64,000 bases of DNA from Cafeteria roenbergensis (taxonomy: Eukaryota > Sar > Bigyra > Bicosoecida > Cafeteriaceae): positions 186,001-250,000 of the forward strand of contig VLTN01000038.1 of the NCBI GenBank assembly GCA_008330645.1, read 5' to 3'. Shown in pieces: positions 1 through 64,000 of the stretch (within the stretch, counting starts at the first letter, position 1; every line of letters starts with the position of its first letter). The position numbers were made by a program, and so were the translations under genes. The notes beneath the pieces are model-generated. The model did no database searches, was not told where the DNA came from, and was given only the letters and a program-made list of their open reading frames with translations.

Positions 1-3000
1 GGCGGAAGAGAGCGACGCCAGAACGTTCCCGCAGGTTGTGAAGAGCGCAGCAAGCGTGCCCGGAGGCCCGGTGGCAAGCTTGTAAACGAAAGCACCAGCC
101 ACCAGCAGCATCACGGCCAGCAAAACAGTGCCAGACGAGACGGACGAGTCATCGTCAAGACGCCCGCGCGACGAGGGCCTGAACTTGGGAACGCTGGACC
201 GAGGGCTCGCGGTGGGGCGTGGCCCGCTGACGCTGGAGTCACCGCGCGGTTTGGGCTCAGAGGCACCAGGGTCCCCATCGCCGCCACCTGTCAATGGCGG
301 GGTGTCAGGAGCGGTGTCGCCATCTGGGCCGCCACGGGGTCTGGGTTCCCTTGTTGTCGACCGACCCGCCATTGCCGGCGTCCTCCGACGGCGGGGTCTG
401 GGTTCCCTTGTTGTCGACCGACCCGCCATTGCCGGCGTCCTCCGACGGCGGGGTCTTGGTCCCCTTCTCGCCGACCGACCCGCTAGCGCCGGGGTTCTCC
501 GACGGCGGGGTCTTGGTTCCCTTGTTGTCGACCGACCCGCCATTGCCGGCGTCCTCCGACGGCGGGGTCTTGGTTCCCTTGTTGTCGACCGACCCGCCAT
601 TGCCGGCGTCCTCCGACGGCGGGGTCTTGGTTCCCTTGTCGCCAACCGACCCGCTAGCGCCGGGGTTCTCCGACGGCGGGGTCTTGGTTCCCTTGTTGTC
701 GACCGACCCGCCATTGCCGGCGTCCTCCGACGGCGGGGTCTTGGTTCCCTTGTTGTCGACCGACCCGCCATTGCCGGCGTCCTCCGACGGCGGGGTCTTG
801 GTTCCCTTGTCGCCGACCGACCCGCCATTGCCGGCGTCCTCCGACGGCGGGGTCTTGGTTCCCTTGTCGCCAACCGACCCGCCATTGCCGGCGTCCTCCG
901 ACGGCGGGGTCTTGGTTCCCTTGTTGTCGACCGACCCGCCATTGCCGGCGTCCTCCGACGGCGGGGTCTTGGTTCCCTTCTCGCCGACCGACCCGCCATT
1001 GCCGGCGTCCTCCGACGGCGGGGTCTGGGTTCCCTTGCTGTCGACCGACCCGCCATTGCCGGCGTCCTCCGACGGCGGGGTCTTGGTTCCCTTGTTGTCG
1101 ACCGACCCGCCATTGCCGGCGTCCTCCGACGGCGGGGTCTTGGTTCCCTTGTCGCCGACCGACCCGCCATTGCCGGCGTCCTCGACGGCGGGGTGTTGGT
1201 TCCCTTGTGGTCGACCGACCCGCCATTGCCGGCGTCCTCCGACGGCGGGGTCTGGGTTCCCTTGTTGTCGACCGACCCGCCATTGCCGGCGTCCTCCGAC
1301 GGCGGGGTCTGGGTTCCCTTGTCGCCGACCGACCCGCCATTGCCGGCGTCCTCCGACGGCGGGGTCTTGGTCCCCTTCTCGCCGACCGACCCGCTAGCGC
1401 CGGGGTTCTCCGACGGCGGGGTCTTGGTTCCCTTGTTGTCGACCGACCCGCCATTGCCCGGCGTCCTCCGACGGCGGGGTCTTGGTTCCCTTGTTGTCGA
1501 CCGACCCGCCATTGCCGGCGTCCTCCGACGGGCGGGTCTTGGTTCCCTTCTCGCCGACCGACCCGCCATTGCCGGCGTCCTCCGACGGCGGGGTCTGGGT
1601 TCCCTTGCTGTCGACCGACCCGCCATTGCCGGCGTCCTCCGACGGCGGGGTCTTGGTTCCCTTGTTGTCGACCGACCCGCCATTGCCGGCGTCCTCCGAC
1701 GGCGGGGTCTTGGTTCCCTTGTCGCCGACCGACCCGCCATTGCCGGCGTCCTCCGACGGCGGGGTCTGGGTTCCCTTGTTGTCGACCGACCCGCCATTGC
1801 CGGCGTCCTCCGACGGCGGGGTCTTGGTTCCCTTGTTGTCGACCGACCCGCCATTGCCGGCGTCCTCCGACGGCGGGGTCTTGGTTCCCTTGTCGCCGAC
1901 CGACCCGCCATTGCCGGCGTCCTCCGACGGCGGGGTCTGGGTTCCCTTGTTGTCGACCGACCCGCCATTGCCGGCGTCCTCCGACGGCGGGGTCTTGGTT
2001 CCCTTGTCGCCAACCGACCCGCCATTACCGGCGTCCTCCGACGGCGGGGTCTTGGTTCCCTTGTCGCCAACCGACCCGCTAGCGCCGGGGTTCTCCGACG
2101 GCGGGGTCTTGGTTCCCTTGTTGTCGACCGACCCGCCATTGCCGGCGTCCTCCGACGGCGGGGTCTTGGTTCCCTTGTTGTCGACCGACCCGCCATTGCC
2201 GGCGTCCTCCGACGGCGGGGTCTTGGTTCCCTTGTCGCCAACCGACCCGCCATTGCCGGCGTCCTCCGACGGCGGGGTCTTGGTTCCCTTGTCGCCAACC
2301 GACCCGCTAGCGCCGGGGTTCTCCGACGGCGGGGTCTTGGTTCCCTTGTCGCCGACCGACCCGCCATTGCCAGCGTCCTCCGACGGCGGGGTCTGGGTTC
2401 CCTTGTTGTCGACCGACCCGCCATTGCCGGCGTCCTCCGACGGCGGGGTCTTGGTTCCCTTCTCGCCAACCGACCCGCCATTGCCGGCGTCCTCCGACGG
2501 CGGGGTCTTGGTTCCATTGTCGCCGACCGACCCGCCATTGCCGGCGTCCTCCGACGGCGGGGTCTGGGTTCCCTTGTTGTCGACCGACCCGCCATTGCCG
2601 GCGTCCTCCGACGGCGGGGGTCTTGGTTCCCTTGTCGCCAACCGACCCGCCATTGCCGGCGTCCTCCGACGGCGGGGTCTTGGTTCCCTTGTTGTCGACC
2701 GACCCGCCATTGCCGGCGTCCTCCGACGGCGGGTCTTGGTTCCCTTGTCGCCAACCGACCCGCCATTGCCGGCGTCCTCCGACGGCGGGGTCTTGGTTCC
2801 CTTGTTGTCGACCGACCCGCCATTGCCGGCGTCCTCCGACGGCGGGGTCTTGGTTCCCTTGTCGCCAACCGACCCGCCATTGCCGGCGTCCTCCGACGGC
2901 GGGGGCTTGGTTCCCTTGTTGTCGACCGACCCGCCATTGCCGGCGTCCTCCGACGGCGGGGTCTTGGTTCCCTTGTCGCCGACCGACCCGCCATTGCCGG

Positions 3001-4453
3001 CGTCCTCCGACGGCGGGGTCTTGGTTCCCTTGTCGCCAACCGACCCGCCATTGCCGGCGTCCTCCGACGGCGGGGTCTTGGTTCCCTTGTCGCCAACCGA
3101 CCCGCCAGCGCCGGGGTTCTCCGACGGCGGGGTCTTGGTTCCCTTGTCGCCAACCGACCCGCCATTGCCGGCGTCCTCCGACGGCGGGGTCTTGGTTCCC
3201 TTGTCGCCAACCGACCCGCCATTGCCGGCGTCCTCCGACGGCGGGGTCTTGGTTCCCTTGTCGCCAACCGACCCGCCATTGCCGGCGTCCTCCGACGGCG
3301 GGGTCTTGGTTCCCTTGTTGTCGACCGACCCGCCATTGCCGGCGTCCTCCGACGGCGGGGTCTTGTTTCCCTTGTCGCCAACCGACCCGCCATTGCCGGC
3401 GTCCTCCGACGGCGGGGGCTTGGTTCCCTTGTTGTCGACCGACCCGCCATTGCCGGCGTCCTCCGACGGCGGGGTCTTGGTTCCCTTGTCGCCAACCGAC
3501 CCGCCATTGCCAGCGTCCTCCGACGGCGGGGTCTGGGTTCCCTTGTTGTCGACCGACCCGCCATTGCCGGCGTCCTCCGACGGCGGGGTCTTGGTTCCCT
3601 TGTTGTCGACCGACCCGCCATTGCCGGCGTCCTCCGACGGCGGGGTCTTGGTTCCCTTGTCGCCAACCGACCCGCCATTGCCGGCGTCCTCCGACGGCGG
3701 GGTCTTGGTTCCCTTGTTGTCGACCGACCCGCCATTGCCGGCGTCCTCCGACGGCGGGGTCTTGGTTCCCTTGTTGTCGACCGACCCGCCATTGCCGGCG
3801 TCCTCCGACGGCGGGGTCTTGGTTCCCTTGTCGCCGCCTGAGCCTGCCTTGGCACTGGCCGGCTTGCTCGCAGAACCACTCGCCTTGCTGCTTTTGGATG
3901 ACCCAGGGCCGATGGGATTCGGCATTGCGATCCCGCCGTCTCCGCCAAAGTTCCCGCCCGATGCGTCGCCTGGCGCAGGCACGGCCTCCGGGCTCACGAC
4001 GTCCTGCAGATGCTCAGGATCGGCGCCAGGCTTCTTTTGGCCGTCATCTACGACAACATCGTCGGAGCCCGGGTTGTTCTCGGTGCTTGTTGGCGTTGGA
4101 GCGGCCACGTTGTCTCCTGGCGCGGTCTGCTGCGCATTCCCCGAGCCGCCGGGAGAGCTGCCTTGGCTTGCCTCGAGAACCGGGGCATGCTGTTCAACGT
4201 TAGGATGTAGGGCATCGTTGGTCTCTGACTCGTCGTTGTTGGCCGTGGCCAGGGCCGAACCGGAGTCGCCGCGTCCCCGAGTCCCGTCAGTCACGGCGAG
4301 TGGGGTGGTCATCGACTCCTCAGCCACTGCTGCGCCGCCCCCACTCCGGCGCGTTGCTTTGCTTCCCCATGGCGAGGTGTCGGCGCCTTTCTGGCCGAGC
4401 GCCGCTGCGACGGCAGCCACGACAAGCAAGCAAACTGCAAGGCGCATTTCCAC
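1..4453 (-). CDS. Repeat-rich type I membrane or surface protein, 3' end outside window
   Basis: The reading frame starts at 4453 with a signal peptide (MEMRLAVCLLVVAAVAAALG). About 185 residues rich in S, T, N, D and P follow. Then comes a long array of 19-residue repeats (KTPPSEDAGNGGSV(D/G)(N/D)KGT, with an ENPGASGS variant) encoded by 57-bp units down to about 341. Beyond the array the minus strand encodes a serine/proline-rich stretch and a hydrophobic helix (SGTVLLAVMLLVAGAFVYKL, about 65-125), followed by a tail that runs off the window. This reads as secreted ectodomain, one membrane span and a short inner tail. The frame is not continuous: single-base length differences are visible near 1455, 1184, 2620 and 2733, and one more is needed near 340. 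The 2620/2733 pair cancel; the 1455/1184 pair cancel in frame but enclose a stop at 1394. Assembly error in the array or real decay are both possible. Function unknown; adhesion or cell coat is a guess. Confidence 0.6.
341..3836 (-). repeat. 57-bp coding minisatellite, about 61 units
   Basis: Near-perfect tandem units of 57 bp (19 codons) fill this stretch. Two main unit types alternate irregularly: one reads VDNKGT, the other VGDKGT. A rarer third type carries CTAGCGCCGGGGTTC, giving ENPGASGS or ENPGAGGS instead of EDAGNGGS. Blocks of several units recur in the same order, for example around 950-1180 and 1530-1750. That points to recent unequal exchange or slippage of multi-unit blocks. All six frames stay open over long spans because 57 is a multiple of three, which produces several long spurious ORFs. 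Confidence 0.93.
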
Positions 4454-4843
4454 GGCGTCTCAGCCGAGCTCGGCGAACGTCAAGTCCTCGCCGGTCAGCC
4501 CAGGCTGGAATTCAAGACTGCCCCCGGCTCTGACTCTCCCTCCTGAGCTCTCACGAGCCCAGCGTGTGCACGGGAGCATTGCGCAAAAGGCGCGGAAGCA
4601 AAAAGCTGTTCCCGGCAGAGCCGAGGGACAAAGCTTGAAATCTGGAAACTGCTTCTCGGCGGGTCTCGAATCGTCTGGGCCGCTCCCCGATGCCGGCAGC
4701 AGCTGGACGCGCTGCGCCCGCGCGTGCCCAAGGTCGCAGCCACTTTGAGACGGGAGAGTGAGTGACGCTGAAGCGCGCTGAACCAATCCAGAGCCAAAGT
4801 CGTAGTTGTGCCGCACTCTTGACGCGCCCCCGCAGCCACACAC

Positions 4844-4875
<32 letters not shown>

Positions 4876-4941
4876 TCTTCCACGGGGCTGCCTCGCCCGC
4901 GCCATCGCTGCCAGCCGCGCACCTCCAGCCGCCCTCCCGTC
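4454..4941. other. Intergenic, holds a (CA)n microsatellite
   Basis: This lies between the start of the repeat-rich surface protein gene (minus) and the stop of the next minus-strand gene. It should contain the promoter and 5' UTR of the former. A near-perfect CA dinucleotide tract runs from 4837 to 4875 with one CG interruption. Overlapping ORFs here on both strands are short, lack family resemblance and are not called. Confidence 0.6.
4837..4875. repeat. (CA)n microsatellite
   Basis: There are about 19 CA units with a single interruption (ACGCAC). It sits just beyond the stop codon of the minus-strand membrane protein gene at 4942, in its likely 3' UTR or the following spacer. Confidence 0.95.
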
Positions 4942-7900
4942 TCAACGCAGCGCCGCACTGGAGCCAAACACCAGGGCCCCCGACGAAACCGCCGGCTCCT
5001 CCTCCGCGCCCCCGATCACCCGCGGCACTGCCACGGGCGGGCGCCTGGACGGGGGCGGAGCCCGCAGAGCCCCAGCGCCGCCGCCCTCCCCGGGCGGTTT
5101 CGCCGCCACCCGCATGTGCATGCGGCTGCGGGCATATTGGCGCAGTGCCTTGGATGGAGCCCGAAGCGCCCCAGGCACGGCTCTGCCAGTGTTGGCCCCA
5201 GCAGCCGACAGGGCTGCCCGCCGCCACCGGCTGTGGGCAGAGCTTCCCTGCGACCCGGCAGAGCTGTAGCTGGAGCGTCCGGCAGAGCCGGCAGAGCTGT
5301 GGGAGCGAGAGCGACGCCCGCTGGAGCCGCGCGTGTGGCCGCGGGCTCTGCCAGAAGCAGCAGCAGCGCCAGCACCGCGAGCCGTGTCGTCGTCGACACC
5401 AGCTGACGTGTCAGCCAAGCCTGTCACAGCCGCAGTCACGGCAGCCCACACTGGCCTCGACGGAACCCGCTCCCGGCGCTGCGATGGTCGATCGACGGCT
5501 CTGGCAGAGCCGATCCTTCCACCCCTGGCATCGTCGCCCAGCCGGCGCAGTGAAGTGCCCCGCCCTGCGGTCAGGCCGCGCGCGCTGCCGCCGGCAGCCC
5601 CGCCGGCAGCTCCAGCCCCAGCCCCGGCTGCGTCGCTGGCCCCGACCCCAGCGCTCCCCGCAGCAGCTGGCGCCGTCGCCTCGCCGCCCTCGTGACCCGC
5701 CGGTGATGGGATGACTTCGGCCGGGCTCAGCGCCGGCGGGAGCGCCGGGTCTGGCACCAGGGTCTCAGCTGACAGGCTCGGATCCCCAACGGACACCCGC
5801 CTCGGACGCGACCCGGATGTGGCTGCAGTTGCCGCGGCCGGCGCGGCGTCGTGACGGCGGCCACTCTGCGTCCAGCGGGTTATGCTATCCACGCCCGCGC
5901 CCATCACCGGCCCATCGCCGGCGAGAGCGCCGCGCACGCCTGGCCTGAGCTGGCGGGCGGACGACCACTCTGTGACTCGCTTCTGACGCCGGCGTGATTC
6001 CCGTGACGAAGAATCTGCGTCAGCATGGCCGGAGCGACGCCGTCCCCTTGAGCGACGCGGACCCGGCGGTCTGACCCCGTCTCTCACGCCGACGCCGACG
6101 CCGACGCCGACGCCATACGCATCGCCGGCGCCGGCGCCAGCGCCGGGAGCACCACCACGGCTCGTACTGGCAGAGCCACCGTGGAGCCTGTGACGCGAGG
6201 GCCAGCGGCCGGGCGGCGGCAGCGGCTTCGGCTCGAACCCGCACATGGCCGCGAAACCGCTGACTGGCTTCCTGCGCTGCTCGCGTCCCAGCCAGCGCCT
6301 GCGACGTCTTGCCCCGGCCTCGTCGATCTGAAGCAGCTCTGCCGGCTCTACCGGGATTCCAACGGACCAACACAGGACCGACATCTCCTCGCTGGGGACC
6401 CAGTCCGCAACCCGGACCCACCCGGTCAGGGCCCCTCCGGCGTCTCCCACTTCGGGGGCATCGTCTGCAGAGCCACTTCGTTTGTCACGGCTCTTCCCCA
6501 CTTCGTTGTCGTCCTCGTCGGCCAGGAGCGGGGTGGTGGCCGATGACCCCGCCGCTGACCCCGCCGCCTTGGAGCCCTTGGAGGGCGCGCCGCCGCCGCT
6601 GCTCTGCCCGAACAGGCCCGAGCGGCCCGAGCGGCCCGGCGCCTTGGAGCCGTAGGCACGGGACCAGTCGTATCCGCCGTTCGCGAAACCGCCACCGGCT
6701 CTCCCACCGTGAGCTCCCAGGCCGTCCATGTCGCTGCCGCTGTTGGAGTCGGTCAGGTCCGCGGCGATGGCTGCGGCCTCTGCCGCTGCGGCTGCGAGCG
6801 CCGCCGACGTCGGGCCCGGCTCAGACCCGGCTCTGCCACGTGGCGCTGCGGTTGAAGATGGCGCCGACAGATGCAGCGTGCGGAACGCGGCCAGAACAAC
6901 AGCCGAGGGACCCGGGTGCGCGAGTCTGACGGTCACACTGAAGCAGTGAACGGCCGGCAGAGCCGAGCCCAGAGCGGTGACCACCACTCCTGCGAGCGGT
7001 GCGCAGAGCCCCGACGCTCTGAGGAGGCCGCTGCCGACAATGCAAGCTGCAAACGCCGCGAGCGATGCGAGGTTCGCCAGCGCGTTGAGCCTCGAGGCGC
7101 GGAGAGCCGGCGTGCGCGGCAGGCACGACTGCCAGAGAGCCGTTGCACGGGCCCCCGTGGAGAGGGCTAGCAGGCCCATCGGCCAGGGGCTGATGGCGTC
7201 GCCGACGGCCGCAGACGCGACCAGCCCGGCTACGGAGAGTATCGTGGTCACGAGGAGCCCCGCGCTAGCCCGCGCGTTGAGAGCGGCGGTGCAAGCCGCA
7301 ACCAGCGCCTGGGGTGACTCGGCGGGGGGGAACCCCTCCAGCTGTCCGATGAGCAACTCTGACCCGCGTGCCGCGGCCCGAGCAGACGGGAGAAACCGCT
7401 CCTCGTGGTGATGGGCGCTTGATGCCGCCTTGCGAGAGTGCGCCGAAGACTCCGCCTCCGCATCGACGGTCCCGCCGCGCGCTCGCTCCGCCCGCCACCG
7501 CTGCTGCTGCTGCTGCTGCCGCTGCGTCGTGGAGCCTGCGTCAGCGCCTGGGCGCGATGGAGCACGGGCGGACGAGCCACGCGCTGCTCTGCCAGTGGCT
7601 CTGCCGGTAGAGCTGTCGAGGTCCGTGGAGTTGATGCTCTTGTGGCCGACGGCGAAGGTTTTGTACGGGGTCTCGTCCGCATCAGCTGCGGGTCGTCCGC
7701 CGGTCAGCAGGGCCTCGGTTGACTCCGCCGCCCGGCCGCGGCGGCCCGCTCCGCCGGCGGATCTCACGGCCACGGCTGCAGCAGCTGCGTGGCAGGTGAC
7801 CGTCGCGGAGAGGCCGAGCCCGCCAGCGGCGCCGGGAGGTGGGTGCGGGGCTTGCGTGTCTGCGGGGCAGCAGTGGCCCCCGCAGCAGCGGCCCCAGAAG

Positions 7901-8355
7901 CCAGGGGCCGCCCGAGGGCGCGCGTGCCTGGCAGGGTGCAGGATGCGCGCGAGCGCCTGGCTGGTGGTGGGGGCAGCCGCCAGGGCGCATGCGAGGCGCG
8001 CCTGGGGGCACAGCCAGCTGAGGCGCGGCGCGCCCTCGCCGGACCTCGAAAACGCCCAGTCGCTGTGGCGAAGCCGCCACAGGCGGGCGTACACGAACCA
8101 GAGGATGGCGGGGAGGACGAGGAGGACGCCAGATGCGACGAGGGGGAGGGCATGCTCCACGTCCACGCACTCGCCCGTTTGCGGCCCGGCAAAGCAGGCG
8201 CCGCAGTCGCGGTCCGTCGCAGGGCGGCAGGTGAGGTCCGACGGGCACCAGCCGCAGCCGGAGAGGACGCAGTCGCACATGGACTCGGCGCGCTGGCCGC
8301 AGTAGCCCCAGCTGCCGTCCAGGGCGGGCGCGGCGGTGTTGTTGAGGTGAAGCAT
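4942..8355 (-). CDS. Multi-pass membrane protein with N-terminal cysteine-rich (PSI-like) domain
   Basis: This is a 1137-residue open frame without an evident intron. Residues 15-65 hold nine cysteines spaced as in plexin/PSI modules (C19, C27, C29, C34, C37, C43, C51, C54, C63, with GWC in the middle). A hydrophobic helix follows at about 70-92 (LPLVASGVLLVLPAILWFVYA), so the cysteine domain is probably outside the cell or in a lumen. A second hydrophobic cluster of about four helices lies roughly at residues 365-500 (LLVTTILSVAGLVASAAVG and following). The C-terminal half is long, basic and disordered, with RS, GSAG and GVGV runs. No signal peptide is visible ahead of the cysteines. The family is not recognised. 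The start at 8355 faces the plus-strand gene at 8797 across 441 bp. The disordered tail is unusually rich in GGCAGAGC/GCTCTGCC motifs. Confidence 0.62.
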   Translation of the reverse strand: MLHLNNTAAPALDGSWGYCGQRAESMCDCVLSGCGWCPSDLTCRPATDRDCGACFAGPQTGECVDVEHALPLVASGVLLVLPAILWFVYARLWRLRHSDWAFSRSGEGAPRLSWLCPQARLACALAAAPTTSQALARILHPARHARPRAAPGFWGRCCGGHCCPADTQAPHPPPGAAGGLGLSATVTCHAAAAAVAVRSAGGAGRRGRAAESTEALLTGGRPAADADETPYKTFAVGHKSINSTDLDSSTGRATGRAARGSSARAPSRPGADAGSTTQRQQQQQQRWRAERARGGTVDAEAESSAHSRKAASSAHHHEERFLPSARAAARGSELLIGQLEGFPPAESPQALVAACTAALNARASAGLLVTTILSVAGLVASAAVGDAISPWPMGLLALSTGARATALWQSCLPRTPALRASRLNALANLASLAAFAACIVGSGLLRASGLCAPLAGVVVTALGSALPAVHCFSVTVRLAHPGPSAVVLAAFRTLHLSAPSSTAAPRGRAGSEPGPTSAALAAAAAEAAAIAADLTDSNSGSDMDGLGAHGGRAGGGFANGGYDWSRAYGSKAPGRSGRSGLFGQSSGGGAPSKGSKAAGSAAGSSATTPLLADEDDNEVGKSRDKRSGSADDAPEVGDAGGALTGWVRVADWVPSEEMSVLCWSVGIPVEPAELLQIDEAGARRRRRWLGREQRRKPVSGFAAMCGFEPKPLPPPGRWPSRHRLHGGSASTSRGGAPGAGAGAGDAYGVGVGVGVGVRDGVRPPGPRRSRGRRRSGHADADSSSRESRRRQKRVTEWSSARQLRPGVRGALAGDGPVMGAGVDSITRWTQSGRRHDAAPAAATAATSGSRPRRVSVGDPSLSAETLVPDPALPPALSPAEVIPSPAGHEGGEATAPAAAGSAGVGASDAAGAGAGAAGGAAGGSARGLTAGRGTSLRRLGDDARGGRIGSARAVDRPSQRRERVPSRPVWAAVTAAVTGLADTSAGVDDDTARGAGAAAASGRARGHTRGSSGRRSRSHSSAGSAGRSSYSSAGSQGSSAHSRWRRAALSAAGANTGRAVPGALRAPSKALRQYARSRMHMRVAAKPPGEGGGAGALRAPPPSRRPPVAVPRVIGGAEEEPAVSSGALVFGSSAALR
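6086..6113. repeat. (GACGCC)n hexanucleotide repeat in coding sequence
   Basis: About 4-5 tandem copies of GACGCC lie within the minus-strand membrane protein gene and encode alternating Gly-Val (GVGVGVGVGV) in its disordered tail. Confidence 0.85.
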
Positions 8356-8796
8356 TGCTTGCTGCGGAGCGCCCCGGCAGCTTCAAGCGCGGCGGCGGCG
8401 CCCTCGGGACTCGGCAGCTGGCGCGCGGGGCGCGGCCGCCGGTCGGTGCCAGAGCCGGGGGCGGGAGCGCAACGCGGCGCGCAGCCTCGCGCGGTCGGTG
8501 TCGCGCGGCCGCCCGGGGCCCAGGGCCGCGCGCCGGCGCTGTTGTTGCTGCTCGCGGAGCGGCGGCCGGCAGAGCCCGGGCGGCCCGAACTGCAACAACG
8601 GCGCCGCCGCGCGATCGACCAAGCGCGCGACGAGCGCGAGCGGCGAGGGCCGAGGCGGCGAGCGGGGCCAGGCGGCCCGGCAGGCCGCAGACTGCCCCCG
8701 GCGCCGCACCGCCGCGACCCCGCGGCCGCCCCTCGCGCTCGGAGCAGCCTCGCACTGCGCGGCAGCAGAGGGACCCGCAGTCGCGGTCACTGCAGC
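8356..8796. promoter_or_regulatory. Divergent intergenic region, probable shared promoter
   Basis: The 441 bp lie between the start codons of the minus-strand cysteine-rich membrane protein (8355) and the plus-strand small membrane protein (8797). The region is extremely GC-rich, with no TATA-like element seen. Both flanking genes encode membrane proteins. The promoter role is inferred only from head-to-head geometry. Confidence 0.35.
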
Positions 8797-9381
8797 ATGA
8801 CGACCGTCGTGGACACCGGCGCGCCCGAGGCCGCCAAGCGCGGCGCAGACGCCAAGCCCAAGCCGCGGGAGTTCGACGAGGGCGAGCTCGCGGTCTCCAC
8901 GATGCTGGGGGGCTTCTTCACCGCACTGGCCGTCGCGGACCTGTCCATGGACCTGTACGCCGGGGCGGACGAGGACATGCTCGCGGTGCGTGCGGGCTTT
9001 CTGGGCTGGAAGGCGGCGGCGCCCATCATCTCCCAGGCGATGCTCGTGCTGGTGCTCCCCCTCCCCTTCGTGTTTTACATGATCATCCGGAAGGAGGTGA
9101 TGCCGCTGGTGGGGTACACCGACGACGGGCGGCCGCTCGGCGCGGCCATGCAGTACTTGAGGGCGCTAGGCACGCTGACTCTGGCGATGATTCTGGGGGT
9201 CGTGACCACTGTCATCACGACCGTGCTGCCGCTGGAGCAGCAGTGCGCTGCGGGGGGCGACTGCGCGGACCTATGGTTCTGGCACCTCGTCGTGGTGCTG
9301 GTGAACCTGGCCTTGCTGGTGCTGCCGTTCCTGCGGTACTCCGCTGCGCGCGCGGCCGAGGCTCCGGCCAAGCACTCTTGA
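8797..9381 (+). CDS. Small four-helix membrane protein, function unknown
   Basis: A single-exon frame of 194 residues starts at the ATG at 8797 (MTTVVDTGAPEAAKRGADAK). The open frame continues upstream, but that part is arginine/alanine noise. After a charged 30-residue N-terminus, four hydrophobic segments are visible: around residues 33-53 (MLGGFFTALAVADLSMDLY), 68-90 (IISQAMLVLVLPLPFVFYMI), 120-145 (LTLAMILGVVTTVITTVLPL) and 160-183 (FWHLVVVLVNLALLVLPFL). A short loop before the last helix carries two cysteines (QQCAAGGDC). The C-terminus is short and ends KHS. I do not recognise the family; it could be an organelle or plasma-membrane protein. It is head-to-head with the cysteine-rich membrane protein gene. 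Confidence 0.7.
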   Translation: MTTVVDTGAPEAAKRGADAKPKPREFDEGELAVSTMLGGFFTALAVADLSMDLYAGADEDMLAVRAGFLGWKAAAPIISQAMLVLVLPLPFVFYMIIRKEVMPLVGYTDDGRPLGAAMQYLRALGTLTLAMILGVVTTVITTVLPLEQQCAAGGDCADLWFWHLVVVLVNLALLVLPFLRYSAARAAEAPAKHS

Positions 9382-10292
9382 CCAGCGCCAGGCAAGAGCC
9401 TCGCGAAGAGCGGTGCAGGCAGCCTGGCAGCGGGGCCAACGTGGGCGGGGAGGGCGAATGCGTTGCGTTTTGGACTGCTGAGGGGCGCGCGCCAATATGT
9501 CTGTCTGGAGTGCTCGGGGTTGGGGCGGGCAGGGGGAGGGGGGGGGCCGCCGGGACGGCGCTGGAAAGGCGCCAGTTTGGACGAATGTCAGCCCGACGCA
9601 TCAGCAGCCGCTGCCGGCGCCGCAGTCGCAATCACAGGCCCCTGCGCGAGCGCCCCTGCATCGCCACACGACAAAGCGCGGCCAAGCTCGCCATCCGCGC
9701 CTGCGTGGCCCGCCTGCGCGCGTTGGCCGAAGCGCGTGCGAGCCGGTCTGCTGTCCAGCACTCCGCGCAACAGCTGAACAGAGCAGCCTTCGTCGGCGGG
9801 ACAACGCAACGTCGCGAGCCCAGGGGGCGAGGGGCCACTGCGCAGCCCGCACCCACGGTCCCGGGCGGATTTGTCAGACGCGCTGGCGCGCGTCCCTGAG
9901 CCCGGCAAGGCGCAACCAGCAGTGCGCGCGCCGCGCAATCCCAGGAAGCGAAGCCCCTGCCACGCAAAAGCCGCTTGAGCATGCAGGCTGGCGCGCAGGT
10001 CGCGGTGAGGAGTTGCGCGCGCCCCTGGCGAGCAGCAGCACGCGATTGAGGCGGCCCGATCCGGGCCCGGCGCTGGAGGGGCTGCGGGGGAACAGGACGC
10101 GAGCCGCCGCCCGCGGGGCGCTTCGGGATTCCGTCGCGAGCGGCAAAATCGGCGCTGTCGCCGCGCCGGCGATCGCCCAAGCTCCCCCCCACAGCCCCAG
10201 CCGCACCGGCAGGAGGCACATTATCGGCCAACCCGTCGCCCAGCGCTGACCTGGCGACGCCGCTCGCGGCCTAATCGCTGCCCCGTTGCCAC
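9382..10292. other. Intergenic, no gene seen
   Basis: The spacer runs from the end of the four-helix protein gene to the first exon of the RRM protein. ORFs on both strands are arginine/alanine/proline-rich shadows without domain resemblance or consistent splice logic. A G-rich run lies near 9533-9550. It presumably holds the 3' UTR of one gene and the promoter of the next. Confidence 0.5.
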
Positions 10293-13200
10293 ATGCAGGC
10301 CTCCGCCGCCGGAGCAGGCGCAGAGATCCGAGTCGCCACGGGCTTGTGCGGCGGCTCGCTTCGGGGAGGCGCCCCCGACACGTCTCGGCCCCTTCTCGAC
10401 CACGCGAGCCTGACGGTGCAGCACCTCTCGCCGGAGCTTGACGAGCTCAGCCTCGGGGTGAGCCGCCGCTGCGACCCGCAACGCGCGCAAGGGCTGCGAC
10501 ATTGTGCCCCGGCCCGAGCTGCGACGGTCGCGGCGCCGCCTGCCTGCTCAATGCAAAAGGCCCCGCCCTGCGCCGCGCCAGACCCTCCCTCTCGCCGCCC
10601 CGCCGCCATGAGGGACATCGCGGCGAGCTGCTGGCCCTCAACGCCAGGGAAATGCTGCATCTGCGAGGGCTGCCTTGCTGCGCCGGCCCGTGCCCCATCG
10701 GGCAGAGGGTCGAGAGCTGATGGGCCGGTCGCGTCGTCTTCTCGCGACGTGGCGACTCGAGGGAGCCTGCTTGGGCGGCTGCCTTCCGGCCCAACCTCGC
10801 CTCCCCCCGCGCCCCCCTCTCTGCTGCCCCAGTGCGCCAAGCTTGCCTTCCGCGGCGCTTTCCCCCCTCAGCGCCCCTCGCCATCCAATGTCACCGCGCC
10901 ACCCAGGGCTGGCAAGCGCTGTGCCACTTGCAGCAGGCGTGGGTTCGCAAGCGCTGCCTCCGGCACTGACTTGCCTCCCACTTGCAAAACGGTGGGCTGA
11001 CTTGCGCCGTCGCCAGCTCGCTCGCTGCGCAATGTGACTGCTCCCCACCTGGTGTTCCCCCGCAGCGCTTGTTCGAGCCCTTCGGCGAAATCGCGCACGT
11101 GAGCGTCTCGCACAGCTCACTGACACGGCAGCCGTCCAAGGTGGGGATCGTGCAGTTCTTCGAGGCTGCCGCAGCCGCGGCCGCCGCCAAAGGACTCAAC
11201 GGAATGTCCCTCCTGGGGAAGACAATGCGTGTGTCCATCGGCGGCCATGAGGCCGTGTCAAGCGCGGTACCGTCACTGGCAGGGTCGGCAACATCCACGA
11301 ACCGACTGTTCCTGAACCCGGAGTGCGACGACGAGGCTGACTCGGACCTGGACCTCGACGCCGCCCCGCTCATCAGCGTGCATGGCCTGAGCGCTGACCG
11401 CCTTTGTCCCAGCGCCATCGTGGATGTCATCCGCAAGGCGAGGATCGGGGCCCTTGTTGAATGCGCAGGGGTTCGCCTCCTGCCACCCACCGCGCCCGGC
11501 GGCAAGCGAGGGAGTCCCGCAACTTGCCGCTGGTCTGGCCAGCTCCGCAGCTGCCTCGTGTTTGCCCTCAACCATGCCAACGCATCCCGTGTCCAAAGCG
11601 CCGCGGCTGCGCTTCGGGGCGTCCTCCCTGACACTGCAGTTGTGAGCGTCGAGTCGGACACAGTTCGCGAGGCGCGCAGCCTCAGCGAAAACGACCGGCG
11701 GCCAGCCTCCACGACGTGCCTGGCGGCAGAGCTGACGCCCTCCGTCGTGTCCTCAGCTCGGTCTGCCGTCTCAGCAGCCACGGCCGAAGCTGGATTCCGA
11801 GCTCAGTCCCCGTCCCAACATCCAGTCTCGCCGGCACCCTTCCCGGCCCGGCCACCAGCCCCGGTGCGGGAGCTCTGCATCGCGCCGGCAACTCTTCGGG
11901 CCGGCGTTTCTCAGCCTCCGGACGCTGTCAATGCTCAGGGCGCAGCCTCTCACGCAGCGGAGGCCGATTCCCACGGCGAGGCCGGCACGCCAGCCCAGCC
12001 AGCCAGCGAATCCCAGGGCAGCCCTGCGTGCGCCGTCCAGCTGCCTGCCGCATCAGCCGCAACCGCATCCGTGTCAGGGGGCGCCTGGCATACGACTCTC
12101 GACCGCTCCGACCTGCAGCCGGCGCCTCTCAGCTACCGGGTGGCCAGCTCTGAAGGCATCGCAGCCACGACCGGCTCGCCGCGGGTCTCGGAACACAGAG
12201 GTGTGTCGCTCGCGGGCTCGCCAACCAGTGCCCAAGGGGACGCACGAAGCGCATGGACGGGATCTGCGGCGGCATCTGCAGCGGCTGGCAGTGGCGCAGC
12301 GTCCACGGCCCGGCCCCCTGTGCACCCGTCGCAGCTCATTCCTCCCATTGACGTCCCGGTCAACCGCATTTTCATCTCAAACCTGCCCCCCAGCGTGACA
12401 GATGCCCTTGTGGCGGCTCTCTTCGCGCCGTTCGGGCCCGTGGTCGCAGTCCATGTCATGCGCCGGTTCCAGTCCACAGCCTCAAAGGGCTACGGATTTG
12501 TCGACATGGCGGGCGGCAGATCCGCAGCCATCCGGGCAATCTCGGCCCTGCACGGCACTCGGCGAGCAGACCTGGGCATGCACAGAGCCCTTCGGGTGGA
12601 GTTCAAGTGCGGCCCTTGCACGGGGGGCGCGCACCAGCAGTCGGGAAGCCGCGTGCAGGCCGGCCCCTTCCGGGGCAGCGACGGCTACCCCAGATTTAGC
12701 GCCAATGCCGGCATTGGGAGGATCGGCGGCGGAAGTGGAGCTCGTGCCGGCTCTGGCCAAAGCGTGTACGGCTGTTCCCATGGTGCGGCGGTTGCGGGGC
12801 CATTCTTTGGAGGTGACACAGGGGCCGGGACCGGCACCCAGTTTGGCAGGACCATGGCTGCGCCCGCGGCCTATGGTCCAGCCGACCACTCCCAGCATGG
12901 CGCAGCTTTCCGCCGGCCGGGCATGACTGGCCATCCCGGCGTCGCAGCAGCCCCAATGGCCGGGCACGGGGGACCCTCGTACGCCCAACCCATGCTCTTT
13001 GCATCGCGAGCTGGCATGGGCGGCAACGGAGCTGGTGGTCAGTCCGGGGGCTTCGGCAACAACCTGGAGCATGGCAGCGACAGCCAGCGGCCTGCCGGGC
13101 ATCCGAGCCAGGCGGACAATTGCCAGGAGCGGCGCCACCCTCAGCAACCGAGGCGGCACGCTCAGTCTGTCCCGTCCACGGAAGGGGCCTTTGGAGCCGC

Positions 13201-14629
13201 CTCTGATGCAACTGCCGGCGTGGGCGCTGCTGCAGACTCCGCCCGAGGGCACTCTCTCGACAGCACACGGAGCCGCATCGAGGCCAGCATGGCAGCGGCT
13301 GCGGCTGCCGCCACTGCCGCCGCCGTGGAACTTTTCGACCGATCCATCGGGTCCGTCGGAGGGCAAGCGCCCGAAGCTCACAGCTGCCGCCAAGAGCATG
13401 CTTCGCACATGCATCCCTCCCTGCAGCAACAACACCAGGCAATGAGTGCGCGCCCGTTCCAGGGCCAGACCACCCGCCCCCTCCAGCCGGTCGCGTCGAA
13501 TCACTCACCGGGCTCGGCCTGGGGCCACCTCCCCGGATACGGCCACCCCGCTCAACAGGCGCCGGTCCGGGCCCACCCTGCGGCGCTCGCGTCCCACCCC
13601 CCTGTGCCGTGGATTGCAAGCACCGCTGGCCCCGCCCAGCAGTGCCTGCGCCCAAGCCCGATGCAGCAGGGACTCGTCGGCGAAGCCCGCCCGCCACCTG
13701 CAGGGGGTGCTCGGCTCACCGGCTCGTCGGGGACTTGGGCCCGCGAGCAAACGGCGGCGCCGCGTGTGCCCTTGGCTGCTCCGGCGGCTGAGGCCAGTGC
13801 TGGCGCGATGCTCGCCCACCTCGCCCACGCTCACCCGAGGGCCCGCATCGGAGCCTCTGGCCTGGGAAGCGTGGCCGTCACACGCCAAACGAGCGAGCCT
13901 CCGTCGCGCGCCTCGCCCTCAGGTCTGCGCGAGCCAGTGTGTCCTGCGGAGGCGGATGATGACGCACGGGAGCGACGCGACACTGCAGCCTCTGCCTCGG
14001 ACGTGCCGTGCGCCTCCGCCCGCGCGCGCGATAGCATCGACTGCCTATCGGAGTCTGCTTGCTCTGCCGGCTCGACGTGGCATGCCGACGGCTCCGCAGT
14101 GTCATCCCTGGAGTCGGGCGCCGACCAATTCAACCCGACCGGCCAGCGGGCCGGGCAAGCCAAGCTTCGCGGAGCCGTCGCCCCTGCGGCGTCGGGACAC
14201 CATCTTGACTCGCTGACATCAGCAGATGACTGGGCCCTGGCGGGGCCGCTGGCATCGGCGCAATCCGACGCGGCGTCGGGCTGGCTCAACGTGGGCAGCG
14301 CCCGCCTCGATGCGGACTCGCCGGCCGGCCCTCTGCAGACCCCTGCCTCTGCGGCCGAGTCAGACGGATGCCTGCACTATGACCCGCAGAGCTTGCTTGC
14401 GCACCAGGCAGCCTTGAGCTGCGGACTGATGACCCAGCCGCCCCGCGACGAGCCGTCGTCCTCAGGGATGTGCCTTCCACGCAGCACCGGCTGCGCAGCA
14501 CACTCGCCGTGCTCGGGCAGAGCTTCAGACCAAGAGCTTCGCCCACATGTGTTCTCTGCCCTCAGCAGCCGCACGGGCGAGGGTGCCTTCGGTTTGCTGC
14601 AGCTGGGCGGCGGCGGCGAGATGCATTGA
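10293..14629 (+). CDS. Large RNA-binding protein with two RRMs; spliced
   Basis: The proposed exons are 10293-10457 and 11066-14629 (intron 10458-11065, donor GTGAGC, acceptor CCCGCAG, phase 0), giving 1242 residues. The join restores the first RRM: exon 1 ends LTVQHLSPELDELSLG (RNP2 strand and helix 1) and exon 2 begins RLFEPFGEIAHVSV, with the last strand at LLGKTMRVSI. A second, typical RRM is at about residues 480-570, with RNP2 IFISNL and RNP1 KGYGFVDM, followed by FAPFG-type spacing. Between them is a degenerate third fold-like stretch (LISVHGLSADRL). The remaining 650 residues are low-complexity G, S, A, H and Q-rich sequence typical of ribonucleoprotein granule proteins. The specific orthologue is not identifiable. 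The role is inferred to be mRNA binding or regulation. The exon 1 start is less certain than the join. Confidence 0.75.
10458..11065 (+). other. Intron within RRM1 of the RNA-binding protein gene
   Basis: The donor is GGG^GTGAGC and the acceptor TTCCCCCGCAG^CGC. Exon phase (0/0) and restoration of a canonical RRM helix (PELDELSLG-RLFEPFGEI) across the junction support it. At 608 bp it is about twice as long as most other introns in the conserved part of the window. Confidence 0.75.
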
Positions 14630-16140
14630 GCACTGCTTTGAACCGAGTATGGAGTCACAAGTGGTGCTCCGTGTCTGCCGACTGACTCCATTGCTCTGAA
14701 GAGTCGGCTTCGAGGCCCTGCCTCCCAACTTCCCATCTTGTGATTGACTTCATTCAATGACTGAACGGTTTCCTGGTGTAACCGCACCCCAGCTCGACCG
14801 CTGATTCGCGCTATGACAGGTCGGCCGGCTTGCTTCTGTCTACTTTGGGCCGAGCGCCCACATCGAGCTTGGGCCAGCCAGGCGCCTGCCCCAACGACTT
14901 GAAGCGGGCGAAAGCCTGGCCCGAGACGCACGGGCTCGATGCCGTGGCAGCCAGGTACGCTGCCGAGCCCACCTCCTGCTGCCATCACGGTGCTCACGCC
15001 GCGTCCAGACCCAGCACTGGATGGTGCTGTAAGCGACAGCTGTGATTCTACTGGCTCTCCGCATCCTACTGATTGACTGACCAACTGCCGGACTGAACGA
15101 CTGACCGAAGTGTGCCCGACCGATTAATTGCTTGATTGAAACACTGACGAACCAGAGTCCCGTGGGGGCTGTTGGTTCCCCTCGACCGCCTGGTGCGTTC
15201 GGATAGCTGGAGGCTTGCATGCCTGGCCGCAACGCGACGATCGTTCGGTCTGGCCTGCGATCCGTTTCCTGCCGCAAGACTCCCCGTCCCGCCAGCTCCA
15301 GTCGGACCGCCTCCGCCCGGACCCAGCGCCTCGAAGCAGATCTGCCTCCGGATGCCCAGCGGCCCAGCACGACGTTGCGCTCGCACTGAGCTCGCCAGCT
15401 TGTTCAGCCCTTGTGGCGTGACTCTGTGTGAGAGCGATAGTCCATTCACAACTCTGCTGACCGACTGCTTGACGGTGTCGTGCCCGTGCCTGTGCCGAGC
15501 TTTGGCTGCAGGCGACGGTCCTTGGGCGCTCGCCAGTCATGGCACATTACACACTTCTTCAACCCCCAATGGGCCAGTGCTCCTTTCAGGGCCAATTCAA
15601 CCGACATGGCAATTTGTTGAAAGTCGGGTGTCAGATCATGTGGCTCACTGCTGCGTCCCTGCTGACACGTTCCGCTGCGATTCTTTTTCGCCACGGCGCC
15701 GTGCGAACTGCGAGAGCGGCGAGCCCGTGGGAGCGGAATTCGTTACCGAACACACAAGCATTCATGCCCTACCAGTCCGGCCCGGCACCAGAGGGCGTAC
15801 CAGGTGCTATTAAGTGTGCTGCAACTCCCCTTGCCGCAACGGTGAAGTCAAGGCGTGCTTGCACGTGTGCGGGCCGCATCTGGGACGGCATCTCAAAGTT
15901 CTCGCGAACGGGCCTGGCTGGGGAACTTCGAGGGCATCGCTCTGCGAGGCGGAGAAAGAGCGGCACTGCTCAGGCTAGGGCGCGCTGGACCGTTGCGTGT
16001 GAGGAGCATGCTGCTTGAAAGCAGCACCGCACAAGACAATGTGGGGACCAGGCAGACCGACTGCGTGCGCGTGCTTGTTCCTCCCCAACGAGCGCACAAG
16101 TGATCGTTCAAACCAAACATGATCCCGTTTCGTGCGTCGC
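14630..16140. other. Convergent intergenic region, nothing recognised
   Basis: This 1.5-kb stretch separates the 3' ends of the RRM gene (plus) and the CWF19L1-like gene (minus). Composition is visibly less GC-rich than the flanking coding sequence. ORFs of 60-240 codons occur on both strands, but none shows a domain, signal peptide or a partner exon. I saw no tRNA-like box pair. Confidence 0.5.
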
Positions 16141-19100
16141 TCACTCGGCATCGTCCCCGGCAAGCGAAAAGTCGTGCGGGCCAAAGGCCTGGCGGGCCGC
16201 CTCGGCAGCGGCAGTCTCTTCGCCCTCTGACTGGGCGCAGTTGTTCCATCGCAGGCGATCCATGCAGCCAAGCAGCGTGCACACCGCCTTGCGGCCGAAC
16301 TGCAGCGGGTGGGCGCCGTGCCGGGGCACCTTGTGGAACAGCCGCACTGTGGCGTCCCGGCCCTTGGCGGGGGCCGGCAGCTCTGCGCAAAAGTACTGGT
16401 CGGACCCTGCCAGCTGCGCGAGAGTGGGCGCGCCCTCCTCGTCGGCCGCTGGCACCTCGGCGAAGGCAATGCCCGAGTCGCGGCCGACCTCGTGGAAGGT
16501 CTCCACTGCCCGGGCCGCCGCCTCGGCCGGCACCCCAAACGCCTGAATGTGCGCGTGTGCCGACCCGCGCGTGCGCACTGCTCGCTCGAACGACACAAGG
16601 TGCATCCCCCGCGCTCCCAGCCACGCCCGCAGCGCCGCCTTGTACCGCGCCACCTCCGCCGCAACAGCGTCGCTCGCGGCCGCCATAGACTCCGTGTGGG
16701 GGATGGGCACCAGCAGGAAGTGGTCGGGCCCCACAGGGCCCCTGGGCAGCGTCAGGTACGCCTCCTCACCGATGCTCACCACCATGTGCGCCGAGAACTC
16801 GGAGCTCGACGGGCAGAACCAGCAGTCCTGCCGCTGCAGCGTGATGCTCGCGCCACCGCCGGCAGAGCCACCTCCGGCAGAGCTGGACGCGGCGCCGCCA
16901 AACTTGTCGTCGGGAACCATCGGAATTCCAGCCGCCGGCCCGCTGGCGTCGCCGCGCCCGTGGCCGTACCCGTCAGCAGCCTCGGAGTCGCCGCCGCCGC
17001 CGCCGTCACGCTGCCTCTTCCGCCCGCGCGGCGGCGGTTTCGCGCCGGTAGAGCGCGCAAAGAAGGCCCCCCCCATGCCGGCTCTGCTGCCGTGCACAGC
17101 TGCGCCCGCCCCGGCCATGTCTGGTCCGGCCGCCTCCACCTCTGCAGCGATGCGCGCCATCGCCTCCCTGTCAGCTGACGCGCGCATGCTCTGCATTGCT
17201 GATGCGGCGGTGACCGGCGCAGCAGAGCCGGCTGCCCCAGCAGACGACGACGACGACGATGCCGACGACGACGAAGGGGCGGCCCCGGGGACAATCACGT
17301 GTCCATCGGATCCAGCCGTTGAGCCAAGCAGGCTGGCCACGAATCCGGCGGCGGCGGAGCTGGCTGCGGCGCCGGCCGCGCCAGCGGCGGCCATACCCGC
17401 AGTGTGCATAGTCGCCGACGTTCCAGCAGCGCCGCGTCCAGCGGAACCCGCAGCGGTGGAGGCGACTGGAGCTCCGGCAGCACCCGAAGATACAGTTGTA
17501 GTTGCAGTTGCAGTTGCACCGGGAGCAGCAACTGCCGGAGCGTAGACTGCCAACGGAGTGGGCAGGTATGGTGAGAGCGAGGCACCGCGCGGCACGGCGT
17601 AAAGTTCGTCCGACGGAAGTGACGCCGCTGGCACGAGAGCCAGCGCAGTCATCCACTTGGGGTCAGACGGTCCGGGCTCTGCCGGTACGGTGCCGAGGGC
17701 CGTGAACCGAGTTGACGTCGCTGCGACGGGGTCTGACCCCGGCAGAGCTGCTGTCGCTTCAACAGCAGCCTTGACTCTGGCAGGGTCCAGCGACGCGGGG
17801 AGTGCGGAGTTCACGTACGGTGCTCGCGCGAAGTGCAACTTGCGTCCAGAGGCAAAGTGGTACCGCGGTTTCACGTCCCTTGCCAGCGCTGCCACCAGAG
17901 CAGAGCCCGCAGCAGAGCACTGCGCCTCTAGCGCCGCGCTGGCAGCGTCGCCGCCCGCCGCCGCGGCCGCCTCCCCGAGAGCGGCTGCGGCCGCTGACGT
18001 GATGGGAAGCGCTGGAAGGGCTGATGACGTCATCCGGTGATGAAACCCTGCCGGCCACTCAGCTGTCAGGAGCAGATCAACCGGCAGTCGCGAGGCAGTC
18101 ACGGCGCGGATCACGCCAACCACCGTTCCTGCCGTCAGCGTCGGTACGAACGGCGGCGGTTTCGCCTTGGGCTCTGCTGCTGGCTCTGCCGCATCGGCGG
18201 CATCGGGACTACCCTCCTCGGCTTCAGCGGACGCCGCGACGGCGGCGGAGTCGTCAGCCGCCTCGGCGCTGGCGGCAGGGTCGGCGTCCGCTGCCGCCTC
18301 GCTGGCAGCGCCGGACTCGCTAGGCTGCTTGGGCCCGTCTTCGGTTGCAGTTGCATCTGCAGACTCGGCTTCGGTTGCAGCTGTCGTTGCAGCTTCTGTT
18401 GCAGTTGCAGCTTCTGTTGCAGTTGCAGCTTCTGTTGCAGTTGCAGCGTCGGCTGCAACCTCGCTCGTCTTGTCTTGGGCAGCCGTTGCGTCGTCATCCT
18501 CGGCGGCCACGGCCTCGTCGGTGATGCTCTCGTGATGGAGTCCCGATGCAAAGGCTACTCGCAGGCCAGCGATGGTCTTGACGCCGCCGAGGCCGAGGTA
18601 GGTGATGCCTGGAGCGAGCGAGCCGCCCTCATCGTTGAGGGTCACGCCTGCGTCGGGCGCAGCTGCGGTGGTGGCGGCGCTGGTGTCAGCCAGTGCCACA
18701 AACACTGGGACGGGCATGGACCGGTCGCCAGCGCGGTAGGGAGCTGCGAGGACGCGGGCGGGCCGGGGCGATCTGGGCGAGCCGGTGTTGGGAGCCCTAT
18801 TTGGGGTGGCGTAGTTGCAAGCTGCTCAAACTCAAACGCCGATTCGTAGTTGCGGCCGTCAGGCAGGGGCCCCAAGTCAAGGCGGCGCGATGGCGCCGAG
18901 GGGCGGGGAGAAGGCGCGCGGGCAGCAACACACTGTCCTCGCCACCCCGAGGCTGCAGGCGGCAAGCGGCGGCAAGCGCGGCGCATGCTTCCAGGCGCTG
19001 CAACAGCTGCGGCAGCGTGCAACAGGCGCGCGCTGCCAGCCATCGCCTCACCGATGCAAGACCAGTCGCCACCCGCAAAGTCGCCCACGCAAAAGGCCGC

Positions 19101-19202
19101 CGCGAACGGGCCGTGGGAGTCGTTGACGGCCTTGAGGCGGGCCTCCAGCGCAGGGAGGCGGCCGCAGACATCACCGACAACGAGCACTTTGGCCTTGCTC
19201 AT
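16141..19202 (-). CDS. CWF19L1: CWF19-like protein 1 (Drn1-like lariat debranching/RNA-processing factor)
   Basis: The exons on the minus strand are 19202-19052 and 18743-16141 (intron 18744-19051, donor GTGAGG, acceptor CTCGCAG, phase 1), giving 917 residues. Exon 1 carries the family's metallophosphatase-like N-terminus (KVLVVGDVCGRL, then GPFAAAFCVGDF). Across the join the sequence runs APYRAGDRSMPVPVFVALAD and then ITYLGLGGVKTIAGLRVAFASG, matching the family pattern YxxG...P.Y...GD...NITYLG. An acidic Ala/Thr/Glu spacer with tandem TEAATA units is inserted near residues 95-185. The C-terminus has both CwfJ domains: CWFC...HMVVSIGEEAYLTLPRGPVGPDHFLLVPI with HAHIQAFGVP, then LFHKVPRHGAHPLQFGRK and FGPHDFSLAGDDAE. 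In yeast the homologue assists the lariat debranching enzyme Dbr1. It is divergent from the NPL4-like gene. Confidence 0.9.
18385..18455 (-). repeat. Tandem GTTGCAGCTTCT units (poly TEAATA) inside CWF19L1-like gene
   Basis: Three to four copies of an 18-24 bp unit built from GTTGCAGTTGCAGCTTCT encode repeated Thr-Glu-Ala-Ala-Thr-Ala in the acidic spacer. The same GCAGTTGCAGTTGCA word recurs near 17500 in this gene and, inverted, near 29430 in the lipase gene. Confidence 0.8.
18744..19051 (-). other. Intron of the CWF19L1-like gene
   Basis: The donor is ATCG^GTGAGG and the acceptor GTCCTCGCAG^CTCCC. The phase-1 junction creates an alanine codon and yields APYRAGDRSMPVPVFV, matching the family's YxxG(x)nP.P.Y/F continuity. 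Length is 308 bp. Confidence 0.85.
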
Positions 19203-19420
19203 GATTGCAGCCGGTCCGAGCCTGGGAGTGGCCGCCGGGCCGCACAGGCGAGCAGCCGGAACGCGTGCGCGCGCCGCAGCTGTGCTCCTGCCGACCCGCA
19301 GGCGGCGGGGGCCGCTCTGCGCGCGCCGGCAGCAGGGCTGCTGCGGATGAGTCCGTCGGCAGAGCTGGCGCATGTGCCCACACGCTCCACCCGCCACCCC
19401 GCCACGCCGCGGTCAGGGCC
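19203..19420. promoter_or_regulatory. 218-bp divergent promoter region
   Basis: This lies between the start codons of the CWF19L1-like gene (minus, 19202) and the NPL4-like gene (plus, 19421). Both are housekeeping genes, so a shared bidirectional promoter is likely. No TATA-like motif is visible. Confidence 0.5.
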
Positions 19421-22274
19421 ATGCCCGTGGTGCGATGCAAGCACCGGCGCGGCAAGGTCGACCGCGTGACGGTGAACTTCGAGGAGGACCGCGTGTCTGA
19501 CGTGCTCGAGCGGCTCCACAAGGCCCTTGGACTGGAATGCGGCGTGGACGCAATGTTGGCTTGCGTGAACAACGACAAACTCCACGAGGGCCCGCGCGCT
19601 GCCGTCAACGCCGAGGAGGACGTTTCGACAGCGCAGGACGCAACCCTGGAGTCCCTCGGCCTCAGGGTGAGCAGAGCAGCCCGCGAGGCTGTCCTGGTTG
19701 GCGTGGCAGGGGAGTTCCGCGAGTGCGTTCCTTGGCAAGCGGACGCGGCCGGTCAGCGCACAGCCGCGTCCACCTGCGCGGCGAGCCGCTTCACCGCCGC
19801 ACCCGGCGGGCACAGCTACGGGGGCCCGCCCTGGCGTGGCTTTGCGCCCTGCGCACCCCCACCCAGCGGCTGATGGCGCCGTCCACGCGCAGCGTGCGCG
19901 CCGAGTCGCGCGCTGCAAGCAGCCCCCCACGCCGCCAGCGCGCCCTGCCCAGCGAACCCTGCCCGTTATGCCTCCTTCCCGCGGCGCCTGCCAGTCCTTG
20001 CCAGGGTCTGGTGCCGCCTCGCCCCCGCCGGGCGCGTCTGGCACCGCCTCCGCGCAAGAGTGCGCTTGCTGCCCGTCGATCCGATCCCCCTCGCTCCGCT
20101 GCCACAACGCCCTGTCCGGCCCTACGCGTCCGCAGAATGGGTCATTCGTGTACGTGTCGTATCCCATTCCCGAGGATGAGGTTGCGGCCGCCGCGGCTGC
20201 CGGCGCCAGCGGCACCGGTGCCGCGGACGGCGGATTCGTGATCGAGTCACGCACCACGCCGGCATCGTCCTCCTCGTCTTCGGCTGCGGCTGCTGCTGCT
20301 GCCGCCCGCGGCGGCGGCCGAATGATCAACTCCCTCCGGGCAATGCGTGACGACGCGGAACGCAGAAAGGTCGTTCAGTTCGTCGTCGAGTCGGGCGCCC
20401 TGGGCAACGCCACCCGGTCCAAGGCAGAGCTTCCCGAAACCGCGACCGTCGGAGACATTCGCGGCATCGCAGCGAAGCAGCTAGGAATCCCCGCCGACCG
20501 CGTGGGACTTGCGCACGGCAGAGCCGAGGCAGGGTCGGTCACTGCGGAGAGACAGTTCGGGTCTGACTCCGCGCGGCTGACGGAGGACCCCAACGGCCCG
20601 CGGATGGAAGGAGCTGGAAGGATCTCAGCGGTTATCTTCGCGTTTGACAAGGACCCCCCCGCCCCTGCTGATGCAGTTGGTGGCGCTGGTGGCGCTGGTG
20701 GCGCTGGTGGCGTTGCTGCCGCCGGTGCCGGTGGCGCTGGCGCTGGTGGTGCTGGTGCTGGTGCTGGTGCTGGCGGCAGCGCGTTGTCGTGGGGCGGGCC
20801 TGCGCCGACGTCACAGTCGTCGTCCTCGGCGGCGGCGGCGGCTGCTGCAAGCGGCGGCGGTGGCGGTGGTGGAGCTGCCGCCGCTGCCGCCGGCGTTGCT
20901 GCCGCCGCGGCCGCTGGCGACGGCGAGGTCGACGTCTCGTCCCTGCCAGAGGACCTGCGCCCCCCCCCCGGCCAAGTGAGCGACTCCGCGTCGCTCCGGA
21001 GGTACCTCAAGCAGCATGCGGAGTTCATCACCTTCCAGGGCATCGCCACCCACCGCCAGCTCCGCATCAACATGAACCCGTTCCTCAACCAGCGCCTCCA
21101 GACGCGGCGCATCGCATGGCTCTTCGGCACCGTCGCCGACGCCGAGGCAGGCTCCTACGCAGCCCAGGGGGCTGGCAAGACCGTCAGCGTGGAGGCCATA
21201 TACGAGCCGCCGCAGCTCGGTTTCAAGCACCGGGTCCTGCTCCCATCAGACCCCCATCAGCCGTGCGTCAGCCTCGTTGCGGCGTCGCTCGGTCTCGTCC
21301 CCGTCGGCTGGCTCATCACAGCGCCCTTCCGAGGGGACCCCCAGAACGTGCTGACGTCATCCGAGATCCTCACCGCAGCGGCTCTGCAGGCAGAGCACCC
21401 CCACTTCATGACGGTCGTCTTCACCTTCGAGCAGCAGGATGACCCCGCCCTCGGCCGCACGCGAATCTTCCGAACGACCACCGCGTGGCAGCTATCCGAC
21501 CAGGCCGTCAAGCTCTACCGGAAGGGTCAGCTCTGCCGGTCGGAGGGCGATGACCCGTATTTGATTCGCACCAAGAAGACGGTGATGGCGTCTGACCCCG
21601 ACGATCCGACCCACCGCGTGCGTGCCACCAAGCGGTTTCACGCGTCGTATCTCGTGGCCCCGGCCGGAATCCAGGCCCTAGGCGAGGACGACACGCTGCT
21701 GTCGTCGCGCTTCCCGGCGGCCAACCGCCGCTCCGCCTCTGGCGACGAGATCCCCGTGACGGTGGAGATGGCGAGGAAGGCGGTGTTCGGCATGTCACCC
21801 GTCCGCGGCGAAACCGCAGCGGCGGGGGGCGCCTTCGCCACCGGCCGCTCCATCCGGGAGACCATGCTGGCGCGCGTCGCCGACTTCAACTTCCTCGTTT
21901 GGCTCTGCCGGGAGGGACCATCACTCTCGCCGTATCCGGTGTCCCAAATGGAAGTGGCAGAGCTGTGCCACGCGGTGCAGTCCCACGACGGCGACGCCGC
22001 CGCCGGGTTCCGGTTCAAGCTCATGGCTGCGCTGGGCGCCGGGTGGCTCTGCCCGCTGACAGAGGCCACCCGCGGGTACGACGACGTTAGGGAGTCCCCT
22101 GAGGACCTTCGCGACCACATCGCACGCACCTTCGGCGACGACCCCACGCCCGTCGTGGACCCGCTACGTGCCGTGGAGGTGACCACGCGGGCGGAGCGGG
22201 AGGAAGTTTATCCGCGCCTGCTGTCGCGGCTGCGCGCCAAGCTGGGCCGGGAGGACAGCGACTCTGAGTGGTGA
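19421..22274 (+). CDS. NPL4: NPL4-like p97/Cdc48 cofactor
   Basis: The exons are 19421-19666 and 20136-22274 (intron 19667-20135, GTGAGC to CGTCCGCAG, phase 0), giving 794 residues. Exon 1 encodes a beta-grasp ubiquitin-like module (VVRCKHRRGKVDRVTVNFEE) that closes across the junction as LESLGLR-NGSFVYVSYPIPE. A second ubiquitin-like stretch may lie near residues 158-215 (KVVQFVVESG, then TVGDIRGIAAKQLGI). The catalytically dead MPN domain is clear from about 380: NPFLNQRLQTRRIAWLFGTV, the hallmark VEAIYEPPQ near 434, then SLGLVPVGWLIT. The C-terminal NPL4 domain includes ADFNFLVWLC. In other eukaryotes NPL4 with UFD1 recruits ubiquitylated substrates to Cdc48. The cysteine-rich zinc-finger segment seen before the MPN domain in fungal and animal NPL4 is not apparent; an Ala/Gly-rich linker takes its place. 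Confidence 0.85.
19667..20135 (+). other. Intron of the NPL4-like gene
   Basis: The donor is CTCAGG^GTGAGC and the acceptor CTACGCGTCCGCAG^AATGGG. It is 469 bp and phase 0. The join restores the last strands of the N-terminal ubiquitin-like fold. Confidence 0.82.
20670..20790 (+). repeat. GGTGGCGCTGGT simple repeat encoding poly Gly/Ala
   Basis: Short imperfect tandem units of GGCGCTGGT and GCTGGTGCT within the NPL4-like gene encode a flexible Gly/Ala linker between the ubiquitin-like part and the MPN domain. Confidence 0.8.
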
Positions 22275-22816
22275 TGGGCGCGTGACTGCGTGGTGATGGT
22301 GGTTGTGGTTCAAGGTGCAAACTGTCGCCAACTCGGGAGGGGGGGGGGGGGTGTGAGTGTGTGGTCGCTTCGCATGTGTGCCCGCCGTCATAACGGCTGC
22401 GGCCCGGTGCGGATGATTGGCGTGTGACGCGGTTTTGATGCCTCCATGCACCCCGCAACACGTCGCAAACGCACTGTTCGCGGGCTGGAATGCACTCGCG
22501 CGCGCACACACCCCGTGAGTGCGCCACTGGACCAACATCCGTCCCCCACCCAGCCCGGTGCAGGCGTCCGACAGGCGAGCCCTGCTGCGTGATGATGCGG
22601 TCACTTCGCACCCAACACCACCACCACCACCAGCAGCAGCGGCAGCAGCACTGGCAGCGGCAGCGGCACTGGCAGCAGCAGCACTGGCAGCGGCAGCAGC
22701 ACTGGCAGCGGCAGCGGCACTGGCAGCGGCAGCACTGGCACCGGGCGTGAAACCACGAAAGAATATGAAACCGCTCCCGTCAGCTGACCCGCACTGACTC
22801 GTCAGCTGACGCTCTC
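22275..22816. other. Convergent intergenic region with minisatellite
   Basis: Between the NPL4-like gene end and the small minus-strand gene end lie a G-run of about 13 bases near 22339-22351, a (CCA/GCA)-rich minisatellite (22612-22741) and two GTCAGCTGAC-type palindromes near 22789-22810. No gene is seen. Confidence 0.6.
22612..22741. repeat. CAGCGGCACTGG-type minisatellite
   Basis: A CCA triplet run passes into tandem variants of GGCAGCGGCACTGGCAGC and GCAGCAGCACTGGCAGC. The array is non-coding as far as I can tell and sits between two convergent genes. Confidence 0.88.
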
Positions 22817-23578
22817 TCAGTGGTCCCCGAGCAGTGCGGCCGGGTCAGCTCGAAGCGCGGCTGTGACCCACGCTGGCTGCGGCAGCGCGGCGTCGCTCGC
22901 AACAGGTGCGGCCGGTGCGGCCCCGGCGCTGGCCCCTGCAGCCGCCTGCTCGATAGCCGCTGCCAGCCTCGGCAGGTGGATCGGCGCGCACCCTGGCTCT
23001 GCCGGGGAATGCGTCACGGTTGCAGTTGCGGCGACGGACTCCGCGAGAGACCCCTCCTCAACGGCCTCCATCAGCTCCGCGTCAGCGGCCATTCGCCTCA
23101 CCACTCTGGACCTGAGGTCCTGCAGGAAGGCCTTTTCCAGCTCTGCCGGCAGGGACCCCCTCAGGGCAGGGTGCGACGGCCCGGGCAGGGCTGCGGCCAA
23201 CGATGCGTTTCCGCAGGCCGTGGCCGCGGACCGCGCTGCCGGAACCGCGAGTGCCAGGACGTGGGGGAGGAGCTTGCTGGGGTCCCGGCAGCCCTGCGGC
23301 GGGCGCCTGCCATTGCGAGCACGAGCGTCGCGCTCGTCGACCACAGCTGCGGGAGAGGCGGCGCCCAGGAGGCCGCGGCCCGTGGGCTGGGCCTGCGGCC
23401 GGCCCAGGCCGAAGGTGTACCTGCCCTGGCGATACGCGGCCGTCAGGACCCTGTCGGACGGCGCAACGGGGGCGGGGCGGGCGGCGAGGGCGCCCAGGAG
23501 CTCAGAGTCGGCCTCCATCGTCGCGCGGATCCACGACATGTCGGCATCCGACATCCCGGGCGCGGCCAGCTCCGACAT
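22817..23578 (-). CDS. Hypothetical protein, 253 aa
   Basis: The single open frame starts MSELAAPGMSDADMSWIRAT at 23578. The N-terminal 75 residues are well structured in appearance (predicted helix, then SDRVLTAAYRQGRYTFGLGRPQ). A proline/alanine/arginine-rich middle follows. A C-terminal helical part (ELEKAFLQDLRSRVVRRMAADAELMEAVEEG) precedes an Ala-rich tail ending at a stop at 22817. No signal peptide, membrane helix or known motif is visible. The gene is head-to-head with CSL4 across 443 bp. I do not recognise the family, and an in-frame intron in the middle part cannot be excluded. Confidence 0.55.
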   Translation of the reverse strand: MSELAAPGMSDADMSWIRATMEADSELLGALAARPAPVAPSDRVLTAAYRQGRYTFGLGRPQAQPTGRGLLGAASPAAVVDERDARARNGRRPPQGCRDPSKLLPHVLALAVPAARSAATACGNASLAAALPGPSHPALRGSLPAELEKAFLQDLRSRVVRRMAADAELMEAVEEGSLAESVAATATVTHSPAEPGCAPIHLPRLAAAIEQAAAGASAGAAPAAPVASDAALPQPAWVTAALRADPAALLGDH

Positions 23579-24021
23579 GACGGCCGTTTTGTCTATCGGG
23601 AAGAACGTTCAGGACCGGACTCGCTCTGTGGGGCAAGTGCTGGGCAAGGCCTGCAGCTTGGATGCCAAAGCCTTGGGCGCTGGCTCTGCCGGCCATTTGC
23701 GAAGACGAGGCCGGCTCGTGCCCGGCATGCACAGCCCCCCGTCGTGGACAGCAGGGCTCTCGAGCCTGCCCAGGCGATTCGTTGGCACACTTCGGTTCCT
23801 ATCGCTTCGGTTGCCGCCCTGGCGTCTGGTGTCTGCCGCCAGCACCGTCCGCCGACCCGTCGAGCCGTCGTCCGCGTACATTCGCGCGCCCGCGTTTCCA
23901 CGGCCCGCCTCAGCCCCACCCGATCGACCGCCTTCGAGGCCGTCGCCAGGGCAAGCGTTCGACCTCTTCGCGCTCACCGCACGGAACCGGTGTCTGCCAC
24001 ACCGTGCTCCATTGGAATTTG
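23579..24021. promoter_or_regulatory. Divergent intergenic region between hypothetical gene and CSL4
   Basis: The 443 bp are flanked by start codons at 23578 (minus) and 24022 (plus). Composition is less GC-rich than the coding flanks. Long shadow ORFs cross it. A promoter function is inferred from position only. Confidence 0.4.
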
Positions 24022-24810
24022 ATGGCTTCTTCTGCCGCTGCCGCTGCCTCGGCCAAGGCCGCCGCGGCACCGCTCTCTGTGGTGCTTCCCGGTGACATCC
24101 TCGGCAGCACGTCGGAGCTGCAGCCGGGCCCCGGCTCCTACGCGGACGTTGACGCCGGGTGCGTTCGCGCAAGCCGGGCAGGCCGCTTTGAGCCGCTGGA
24201 CCTCGCAGCGCTCCACGAAGCCGACGCCGCCGTGGCGGCCGCGGGTGCTGGCGCCAGTGGCGCGGACGATGATGGCGACGCCGATGAGGACGCTGCGGAG
24301 GCCGCTGGCGGTGCGGCCGGCGGTGCAAGCGCGGCGGCTGGTGACGCTGACGCCGTCGAGGGCACCACCCGCGCGCTGCCGCTCGCCATCGTGGAGCCGC
24401 CAGCCGGCCGCAGCACCACGGCGGTGCCTGCCGAGGGCGATGTGGTGATGGCCCGCGTGCGGTCTGTCGGTGACCGGCAGGCAGAGCTCGTCGTGTTGGT
24501 CATTGGCGAAACCGGGCGGGCGCTCCGCGCGCCTCTCAGGGGCGTTGTTCGGCGCGAGGACATCCGCGCAACGGACATTGACAGGGTTGTGATGCTGCAG
24601 TCCGTTCGCCCCGGGGACGTGGTGCGGGCCAAGGTGCTGTCGTTGGGCGATCGCAGGTCGCTGTTCCTCTCAACTGCTGAACCGTCGCTGGGCGTGGTGT
24701 GGGCCAAGTCACGCGCAGGCCACGTGATGGTACCAGCCGCCCACGACTCGATGCGGTGCCCAGTGACGGGCGAGGACGAGCGGCGCAAGGTGGCCCGGTA
24801 CGGGTTTTGA
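24022..24810 (+). CDS. CSL4: Exosome complex cap subunit CSL4 (EXOSC1)
   Basis: An intronless frame of 262 residues starts at ATG 24022 (MASSAAAAASAKAAAAPLSV). The family N-terminal domain is seen as VVLPGDILGSTSELQPGPGSY and GCVRASRAG. An acidic Ala/Gly/Asp-rich insert lies at about residues 75-115. The S1 RNA-binding domain begins at about 140 (EGDVVMARVRSVGDRQAELV). Its second half is highly diagnostic: LRGVVRREDIRATDIDRVVM, RPGDVVRAKVLSLGDRRSLF and LSTAEPSLGVVWAKS. The C-terminus (MRCPVTGEDERRKVARYGF) matches the end of eukaryotic CSL4. The protein is expected to sit on the cap of the nuclear and cytoplasmic RNA exosome. The start is chosen because the longer upstream frame is noise. Confidence 0.93.
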   Translation: MASSAAAAASAKAAAAPLSVVLPGDILGSTSELQPGPGSYADVDAGCVRASRAGRFEPLDLAALHEADAAVAAAGAGASGADDDGDADEDAAEAAGGAAGGASAAAGDADAVEGTTRALPLAIVEPPAGRSTTAVPAEGDVVMARVRSVGDRQAELVVLVIGETGRALRAPLRGVVRREDIRATDIDRVVMLQSVRPGDVVRAKVLSLGDRRSLFLSTAEPSLGVVWAKSRAGHVMVPAAHDSMRCPVTGEDERRKVARYGF

Positions 24811-25336
24811 TGCGCCGGTGACATTGGAGAATGTCTCGCCGCGCTGATGCAGTCGGCGCTGTTTTGCGTGAGTCTGTTCAACGCTTCACGCTCTCCCCAC
24901 CCCGCCACAAGACACAACAACAACAACAACATCGACAACAACTACAACCACAACTAAATTGCCACTCGGCCGAGTGCCAAAAAACACAAAATGTCTCGCC
25001 CCAGCCCGTCGCTCGGTCCCGTCCCGTTGGCCGCTTGCAGGCATCGTCGTCATCGCGGAATTGCGCCCCCGCGTTCCGAAGCGCACGCCGCCTCTTCGCT
25101 GCGCGTTCACCCGCCTGGCTCCGACGTTTGCGGCTGGCCGCCCGATTCGCGTGGCTTTTGCACGTGGTTTCGCGCCGCGCGCAGCCGTGCGGCCGGCACG
25201 TGCGTCGCTGAGTGAGCGCTTGCTGGTATTTCTGGCCAGTCGTTGGGCGTTCGTCGATGGCCGGCGCGCGCGGCGCTGCTCCGCCGGGCCAGTGCTTGCA
25301 GCAGCGCTATCACGCATAGTTGAGAGCATGCCCCGT
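24811..25336. other. Convergent intergenic region, (CAA)n tract
   Basis: This lies between the CSL4 stop and the stop of the PX-WH2 gene. A CAA-rich tract (about 24912-24955) is the only simple repeat seen. It likely holds both 3' UTRs. No gene is called. Confidence 0.55.
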
Positions 25337-26942
25337 TCAAATGCGGGGCTTGGACTTATCAATTGTCACCGTCTTGCGCAGCCCCGTACCTGCCTTGATG
25401 GAGTCAAGGAGCGCGTTGCGGCCCGCGGCGGCGGCCGGAACGGCATCCGCGGGGGGGCGGGGGGGCCGCGCCGGCCGGCCGGGTCGGGCACCCGCTGCTG
25501 CCGGTCCGGGCCTCGCCGGTCGAGCGGCGGGTCCGGGGCGGCCAGCCGGACGGCCGGGGCGGCCCGCCGGCGCGGGTCGGCCTGGTCTGCCGGCCGGGCC
25601 CGGGGGCGGAGCGGTTGCTGCAGCCTGCGCCGCGGCCGGCGCCGGCGCCGGCGCTGCTGCCGTTTTCGTCGCGGCCGGCGCCGGAGCCGGCGCCGCTGCA
25701 GGCTTGGCGTCCTCAATCGCCATCACCTGTTCTCCGTCGTCTGTGGCCGTCGCGCCCGACCCCAGGGGCTGCGCGCCGGCGACGGGCTTGGGCGCCGCCA
25801 CCCCCAGCCCCAGCGCCACGGGCGCCGACGGCAGAGCAGAGGCGTGCGCACCGGTGCGACGGCGACGCCCCTTCTTCACGCGGCGTGACGACGCAGCGGC
25901 TGAGGCGGTCGACGGGCCGGGCGCGTCGCTCACGACGGTGGACCCGTCCGCGGTCACCTCGTCAGCGTCCGTCTGCTCGACAGCATACATGCCCGTCTCA
26001 GCCATGCCAGCGTGCCTGGCGTCATACGCCAAGAACGCTCGCAGGTCGCTGAAGCCCGCCCTGCCGGCAAAGTCAGCAATCCTGCGGATGCGGAGCACGC
26101 CCCGCAGGTACTGCTGCAGCGCGGCCTGGCGCTCGTCGAGGAACTCGGGCCGCTTGTTGCCGAACAACCGCTTTCCCGGGAGCTTGATCGAGTTCATCTG
26201 GTATCCGTACGTGTGCCGCAGCGACCTGCGGGCCAGCGCAGCGCGGAGAGAGAGGTCGCGCGACCGGAGGTGGGCCGGCGCCCGGTCCCTGCCCAGAGCG
26301 GGGCCGGCGGCGCCCTGGCGAACGAGTGGCGCTGCAGCCGCGGGCTGGGCTGCGCCACTACCTGCCGCCGTCGCCTGCCACCGCCGCCGCCGCTGCTGCT
26401 GCTGCGGATGGCTGCTGCTGGCTGCAGCGCAGTGCGGGGGAGGGGCCCAACTCACTTGTCCAAGTCTGCAAACTCGGAGTAGCGCCGGAACACGCTCCAC
26501 TTGATGTCCAGCACCCGCAAGGTGACTCGGTCCTTCTCGTTCGTGCGGCAGGCCACCTCAAATTCCTGCAGCGGCGAGGGATGCGCGCGTGCACACAACC
26601 CGCATTGGCTGTGGGGCAGCGGTGGGCGGCCCGGGGGCCGGCGGCGGGCGCGGGCGTCGCAGACTGCAGGGCGCAGGGCTGTTCACGTGGCCGGATGACA
26701 GCGCTTGCCCCCGCGGCCGCAGCCTGGCGGGCCCGCAGTCCAGGGCGCGAGCCAGCCTGCCGCGCGCCCGCCCTTTGCCGCCAGGGCCGCTGCTCGGGGG
26801 AGGAGGGGGCTGGGTGGTCGCCTGGGCGAGGCGCTCGCAATCGCAACCAGGGGCTCACCGAGAAGCTGCCGTCGGGCGAGGTGCGCCATCGGCGGATCTC
26901 GGTGTAGATGGGCGAGTCAGCCGCAGCCGCAGCGGCAGCCAT
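25337..26942 (-). CDS. PX domain - polyproline - WH2 domain protein
   Basis: The minus-strand exons are 26942-26859, 26565-26456 and 26225-25337 (donors GTGAGC and GTGAGT, acceptors CTGCAG and CCCGCAG, phases 0 and 2), giving 360 residues. Exons 1-3 assemble a Phox-homology domain: SPIYTEIRRW, EFEVACRTN, IKWSVFRRYSEFADLDKSLR with the lipid-binding RRY at residues 55-57, then KLPGKRLFGNKRPEFLDERQ and ALQQYLRGVL. The middle is low complexity, dominated by Pro/Ala and GRPGRPA repeats, which could bind profilin or SH3 domains. The last 28 residues are a WH2-type actin-binding motif (RNALLDSIKAGTGLRKT, then DKSKPRI). PX domains bind phosphoinositides and WH2 binds G-actin. A role linking endosomal or phagosomal membranes to actin assembly is inferred. 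Confidence 0.82.
26226..26455 (-). other. Intron 2 of the PX-WH2 gene
   Basis: The donor is GACAA^GTGAGT and the acceptor GCTGGCCCGCAG^GTCGCTG. The phase-2 junction makes a lysine codon and restores FADLDK-SLRHTYGY of the PX fold. Length is 230 bp. Confidence 0.82.
26566..26858 (-). other. Intron 1 of the PX-WH2 gene
   Basis: The donor is TTCTCG^GTGAGC and the acceptor CGCCGCTGCAG^GAATTT. It is 293 bp and phase 0. The join gives SPDGSFS-EFEVACRTNEK, as expected for early PX strands. Confidence 0.8.
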
Positions 26943-27341
26943 GGCTTGCGCGGGGGCGCGGGCGGGCGCTGGCCTTCGCGCAGCCTTGTGGTGTCCGTCG
27001 CGCGCCTGCGAGCGCGAGTGGTGCAGCTTCAACGAGCACCGGGCCGGCCTGGCAGAGGCGGCGCTCGGCGGCTATTCGTCCCCCAACTACGACTCCAATT
27101 CGCGCCGGCCGGGGCGCCGAGATCAAACCACGCGGCACTTGAGCCGGCAAACGCGCGTTTCCTGCTCGCCCCCGCGGCAGGCAGCGCCGCCGCAGCGAGG
27201 TCCCGGAAGCGAACGGGCCCATCGCCGCCGCGGACAGGAGCAGCGCGGCCGGCTCGCTGGCCCGCTCCGCCACGACCGCAGGCGCGTCAAGGCGGTTGCG
27301 AGCGCGCACCCGACGGCAAGTGTTGCTTCGAGCAGCCGGGC
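26943..27341. promoter_or_regulatory. Divergent intergenic region between PX-WH2 and lipase genes
   Basis: The 399 bp separate start codons at 26942 (minus) and 27342 (plus). No TATA-like element is seen. A shared promoter is inferred from geometry. Confidence 0.4.
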
Positions 27342-30142
27342 ATGTCCATCCGCTTCCTGGGCGTGCTGGCCGCGATGCCCGTCTGGGTGCTAGGCAGCGT
27401 CCTGCTGTCGGCGCTGCAGCTGGGCCTGGTGGTGTACAACGCGGGCCGCATCGCGGTGGACTTGTGTTTCTTCTGGCTGGCAGGCGTGCTCCGCCGCGTG
27501 GTCATGTGGGTCAACTCCCCGTGGTCCTTTGGCTCGCACAGGCGGCGAATGGAGGCCCTCGAGCGGTCCCTGTATGCAGCGCGCACCCGCGAGGAGTGGA
27601 CGGCGGCCGCCACGCTCATTGACAAGGCCGAGGGCGCCGAAGGGTGGCGCTCCGAAGTTGAGAGCTCGGACTACGACTACCGCCTCGTCGAGCAGATGCT
27701 TCGCTCGCTCAAGGAGGCCCGGTTGGCCGGCGATACGCACGAGCTCATGTTCCTCCTGGGGTCGGCGCTGCACCGCCGCTTCGGGAGCATCGACCGCTCT
27801 TGCCTCTGTGAGTGGAGCTGGCAACACTGCAGCGCGGTGCCGCAACACTGCCAGGCGGGGCGGGGCGGGGCAGGGCAGGGCGGCAAAGCGTGACTTGCTG
27901 GCCTCGGCGTGGCAAGCACGCCCGGTGGTGCGGAGCGAGCGAGCGCGCGCGCATGCAGGCAGGGGGGGGGGGCGGGGGGCGATGCAAAGCCGTGATCGAG
28001 TGTGGAACCTTTGTTGCGTCGTTGCGACGCTTCCGCCGCGCCGTTTGCCCCTGAGCCCGCGCCTTGGGCGCCACGGCCCTGTCTCGCCTCTCACGCTCCG
28101 CCACGTTTGGTATTGTTCTTGCCCCTCTGACCGACGCGGCGGCCCGCAGACCACCGCGCGCGCGCTGGCACCAAGCGGCTCGTCGAGCGCTTCGTGGACG
28201 AGTGCGTGCTCGCCATCAACGCAGTGGCGCAGGCTCCCACTGGCGCCCACTCGGCGATTTCGCCCACCAAGGGCGGCCCCGCAGACGGCAGCGGCACCCG
28301 AGGTCACGATAGCGAAGGCCCGCTCGCTGGCCCAGGCCTGGCCGCGGGGCGTGTGCCAGCCCCCACGACTGCGGCAGATGGCGGCGAAACCCCGGCTGCC
28401 GTTGCCGGCACCACTCCCGTCCCGGGCGGCCGGCCCGCTGCGCTGCACGTGCCTGCGCTCTCCGGAGTATCCCAAGACGCAGCGCCAGACCCCGGCCCCG
28501 GCTCGCCCACGAACTCCGCCGCCTCGGCCGCCGCCGCGCCGTCCCACCTCTCCGCGAGCGACAAGCTCGAGTTCTTCGAGGGCGCGCGCCTCGCCATGGG
28601 CAGGACGGCCCTCTGCCTGAGCGGGGGCGGCGCGCTGGCGATGTACCACATGGGAGTTGTGCGCGCGCTCATTCAGGCAGACGCAATGCCGCGCATCGTA
28701 TCCGGGACGTCGGGGGGCGCGATCGTGGCCGGCATGCTGGCAATCAGGACGGACAAGGAGATGGTGGATGACGTCATCGCGTCAGACATTGCCGATCGCT
28801 ACGGCGTCACCTGGTTCGACCCGATTCCCACGCAGGTTGCAACGTTTGCGGCGTCGTTGCTCACCTCAGACCGCCCGCACACGATGCGCTCCGAACGCTT
28901 CGCTGCGACGTGCAAGCGGTACTTTGGGGCCTACACGTTCGGCGAAGCGTTCCGCCGCACGGGTCGCGTTGTGTCCATCGTGATCACCGTAAGATACGGC
29001 GACGGAGGGGCCTCGCACCCGTTCCTTGCAAACTACCTCACCTGCCCCACCGTGTTCATCTGGTCCGCGGTGGCAGCGTCGTGCGCGCTCCCAGGGCTCA
29101 TGCCCGCTGCAAACCTGGTCTCCAAGCCGCCGCAGTCTGCCGCGGCAGCGCGGGCGGCGGCGGCGGCTGCTGCTGCGGCCAGGCGGGCGGCGGCGAGCCG
29201 TCCTGGCAGAGCACACGGAGCCAGAGCGGTTTCACCGACCGCATCGACGCCAACTACGGTTTCGGCCTCCAACCCGGCATCGCCGAGAAACCGCGCGCCG
29301 GCCGCTCCTGGCGACATATCTTCGGCTGAGGACCCCGCACCGCCCGAAGACCCCACGCACCGGATGCAGCATGCTGCATCCGGTGACCGCCCTGCCAGGC
29401 ACGCGCACGCAAGGGAACGGACAAGTGAAAATGCAACTGCAACTGCAACTGCCGCTTCTGCGGAGGCAGGCATGTCAGCTCGCACTGCTGGGGGAGACGC
29501 GCTGGGGCCCCTGGACGGGGTGCCGTTCCACCCCCGCGGGGTTCACGCCCTGGACGGTTCGATGCAGTCGGACATCCCGGGCGAGGCGCTGGCCCGGCTG
29601 TTCCACGTGAACCGCTTCGTGACCTCGCAGGTGAACCCGCACATTGCGCCCTTCCTGCGGGAGGACCACCACTCAGCGGCTCTGCCGCCTGCCCACGGGA
29701 CTGTGTCAGGGTCTCCCGACGACGACGGCTCGGCGCTCGCCTCCGCTGCCGCAGCGGTTTCGCGAGGGGGAGGCGGCGGTTTCGCCGCCCTGCTTTCGCA
29801 GGTGCGGCTCTGGCTAACGCTGGACATCCAGTACAGGGCCCACCGGCTTGCGCGGCTGCGGCTGCTGCCACGGTTTTTCGGCGCCGACGTGAGCGGTATC
29901 TTCACGCAGCGGTACCGCGGGCACGTGACGATATCCCCGCGCATGAGCCTTCTGGACCAGTTCAAGGCGCTGTCGCACCCCTCCAGGCAGGACATGGAGC
30001 GGTACATCAGCGAGGGCGAGCTGGCCACGTGGCCACGTCTGGCGCACATCGCTACCACTGTGAGGGCAGAGAAGGCCCTATCCAGGGCGGTACGCCGCAT
30101 CAGACCCCAGGCGGCAGCCGAGCGGGCAGCAGCTGCCGCCGC

Positions 30143-30175
<33 letters not shown>

Positions 30176-31814
30176 CGCAGTGTATCCGCCGCTGCCGCCG
30201 CCGCACCAGCGCTCAGCCCACGCTCGGGACCCGCCGCCCGCTCCGCTGCCCTCCAGCTCAGGCGTCACCGGCACACCGTCGGGACATCAGCGCGGTTTCA
30301 CGAGCGGTTTCGCGCCCATGGATGGCGACGAGTTCGTTGCCGACCACCACGGCTTTGACGCCCGGCGCCCGGCCCGCGCCCACGCCGACAGCGCTGGCGC
30401 GGACTCTGCGGAGCTGGCCTGCTGCTCGGAGCGGGGCGGTGCCACGTCATCGGCGGCGCCCCTCGATGACGAAGGCTGGACGGCTGGCCAGGCACACCTA
30501 TGCGACTGGGGTGACCGAGCCGATGGCAGAGCCGCCGACGAAACCGCCGACGAAACTGCCGACGAAACCGTCGGCGTTGATGGAGCCGCTGACGGAGCCG
30601 ATGCCGCGGCGTCCTTCGCCTGGGGGGGCGATGCTGGCTCTGCCGGCAGCCCAGACGGGACGACGTCGCCCCGGCGACAGTTCAGCGCCGGCCCCGCCGC
30701 CGGGGCCTTAGTGCCGCATCGCTCCAGCCCGACGGGGCAGGGGCTGGCAGAGCCAGGAAGCGTTGCGCCAGTGTCGTCCGTCGCAGTGCGGCGCAGAGCC
30801 GCAGCGACGTCGGATGTGCTGGGCTGGGATGAAGGCACTGCCAGTGGCCAGCGGGTCGACCGCCGCGCTCCTGCGATGGAGTCGCGACTCGACACTGACG
30901 CAGGCCTGATTGCGGCAGAGAGACATGCGTACGGCCGCCGAACATCCCCAGATGCGGCGGCGACCGCCACCCCGCCGCGCCGATCTGCCGGTCAGCTGAC
31001 GGCCGCAGTATCGGCTCCGCACGCCGTCCCTTCGAACAGGCCTGGCCGGCTGGCAGGGCCAGGCTGGGGCGACGGCGACGGCGACGGCGGCCGTGGCAGA
31101 GCCGCCGGGTGGGGAAGCGCTCTGCTGAGCGACGTCGACAGCTCGACTGGAAGGAGCGATGCTGACAGTCGGGTGGTTGATGGCATGGTTGCACTTCGCT
31201 CCCGGGGCCGGACCGGCAGAGCCAGGGACGCGACGACGTCGACCGCAGGAATGACGCGTGACGGCACGACCGGCAGGGCCTGTCAGCGGGTCCCGGGCCC
31301 ACCGGCCAGCCCGCGTCCAGTCTCGGAAAGCTGCAGCGACATCGGTGATGCGCCCGTGACTGGCTACGGCAGAGCCGGCTTGCACGGAGAGGAGGAGGAG
31401 GAGCGGCGACAGCAGCAGCAGGGGCGGGGGCGGGGCGAGGCGTGGGCGGACGCAGGGGCGCCCCGACCGCAAGCCAGGAGTGGATCCCTGCCGCCCGCCG
31501 GTGACAGGGTGGTGATTGGGTCGAGGTCGGGGCGCTCCCGGGCCCGTGCCGGCCACGGGGCCAGGATCGCGGCAGGCGGGCGAGGCAGCGCCTGCAACAG
31601 CGTCTCCGCGGCGTCTACCCCAGCCCGGTCGTGGCGGGACTCGCTGGCGCCTCACGTGGCGCGTGCTCTACAGCGATCGCCGGGCGGCAGGGCAGAGCTG
31701 CGACGCAGCCGCGAGGCCACGGAAGCTGCAACGGCAGAGCTGCTTCGGACCCGCCTTGGCCACCCGGGAGAAGGCGGGCGGCAGCGCCGGGGCCGGGCGC
31801 AGACGGGGCTGTGA
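27342..31814 (+). CDS. Patatin-type triacylglycerol lipase with DUF3336 (SDP1/TGL3-5 family)
   Basis: The exons are 27342-27807 and 28150-31814 (donor CTCT^GTGAGT, acceptor GGCCCGCAG, phase 1), giving 1376 residues. The N-terminus has hydrophobic segments (MSIRFLGVLAAMPVWVLGSV; DLCFFWLAGVL) likely to attach it to ER or lipid droplets. DUF3336 follows: REEWTAAATLIDKAEGAEGW, then SSDYDYRLVEQMLRSLK. The splice join yields SCLYHRARAGTKRLVERFVD, as the family requires. The patatin core has the oxyanion loop SGGGALAMYHMG near residue 310, the nucleophile elbow GTSGG with Ser near 343, and the dyad Asp in DGSMQSDIP near 625, followed by LFHVNRFVTSQVNPH. An insertion of roughly 170 low-complexity residues separates elbow and Asp. 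About 600 disordered C-terminal residues follow. In yeast and plants the family hydrolyses storage triacylglycerol. Confidence 0.9.
27808..28149 (+). other. Intron of the lipase gene
   Basis: The donor is GCCTCT^GTGAGT and the acceptor GCGGCCCGCAG^ACCACC. It is 342 bp and phase 1, and the split codon becomes TAC (Tyr). It contains a G-run near 27962-27978. Confidence 0.85.
30123..30182 (+). repeat. GCCGCTGCC repeat encoding polyalanine
   Basis: Tandem GCC/GCT triplets encode about 18 consecutive alanines in the lipase C-terminal region, just after the last conserved block (MSLLDQFKALSHPSR). Confidence 0.85.
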
Positions 31815-32195
31815 CTGGGCCAGGATGGCAAAGGCTTGGACCGAAATCACAGCCGACGATGTTGAAGGGCGAAGGCCCCCCCCCCGTCGTGGCGATGACC
31901 CGGCAGTCACTCCACCCCAGTTTGACACGCATCGGCACGTGCGCGCGCGAGGTTCCCAATGCTCTATCGCTCAGGGCAAGGGCTGCAGCGAGGTGTGTGC
32001 TTTGAGTCATGTCAGGCTTGATCCCACAAACGAGCAGGCGAGAACACAATCGATATGCGAAGGCGAGCGGTCAAACAGCCGCACCCGCTGACGAAGCAAA
32101 ACGACCGACGCGCACACGAGGGCGCTCCGCATGGAACCCGCGACACTTGCGCCGGTCACAAATGCGCTCATGAACATGCGCAACGCAAGCCTTTG
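31815..32195. other. Convergent intergenic region
   Basis: This lies between the lipase stop and the stop of the first VWA gene. A C-run sits near 31876. No gene or RNA is recognised; it presumably contains both 3' UTRs. Confidence 0.5.
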
Positions 32196-33468
32196 CTACG
32201 GCGGAGCCGTCGGCACAGCCTCGGCCCCTTCCGCTGGCGGCTTCCACTCGACAGGCTCCGAGCCGATCGGGGTCGTGCGCGCTCCCGGGCCCATCATGCC
32301 GTGCTCGTCCAGCCACGCCTTGAGCTGCGGAACTTCCTGCAAACAGTCCACCGTGAACGCCTGCAGCGCCGCCGCGTCCGTGGTGCGCATGTACCTCGTG
32401 AAGGGAACGAACTGGCAGCAGTCCACTCGGTACGTCATCTTCTTGGCCTTGGCCTTGGCCTTCAGCTCGTCGTCCAGCGCCTCCATGGCGTCCCACGGCC
32501 CGTCTCCCACGCCGACGATGATGACCTCGATCGGATACTGGCTCGCCTCGATCAGCGCCTCGATCGTGGGCTCCGTGCGGCGCCACTTGGTCGCCGACTT
32601 TGGGTCGGGGACTTCCTTCTCGTCGTTGATCTGGCCGTCTGTAATGATGAGCAGCGTGTGGAACCGTCTCGTGCGAATGGCCTGGTCGATGGCAAACCGA
32701 ACGACGCCTTCGAACGACGTGGGGCCAGACTTCACCACCCGAGGGTCGGACAGAAACCCGCGGTACAGCCGGTCGACCTCATCGAACCCCTTGGCGTCGC
32801 CCAGAAGCACGCACCTGGACGGGTGGTCAACACTGGCAGCGTCGCCGAAAGCCAGCACAGGAAACGTGCCGTCTTTGTCCAGCACAGCCGCAACCTCTCC
32901 GCCCACCAGGCGCATGACGCGCTGGTACGGGTTGAGGACGGAGAGGTCGTGGAGGTCACGGCCCTCGAAGGAGGTGTGCGCGCCTGCGAGGCGATTGCAG
33001 GACAGCGACGCGAGATGCAAGCTGCTCGAGCCCGCCACGAGGCGGCGCTTCTCGGAAGCAGCCTTGTTTCGCAGCAGGAGGTCGCAATGCCACAGCGCCA
33101 CGATGTATCACGCCAGTGGGCGCAATCGGGTCTGGTTCTCCCTGTGGGCGGCGCAGCCTTCGGAAGCGGTCGCACTGAGCCAAGCAGTCGACCGCGGGCT
33201 CACCCAAAGCCGCCTCGTTGGAGCGCGTGACATCAATGGCCACGATCATGTCGGAGTTCTCCATGTTTGCGGCGCGCATGGCTGCGGGTGGCTTTGGGGT
33301 GAGGGCGGGGCGGAGGCGGGGAGGCAGACGCGCTTGCCGCAAGAGCATCGTTCGGCGCCTGGCCAAGCGTCGAAGCCCACGCAAGCCCTCACCATCGCGA
33401 ATTCCCTGAATGGTGGAGTACTTGTCAGGAAAGCTCGAGGAACCATCGCCGCTCCAGGCACATCCCAT
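32196..33468 (-). CDS. Copine/RGLG-like VWA protein, copy A, predicted N-myristoylated
   Basis: The minus-strand exons are 33468-33393, 33281-33204 and 32983-32196 (donors GTGAGG and GTGAGC, acceptors CCCGCAG and CTCGCAG, both phase 1), giving 313 residues. The protein begins MGCAWSGD, a myristoylation/palmitoylation-type start. It then runs FPDKYSTIQGIRDAMRAANM into the VWA (copine) domain. MIDAS-type residues are visible: DVTRSN (DxTxSN), GPTSFEG and TDGQ. NPYQRVMRLVGGEV, FPVLAFGDA and VIIVGVGDGPWDAMEALDDE match copine and plant RGLG proteins. There are no C2 domains and no RING finger, so this is a minimal membrane-tethered VWA protein. It is in tandem with copy B, 240 bp away. The ligand is unknown; a protein-interaction scaffold is inferred. 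Confidence 0.87.
32984..33203 (-). other. Intron 2 of VWA gene copy A
   Basis: The donor is TTTGG^GTGAGC and the acceptor CGCCTCGCAG^GCGCGC. It is 220 bp and phase 1, making a glycine codon. The intron body does not resemble the equivalent intron of copy B apart from the last bases before the acceptor. Confidence 0.82.
33282..33392 (-). other. Intron 1 of VWA gene copy A
   Basis: The donor is GATG^GTGAGG and the acceptor AGCCACCCGCAG^CCATGC. It is 111 bp and phase 1. The join gives IRD-A-MRAANMENSD. Confidence 0.82.
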
Positions 33469-33708
33469 TCGAGGTGGGTTGCCGGTGTGGTCTGGCGCAG
33501 CGACCCAGGTGCGGCAGAACAGTCGTGGAAACACGCACGAAAACCGCAACTGCGCTCTGCCCCTGCAAGACAGGCCCAGCAGGCGCTGCACGCACAGCGC
33601 CCACGCCGAGCTATGGGTGTGTGGCGCAGAGGGTGGATGCGCGCAGGAGGCAAGATTCGCAAACGCAGCATCCATGAACTCGCAGCCCCGCTGAGCGGCA
33701 GCACACAG

Positions 33709-34538
33709 TTACATTGGCGGCGCCACGGCGACTGGCGTCCACTTGACCAGTTCCAGCCCAGACGGGGTCGTGCGCGCTCCCGGGCCCATCATGCCGTGCT
33801 CGTCCAGCCACGCCTTGAGCTGCGGAACTTCCTGCAAACAGTCCACCGTGAACGCCTGCAGCGCCGCCGTGTCCGTGGTGCGCATGTACCTCGTGAAGGG
33901 AACGAACTGGCAGCAGTCCACTCGGTACGTCATCTTCTTGGCCTTGGCCTTGGCCTTCAGCTCGTCGTCCAGCGCCTCCATGGCGTCCCACGGCCCGTCT
34001 CCCACGCCGACGATGATGACCTCGATCGGATACTGGCTCGCCTCGATCAGCGCCTCGATCGTGGGCTCCGTGCGGCGCCACTTCCCCGGGGCGCTAGGAT
34101 CGCTGACCTCCTTCTCGTCGTTGATCTGGCCGTCTGTAATGATGAGCAGCGTGTGGAACCGTCTCGTGCGAATGGCCTGGTCGATGGCAAACCGAACGAC
34201 GCCTTCGAACGACGTGGGGCCAGACTTCACCACCCGAGGGTCGGACAGAAACCCGCGGTACAGCCGGTCGACCTCATCGAACCCCTTGGCGTCGCCCACA
34301 AAGACGCACCCGGACGGGTGGTCAACACTGGCGGCGTCGCCGAAAGCCAGCACAGGAAACGTGCCGTCCTTGTCCAACGACGCAGCAACCTCTCCGCCCA
34401 CCAGGCGCATGACGCGCTGGTACGGGTTGAGGACGGAGAGGTCGTGGAGGTCACGGCCCTCGAAGGAGGTGTGCGCGCCTGCGAGGCGACGGCAGGAAAA
34501 CTTGGCAACCGGCGGCTGGGCGTCCAGTGCCGACTTGG

Positions 34539-34578
<40 letters not shown>

Positions 34579-34970
34579 CCCGCGGGGTAAGCCCGTGCTC
34601 GCAGTTCACATCACACCTCGCGGGCCACCAGCCTGCCGGGCGCGGCTGGGAGGGTGCTGACGGAGCTCGGGGCCTCAAAGAGGCAAGGCAAACTCACCGA
34701 TGGCGGCCTCGTTGGAGCGTGTGACATCGATGGCCACGATCATGTCGGAGTTTTCCATGTTTGCGGCGCGCATGGCTGCGGAGGGCGTGCGGGGGCGGCG
34801 CAGGACGGTGTCGCGCAGCCCAGCCGCAACTTCTGCCGACGGCGGCAGCAGCAAGTCCCCACAACATGCGCCAATCGCTCCGGTAGGCCCGCATGCTCAC
34901 CGTCTCTGATCTCTGCGATGGTCTTGTACTTGTTTGGGAACAGCGACCCACTGCTGAAGGCGCACCCCAT
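33709..34970 (-). CDS. Copine/RGLG-like VWA protein, copy B, predicted N-myristoylated
   Basis: The minus-strand exons are 34970-34901, 34775-34698 and 34478-33709 with the same phases as copy A, giving 305 residues. It begins MGCAFSSGSLFPNKYKTIAE, again an acylation-type N-terminus, and has the same VWA core with DVTRSN, GPTSFEG and TDGQ. Exon 3 is nearly identical to that of copy A at the DNA level, silent positions included. Exon 1, both introns and the last 20 residues (copy B ends TPVAVAPPM) differ strongly. Either gene conversion has homogenised exon 3 or constraint is extreme there. It is head-to-head with the large disordered-protein gene at 35150, 179 bp away. It probably has the same biochemical role as copy A with different membrane or partner preference. 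Confidence 0.87.
34479..34697 (-). other. Intron 2 of VWA gene copy B with (CCAG)n
   Basis: The donor is CATCG^GTGAGT and the acceptor CGCCTCGCAG^GCGCGC. Length is 219 bp. It contains a CCAG tetranucleotide array (34540-34575) absent from copy A. Confidence 0.82.
34540..34575. repeat. (CCAG)n microsatellite
   Basis: Nine uninterrupted CCAG units lie inside intron 2 of VWA copy B. Confidence 0.95.
34776..34900 (-). other. Intron 1 of VWA gene copy B
   Basis: The donor is GACG^GTGAGC and the acceptor CGCCCTCCGCAG^CCATGC. It is 125 bp and phase 1. Confidence 0.82.
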
Positions 34971-35149
34971 GGCGCTCCCACCCCTATTCCGCGAGGGCGA
35001 GTGCCCCGCGGGCTTTGCTGCTGCTTCCGCGAATGCACCGGCGGCTCTGCCCGCGTGCTCGGCCGGGACCGTGCCACCGCACGCCGCGCGCTCCGCGGTC
35101 CGGGCCGGGCTCGCCCCTCGTGGCTGGGGCGTGCTGTGGGCTCGATTCG
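34971..35149. promoter_or_regulatory. 179-bp divergent promoter region
   Basis: This lies between start codons of VWA copy B (34970, minus) and the large disordered protein (35150, plus). An upstream in-frame ATG at 35015 would extend the latter by 45 arginine/proline-rich residues, which I consider leader sequence rather than protein. Confidence 0.4.
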
Positions 35150-37373
35150 ATGTCCGATTTGTGCGTCGCTGCGCCGTCGGCCGAGGCAGCACCAGTGCCG
35201 TCGACGCCTGGCAGCGGCCCCGCCACCCCTCGCGGCATTCTGCGGACTCCCAGTGCCCAGAAGTCGACAGTCGACAGACGGGTCAGGTTTGCAGTGAGAT
35301 GTCCCAGCGCTGATTCGCCCTGGGCCCCGCATCGGCTCTCGGGGACGAAGCGCAATGCGGCCTGGGTTCAAATGGCCGAAATCGCCCAACGATGCAGTCT
35401 CCGCAAAGCAGCGCGCCGGGGCATGCAGGGCCGCCAGGGCTTACACGCGTTGCTTTCTCGACCCATTCTGCAAAATCAGCTGTATGCAGCGGCGGGGAGC
35501 GCGCGTGCGAGCCTTGCTGTTCCTGTCGCCCGGGTGTCGGGGCCGTGTGCGGCGCCTGCTCGAGCGCGCAAGTCCTCCGCGTCTCACGCGTCCCCCGCTC
35601 CAGCTGTGCGACTGCCACCACCGCAGAAGTCAGTGACTGACAAATCAGCCGACGATGGAAGCCCGCTGTCAGAACGCCGCGTCGCAATGTTGACGGCAGC
35701 AGCAGCGGCCGGCTTGGGCTCGAGCCGCCGGCGTCTTTCGTTTGGCACGGCCCCTGCCACGGCCACTGACCCGGCAACATCCGCCATGGCTGCCGCAGGG
35801 TCGTCTCCCAGCAAGGAATCGCCTTCCCGCAAGCGCGGATTTGCTGTGTCGCGATTTGTTCGGCCGGCCCGGTCGTCACCATTTCTGGCCGGCACCCTCG
35901 AGCGCGCAGCAGCTCAGCGGCGCCTCAGACAGCGCTCGGCGCTGCACCACGGCAGCTTGCGCTCGAGGCAAACCGGCAGCGGCCTGATTTCTGCCGCTAG
36001 TGCGCCCGCGTGGCTTTCAGCGGGGCAGCCAACAGCCCCATCCGGGCCGAACGCTCACCCTGGCGTGCCGTGGGCAGTTGCCCTCCAGCCGTCGGCTGGC
36101 AGCCCCCCCAGCGCCTCCACCATCCCCACCGCCACCACCTTTAGCAAATCATCGCCTGTGGTGTCCCCGCGCCCCGCGAGTGCTGTGGTTGGCGCTGTCA
36201 CGCCTCGGTCACGGCGAGTGGCGCGGGCGGCGCTGCTGCAGGCTCGCGCTGCAGTGTCGGCCGCAGCGCCGACAGCCAACTCGCAGCCAGCCGCGGCACA
36301 CGTGCCGTCTTCGGCAGCTTTGACACCGTTCTCGTTGCTGGACGGGGCGGGCGCTCCAGCAACAGTCAGGCGATCCACGCCCGGCGTGCCAGCCGCTGGC
36401 GCCTCCGTTGACGACGCCGGTTCGGCCGCGGCCGAGATGCTCCGCGACGCTCACTGGCAGCAAGGATCGCTTTCGTCTGTTGGCGGCCCTGAAGTCCGTC
36501 CCCACAGCCGCACGGAGCTTGCCTCTCCGGGGGCCGACAAGCCAGGCAGCGGAGGAGCGGGCGCACACACCGCCCGGGCAGGGCTTGCCGCAACAGGCAA
36601 CGCGAGTGCGCAGTCCGAAGGAGCCAGCCCCCACCTCAGCGGCGGCGCCCGTCAGCTTGACGAGGAAGACTGCCGCCAGCAACGCTGGGTGCAGCGGCAT
36701 GCTCTTCGCGCTGCGCCGGCTCTTCCGGCAACGCCTCCCGTTGGTATCGGCGCTGGGCCACCCACGACTTGCGGCTCTGCTGGGGACACCGCCCCCTCGT
36801 CCCCCGCCGGCCAGCGCCACCCCGGCGCTCCAGCCTCCCCGCGGCAGGAGCCCTGTCCTCCGGCGGAGTCCCCGGGGTCGAGCTCCCCTCTGGCTCGGTC
36901 AGGCCGCGCTGGCGCGTCCTCCGACCCCGGCCACGAAACCGCTGGAGAAGCGGCGGGCCGTCCGGGACCGCCTTCGTCCGCCCCGTCCACGCCCGCAACA
37001 CCTCTGGCGGAAGCGCTCGCGATGAGCCCCCAGCTTGGAGCGGGCCATCACTCTCCGCTGCCTGGGCCGGTGCATCGGCCTACGGTCGGCCGATCCGTGG
37101 CCAGGGCCGGGTCGCTGGGGTCATCTCCCGGCTCGGGGTCTGACTCCGCCGACTCGTTCATTCGCAGTGTTGGTCTTGAGTCGCCCGGCTTGGCACGTTC
37201 CCGCACGGCGCTGCACGCCCTCGGGATGCAGCGCCGCCGGGTGTTTTCCCGCGCTGGTGCCCGCGCGGCAGCAGGCAACGCTGGCACTCGGCTGGGCGGG
37301 GCACCTCTTAGCTGCGCGTTCCAAGACTCCGCGGTTGATCAGCTCCGTTCCAGCGGGACCATGGTTCCTGGCG

Positions 37374-37407
<34 letters not shown>

Positions 37408-39272
37408 ACTCGCAGACCAAACCGCAACGCCAGTCGCGTTGGCGCCACACGAGCTCCAGCCGGACGGAGACAGTGCCGACGTCGACAGCGACGTCAGCGA
37501 CGACGCGGCTCTGCATTGCAGAGCCGCTGCTTCCCTTGCTGCAGCGGCACTGCGCAGAGCCGCAGCGCGCCTGAGCACCTCAGCTGCAGCCACGAGCTCT
37601 GCTGCGCTTGCTTCCGGCGAGATGCCAGCTTCCGGAGATGGTGGTCTGCTGGGCAGTGGCGCGCGCAACGGCGACGTTGCCTTCGGGGTGGCGGACCCAA
37701 GGAGCGGCGCAGCTGCGGATGCTGGGTCAGACCCAGAGTCAGACCCCGAGTCAGACCCCGAGGCAGACCCCGAGGCAGACCCCGAGGCAGGGTCAGACCT
37801 CCCCGTGTCTTCTTCATCATCAAGCTCGTCGCTCGCTGGAGCAGCGAACACCAGCCCGGCGCCAGCTGACCCCTGTCCTGAGCGCGCATCAACGCCTCCT
37901 CGAAGCGGGCCGCGGGATCATGACGATGCCGGGTTGACCCCACCAGGGTCTGCCACGAGCGACCCTAGTGCTGACGTCATCGAAGCTGCCCGCCGCGCCC
38001 AAGCTGCGGCTGCGGCGCTGCTCGACAGCACAACGGCTCTGAAGGCTCTGCAGGCGGTGACCCCCACCCTGCCTCCGTCAGCGCCATGCGTGGGCCGCTC
38101 GCGCCGCAGCCGACCCGCTGTCCCCGATGCGGCCCCGACCGCAGCCGCCGCCGACCGGGTCTCTGACCCGGAGGCGCCACCGCCGCGCGCGGCACCCGAG
38201 GCTGGGTGTCTCTCACCGGCGGCCGCGGTCCAAGCTGGTGGAGCCACCTCTGCCCCTGCGACGCCCCGGCAGAGCAGCGCCACCGGTTTGCTATCTCTTG
38301 CCGCGCCTGGAAGGGCCATGAAGCCGCGGCCCGCTGAGGCGCGTCGGAACTGGCCGTCGCTTGCACTGCTGTCCGCCCCAAGTCGCCGACGCATCAGCTT
38401 CGAGTCAGCCGCAGCAGCTGGCTCCCCGCCGCCGTCGCGCGCGCCGCCCAGGACGTCCGAACCAGCTGCCGCAGCTCCGGGCTTGGCCGATCGCCAGGCT
38501 TCAGCAGCAAGCTCGGACGTGGCCTCGCCCTCGGCGGATCTGTCGCGGCAAGGCGGACGGGCGCCCAACCGGCGAGCCTGCCGGCGTCTGGCGTCAGAGC
38601 TGGCAGGTTCGCCGACACGGGGGTTTGACTCTGCGGTCGGGCCTGCGGTTGCGGCTGATTCGGACGCTGAGGCACAGTCCCCCAGCAGAGCCGAAACTGC
38701 AAGCGCCGCAGGAGAGCGGGGGTCTCGCATTGGCGCGGCTCGCGACGCTGTGACGGCAGCTGCCAAGGCGACTGCGGTCGTTGATGGAGCCAGTGATGAC
38801 GACGACGTCACGCTGGTTGACAGCGGAGTGATGCCTCCCGAAGCCATGGCAAGGCCCCCAGTGACCCGGAGGCAAGCACGACGCCGCAGGCATCGAGCTG
38901 GGGCCCATCCGGCAGGCGCTGCCGTTGCTGACACTCTGCCAAGGCTGAGGGTCACACACCGCTCTGGCCGTGGCGCCGGCAACGAGAGTGCAGCGAATCC
39001 TCCTGCCGAACAGCAGAGCCCGTCCGACTCCGACAGGGCTTCCGAGAGCTCAGCACCTGGCCGTCAGACACGGAGCCGCTCACGGACCAGATCGGCTGGT
39101 CGCGCCGAGACACCCGCCGAGGATTCACCGACCGCTGCTGTGCTCGCAGCCGAGGCGTGCCCGCCAGCAAACGAGCCGTCGCGTGTCGCATGCCTGCAGA
39201 TCACGGCCCAGTCGCCGACTGGCGGGTCGCCTCGCCCGTCCATGTCCGCTCGGCGCCGCCAACGTCGACGCA

Positions 39273-39318
<46 letters not shown>

Positions 39319-40429
39319 GGCTACAGCACCAGCGCCAGCAGTCGAGGCCGTCAGCGACGCTTGTGAAGACGGCGCTGCCGATGCCGTGTGCCCAGATGCT
39401 CGCGGTGACCGCGATGAGGACACGGCGTCAGAAGCAGACCCGGACGATGCATCAGAGTCACCCGCCGCCGCTCTGCCACGGAGGTCCCTCCGACGAGCGT
39501 TGCAGCGGCCAGCACCGTCAGAGCGGCTGTTGAGCGGAGCGTCGCCTGCGTCCGAGCACCTTGGCGACGTCGACGCGGTTTCGGCGTTGTTGTCCATGGG
39601 CGTGACGTCACGGCAAATTCGCATGCTGAGGAGAGATGCAGAGCTCGCAGAACGGTCCCAGCAACGCCACGCCAATGAACGGAGCGGCAGACGGAAGCGG
39701 CGGCGAACGACGTCGCCGCGGCATGGCGAGTCCGACAACAGCCCCGCTCCAGGAAAGAGGGCGAGGCGGCTGAGTGAGTCAGCGGTTTCGCCAGCCAAAG
39801 CTCAGCCACCCGGCACGTCGTTGACCAGCGGCGGTGGCACAGATCGCAGCGCGAACTTGTCACGAGGATATCAAGAGCGAGTCACCAGGCGGTCAAGCCG
39901 CCGATCCGAGCGCACTGCAGTTGCAAGCAGCCACTATCCTGGGTCCAAGGCGACAGCTGCCGCAGTCGTGGTCGATGCCGTGGGAGGAAGCCCTCGAGGC
40001 AGGGCGGTGCGCCGTTGTCGCAGGCACTCGGCTTTGCCGGCAGAACCGGGGAAAGAGGATGCCACCAGCCTGGCCAGTGATGCAAGCGAAGACGAATTCA
40101 ACGACAACGATTGTGGTGGCGGCTCTGGTCACAGCGGTGCCGCGGGGGTGCGCGAGGAGAGGCTGGCAACGGCCAGAGCGGCTTCCACATGTGGGCCACG
40201 CGCGGCAGCTGCGGCTGTGGATCCGACAGCGGAACAGTGGTTGGCTGGGGCCCGTCTACTGCAGCGGCCGAAGCGGCGAGCGGCGGTGAACAGGCAGGCA
40301 TACGCCGCAAGAGACGCGTTCTTGGGGACCTTCCCTGGCAAACACACGCAGCTGTCTCCTGGGAGGGGCAGCTCCATCGGCGGAAGCAGCGCCAGCATGA
40401 GTGTCGGGTGGAAGCAGACGTGGCGGTGA
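35150..40429 (+). CDS. Giant disordered basic protein with PP1-docking motif
   Basis: A single open frame of about 1759 residues runs from ATG 35150 (MSDLCVAAPSAEAAP). The N-terminus has TPRGILRTPSAQK followed by RRVRFA, the RVxF-type docking motif for protein phosphatase 1. GILRTP/RRVRF pairs are typical of cell-cycle phosphoproteins. RR(L/I)SF kinase-site motifs recur (RRRLSFGTA; RRRISFESA). The bulk is Ala/Ser/Pro/Arg-rich disordered sequence with SP/TP sites, a poly-Ser tract near 37376-37410, an acidic DPESDPEADPEA run and a polyalanine run. The last 300 residues are basic (RRKRRRTTSPRHGE) with one possibly folded helix (LLSMGVTSRQIRMLRRDAEL). A perfectly spliceable 333-bp segment (35294-35626) may be an intron. 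A nuclear or chromosomal phosphoprotein is inferred; the family is not recognised. Confidence 0.65.
35294..35626 (+). other. Candidate in-frame intron (333 bp) of the disordered protein gene
   Basis: The donor is TTTGCA^GTGAGA and the acceptor GCCACCACCGCAG^AAGTCA, both phase 0. Length is divisible by three and has no stop, so the gene is open with or without splicing. Splicing would join RVRFA directly to KSVTDKSADD. The internal stretch is less GC-rich and less Ser/Pro-rich than the flanking protein. Confidence 0.5.
39275..39320 (+). repeat. (GCT)n repeat encoding polyalanine
   Basis: About 15 GCT triplets in a row encode an alanine run in the disordered protein, next to a basic cluster (ARRRQRRRK). 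Confidence 0.93.
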
Positions 40430-41299
40430 CCTTCCGTCCGTACGTACCGTTGTCGCTGGCCGCTGCTGGTGTACTGTTTGCGGCGTGGCTCACGTGTGTC
40501 TGCACTCTCGCGCTCTGGCGGTTGCTGGGCTGCGCGCAGCGGAATCGTGACCAGTTGGCGAACCAGACGCTCTGCACAAGCCACTCTTGTCCACACGATC
40601 GAGTGTGGCCCGCTGTGACGTCAGAGTGCCGCACCCTGCCAAAAGCGGTGAAAGGGATGCCCCCTCATCACGGCGCCCCAAGGCAGACTCTGGGCACCCG
40701 GCTCGATCGCGGCTGTCGGCTATCTAGCAACTGCTGTCTTATTTCTGGTTGGCAGAGTGGAGGCGAGAATCGCCGATGCTGACCTAGTGGCTAAAGATTC
40801 GGCTCGGCGGGGACCGCCAGGGTCGCCCGAGGGACGGGAGGGTGGGTCAAACGAGTTCACGCACACACCACACGGGGCGCGCGCGCGAGACGGTACGGGG
40901 GGTCGCCCGGGAAGCCCACGTGGGCTAGACCACCGGGTGCGCTCGCTTCTCGGAGGGCGCAAAACGATTGACGATCGGCGAGGTGCAGCTCTGCCGTAGA
41001 AAGCAGAGCCACATGCGCTCGCAAGGTTTAGCGGTAGCGTTTCGATGCCAACCAAGTTGTACAGCAGCCCTAGATTTCGATCATTTCCAAGCAAGAGCCG
41101 CTAGGAGGTGGTCCTTTGTCGTAGATCGCGCGGGCCAACCGAGCTTGGTTCGCAGTGTAAGCGGGGATACTGCGGCCGTCCAGAAAACATGCTCAGATCG
41201 GGGAGGGGGGGGGCGGTGGAAAGGCAGACATTTGGGCGAGGCGGAACTGCTGAGGCAACGCGGCCAAATGCGTCATCGGCCCCCAGCGTTGGGTGTGGC
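40430..41299. other. Convergent intergenic region with a diverged dispersed repeat
   Basis: This lies between the ends of the disordered-protein gene and the hemerythrin-domain gene. Part of it (about 40740-40950, read on the minus strand) resembles the sequence upstream of both ankyrin genes. No coding gene is seen. Confidence 0.6.
40740..40950 (-). repeat. Dispersed element resembling the ankyrin-gene upstream region
   Basis: On the minus strand the core CCCGTCCCTCGGGCGACC, followed by TGGCGGTCCCCGCC, matches 47135-47185 almost exactly. Flanks align more loosely on both sides (CCCGTGTGGTG versus CCCGAGTGGTG; AGCCCACGTGGG versus AGCCCGCGTGGG). No ankyrin exon follows it. It may be a leftover promoter fragment of a third ankyrin locus or a small mobile element. 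Confidence 0.65.
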
Positions 41300-42118
41300 T
41301 TACGCGCAGCGGTGTATGATGCAGGCGATGCAGGAAGGCATCTCGGCGTAGATGATGTGCCTGTCGGCGAGAGGGGCGCCATGGAGGAGGCGTGCTGCTC
41401 CGCGACACCCGTGGGCACGCTCTCGCTCGCCCAGTGCCTTGTGAAAAGCCGCTTCGTCCTCTTTGGTGAAGAGGGTTGCACAGAGCCCTGGAAGACAGCG
41501 TTCTTCGTCATTGAGGTGGCTGTTCAGCTTGCGACGCAACTCCTCCGAGTGCCCCTGCAATGCTCGCATCTTCGTTTCAGTGCGGTCTGATTCAGAGAGA
41601 AAGGCCTTGCTGAGCAGCTCGTCGATCCGCTCCGTGCGACGGGCGAGCCACTTGTGGTCGGCCGCGATCCCAGCGGGCAAGCCCTTCATGCCCGCGGCGG
41701 CCGCCCGCTCGGCAAGCATCGGCATCAATAGCTGCTCCTCGTTCGCGTGGTGAGAGTTCACGAGGCCGCAGAACTCCTCCCTATACCACTGCAGGAGGTG
41801 CTGAATGTGGCGATGCTGGTCGGGGTGCCCCTCGGGGAAGGCCGCGTTGTCAGCGAGCGCTGTCAGCGCAAGCACCAGCACGGCCGCCTCTCGCCGGATG
41901 GCATCGTGCACAACGAAGAGCCCGTCTCGCTTCGGGGCGCCGTCCGCAGCGCCAGCAGAGGCGACTTGCAGCGCAACCCTCTCGGGGTCACTGTCGCAGG
42001 CAACGCTGTCAGCGGCCAGCGCCGGGGCCGCAGCTTCCGGCAGCGGAGCTGCGGCCGCAGCTTGCAGCGGCACGGAACCTGCCTTGGAGGCAGCTGCCAT
42101 GCTGCACCAGTTGAACAC
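41300..42118 (-). CDS. Hemerythrin/HHE cation-binding domain protein
   Basis: A single exon of 272 residues starts MFNWCSMAAASKAG at 42118. After an Ala-rich 60-residue leader, a four-helix HHE domain carries the metal-binding residues in order: H71 (VVHDAIRREAAVL), H123/H124 with E127/E128 (NSHHANEEQLLMPML), H155 (ADHKWLARR) and H201 with E205 (NSHLNDEERCLPGL). This is the expected diiron pattern H...HxxxE...H...HxxxE. The C-terminus ends MPSCIACIIHRCA, which is cysteine-rich and may be metal-responsive or membrane-associated. Family members bind oxygen, sense redox or iron, or regulate ubiquitin ligases; which applies here is unknown. It is head-to-head with the methyltransferase gene, 242 bp away. 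Confidence 0.87.
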   Translation of the reverse strand: MFNWCSMAAASKAGSVPLQAAAAAPLPEAAAPALAADSVACDSDPERVALQVASAGAADGAPKRDGLFVVHDAIRREAAVLVLALTALADNAAFPEGHPDQHRHIQHLLQWYREEFCGLVNSHHANEEQLLMPMLAERAAAAGMKGLPAGIAADHKWLARRTERIDELLSKAFLSESDRTETKMRALQGHSEELRRKLNSHLNDEERCLPGLCATLFTKEDEAAFHKALGERERAHGCRGAARLLHGAPLADRHIIYAEMPSCIACIIHRCA

Positions 42119-42360
42119 GGCACCGACCCAAAGACACGCACGGAGGGCAGGGGCAGTGGGGTCGCTGAGCGGGGCACGACGGGCATCGCCTGGCAGCCGG
42201 CCCCTGTCCCCTCAGCATGCGCCTCAGCGTCGGCAACCCCAGCCGGCAGCCGCACTGGGGAAAACAACACGAGCACGTTGCGAGCGATTTGGAGACGCAC
42301 ATGCGCTCCGCAGACGGCGGGGGCCTGGTGGGGCAGCGTGCGTTTTAGACAAGGCGTGCG
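42119..42360. promoter_or_regulatory. 242-bp divergent promoter region
   Basis: It lies between start codons of the hemerythrin-domain gene (minus) and the methyltransferase (plus). The spacing would be 365 bp if the methyltransferase starts at the later ATG (42484). Confidence 0.4.
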
Positions 42361-43122
42361 TTGTTTGCGAGCTGCAATATTGCTCGGCAACTGTTTGCAC
42401 GCGCCATGCAAAGGCTCCGGCTGGTCGAACTCGCCCGCCACCTTGCCGGCTGGCCGCTCGTGCGCCCAGCGACCCCCTGCGCCATGGCCTCGTCTTCTGC
42501 GGAAGCTGCCGCTACGCAATCCTTCTACAGCGAGGAGACAGCCGAGTTCTACGCCAAAACGATGGTGGACGAGATGACAAAGCTGCGACCCAGGCTGGAG
42601 CGCTTCGCAGCAGGGCTGCCCGAGGGCACCATTCTGGACACCAGCTGCGGAACCGGCGACATGCTTGCCTTTTTCGCTTCGCTAGGCCGGCCAGCGCTCC
42701 ACGGCGTCGACCTATCGGCTGCGATGCTGGCCAAAGCAAGAGCCCGGTGCCCAACGGCAGAGTTCACCCAAGGCGACATGACGGTGCTGGAAGGCTGGGA
42801 GGCAGGATCGTGCGCCGGCGTGATCAGTTCCTTTGCCGTGCACCACCTCAAGGCGGACCAAGCTGCCGAGGCGGTTCGCCGCTGGGCCAGCCTGCTGGCT
42901 CCGGGAGGGAAGCTGTTCCTGGCAGGCTGGGAGGGCAGCGGTGACATGGACTGCGGCGAGGACGCGCCGAAGGACCTGGTGGCGCGCAAGTACTCGCGGG
43001 CGACACTCGAAAGCTGGCTTACGGACGCTGGGCTGGCGGTCAGCGACGTCGAGCTGGAGAAGGATGAAATGGGCGACTCGGTGTACTTCCAGGCAACGAA
43101 GCCGGCGGCAGCAACGGCCTAG
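42361..43122 (+). CDS. Class I SAM-dependent methyltransferase
   Basis: An intronless frame of 253 residues. Motif I is ILDTSCGTGDML (residues 91-102), the acidic end of strand 2 is GVDLSAAMLAKAR (about 114), and motif III/IV is FTQGDM...VISSFAVHHL. The post-motif sequence LLAPGGKLFLAGWEGSGD is typical of the Methyltransf_11/25 group of small-molecule methyltransferases. The C-terminal SWLTDAGLAVSDVELEKDE completes the Rossmann fold. The first 40 residues (MFASCNIARQLFARAMQRLR) are basic and amphipathic, consistent with a mitochondrial targeting peptide. Alternatively translation starts at MASSSAEAAA (42484). The substrate cannot be read from sequence. Confidence 0.88.
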   Translation: MFASCNIARQLFARAMQRLRLVELARHLAGWPLVRPATPCAMASSSAEAAATQSFYSEETAEFYAKTMVDEMTKLRPRLERFAAGLPEGTILDTSCGTGDMLAFFASLGRPALHGVDLSAAMLAKARARCPTAEFTQGDMTVLEGWEAGSCAGVISSFAVHHLKADQAAEAVRRWASLLAPGGKLFLAGWEGSGDMDCGEDAPKDLVARKYSRATLESWLTDAGLAVSDVELEKDEMGDSVYFQATKPAAATA

Positions 43123-44122
43123 ATGCACGTCGCAAAAATGCCGCAAGGAGCACCGGATGGGCGCGAAGCGGCGTGAGAATTCTCGCGCAGGCACGGCTCG
43201 CTAAACGTCAGGAATGTGTTTCACCTCCGGGACGGGCGCTCGCCGACACCCCACAATGCGTAGACCGGGGTCAAGTCGTTCGGCGCAGCCAAAGAGTTGT
43301 CTCCGTCTGGCTGCCGCTGAGCCCCATGCCGAGAGCCTTGCGCTCGTGTTGCGGAAGCCCTGCCTTCTCCCCCAGCAATCCGCAATGTATGCAAACGCTC
43401 ACATATTCTCACAAGCCCTGCCCGCGCTGCTGCTGCCCGACCCACCACCACGCCAAACGCACGGTGAGCATGGTGGGCACTGCCGGCGACTCGCAAGGCG
43501 TTGCTCCCTGCTGTTTCAGCCCGTGTCCGGGCGGCGCCGTCCTCAGTGCAAGGCTGTGGCCGCTGTTGGGTTGCTGCCAGCGACTTGCCTCAGCAGCGGG
43601 CGTCGTGCCCATGCCGCTGCTATGGAGGCATGGCATCGTCAGCACGCACTGGTGCATTGCCTTCCATTAGAACCTGGCTGCACCACGTTGGGGAGTGGAG
43701 CAAACTCTCCCGATTGGGGCCGAGCGCCAGCCGCACCCGCCGCTGGCCGCCAAACAAGAACGAGGCCTTCCACTTGCCCCCTTGCCCCGCCCGCCGCAGT
43801 TTCGGACGTGGCAAGCACCGGTTGCTCAACCACCCCCGCAGCTTTCGCTGTCGCACCTCGCTGTCGCTTCTCACGCGACACCCGCGCCAGACCCCGGAAG
43901 GCGCGCCATCTGCGGTCGGACAGCCACAGCAAGCGCCGGAGCCTCTGCACTCCAGCCCTCATCCTCCTCGAAGCCCTCAAGAGCCCCACCAGCCACCGGC
44001 GCTAGCAGGCGTGGCAACTGCCGGCGCAGGGTGGGCAGCTGGCAGGGCTGCGAGCCGCGTCGTAGCCGAGCCCGGCCCTTGAGCGCCTGTCGCCAGCGTC
44101 AGGTCTACGCCAACCTCGCGCC
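43123..44122. other. Intergenic, no gene seen
   Basis: This is a 1-kb spacer between two plus-strand genes. The ORFs present are arginine/proline/leucine shadows without domain or splice support. It should contain the promoter of the coiled-coil gene. Confidence 0.5.
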
Positions 44123-46786
44123 GTGGCGTCGCAGCCGTCGATGGCAACGACAGCCGGGCCCAACGCCGGCGCGACCCCCGCTGCCCGCCAGACGCCAGCT
44201 GCTCCCAATGCAGGGCTGCCACCCGCTGCAGGGTCGCTGCCCGCTGCACAAGCCGACCCGAGCAGACCCACCGACGTCACGAAGGCCGCGATCGACGAAG
44301 CGCTAGCGGACCCCCTCGGAATGAGACGTGCAGAGCTGCCAGCAGAAATGCAGACGGAGGACTTCGAAGATACCGCGTGCCGATACTGCGGCGTGAGCTA
44401 CGTTGTCATGTCAGAGTTGAGGGAAATGCAAGACAGAGTCATTCGGGCCGAGGCCGTGGTCGAAGGCTGGCGGGACAGAATCAGCAGGACCGTCGCTGCC
44501 GAGGCGGCCAAGGAGCAGGCCGAGGCATCCGCGGAACGTCACAGGCACCAAGCGAGCGCGTTGCGGCGAAGACTGGCGTCTCTTCGCACGGCAGCAGCGG
44601 CGGTCAAGCGGTCGTCTGAGTCAGCTGCCCGGTCCATCCGGGCGACATCAGCGGAAGTCAAGTGTGCCCTGCAGGCCACGGGGTTTGTGAGGACGCAGGC
44701 TGCCGCCCGTGTCCCGCTCGTCTCGGCAAGCTCCGCCGCGGGGAAGCCAAGCCACGCAGCTGCCACGGTCACCGCGCCCGCCACTGCCTGTGACTCTCCC
44801 GACAGCCCACTGCTGGGGCCGTTCGCGATGCAATGGTCGGAAGCCGCGTCTGCGGCCGTGGCGGCGGCAACAGCCGCGGCAGCGGCCAGCAGACGCCGTG
44901 CAATAGCTGAGCTTCAAGGGAAGCTGGACGCTGCGGCACTCGCCGCAGAGGAGGCGAAGGAAGGGTCAGCCGACCGCCTAGCTGCAGCGGAAAGCGGCAG
45001 GCGGGCTGCAGAGGCTGAATGCGCGAAACTCCGCGCCGAGTTGCACACGCTGCGAGCCGAGGCAGCGTCGGCGTCTGACGCAGCCAAGGCGGCTGCTCGC
45101 CGCGCGGAAGCCAGTCTGGCCGAGGCCGGGAGACACAAGGCTGCAGCCGAGGCTGAGGCTGTCAGCATGGCGCGACTTTGCTCGGAGCACGAAGAGGCGA
45201 AGGCGAGGTTGCAACAGACTGCAGTTGACCTCGCCGAGCAACTCCGCGTCGCCAAGGCAAGCGACGCCGAAGGCCTGCGGCTGCTTCGCAGGCAGCTGCA
45301 CGAGAGCGAAGCACGCGTGAGAGACGTGACCGCGTCATCTTCCGAGGCACAGGCGGAGCTGCAACGGCGAGCCCGAGAGGCAGAGCGCAAGGTCGCCGCC
45401 CTTGAACGAGTCGCGGCCGACGCGCAAGCATCGGCGAAGCAGCTGGCCGAGGAGCTGCGCCGCGCCGAGCGCCGTCGTGTCGCAGAGGTGAGCGCTGCAG
45501 CTGATGGCGCAGCTGAGGCGGTCTCGCAGGCCAACCAGGCAGCTGAGAGGCACGAGGCGGCACGGCGCAAGGCTGAGGCCGACCTGAAGGCTCTGGCCGA
45601 CCGGTCTGCGACTCAGGCGGGCAGGGCAGCGGACCTCCTCAAGGCAGCAGAAGCGGCGAAACAGCTGGCCGAGGCAAAGGCGGAGTCTGCCAGCCAGCGG
45701 CTTCAAGAGCAGCTGGCCAAGGCATCCGCAACCGGCAACGAAGCCGCGGCCGAGCTGAGCAGAGTCAAGGCGCTCCTGGCGACAGCGCGGCAGACAGCTG
45801 TCGCGGCCGATGCAGCGAGGGAGGCGGAGGCCGCCACCGTCGCCTCCCTGCAGCGTCGCGTGACACAGCTGTCGTCAGAGCTATCGGCAGAGTCTGAAAG
45901 AGTGCGAGCGCGGGATGCGGCTGCTGCGGCTGCGGCTGCGAGGGCGGAGGAGGCGGAAAAGCAGGCGGCTGATGCGACGGCAAAGCTCGACGCTCAGGTG
46001 AAGGCAGCGAGCAGTGGCACCGAGCCCGCGCATGCCAAGGCTGCATCACGCGAGCTGACGACGCTACTGCTTTCGATGCCAAGCGTGGTTGCTTCAATGG
46101 CAGGCGCCGTCGCTGCGACTGCTGTCCCGGACGCGAGCGGGCACGTCGCCGCCAGCTCGGACGACATCCACGCGGATCTGTTGCGGAGCTGCGGGCTGAG
46201 CCATGCTGGCAGCGCCAAGAGCGATGATCGCCGCGACGGCGTCGGGATGTGGCCAGGTGCCGTTGCCACCAGTGAGGGTGCCACGGTCGGAGGCTCCGCA
46301 ACTGCCAAGGGGCTGGATGCGACTCGGCTAGCACAGCTGTTGACGGCTGCATCCGGCAAAGTGGAGCGCGGTGCGGAGCTGCTGCGAAGTGAGGTGTTGT
46401 CCTTGCGACACACTGTCGAGCGAGAGTGCGCTGAGCGTCTCGACCTCATGGAGCAGCTGGAGTCACTGCGGGGATCATCATCGCGGCGCCAAGGGTCTCC
46501 GCGCCCAGAGCAGAGTCATGCGCCCGAGCGTGGCCGCCCTGCTCCCGAGACGTGGACTGGATCATGTGGCGGCTCGGCCGGTGCACGCCCAGCGAGTCCG
46601 CAGTCTGGGCGCCCCACAGCTGCGACAGCTGCTGGCGCGAGGGGCAGCCGGCGGTCGGGCCTGTCGTCTGCGGGGAGCCAAGCGCTGCAGGCCCCCCTGG
46701 CGGCAGCACCGCCGGCCGGAGGGCGGTCAGACACGTCGTGGACGTCAGCTCGAGGCAGAGCCGGCGCAAGGAGGGGCCGGCGATAG
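44123..46786 (+). CDS. Long coiled-coil protein resembling LEKR1, copy 1
   Basis: A single exon of 887 residues begins MASQPSMATTAGPNAGATPA. After an Ala/Pro leader, residues 72-100 read ELPAEMQTEDFEDTACRYCG followed by VSYVVMSELREM. The CxxCGVSY motif and its spacing recall, from memory, the N-terminus of animal LEKR1 (leucine-, glutamate- and lysine-rich protein 1). From about residue 95 to 620 the sequence is a near-continuous heptad coiled coil rich in Ala, Glu, Arg and Lys. A Ser/Gly/Ala-rich region and a second short coil (KVERGAELLRSEVLSLRHTV, then EQLESL) follow. The C-terminus is Ser/Gly/Arg-rich and ends RGRAGARRGRR. It is probably structural or cytoskeletal. It lies upstream of the ankyrin gene in the same orientation, and both are in the duplicated block. 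Confidence 0.75.
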   Translation: MASQPSMATTAGPNAGATPAARQTPAAPNAGLPPAAGSLPAAQADPSRPTDVTKAAIDEALADPLGMRRAELPAEMQTEDFEDTACRYCGVSYVVMSELREMQDRVIRAEAVVEGWRDRISRTVAAEAAKEQAEASAERHRHQASALRRRLASLRTAAAAVKRSSESAARSIRATSAEVKCALQATGFVRTQAAARVPLVSASSAAGKPSHAAATVTAPATACDSPDSPLLGPFAMQWSEAASAAVAAATAAAAASRRRAIAELQGKLDAAALAAEEAKEGSADRLAAAESGRRAAEAECAKLRAELHTLRAEAASASDAAKAAARRAEASLAEAGRHKAAAEAEAVSMARLCSEHEEAKARLQQTAVDLAEQLRVAKASDAEGLRLLRRQLHESEARVRDVTASSSEAQAELQRRAREAERKVAALERVAADAQASAKQLAEELRRAERRRVAEVSAAADGAAEAVSQANQAAERHEAARRKAEADLKALADRSATQAGRAADLLKAAEAAKQLAEAKAESASQRLQEQLAKASATGNEAAAELSRVKALLATARQTAVAADAAREAEAATVASLQRRVTQLSSELSAESERVRARDAAAAAAAARAEEAEKQAADATAKLDAQVKAASSGTEPAHAKAASRELTTLLLSMPSVVASMAGAVAATAVPDASGHVAASSDDIHADLLRSCGLSHAGSAKSDDRRDGVGMWPGAVATSEGATVGGSATAKGLDATRLAQLLTAASGKVERGAELLRSEVLSLRHTVERECAERLDLMEQLESLRGSSSRRQGSPRPEQSHAPERGRPAPETWTGSCGGSAGARPASPQSGRPTAATAAGARGSRRSGLSSAGSQALQAPLAAAPPAGGRSDTSWTSARGRAGARRGRR

Positions 46787-48086
46787 TTCCAGGGCATGGG
46801 GGCGCGTGTGCCCATGCGTGGTCCGGCTGCGATTGCGTGGCCGGGCAGGGACTGCGCGCCGCTTGGGCAGGTGCGTGGGCCGTTTGACTGTGCTTGCGAT
46901 GACAATCCTGCGCTGCTGCTGTTCCCCCAAGTTGAGCGGCCGCAGCCCTCAGACGCGGCAACAACAACCCCGAGCCTGCTCTGCCCCACGGCAAGCGCGG
47001 GACATCCCACCCGCTCGCAGGCTCGCCCTCTGGGCGGGCACACCGGTTCCAGCCCGCGTGGGGCCCACCGGCCGCGTCCCATAGCTGTCGCACGCGCCCC
47101 GAGTGGTGGATGTGCATGCTCGATTCGATCGACTGACCCTCCCTCCCGTCCCTCGGGCGACCCTGGCGGTCCCCGCCACGCCGAAGTGTAGCCGCTTGGC
47201 CATCACCGGTCCCGCACTCGCGCGCGGTCGCCCGACGCCCTTGATGGTCAGCATTCGCTTTGTGGGGCGCCTCATCGATCGGAGTATTTGCCAACCGGAG
47301 CAATATCGCGCCTGCAGCCAGCCTCAGACCGCGGCGCACGCCAGAAGCTCAAGCGCGACTCGTTTGTCCAACGATCATGGCAAACCTCACCCCAGACGCG
47401 CTCGCAGACGCCATTGCGGCCGGCCAGTTCGACCAGGTGCTAGCAGCCGTCGACGGCGGGCTCGGCAAGGACAGCTGCCTGGTGCGTCTGCCGATGGGCT
47501 GCTGAGGGGCAGGCTCTTGGGGTACCCCGCAGGCGGACTGGCCAGGGGTCTGAAATTGGCGGCTGCATGCTGGCGCTTGCGGCCCGGGTGCGCGGGGGCA
47601 CGCCCGGCGCGAACGGGCGGCTGCGCTGACCGGGAGCAGCTCGACTCTTGCTCGTTGTTGTGCTGCGCTGTCTTTTGCTTGCAGTGCGGGCGCCCGCTGA
47701 TCCTCGAGGCAGCAGCTGCCGGAGGGAAGGCCCTTGTGGAAGGACTGCTGGACCGTGGCGCGGACGTGGCGACGAAGACGCCGGTGAGCGGCAGCAAGCG
47801 GAAGCTTGGCAACGGCTGCGCCGAAGCACACGCTGGGCACCTGCAAGTTCCCCTGACCTTGGGCGTTGGGGAGGGACTCGCCAAGCCCGATGCATCCAGC
47901 TTGTGCAGGGGTTGGACGGTGCCGGGGCGGCCATAGTGGCGACCGTGGTTGATGTGCATGTTTCGGTGCTGTCTGATGTGACTGCAGGACGGCTGGACGG
48001 CGGTCATGCTGGCTGCTCAGAATGGCCACGAGTCGACTGTGGAGCTGCTTCTCGACCGCGGTGCCGACATGGAGGCACGCAACGCG
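44163..48086 (+). repeat. Segmental duplication, copy 1 (coiled-coil gene plus ankyrin gene 5' part)
   Basis: This stretch matches 59594-63515 at a constant offset of 15431 bp from 44163 to the ankyrin start codon (47377 versus 62808). The offset then changes by two bases in ankyrin intron 1. Differences are scattered substitutions of a few percent by eye. Left of 44163 the two loci share nothing. Right of ankyrin exon 3 the introns belong to the same repeat family but are not each other's closest match. Confidence 0.9.
46787..47376. promoter_or_regulatory. Spacer upstream of ankyrin gene 1
   Basis: The 590 bp run from the coiled-coil stop codon to the ankyrin start and contain the presumed ankyrin promoter. 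The segment about 47015-47230 includes the core shared (inverted) with 40740-40950. The corresponding copy is 62218-62807. Confidence 0.5.
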
Positions 48087-51000
48087 GTGAGCGGTGGTAT
48101 CAATCCGCCTCAGCCGCCATGAAGCGTGTCCCGCTGATCGCCACGGGCGGGCTGTGACCGTGCCCGGTGATGGTCTGAGGCGGGCAGTGAGCTGCAGGGA
48201 GCCCTACGTGGGCCCAAAGGCTGGCCCGCGCTGTCCAATGCGGCGTGGGTGCGCCGCGTGTGGGGTGGCGTTCGACGAGGGGAGGCAGCATGGCGTGTCG
48301 TCGGCCTGGTGGTGGGGCGCTCCGGCGCAGCTGCTGGCCGCAGGTGTCGGGCCCGGCGCCGGGCTTGGCGGCGCAGTGTTTGGATCGGGCTGGAGTGTGT
48401 CGATGGCTCACTGGCGGGTGCGGGGGCAGCAGCCGTGGGTGGCTGCGATGTTCAGGGTGGGCAGCTGGGGACGAGGAGGCACGGTTGGAAGCCGTGGCGG
48501 CATACAGCGTTGAAGTGGACGGGGAGGGTGTATTTTGGTGTGTGGGTGCTCGGCATCGTGCTGGACGGCCGGCGTGTGTCTGCGTCGCAGCGCGGTCTTT
48601 GGGGCGAGGGCATGATGTGTTGGGGGGGGCACGATGGCGACGTTGCGCATTTGCGTGCCTGGTTGTTTGTCCGTTGTGACTGCAGCTCGGCTGGACTGCG
48701 ATCATTGCAGCTGCAAGCAACGGCCACGAGTCGACTGTGGGGCTGCTACTGGACCGCGGTGCCGACGTGAAACCGCAGACCACGGTGAGCGCATGCTCTG
48801 ATCCGCCGCAACCGCCTTGCAGCGTGTTCCGAGACCACCACGGGCGTGCTTTGCATATGCGCCGCTGGACGGAGGCGAGCACTGAACTGCAGGCTATCTT
48901 GCTAGGCCTGTCGGTTTGCGCGCGCGCTGTCCGATGCGTCATGGGTGCACTGCATATGGGTGGCTGTTGCGAAATCGAGGCAACGCTGCGTGGCGTCGCT
49001 CTCGTAGTGGGGCGATCAGGCGAGATGGCGGGCGCAGGTGGCGGGCCGACGCGTGGGGCGTGGTGGCGCAGTGTGTGGCTGGGGCTGGAGTGTGTCGATG
49101 GCTCGTTGGCGGGGGCGGGGGTGGCAGCTGTGGGTGGCTGCGGGGACTGGGGTGGGCAGCTGGGTACAGGGCGGCTAAGGCAACATGCTTGGCAGCGGTG
49201 CCGGCGTTGGCGCGGGCAGGGTGGGTGGCTTCTTGTGTGTGTGTGTTGGGCATCGTTCTCGACGGCTGGCGTGTGTCTTTGTCGCGGGGCGGTGTGGGGC
49301 AAGGGCATGATGTGTTGGGGGCGGTCGAAGTGGCGACTGTGGTTGGTGTGCATGTTTCATTGCTCTCTGCTGTGACTACAGGACGGCTGGACGGCGGTCA
49401 TGTGGGCTGCTCAGGACGGCCACGATTCGACTGTGGAGCTGCTGCTGGACAGTGGCGCCGACGTGGAGGCACGGGAAGCAGTGAGCACATGACTTGATCT
49501 GCCGCGGCCACGGTAGTGCGCCTTCGGGGGTGCCCTCCGAGCGAGCTGTGTCCGTGCCCGCCGCTGGTCGGTGGCGGGCAGTGAGTCGCAGGCAGCACTG
49601 TCTGGGGCCTGTCGGCTTCCACACGCTTTTCTGTGCGTCATGGGTGCACTGCATATGGGTGGCTGTTGCGGAAGCGAGGCAGCGCTGCGTGACGTCGGTC
49701 TGGTGGCGGGGCGATCAGGCACTGCATCGGACGCAAGTGGCGGGCCGACGCGTGGGGCGTGGTGGCGCAGTGTGTGGCTGGGGCTGGAGTGTGTCGATGG
49801 CTCGTTGGCGGGGGCGGGGGTGGCAGCTGAGGACGAGGAGGCACGGTTGGAAGCCGCGGCGGCGTCCGGCATTGGCGCGGGCAGGGTGGGTGGTTTCTTG
49901 TGCGTGTGCTGGGCATCGTTCTCGACGGCCGGCGTGTGTCTTTGTCGCGGGGCGGTGTGGGGCAAGGGCATGATGTGTTGGGGGCGGTCGAGGTGGCGAC
50001 TGTGGTTGGTGTGCATGTTTCGTTGCTCTCTGCTGTGACTGCAGGACGGCTGGACGGCGATAATGTTGGCTGCACAGGACGGCCACGATTCGACTGTGGA
50101 GCTGCTGCTGGACCGCGGCGCCGACGTGGAGGCACGCAACGCGGTGAGCGGTTGCTGCGTATCCCGTGACTTCCATGGCTGGACTGTCACCGTGCCCGAC
50201 GTTGATCTGAGGCGGGCAGAGATCGGCTGGCAGTCTTTGCTGGGGCCTGTCGGTTTGCGCGCGCGCTCTCCGATGCGTCATGGGTGCACTGCATATGGGT
50301 GGCTGTTGCGGAAGCGAGGCAGCGCTGCGTGGCGTCGCTCTCGTAGTGGGGCGATCAGGCACTGCATCGGACGCAGGTGGCGGGCCGTCTCCTGGCGTGG
50401 TGGCATAGCGTGTGGCTGGGGCTGGAGTGTGTCGATGGCTCGCTGGTGGGGGCGGGGGCAGCAGCCGTGGGTTGCTGCGAGGTTCAGGGTGGACAGCTGG
50501 GGACGAGGAGGCACGGTTGGAAGCCGCGGCGGCGTCCGGCATTGGCGCGGGCAGGGTGGGTGGCTTCTTGTGTGTGTGTGTGTTGGGCATCGTTCTCGAC
50601 GGCCGGCGTGTGTCTGTGTCGCGGGGCGGTGTGGGGCGAGGGCATGATGTGCAAGGGGGGGGGCATGGTGGCGACTGTGGCTGGTGTGCATGTTTAGTTG
50701 CTCTCTGCTGTGACTACAGGACGGCTGGACGGCGATCATGTTGGCTGCACTGGACGGCCACGATTCGACTGTGGAGCTGCTGCTGGACCGCGGCGCCGAC
50801 GTGGAAGCGCCTGATGATGTGAGAACGTGTCCTGATCCGCCACAGGCTCAGTGGAGCGTGTCCTGGCGGCAATTACTGGCAGGTTGTGATCGTGCCCAGT
50901 ATTGCACGCATGCAGGCAATGAGCCACAGGCAGACTCTGCAGGGACCCGGCGGGCTGTGCGCACTTTCCGATTTGGCGTGGCTGGGTCGGAAGTGGTGTG

Positions 51001-53733
51001 GCGGCTACGCGTGGCAGGCAACGCGGCATGGCGTCGGCCTGGTGGCGGGCCCGCGCGTGGGGCATGGTGGCGCAGTGTGTGGCTCGGCCTGGAGTGTGTC
51101 GATGGCTCGCTGGCGGGGGCGGGTGTGGCAGCCGTGGGTGGCTGCGTGGGCTGGAATGGACCGCTGGGTGAAGTGTGGCATGGCTGGCGGCTGTGATCGA
51201 CATGCGCGGCCAGTGATATTTGGTGTGGCTGCAGGACGGCTGGACGGCGGTCATGGTGGCTTCAAAAAACGGCCACGAGTCAACTGTGGGGCTGCTGCTG
51301 GACCATGGCGCCGAGGTGAACATTCGGAGCAGAGTGAGCAGATGACGCAATGAGCCGTAGCATCGATGCAACGTGGCTCACTGACCGCCACGGGCTGGCT
51401 CTGCGCCCGCCGCTGGTCCGAGGCAGGCTGTGATTGGCAGAGAGCGCTTGCTGGGGCCTGTCGATTTGCGCGCGCGCTGTCCGATGCGTCATGGGTGCAC
51501 TGCATATGGGGTGGCTGTTGCGGAAGCGAGGCAGCGCTGCGTGGCGTGGCTCTAGTGGTGGGGCGATCAGGCACTGCATCGGACGCAGGTGGCGGGCCGA
51601 CGCGTGGGGCGTGGTGGCGCAGTGTGTGGCTGGGGCTGGAGTGTGTCGATGGCTCGTTGGCGGGGGCGGGAGCAGCAGCTGTGGGTGGCTGCGGGGACTG
51701 GGGTGGGCAGCTGGGTACAGGGCGGCTAAGGCAACATGCTTGGCAGCGGTGCCGGCGTTGGCGCGGGCAGGGTGGGTGGTTTCTTGTGTGTGTGTGTATT
51801 TGGCGTGGTGCTGGTTGGCTGCTGTGTGTCGGCGTGCCAGGGCGGTGTGGGGCAAGGGCATGATGTGTTGGGGGCGGTCGAAGTGGCGACTGTGGTTGGT
51901 GTGCATGTTTCGTTGGTCTCTGCTGTGACTGCAGGACGGCTGGACGGTGGTTATGGCGGCCGCACAGGGCGGCCACGAGTCGACTGCGAGGCTGCTGCTG
52001 GACCGCGGCGCCGACGTGGAGCCACGCAGCACGGTGAGCTTAAATCCTGATCTGCCGCGGCCACGGTAGTGCGCCTTCGGGGGTGCCCTCCGAGCGAGCT
52101 GTGACCGTGCCCGCCGCTGGTCGGTGGCGGGCAGTGAGTCGCAGGTAGCATTGTCTGGGGCCTGTCGGCTTCCACACGCTTTTCTGTGCGTCATGGGTGC
52201 ACTGCATATGGGGTGGCTGTTGCGGAAGCGAGGCAGCGCTGCGTGACGTCGGTCTGGTGGTGGGGCGATCAGGCACTGCATCGGACGCAGGTGGCGGGCC
52301 GACGCGTGGGGCGTGGTGGCGCAGTGTGTGGCTGGGGCTGGAGTGTGTCGATGGCTCGTTGGCGGGGGCGGGGGTGGCAGCTGTGGGTGGCTGCGGGGAC
52401 TGGGGTGGGCAGCTGGGTACAGGGCGGCTAAGGCAACATGCTTGGCAGCGGTGCCGGCGTTGGCGCGGGCAGGGTGGGTGGTTTCTTGTGCGTGTGCTGG
52501 GCATCGTTCTCGACGGCTGGCGTGTGTCTTTGTCGCGGGGCGGTGTGGGGCAAGGGCATGATGTGTTGGGGGCGGTCGAGGTGGCGACTGTGGTTGGTGT
52601 GCATGTTTCATTGCTCTCTGCTGTGACTACAGGACGGCTGGACGGCGGTCATGTGGGCTGCTCAGGACGGCCACGATTCGACTGTGGAGCTGCTGCTGGA
52701 CCGTGGCGCCGACGTGGAGGCACGGGAAGCAGTGAGCGGTGGTATCAATCCGCCGCAGCCGCCTTGCAGTGTGTCCCGCAGACCGCCACGAGCGGGCTGT
52801 GACCGTGCCCGGTGGTGGTCTGAGGCGGGCAGTGAGCCGCTGGCAGACTTCGCTGGGACCTTGTCGGTTTGCGCGCGCTGTCCGATGCGGTGTGGGTGTC
52901 CTGCGTGTGGGGTGGCGGTCGCTGAGGGGAGGCAGCACGTCGTGTGGTCGGCCTGGTGGTGGTGGGCTCCGGCGCAGGTGGCGGGCCCGCGCGTGGGGCG
53001 TGGTGGCGCAGTGTGTGGCTCGGGCTGGAGTGTGTCGATGGCTCGCTGGCGGGGGCGGGGGTGGCAGCTGTGGGTGGCTGCGGGGACTGGGACGGACAAC
53101 TGCGGGCCCCGAGGGGGCATGGCTGCCGGGCGTGGCGGCGTCCGGCTTCGGCGCGGGCGGGGCGGGTGTTGCTTGTTTGGCGTGTCTGTTGGGCGTCGAC
53201 CTGGACGGCTGGCGAGTGTCTGTGTCGCGGGGCGGTCGTTGGTGCGAGGGCATGATGTGCTGGGTCGGCCGTGGTGGCGACTGTGGTTGACGAGCATGTT
53301 TCGGAGCTGTCTGATGTGACTGCAGGACGGCTGGACGGCGGTCATGGTGGCTGCGAGCAATGGCCACGAGTCGACAGTGGAGCTGCTGCTCGACCGAGGC
53401 GCCGATGTGACAGCCACCAACGCCGTAAGTAGCCGTTGGATTCGCTTCGTGGCTCCTTCCGCTGCAGGCAAGCAAGCGTCCGGCAGCGGCTTCGTCTGGT
53501 CTCGCACAGCCTGCGGCGTTGCTTTGCCGCTGGGTCCGTCCAGCTTTGCGCTAAGCGACGCGCTGCTTGCTTGCGCGGAACCCTGGTTGTGGTGCTCACA
53601 GGACGGCGAAACTGCGCTCTGCGTCGCCGCCAATGCCTCAGTGCTGAAGGTGCTTGAACAAGCAGACTGCCTCCAGCGTTGGCATCGGCGCGCGATCCTG
53701 GCCTTGTGGCGCCGAGCCTGTGGCTGGAAGTGA
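47377..53733 (+). CDS. Ankyrin-repeat protein, one repeat per exon, 12 exons
   Basis: The exons are 47377-47481, 47685-47783, 47988-48086, 48686-48784, 49382-49480, 50045-50143, 50720-50818, 51235-51333, 51935-52033, 52633-52731, 53326-53424 and 53602-53733, giving 408 residues. Exon 1 (35 codons) encodes the N-cap (MANLTPDALADAIAAGQFDQ). Exons 2-11 are each exactly 99 bp and encode one 33-residue ankyrin repeat with the same borders (DGWTAVMLAA, then GH(D/E)STVELLLDRGADVEA). Exon 12 is the C-cap (DGETALCVAANASVLKVLEQ) ending at a stop. All junctions are phase 0 with GTGAGN, GTGCGT or GTAAGT donors and CTGCAG, CTACAG or TCACAG acceptors. Because every repeat exon is symmetric, skipping any of them keeps the frame. 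No other domain, signal peptide or membrane helix is seen. A protein-binding scaffold is inferred; the partner is unknown. Confidence 0.9.
48087..53325 (+). repeat. Tandem array of exon-intron units (8 homologous introns)
   Basis: Introns 3-10 of the ankyrin gene (48087-48685, 48785-49381, 49481-50044, 50144-50719, 50819-51234, 51334-51934, 52034-52632, 52732-53325) share long stretches of sequence. Examples are GGCGCAGTGTGTGGCTGGGG, GGAGTGTGTCGATGGCTC and GCATGATGTGTTGGGGGCGG. Together with their 99-bp exons they form about 515-700 bp units. Introns 5 and 9 share an almost identical first 180 bp; introns 4 and 9 share an almost identical last 300 bp. Exons 5 and 10 differ by a single base. 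Introns 1, 2 and 11 (203, 204 and 177 bp) are not part of the family. Confidence 0.9.
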
Positions 53734-54344
53734 GCTTGTCTCAGTTTCGGCCGCGCGCACCTGAACCTGCTGGGTGAAACGGACGAAGAGAGGCCGCGTG
53801 CGGGTGAAGGGCTGATTGCCACTGACTGTGCGACAACGCCTCCGATTCGTCCTAGTGCGTGTGACCGTGGGGAATGGTGATCACGCATCCAGCAGTGGCC
53901 AAATGGGAACCAGTTCGGTGTCCGGCGCCAGCAGGCTGGGAGTAGCGGTGCCTTGCTCAGAGACTGCCCCCACGGGGGCACTGAAACCTCGCAAGCCACC
54001 TCTCAGCCTGCCGCGGGATGGGCGGGCGGGTCACGAATGCGGCTTTGCTCTCACACAACCTCAAAGCCGACCGCAACGGGCCCTGGAGTGCTGTGCGAGC
54101 GTTCGCACGGCACGGCGGGCAAGAAAAGCGCTTGCTGCGCGCGCCTTGCCGGAGAGCTGCTTGTCCTGGCCGCCGGCGCAGGCGGGTAGACTCGAGCGCG
54201 GGACCCTCTGAGACACGACGGGGGCCGCCCCAGCACGCTGCCGGGAAGCTGCGCGGCCCAGGAGAGTGTAGAGACGAGGCCAGGTCGCCCGAGTGCTTTG
54301 CCAGGGTAAAATCCACGTCTGCGGACAAGAATGAGCCCAACCGG
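53734..54344. other. Convergent intergenic region
   Basis: The 3' flanks of the ankyrin gene (plus) and the signal-peptide protein gene (minus) meet here. Nothing is recognised. Composition drops towards the lower-GC minus-strand gene. Confidence 0.5.
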
Positions 54345-57207
54345 TTACCCAACGAGAGGTTCGGTATTGCCTGTGAAGGGGTCCCACCACTGGCCCGGCA
54401 CTGTGGGCCTGCAGGAGGGTCTTGGAATACACCCAGTCTGGGGCTCCAGCAGCTCGTCGGCAGAAGCACTCAAGGTCTGGCCAGCAGAACCTTTCCTGCC
54501 GGTGCACCGGTTCTGGGAGGGTCTCTCAATGTCGCTCGACATTGGCTCTGGGGCATCGTCAGAGCTGGATGGAGCTCCAAAAAAGCTCGACTGGGCGGCC
54601 TCCTTTGGAATCGCCTCAGCTTTGCTGAGCAAAGTCTGCGGCTCAGGCACGTGCAGGGAGCTTCGAAACGACATACTGCCCGAAGCGGCTGCTCCGTGAG
54701 AGTCAAACAGATGAGTTGGCGTTGTTTGCCGAGGGTAGCACTGACTCATTCGAAGAATCGTAGCATTGGCCTCATCAAATGCGTCCAGAGCGCCCAACAG
54801 CAATTCAGCGTCTGGCCGACGTTGGGCACCGCCGCTGGGGGAGCTAGAACCGTGCCGCATTGCTGACCAAACCGTCAAGCACAGGGCAGACCCCAACCTT
54901 ATGGCGGCAGCCTTGAGGCTTGCTGTGTTTGGCTTCCAAACGCCGCACTTGTAAAGGTGGCACCGGGCAACGTCGACTGCCCTGTTCAGTCGTGACGCGC
55001 TGCTGATGGAGAGCATCAACGCCAGCGCTGAGGGGTCCACCGCCAAATCCGGCAAACTTGAAGGGGCTGCGCTCGGGCTCGCTTCCGGTGGGCCACTGAT
55101 CGGTGCGTTGACCTCATCGCGAACTCTCTGCATGATGGTGTTGAAGTCAGAAGCTGCAGAACTCTTGGAGCCGCCGAGTTCGCCGCAGAACTCGTGCAGA
55201 AGGCCGCTGTCGACGGCCCCTCGAAGAAGACTTGCGGTTTCACGTTCAGCGCAATGCTCCGCATGGGCGCCCTTGCCGCGAGGGCCCTTGCAGGTGCCTG
55301 GGCATTCTTCGTCGCCGTCCGTGGTCCTTCCCTCTCCCTTGCCCGCGCCTGGTCCGGCGGCTGGACTGGCGCTTGCGGCAGTTCTGACGGCCGCAGCTGC
55401 TGCCCGTTTGCCGCGGTGTTTTCCTGCCCCAAAGATGGCCCCAGCGGGCCAGCCTCGCTTGGGAGCCCTGCTAGCCTGAATAGCCCGTGCAGCCACTCTC
55501 GCGCCTCGGTCCTCCGCCACGTCAGGCGTTCGCACCTCCGCCCAGGAAAACTTGTTCTTCACAAATCTCTGGTGCTCAGCTTTTAGCTTTTTATTGTCCA
55601 ATTTCGGCCTAGCGACAGGCCCCGCATCTGAAGGCGATACGAGCAATTTCTCGGCCTCGGTTGACAAATCTTTGCGTGCCTTCGTCTCGTTCTCCAGCAA
55701 CTGGACCACTTCGGGTGCTGCTCCGTATTCTCCCCGTGCGATCTTGGCAACCCTCTGGGCAGCCAGCACGATAGGAGACCGCGAAATAGAGAATTCTGTC
55801 GGCGCATTCTCGCGCTCCAGCGCCATGGCCGCCATCAGAGCCGCCCTGGCAGCGTCGAGAGCCATCGACGCGACGTGAACAGCAGTCGCAGCTGTTTCCC
55901 AATTGGGGACAGCCGCTACGAGGTTAACTGCGTGGGCTGCCAGCGAGGCTGCGACGACTGACGCGTTTGCTGCCCGCCGGGCCATTGAGAGCCGATTCAC
56001 AGGCTGCGCTTTGCCTTGGCAGGCTCTGGGGAATTGCCACTTGCCTCCCGTGCGGGCCAGCCGTTCTGCCAGGGTGCACCTCGCATCGTGTCGATGCCGG
56101 TTCAAGGGGCAGCAGTTCCAGACCTGCGCGTGTTCGCCCAGCTCAGGAGCATCTCCCTCGAGGCCGTCCAGCGATGAGTTGAGCGACGTCCACGCCACCG
56201 ACTCTGGGCGAAGCAGCGCCATCGAAGGCACGATGTTCTCGCGCAAGGACACGGGGTAGTTGTACACCTGCACCAGTCCGGCCTGGATGTCTGCCAGCCC
56301 CGAGGCATTCTGCCGAATGTGCTCGAGCCCCTCGAATGCAGTGCTTGCCGCTTTGAAGAGAGAGAAGCTCGGAAGCTGTGCTTTTGCTTCCGGGACCCTC
56401 ACCGACGAAGCCAAGTCCAAGAACTGGCGCGCAAAGTTTGTCGTGGCAATGTCCTGCATCAAGAAAGGGGCAGCTTCTGGTCGGACGAAGCTGCTCGGCC
56501 TTCGGTCGCCATCACCAAGTGGCAGCAGCAGCTCAGTTTGCCCGCTCTGCTTGACGGGCGAATTTCCCCAGGCGACAACGGGTGCCCAGGAGTGATTGGT
56601 TGCCTTGTGCAGACCAAGGGTCTGACGAGTGAGCCAGTCCTGCAGCTCGGTCTCAAAGTCGCTGATCTTGCTGCTTGCCTCGCTCGTGACGTTGAGGGGC
56701 ACGACGCCGTGAACCACGAGGTCTGCCACCTCGCAGCCGGTCGAGAGCTCGACGGCCTTTCCGTAGTCCAGCGCTCTGCGCAGCGCCGCCTCAAAGTACT
56801 TCAGCGGGTCGGTCTCCGTGAAAGGTCTGCAAGGCGTGTGTGTGGCCAACTCGACCTTGCCTGCCTTGAGCAGAGGAATTCGCATTGTCGCGTCGGCCAT
56901 CTGGCAACGAACGAGCCGAGCGGACCAAATGTACAGGGCGCCGATGGTGCAGTCCACTGCGAAAGCCGGCGCCTGCGAAGACCGAGTTTGGCACGCGGGC
57001 AACAAGGACATGGCGAGTGAGAACTCCACTTGGGGGCCGCGGGGAGCAGACGGGTCCCGCTGCCTGGCCCGGGCCGCCGGAGCAGGCGCGCGGCGCGCGC
57101 TCCGCGTTGTTTGGCGCTGCGCCAGCCGGCGAGCTGAAAGGCGGGCGGAGCAAGAGCCGGCTTACCCAGAGCGCCAAAACGACCAACGCCACAGCAATGG
57201 TCCGCAT
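54345..57207 (-). CDS. Putative secreted or luminal protein of unknown family, lower GC
   Basis: The minus-strand exons are 57207-57166 and 56972-54345 (donor CTCTGG^GTAAGC, acceptor GGTCTTCGCAG, phase 0), giving 889 residues. The short first exon plus the start of exon 2 make a textbook signal peptide: MRTIAVALVVLALWAPAFA with likely cleavage before VDC. The mature N-terminus runs TIGALYIWSARLVRCQMADA. Other features are a charged helical part (PLKYFEAALRRALDYGKAVE), an Ala-rich helical region (AANASVVAASLAAHAVNLVA and following), a Lys/Arg segment, a small Cys cluster (CPGTCKGPRGKGAHAEHC) and a Ser-rich C-terminus ending PFTGNTEPLVG. No C-terminal membrane helix is seen. The third codon position is clearly less GC-rich than in neighbouring genes. 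No family is recognised. Without the first exon, an alternative start at 57029 would lack the clean signal peptide. Confidence 0.65.
56973..57165 (-). other. Intron of the signal-peptide protein gene
   Basis: The donor is CTCTGG^GTAAGC and the acceptor CGGTCTTCGCAG^GCGCCG. It is 193 bp and phase 0. Support comes from the resulting AxA signal-peptidase site (APAFA). Confidence 0.68.
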
Positions 57208-57771
57208 GCTGCCGGCCAGTCGGGCCTGGCTGGCTGGTACGCTGCGGGCGCAGAGCAAAGCGCTCGGCGGATCGAGCCGTGTTGCACGCCACCCTCTCGT
57301 TGCTCACAGGGGCCGCCCCGCGGCCCGGCTCTCGGTCACGGGGGCAGAAACAGCGAGAGAGCGACCCCGAGGCCTCGCCCGCGCGCCGTGGGGGGGCGCG
57401 CTGCGGGCCGACGGGGCCCATGCAAGCGGGCCGCTCGAGCGCGCCACGAACCACGCCGCATCTGCGCAGCGCGGGCTCCTCAGCCCTCGCGCCCAGGGAC
57501 TGCCCCGCAACGAGGCACTCGCAGAGGCTTGCACTCACGGTTCGAAGCAGCGAGTGCGCGGCCACGTGGCCCCGGGGCGCGGGTGTGCGGCGCTGCGCCG
57601 CGGCTCTCGGCGCGGCAGTTTTCCCCCGGACCGATGATCCGCACCATGAGCAGAGGCCCTCGAACGCGCCTTGCCAACTCTGGCTGGCAGAGCAGCGAGC
57701 AGCGAGCGGCCACAAGGGGGCGCGCACGCATCAAGACCGCCCAACCTGGCCGACGAGGGCGAGCATGCACC
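57208..57771. other. Intergenic, no gene seen
   Basis: The 564 bp lie between the start of the signal-peptide protein gene and the stop of the next minus-strand gene. Long ORFs on both strands here are shadows. Confidence 0.5.
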
Positions 57772-59593
57772 TCACAAACACACGCCGGGCACGCCCTGCT
57801 CGCACGCCGCCGCACCTCTTGCGCCTGCTGCGCCCGAAGCAGCCTGTTCCCGCAGCCGCATCGCCTCCCCGCGCCAGTAGTCGATCGCGGCAGCCTGCCG
57901 CCGCTCTGCCTTGTCGCGGCCAGCGCTCGCGGCGGACTGTCGCTCCACTGCACGGGCCGCGTCCCTCGCCGCAGCCACGGCGCCTCTCAGCCCTGCTTTG
58001 AGCGCCGCTGCCTCGCTCCCTTCCCGTGTCGGCGCGATGCCACCCCGGCCAGTGTCCCCACCAAGGGCAGCTCCAGCCCCTTCCGGTCCCTCGCCAGGCT
58101 CGTTGGAACCGACCGCTCCGGCAGCTCGTCCGGACCGATGCTCTGCCGCCTCCACAGCCACTCGCAGCGCTGCCACAGTGGCCAGCAGGGACGCTGCAGC
58201 GGCCGCCAGCCCGTCGTCAGCGGCGGCCGCGACAGGGGCTCCCGCGCCGCCAGCGCCGCCTGCACCAGCGCCACTGCCGCAACCAACTCCCGCGCCAGCC
58301 TCGTCAGGCGGCTGCTGCGACGCCCTTGCACCGGGTGGCAAGCGCTCGGGATCCACACGGCCTTGCCCCCCAGCGAGCGAGCTTGCTGAGCCAGCCGGCC
58401 TGTGCGCCGAGGAGCGTGGCACCCGCCCGCCAGCCCCAGCCGAATGCCCCGGAGATGTCACCGGTGGCGATCGGCGGGGCGGCAGGGCTGATTTGGCCGG
58501 CGAGCAGGCCGCGGCCGGCGTGGCGGAAGATGCCACACCCTGTGACTGGGCTCGGCGAGGCACCGCCGACGGCTCCGGCGCGGACCGCTGAGAGACGGCA
58601 GGCCGACCCCCACGGCCGGGCACACCCTGGCTGGCCAAGCCCGGGCTGCGCCCCGAGGCCGGGCTCTGCGGGCGCTGGGCCGCAGGTGACCGGAGCGCCA
58701 TCGGCGGAGATGGGGGCGTGATGCGACGGTGATGGGGCGCGCCGGGCGAGGAGTGAGGCCCGCGCAGTGGGGAGCGCGGAGCGGCAACGGAACCCGGTGA
58801 GTCATGCGTCCGAGAGAGGCTGCGGCTGCCAGCTGTCCCGGCTGGGTGGGCGCCTCTGGCCGGTCGCTCAGCAGATCCCGCGAATCGGCTGGCAGCCACT
58901 GACGAGGTCGACGAGAAGCTGCCCCCACCCCCCCCCTGCGGACTGCGGCACCGACCGCCGCAACCACGTCAGCTGTCCGGCGAGTCGCAGCGTCGACCGA
59001 CGTCAGCGCTGATGCGCGCGTCACTGCCGACGCCTCCAGACGAGCCGCCCACGCCGACGATGACGGGCCGGCGACGCCGCCCGGACCACCTGCCGGCTCC
59101 CCCGCGGCCGCCGACGCTGCGCCCCTGCGAGACGCGTCCCCGCGGTGAGGCGAGGGTCGCCTGGCAGGGAGCCGCGCCTGCTGAGGCTGCGGTGGCCGCG
59201 GGCGGGGCTGGGACTGGGCGGCGCTCGGCGGGCTGGCGGCCGCGCCGCGGCGCGACTCAGACGCCGCACCGGCGCCCTGGCCACGGCCGCTGGAGCCGGG
59301 CGCGCGATTGCCCACCGCGGAAGCCGTGGGTGTGCCCCCTGCCGCGCGCCTGCCGCGGGAGGACTCGACAGCTCGGGCAGCGGCCTCTGCGCGCCGCACG
59401 GCCTCATCCACAGACGCTGTGCTCAGGGCGAAGCGGCCGCCGCGGGGGCGTGGCGCGAGCTGCGGGGGCAGGCCGAGCGCGGACTGCGTCGGCGCTGGGC
59501 CAGCCAAGCCGCCAGGGCCGCGCGTTCCGGCGAGCGAGTCGCAAGGCAAGGCAGCCATCGGAGGGTGGCGACGCGCACTTGCATCTGCTCCCG
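57772..59593 (-). pseudogene. 5'-truncated Ala/Pro-rich protein gene, interrupted by the duplication edge
   Basis: Protein-like minus-strand sequence enters at the duplication breakpoint (59593) in one frame: ALSTASVDEAVRRAEAAARA, then AWAARLEASAVTRASALTSV. It continues past a run of nine C (plus strand, 58928-58936) in another frame: VAASRFAGSAERPARGAHPA, later AAAASLLATVAALRVAVEAA and finally IDYWRGEAMRLREQ to a stop at 57772. A length change in the homopolymer, by sequencing error or mutation, would explain the frame switch. The short coiled segments and Ser/Pro linkers suggest a disordered cytoskeletal-type protein; the family is not recognised. No start codon of its own remains before the junction with the duplicated block. 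It may instead be an intact gene starting inside the block's antisense, which I think less likely. Confidence 0.45.
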
Positions 59594-62217
59594 ACGCCGG
59601 CGCGACCCCCGCTGCCCGCCAGACGCCAGCTGCTCCCAATGCAGGGCTGCCACCCGCCGCAGGGTCGCCGCCCGCTGCACAAGCCGACCCGAGCAGACCC
59701 ACCGACGTCACGAAGGCCGCGATCGACGAAGCGCTAGCGGACCCCCTCGGAATGAGACGTGCAGAGCTGCCAGCAGAAATGCAGACGGAGGACTTCGAAG
59801 ATACTGCGTGCCGATACTGCGGCGTGAGCTACGTTGTCATGTCAGAGTTGAGGGAAATGCAAGACAGAGTCATTCGGGCCGAGGCCGTGGTCGAAGGCTG
59901 GCGGGACAGAATCAGCAGGACCGTCGCTGCGGAGGCGGCCAACGAGCAGGCCGAGGCATCCGCGGAACGTCACAGGCGCCAAGCGAGCGCGTTGCGGCGA
60001 AGGCTGGCGTCTCTTCGCAGGGCAGCAGCGGCGGTCAAGCGGTCTTCTGAGTCAGCTGTCCGGTCCATCCGGGCGACATCAGCGGAAGTCAAGTGTGCCC
60101 TGCAGGCCACGGGGTTTCTGAGGACGCAGGCTGCCGCGCGTGTCCAGCTCGTCTCGGCAAGCTCCGCCGTGGGGAAGCCAAGCCACGCAGCTGCCACCGA
60201 CACCGCGCCCGCCACTGCTTGCGGCTCTCCCGACAGCCCACAGCTGGGGCCGTTCGCGACGCAGTGGTCGGAAGCCGCATCTGCGGCCGTGGCGGCGGCA
60301 ACAGCCGCGGCAGCGGCCAGCAGACGCCGTGCAATAGCTGAGCTTCAAGGGAAGCTGGACGCTGCGGCACTCGCCGCAGAGGAGGCGAAGGAAGGATCAG
60401 CCGACCGCCTGGCTGCAGCGGAAAGCGGCAGGCGGGCTGCAGAGGCTGAATGCGCGCAACTTCGCGCCGAGTTGCACACGCTGCGAGCCGAGGCAGCGTC
60501 GGCGTCTGACGCAGCCAAGGCGGCTGCTCGCCGCGCGGAAGCCAGTCTGGCCGAGGCAGAGAGACACAAGGCTGCAGCTGAGGCTGAGGCTGTCCGCATG
60601 GCGCGACTTTGCTCTGAGCACGAAGAGGCGAAGGCGAGGTTGCAACAGACTGCAGTTGACCTCGCCGAGCAACTCCGCGTCGCCAAGGCAAGCGACGCCG
60701 AAGGCCTGCGGCTGCTCCGCAGGCAGTTGCAGGAGAGCGACGCACGCGTGAGAGACGTGACCGCGGCATCCTCCGAGGCACAGGCGGAGCTGCAACGGCG
60801 AGCCCGAGAGGCAGAGCGCAAACTCGCCGCCCTTGAACGAGTCGCGGCCGATGCGCAGGCATCGGCGGAGCAGCTGGCTGAGGAGCTGCGCCGCGCCGAG
60901 CGCCGTCGTGTCGCAGAGGTGAGCGCTGCAGCTGATGGCGCAGCTGACGCGGTCTCGCAGGCCAACCAGGCAGCTGAGAGGCACGAGGCGGCACGGCGCA
61001 AGGCCGAGGCCGACCTGAAGGCTCTGGCCGACCGGTCTGCGACTCAGGCGGGCAGGGCAGCGGACCTCCTCGAGGCTGCAGAAGCGGCGAAGCAGCTGGC
61101 CGAGGCAAAGGCGGAGTCTGCCAGTCAGCGGCTTCAAGAGCACCTGGCCAAGGCATCCGCAACCGGCAACGAAGCCGCGGCCGAGCTGAGCAGAGTCAAG
61201 GCGCTCCTGACGGCAGCGCGGCAGACAGCTGTCGCGGCCGAGGCAGCGAGGGAGGCGGAGGCCGCCACCGTCGCCTCCCTGCAGCGTCGCGTGACACAGC
61301 TGTCGTCAGAGCTATCGGCAGAGTCTGAAAGAGTGCGAGCGCGGGATGCGGCTGCTGCAGCTGCGGCTGCGAGGGCGGAGGAGGCGGAAAAGCAGGCGGC
61401 TGATGCGACGGCAAAGCTCGACGCTCAGGTGAAGGCAGCGAGCAGTGGCACCGAGCCCGCACATGCCAAGGCTGCATCGCGTGAGCTGACGACGCTACTG
61501 CTTTCGATGCCGAGTGTGGTTGCTTCAATGGCAGGCGCCGTCGCTGCAACTGCTGTCCCGGACGCGAGCGGGCACGTCGCTGCCAGCTCGGACGACATCC
61601 ACGCGGAGCTGTTACGGAGCTGCGGGCTGAGCCATGCTGGCAGTGCCAAGAGCGATGATCGCCGCGACGACGTCGGGATGTGGCCCGCTGCCGTTGCCAC
61701 CCGTGAGGGTGCCACGGTCGGAGGCTCTGCACCAGCCAAGGGGCTGGATGCGACGCGGCTAGCACAGCTGTTGACGGCTGCATCCGGCAAAGTGGAGCGC
61801 GGTGCGGAGCTGCTGCGAAGTGAGGTGTTGTCCTTGCGACACACTGTCGAGCGAGAGTGCGCTGAGCGTCTCGACCTCATGGAGCAGCTGGAGTCACTGC
61901 GCGGACCATCATCGCGGCGCCAAGGGTCTCCGCGCCCAGAGCAGAGTCATGCGCCCGGGCGTGGCCGCCCTGCTCCCGAGTCGTGGACTGGATCGTGTGG
62001 CAGCTCGGCCGGTGCACGCCCAGCGAGTCCGCAGTCTGGGCGCCCCACAGCTGCGACAGCTGCTGGCGCGAGGGGCAGCCGGCGGTCGGGCCTGTCGTCT
62101 GCGGGGAGCCAAGCGCTGCAGGCCCCCCTGGCGGCAGCACCGCCGGCCGGAGGACGGTCAGACACGTCGTGGACGTCAGCTCGCGGCAGAGCCGGCGCAA
62201 GGAGGGGCCGGCGATAG
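59308..62217 (+). CDS. Long coiled-coil protein resembling LEKR1, copy 2 (altered N-terminus)
   Basis: The conserved part (AGATPAARQTPAAPNAGLPP onward) begins at 59594 and matches copy 1 to the end (RGRAGARRGRR) with scattered substitutions. The CRYCGVSY motif and the coiled coil are unchanged. Upstream of 59594 the sequence is unrelated to copy 1. The frame stays open to an ATG at 59308, which would add about 95 residues (MPTAEAVGVPPAARLPREDS) encoded antisense to the interrupted minus-strand gene. Whether this start is used, or the copy lacks a proper promoter and start, cannot be told. The intact long frame argues that the duplication is young or the product is still used. Confidence 0.65.
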   Translation: MPTAEAVGVPPAARLPREDSTARAAASARRTASSTDAVLRAKRPPRGRGASCGGRPSADCVGAGPAKPPGPRVPASESQGKAAIGGWRRALASAPDAGATPAARQTPAAPNAGLPPAAGSPPAAQADPSRPTDVTKAAIDEALADPLGMRRAELPAEMQTEDFEDTACRYCGVSYVVMSELREMQDRVIRAEAVVEGWRDRISRTVAAEAANEQAEASAERHRRQASALRRRLASLRRAAAAVKRSSESAVRSIRATSAEVKCALQATGFLRTQAAARVQLVSASSAVGKPSHAAATDTAPATACGSPDSPQLGPFATQWSEAASAAVAAATAAAAASRRRAIAELQGKLDAAALAAEEAKEGSADRLAAAESGRRAAEAECAQLRAELHTLRAEAASASDAAKAAARRAEASLAEAERHKAAAEAEAVRMARLCSEHEEAKARLQQTAVDLAEQLRVAKASDAEGLRLLRRQLQESDARVRDVTAASSEAQAELQRRAREAERKLAALERVAADAQASAEQLAEELRRAERRRVAEVSAAADGAADAVSQANQAAERHEAARRKAEADLKALADRSATQAGRAADLLEAAEAAKQLAEAKAESASQRLQEHLAKASATGNEAAAELSRVKALLTAARQTAVAAEAAREAEAATVASLQRRVTQLSSELSAESERVRARDAAAAAAAARAEEAEKQAADATAKLDAQVKAASSGTEPAHAKAASRELTTLLLSMPSVVASMAGAVAATAVPDASGHVAASSDDIHAELLRSCGLSHAGSAKSDDRRDDVGMWPAAVATREGATVGGSAPAKGLDATRLAQLLTAASGKVERGAELLRSEVLSLRHTVERECAERLDLMEQLESLRGPSSRRQGSPRPEQSHAPGRGRPAPESWTGSCGSSAGARPASPQSGRPTAATAAGARGSRRSGLSSAGSQALQAPLAAAPPAGGRSDTSWTSARGRAGARRGRR

Positions 62218-62807
62218 TTCCAGGGCATGGGGGCGCGTGTGCCCGTGCGTGGTCCGGCTGCGTTTGCGTGGCCGGGCAGGGACTGCGCGCCGCTTGGGCA
62301 GATGCGTGAGCCGTTTGACTGTCCTTGTGATGACAATCCTGCGCTGCTGCTGTTCCCCCAAGTTGAGCGGCCGCAGCCCTCAGACGTGGCAACAACAACC
62401 CCGGGCCTGCTCTGCCCCACGGCAGGCGCGGCCCATCCGACCCGCTCGCAAGCTCGCCCTCTGAGCGGGCACACCGGCTCGAGTCCGTGTGGGGCTCGCC
62501 GGCCGCGTCCCATAGCTGCCGCACGCGCCCCGAGTGGTGCGTGTGTGCTCGATTCGATCGTTTGCCCCCTCACTCCCGTCCCTCGGGCGACCCCGTGTGG
62601 TCCCCGCCGCGCCGAAGTGCAGCCGCTTGGTCATCACCGGTCCCGCACTCGCACGCGGTCTCCCGACACCCTTGATGGTCAGCATTCGCTTTGTGGGGCG
62701 GCTGATCGAGCGGGATATTTGCCAACCGCGGCAATATCGCGCCTGCAGCCCGCCTCAGACCGCGGCGCACGCCAGAAGCTCAAGCGCGACTCGTGTGCCC
62801 AACGATC
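62218..62807. promoter_or_regulatory. Spacer upstream of ankyrin gene 2
   Basis: This duplicate of 46787-47376 has the same length. It includes the copy of the dispersed core at about 62565-62615, where CCCGTGTGG replaces CCTGGCGG of copy 1. Confidence 0.5.
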
Positions 62808-64000
62808 ATGGCCAACATGACCCCAGACGCGCTCGCAGACGCCATTGCGGCCGGCCAGTTCGACCAGGTGCTGGCAGCCGTCGACGGCGGGCTCGGCAAG
62901 GACAGCTGCCTGGTGCGTCTGCCGATGGGCTGCTGAGGGGCAGGCTCTTGGGGCACCCCGCAGGCGGACTGGCCAGGGGTCTGAAATTGGCGGCTGCATG
63001 CTGGCGCTTGCGGCCCGGGTGCGCGGGGGCACGCCCGGCGCGAACAGGCGGCTGCGCTGACCGGGAGCAGCTCGACTCTTGCTCGTTGTTTTGCTGCGCT
63101 GTCTTGCTTGCAGTGCGGGCGCCCGCTGATCCTCGAGGCAGCAGCTGCCGGAGGGAAGGCCCTTGTGGAAGGACTGCTGGACCGTGGCGCGGACGTGGCG
63201 ACGAAGACGCCAGTGAGCGGCAGCAAGCGGAAGCTTGACCACGGCTGCGCCGAAGCACACGATGAGCACCTGCAAGTTCCCCCGAGCTTGGGCGTTGGGC
63301 AGGGACTCGCCGAGCCCGATTCGTCCAGCTTGTGCAGGGGTTGGACGGTGCCGGGGCGGCCGTGGTGGCGACTGTGGTTTGTGTGCATGTTTCGGTGCTG
63401 TCTGATGTGACTGCAGGACGGCTGGACGGCGGTCATGCTGGCTGCACAGGACGGCCACGAGTCGACTGTGGAGCTGCTGCTCGACCGCGGCGCCGACGTG
63501 GAGGCACGGGAGGAGGTGAGCACAGTATCGATTGGCCGCAGCCGCGGTGGCGCGTATCCCGCTGACCGCCTCGGGCGGGCTGTGACCGAGCCTGCCGCTG
63601 GCCTGAGGCGGGCAGTGAGCCGCTGGCAGTCTTCGCTGGGACCTTGTCGGTTTGCGCGCGCTGTCCGATGCGGCGTGGGTGCGCCGCGTGTGGGGTGGCG
63701 GTCGCTGAGGGGAGGCAGCACGGCGTGTCGTCGGCCTGGTGGTGGTGGGCTCCGGCGCAGGTGGCGGGCCCGCGCGTGGGGCGTGGTGGCGCAGTGTGTG
63801 GCTCGGGCTGGAGTGTGTCGATGGCTCGCTGGCGGGGGCGGGGGTGGCAGCTGTGGGTGGCTGCGGGGACTGGGACGGACAACTGCGGGACCGAGGGGGA
63901 CGGGGCGGCATGGTTGGGGCCGTGACGGCGTCCGGCGTCAGCGCGGGTGGGGCTGGTGTTGCTTGTTTGGCATGGGTGTTGGGCGTCGTGCTGGACGGCC
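62808..64000 (+). CDS. Ankyrin-repeat protein, copy 2, 3' end outside window
   Basis: Visible exons are 62808-62912 (N-cap MANMTPDALADAIAAGQFDQ), 63114-63212 and 63417-63515. All are phase 0 and equivalent to exons 1-3 of the first ankyrin gene. Exon 3 encodes DGWTAVMLAAQDGHESTVEL and continues LLLDRGADVEAREE. Intron 3 begins at 63516 and extends past the window end. Its body matches intron 10 of ankyrin gene 1 (52732-53325) much better than intron 3 of gene 1. So the exon-intron units have been rearranged or converted since the duplication. Further repeat exons are expected beyond 64000. Confidence 0.88.

What the first reader, a model, noticed from the sequence alone, without database searches (positions are those of the whole stretch)
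47377..53733. Ankyrin gene built from an amplified exon-plus-intron module
Ten consecutive 99-bp exons each encode exactly one 33-residue ankyrin repeat with identical phase-0 borders. Eight of the intervening introns are copies of one another, so the amplified unit includes both exon and intron. Repeat-protein genes usually expand inside an exon. Here the intron travels with the repeat, which keeps every repeat separately splicable: skipping or rearranging any unit keeps the frame. This is a ready-made way to produce ankyrin scaffolds of variable length and order, by alternative splicing or by unequal crossover between introns.
Basis: partly seen in the sequence, partly recalled or inferred. 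Interest (0 to 1): 0.8.

Follow-up and report, generated by a model that had tools for sequence, protein, structure and literature searches.

The report
Ankyrin gene of repeated exon-intron modules
What looks like a single-celled marine flagellate carries many genes in which one ankyrin repeat, encoded by one 99-base exon with its own intron, has been copied in tandem, with changes piling up at the protein's likely binding surface, which resembles fast-evolving recognition genes described in brown algae and fungi.

Summary
The gene has 12 exons (408 aa, ankyrin only); ten consecutive exons are 99 bp, phase 0, one repeat each, and eight introns are copies of one another. It is not unique: hand-grouped genome hits form 45 clusters of spaced one-repeat units; all 21 that I read show splice-bounded 99-bp exons. 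By size, contig count and GC the genome matches Cafeteria roenbergensis strain BVI (inferred). In 16 arrays analysed (190 exons) introns fall into several dissimilar families, alike within arrays. The focal gene lies in a tandem segmental duplication: flanks are 95-96% identical, yet the arrays hold 9 versus 7 units, mostly without one-to-one matches, so the array turns over faster than its surroundings. Amino-acid-changing variation concentrates at positions varied in designed ankyrin binders, exceeding intron divergence there in 15 of 16 arrays. Best explanation: unequal exchange and gene conversion multiply and homogenise an intron+exon module while selection diversifies the binding face. 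Alternative splicing is untested. A pN/pS count near 0.9 and raised silent variation at the same codons leave positive selection unproven. Closest precedents: brown-algal LRR-ROCO and NB-ARC-TPR genes; fungal NLR repeats. New variant of a known kind.

The parts
47377..47481 (+). Exon 1: start codon and N-terminal cap (35 codons)
   Evidence: same exon start in the sister copy at 62808
47685..47783 (+). Exon 2: 99 bp, diverged cap-like ankyrin repeat, not part of the amplified set
   Evidence: protein identical in the sister copy
47988..48086 (+). Module exon 1 (99 bp, one ankyrin repeat)
48087..48685 (+). Module intron, 599 bp
48686..48784 (+). Module exon 2 (99 bp)
48785..49381 (+). Module intron, 597 bp
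49382..49480 (+). Module exon 3 (99 bp), 99% identical to module exon 8
49481..50044 (+). Module intron, 564 bp
50045..50143 (+). Module exon 4 (99 bp)
50144..50719 (+). Module intron, 576 bp
50720..50818 (+). Module exon 5 (99 bp)
50819..51234 (+). Module intron, 416 bp (shorter copy)
51235..51333 (+). Module exon 6 (99 bp)
51334..51934 (+). Module intron, 601 bp
51935..52033 (+). Module exon 7 (99 bp)
52034..52632 (+). Module intron, 599 bp
52633..52731 (+). Module exon 8 (99 bp)
52732..53325 (+). Module intron, 594 bp
53326..53424 (+). Module exon 9 (99 bp), 94% identical to the last unit exon of the sister copy
53602..53733 (+). Terminal exon with C-terminal cap and stop
44159..55232 (+). 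First copy of a tandem segmental duplication holding the gene (matches 59590 onward); the right end is only as far as the sister copy was read
62808..64000 (+). Start of the sister gene (its array continues past the window: eight 99-bp exons in all, seven of them DGWT units)
   Evidence: L010, L011

Best explanation
A protein-coding gene for an ankyrin-only repeat protein that grew by tandem multiplication of a DNA module made of one intron plus one 99-bp, phase-0 exon (one ankyrin repeat). Recombination between units (unequal crossing-over and gene conversion) adds, deletes and homogenises units within each array and sometimes moves units between loci. Because exon lengths and phases match, any such event leaves an open frame and a foldable solenoid. 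Selection keeps the framework residues and favours, or at least freely admits, change at the binding-face residues, giving a family of dozens of arrays whose products carry different binding surfaces. Shown here: anatomy, copying of intron with exon, likeness within arrays, faster turnover than flanks at the focal locus, concentration of variation at paratope positions. Inferred: splicing, the recombination mechanism, diversifying selection, and a role in recognising variable partners (viruses, prey or self).
For: Exon/intron map. All eight focal module introns hold an in-frame stop. Over 16 arrays, 174 of 174 inter-unit stretches end in CAG, 132 of 174 begin GTGAG, 113 of 174 have an in-frame stop and 59 of 174 have a length divisible by 3, the third expected without frame constraint (GT and AG were required by the finder; a few stretches, such as 455, 500 and 1300 bp, probably span a missed unit). 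Nearest exon, ties counted as own, lies in the same array for 141 of 158 interior exons. Exon distance correlates with a neighbouring intron at nominal p<0.05 on at least one side in 11 of 16 arrays. Sister gene: flanks 96.0%, 96.2%, 95.3%, 95.5% identical, but 9 versus 7 DGWT-type units, without clear one-to-one matches except the last. Distal C15 units have 179-bp introns averaging 97.7-98.8% identity to those of contig C91 and lie beside 214-bp-intron units. First/second-codon-position differences at six positions that differ among repeats of a DARPin (5leb): mean 0.266, against 0.093 for introns (15 of 16 arrays, p 6e-5) and 0.083 for fourfold silent sites at the other codons (16 of 16, p 3e-5). 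In array C91, 6 unit pairs have byte-identical downstream introns; all 6 differ in the exon, with 29 nonsynonymous and 0 synonymous differences (the four other arrays tested had no such pair).
Against: Nei-Gojobori pN/pS at the same six positions is 0.89 (bootstrap 0.69-1.17), and fourfold silent variation at those codons is also raised, 213 of 983 versus 1115 of 14019: codon-block exchange or a local mutational hot spot, with relaxed surface constraint, could give the pattern without positive selection. pN exceeds pS in only 8 of 16 arrays, and pS also exceeds intron divergence in 13 of 16. For the focal array, interior exon and intron divergence are similar (0.193 and 0.155); in C38b introns differ more than exons. 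In some other arrays introns could be read through: in C55 only 2 of 12 have an in-frame stop and 8 of 12 are divisible by 3. Presumed haplotigs show little unit-number change. No partner, expression or phenotype is known. The 32 Mantel tests were not corrected.
Confidence: 0.66

Rival explanations
1. Ordinary tandem exon duplication with neutral concerted evolution: units are copied and homogenised passively, framework residues are conserved, surface residues merely drift.
For: pN/pS near 0.9 at surface positions; silent sites raised at the same codons; fourfold silent sites and introns diverge alike (silent higher in 7 of 16 arrays, p 0.94).
Against: Amino-acid-changing surface sites exceed introns in 15 of 16 arrays; 29 to 0 nonsynonymous to synonymous differences between C91 units with identical introns.
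Confidence: 0.27
2. The array is a splicing cassette: cells make proteins of many lengths and orders from one gene by skipping exons, as reported for brown-algal LRR and TPR genes and Dscam. (Not exclusive of the best explanation.)
For: All units share length and phase, so any skip stays in frame; brown-algal ROCO genes with the same layout have several splice variants (PMC11378527, passages).
Against: Nothing here measures RNA; splice sites look uniform, which does not by itself suggest regulated skipping.
Confidence: 0.2
3. The introns are mobile introner-like elements that inserted between repeats, rather than travelling with exons in duplications.
For: Near-identical introns at several sites of one gene.
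Against: Long matches span several units, exons and introns together; the listed distant genome matches cover exon positions with at most about 16 bp of flank (list truncated); different arrays have dissimilar intron families around the same kind of exon.
Confidence: 0.03
4. Assembly artefact: long reads collapsed or multiplied one unit.
For: Some units elsewhere show probable consensus errors (a unit with a one-base shift at C10, a scrambled stretch in C129).
Against: Focal units differ from each other (introns 76-97% identical) and the pattern recurs in 45 hand-grouped clusters; the assembly that matches used PacBio reads at 45x for this strain (PMC6972860).
Confidence: 0.04

Closest known systems
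LRR-ROCO and NB-ARC-TPR genes of brown algae (PMC11378527, abstract and passages; Zambounis 2012 and Teng 2023 not read, known through it)
   Same: One repeat per exon of fixed length and phase (shown there for LRR), tandem arrays, exon shuffling, variable sites on the concave face; brown algae are stramenopiles too (recalled).
   Different: Repeats are LRR (72-bp exons, phase 2) or TPR joined to ROC-COR or NB-ARC; here the repeat is ankyrin (99 bp, phase 0), the focal protein has no signalling domain, and no NB-ARC match was found in the genome. Splice variants are reported there, untested here.
Fungal NLR repeats with high internal conservation (WD, TPR, ANK; PMC4986451, abstract and passages)
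   Same: Near-identical repeats, concerted evolution, repeat-number change, variation mostly on the ankyrin concave surface.
   Different: There the repeats are C-terminal domains of NLR proteins; here ankyrin-only, each repeat in its own exon, introns alike too. NACHT has one match in this genome, not at a listed array.
Vertebrate ankyrins ANK1-3 (gene structure recalled, from no call)
   Same: Many ankyrin repeats in exons of 99 bp or multiples (recalled).
   Different: Ancient, diverged repeats and introns, no homogenised intron copies (recalled).
DARPin libraries (PMC8683736 and PMC8229355, passages; sequence of 5leb)
   Same: Variation at the same six surface positions of a constant ankyrin framework (positions recalled; all six differ among the repeats of 5leb).
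   Different: Man-made; here the library-like variation is natural and genomic.

Membership tests
Ankyrin repeat proteins (PF00023) | 33-residue ankyrin repeats scoring over the Pfam cut-off | tested here: met
   Ank 272.6 bits, nine stretches; ankyrins and DARPins are the best solved relatives
One-repeat-per-exon shuffling arrays (brown-algal kind) | Each repeat in one exon of constant length and phase | tested here: met
   99 bp, phase 0, ten consecutive exons; the other arrays were found by the same 99-bp rule
One-repeat-per-exon shuffling arrays (brown-algal kind) | Variation concentrated on the ligand-binding face | tested here: met
   3.3-fold over other positions, permutation p 5e-5; 0.266 versus 0.093 in introns
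One-repeat-per-exon shuffling arrays (brown-algal kind) | Positive selection | tested here: inconclusive
   pN/pS 0.89 at the six positions against nonsynonymous excess over introns and over silent sites elsewhere; no codon-model test was run
One-repeat-per-exon shuffling arrays (brown-algal kind) | Alternative splicing of repeat exons | not testable with these tools
   no RNA data
NB-ARC-TPR or LRR-ROCO proteins proper | NB-ARC or ROC-COR domain in the same protein | tested here: not met
   spliced focal protein is ankyrin only; no NB-ARC match in the genome; ROC was not searched genome-wide, and other array proteins were not assembled
Fungal-type NLR with conserved repeats | NACHT/NB-ARC domain with the repeats | tested here: not met
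   (one NACHT match, C2:1115110, far from the listed arrays)
Introner elements | Same intron inserted in unrelated genes | tested here: not met
   listed intron matches confined to close ankyrin relatives (that search skips common words and its list is truncated)

The most novel reading that the evidence does not exclude
The arrays form a genome-encoded, continually reshuffled library of ankyrin binders, a natural counterpart of a DARPin library, that the flagellate uses for variable recognition (for instance of giant viruses or prey). Exon-bounded units let germline or even somatic recombination, plus exon skipping, generate new binders, and the short-block mosaic seen inside exons of array C91 may reflect a dedicated short-tract exchange mechanism.
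Probability: 0.15. Interest if true: 0.9.

Novelty: new variant of a known kind. Interest (0 to 1): 0.6.

Why it matters
If the organism is as inferred, it extends the 'one repeat, one exon' diversification scheme from brown-algal LRR and TPR receptors to ankyrin repeats in a heterotrophic flagellate that is host to a giant virus and a virophage, without an NLR domain in the protein. Introns inside the unit give a built-in yardstick, so selection on the binding face can be measured unit by unit, and four published strain assemblies make unit turnover directly testable.

Tried and rejected
Introner reading: rejected, because exons and introns match together over several units and the listed distant genomic matches are essentially exonic. 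NLR reading: no NB-ARC, one NACHT away from arrays. Telomere link: several clusters lie near contig ends (for example C2:149, C20:548728 of 548950), but the only telomere motif tried (TTAGGG x4) is absent from the assembly, and arrays may themselves end contigs, so I make no subtelomere claim. Diversity decaying from exon into intron: profiles differ between arrays, no conclusion. Four-gamete tests (10 of 16 arrays had enough units) show much shuffling inside exons (C91: 41 of 50 site pairs 10-30 bp apart), but introns shuffle as well in several arrays and repeated selection of the same residues would do the same. Exon excess over intron was first computed with end units included; the end units, often caps, were then dropped and the test repeated. 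Plain pN/pS at binding positions does not exceed 1 and is reported as evidence against. Unit-number polymorphism in C10/C129 is left inconclusive because C129 is scrambled at that end. Rfam: nothing at gathering thresholds in the window or in five loci.

Rows left out: introns of odd length (outside 12% of the median: 7 of 174 stretches; 20% for Mantel), the first and last introns where an array had more than five, and units that fail the 99-bp AG/GT pattern or the score threshold (100 for the 600-bp-intron family, 60 for the others) were not counted. Arrays on C133, C146, C111, C129, C130/C19, C36/C107/C114, the first C22 array and the distal C15 sub-array were read but are not among the 16. 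The 16 were picked for strong matches, not at random.
Full report
OBSERVATION. Between 47377 and 53733 the + strand carries a 12-exon gene: exon 1 (47377-47481), ten 99-bp phase-0 exons from 47685 to 53424, and a terminal exon (53602-53733). The spliced product is 408 aa. Pfam finds ankyrin repeats and one further hit below its cut-off. The first 99-bp exon is a diverged, cap-like repeat with short neighbouring introns; the amplified set is the nine DGWT-type exons (one begins LGWT) and the eight introns between them (599, 597, 564, 576, 416, 601, 599 and 594 bp), 76-97% identical pairwise. The exon finder gives no hit in the two window stretches outside this array and the sister copy, and none in 20 random sequences. 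Splicing is inferred from sequence; all eight module introns contain an in-frame stop.

GENOME CONTEXT. The window is contig C38:186001-250000 of a 36,303,456-bp, 167-contig genome; the window is about 69% GC. A published assembly of Cafeteria roenbergensis strain BVI has 36,327,047 bp, 170 contigs and 70.1% GC (PMC6972860, first two of five parts of the whole text). No chlorophyll-binding antenna domain is found by a six-frame search, as expected for a heterotroph. The identification is an inference from these figures. Strain E4-10 of the same species was later studied under the name C. burkhardae (PMC7852580, passages).

NOT ONE GENE BUT MANY. The focal DNA finds close relatives with about 600-bp introns on C38, C14, C22, C85, C146, C111, C133 and others, and C29 by protein search. 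A DNA pattern for LDRGADLE has 313 exact matches in the genome and none for the reversed pattern; one for LLDRGAD has 428 against 1. Grouping positions typed by hand from the truncated lists gives 45 clusters of two or more units spaced more than 120 bp and at most 2.5 kb apart. I read sequence at 21 of the 45, and all 21 show two or more splice-bounded 99-bp ankyrin exons; the other 24 were not read. The 16 arrays analysed hold 190 exons by the 99-bp AG/GT rule, 172 distinct as proteins.

INTRONS. By BLAST of one intron per array, introns fall into groups: about 600 bp (focal, C38b, C14, C22, C85, C29), 212-219 bp (C15, C55, C20, with C12 related), 241-242 bp (C7, C17, C18), and C91 (179 bp), C28 (171 bp) and C10 (200 bp), the last sharing only a short stretch with the 219-bp group. 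Of 174 inter-unit stretches in the 16 arrays, all end in CAG, 132 begin GTGAG, 113 have an in-frame stop and 59 have a length divisible by three, the share expected if length is unconstrained (GT and AG were required by the finder, and a few stretches span a missed unit). The picture is not uniform: in C55 only 2 of 12 introns have an in-frame stop and 8 of 12 are divisible by three, so read-through cannot be excluded there. The same kind of exon thus sits in dissimilar introns that are alike within each array. A C15 region passes from 214-bp-intron units to 179-bp-intron units whose introns average 97.7-98.8% identity to those of C91, three of seven having an identical counterpart: units have moved between loci.

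THE MODULE AND ITS TURNOVER. In the focal array exon distances follow the upstream intron (Mantel r 0.83, p 0.004) and not the downstream one (r -0.19), so the copied unit there is intron+exon; in 11 of 16 arrays at least one side has nominal p below 0.05 (32 uncorrected tests). The gene lies in a tandem segmental duplication (44159-55232 against 59590 onward). Identity is 96.0% upstream (3216 aligned bases), 96.2% over exon 1 to intron 2, 95.3% over the last module exon, last intron and terminal exon, and 95.5% downstream (1498 bases), while the inner exons match 74-92% and the introns 76-91% without clear one-to-one order, and the units number 9 against 7. The array has therefore changed faster than its flanks. 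Nearest exons lie in the same array for 141 of 158 interior exons, ties counted as own. Presumed haplotigs or recent copies change little: C130 and C19 share seven units at 99% until C130 enters an AT-rich stretch, C36/C107/C114 align throughout, and C10/C129 (99.4% over 4.2 kb) differ in one unit and at a 3' end where C129 looks scrambled.

WHERE THE VARIATION SITS. Averaged over 16 arrays, first- and second-position diversity peaks at unit positions 1, 3, 8, 11, 12, 32 and 33. The six positions that I took as randomised in DARPins (1, 3, 11, 12, 31, 33 in this register) are recalled; all six differ among the three repeats of DARPin chain 5leb, as do a few others. They are 3.3 times as diverse as the rest; none of 20,000 random sets of six codons reached this (p 5e-5). 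With end units removed, amino-acid-changing sites there differ at 0.266, against 0.093 in introns (15 of 16 arrays, Wilcoxon p 6e-5; the exception is C38b) and 0.083 at fourfold silent sites of the other codons (16 of 16, p 3e-5). In C91 six unit pairs with byte-identical 179-bp introns all differ in the exon, 29 nonsynonymous to 0 synonymous (pairs are not independent). Against this: Nei-Gojobori pN/pS at these positions is 0.89 (0.69-1.17), silent variation is raised at the same codons (213 of 983 versus 1115 of 14019), and pN exceeds pS in 8 of 16 arrays only. Exons of C91 look like mosaics of short blocks (four-gamete pairs 41 of 50 at 10-30 bp). Diversifying selection is thus likely but not proven, and codon-block exchange may contribute.

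HOW IT MOST LIKELY WORKS. Exchange between homologous introns and exons adds, removes and converts units; equal exon length and phase keep all products in frame; framework residues are held constant and binding-face residues vary. The products would be ankyrin binders of differing specificity. Function as recognition proteins is inferred from ankyrin biology and the place of variation. A transcriptome paper lists 'Ankyrin repeat' among enriched functions of differentially expressed genes of C. burkhardae (PMC7852580, passage), which does not identify these genes.

COMPARISON. The gene layout is that of brown-algal LRR-ROCO and NB-ARC-TPR genes (PMC11378527, abstract and passages); concerted evolution with concave-face variation in ankyrin repeats is known from fungal NLRs (PMC4986451, abstract and passages). 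Here the repeat type is ankyrin, the focal protein lacks signalling domains, no NB-ARC was found and one NACHT match is not at a listed array. Among the papers listed by my searches of the held library (capped lists) none has a title or abstract opening on such ankyrin arrays in this organism; the library lacks most subscription papers.

Noticed in passing
window 335-3833: A 57-bp unit repeated about 61 times (93% matches) in long open frames on both strands; the Pfam hits there look to me like repeat artefacts.
   Followed up: partly
window 44159-55232 and 59590-64000 onward: Tandem segmental duplication of about 15.4 kb period carrying the ankyrin gene and a neighbouring long open frame without Pfam match.
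   Followed up: partly
window 48001-54000: The introns are G-rich on the coding strand: GC skew 0.23-0.30 per 2 kb, against at most 0.12 elsewhere in the window; T also exceeds A there (AT skew about -0.26).
   Followed up: no
L040, L044, L043, L001, L041, L052-L054: A dispersed repeat recurs beside several ankyrin loci, and an open frame of about 400 aa without Pfam match lies in a 1.28-kb stretch 97% identical at C15 and C55; possibly a mobile element.
   Followed up: partly
L050 (C130) from about 2740: Compared with C19, C130 passes abruptly into AT-rich sequence inside an intron of the array, an apparent insertion absent from C19; its nature was not examined.
   Followed up: no
L043 1-420: Near-identical tandem TPR repeats in one open frame just upstream of the C55 ankyrin array.
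   Followed up: partly
L004 and L005 (C126, C162): Two short contigs, 99.6% identical over 2.2 kb, carry in-exon ankyrin arrays that then align with a 267-base shift, possibly alleles with different repeat number.
   Followed up: no
L052, L053, L054 (C36, C107, C114): Three 97-98% identical copies of a diverged one-repeat-per-exon array, with only small indels between them.
   Followed up: partly
L014 (C146:4444-8567): A partial further copy: two units joined directly behind a sequence that in the focal locus lies downstream of the gene, with the break 15-20 bp before an exon.
   Followed up: no
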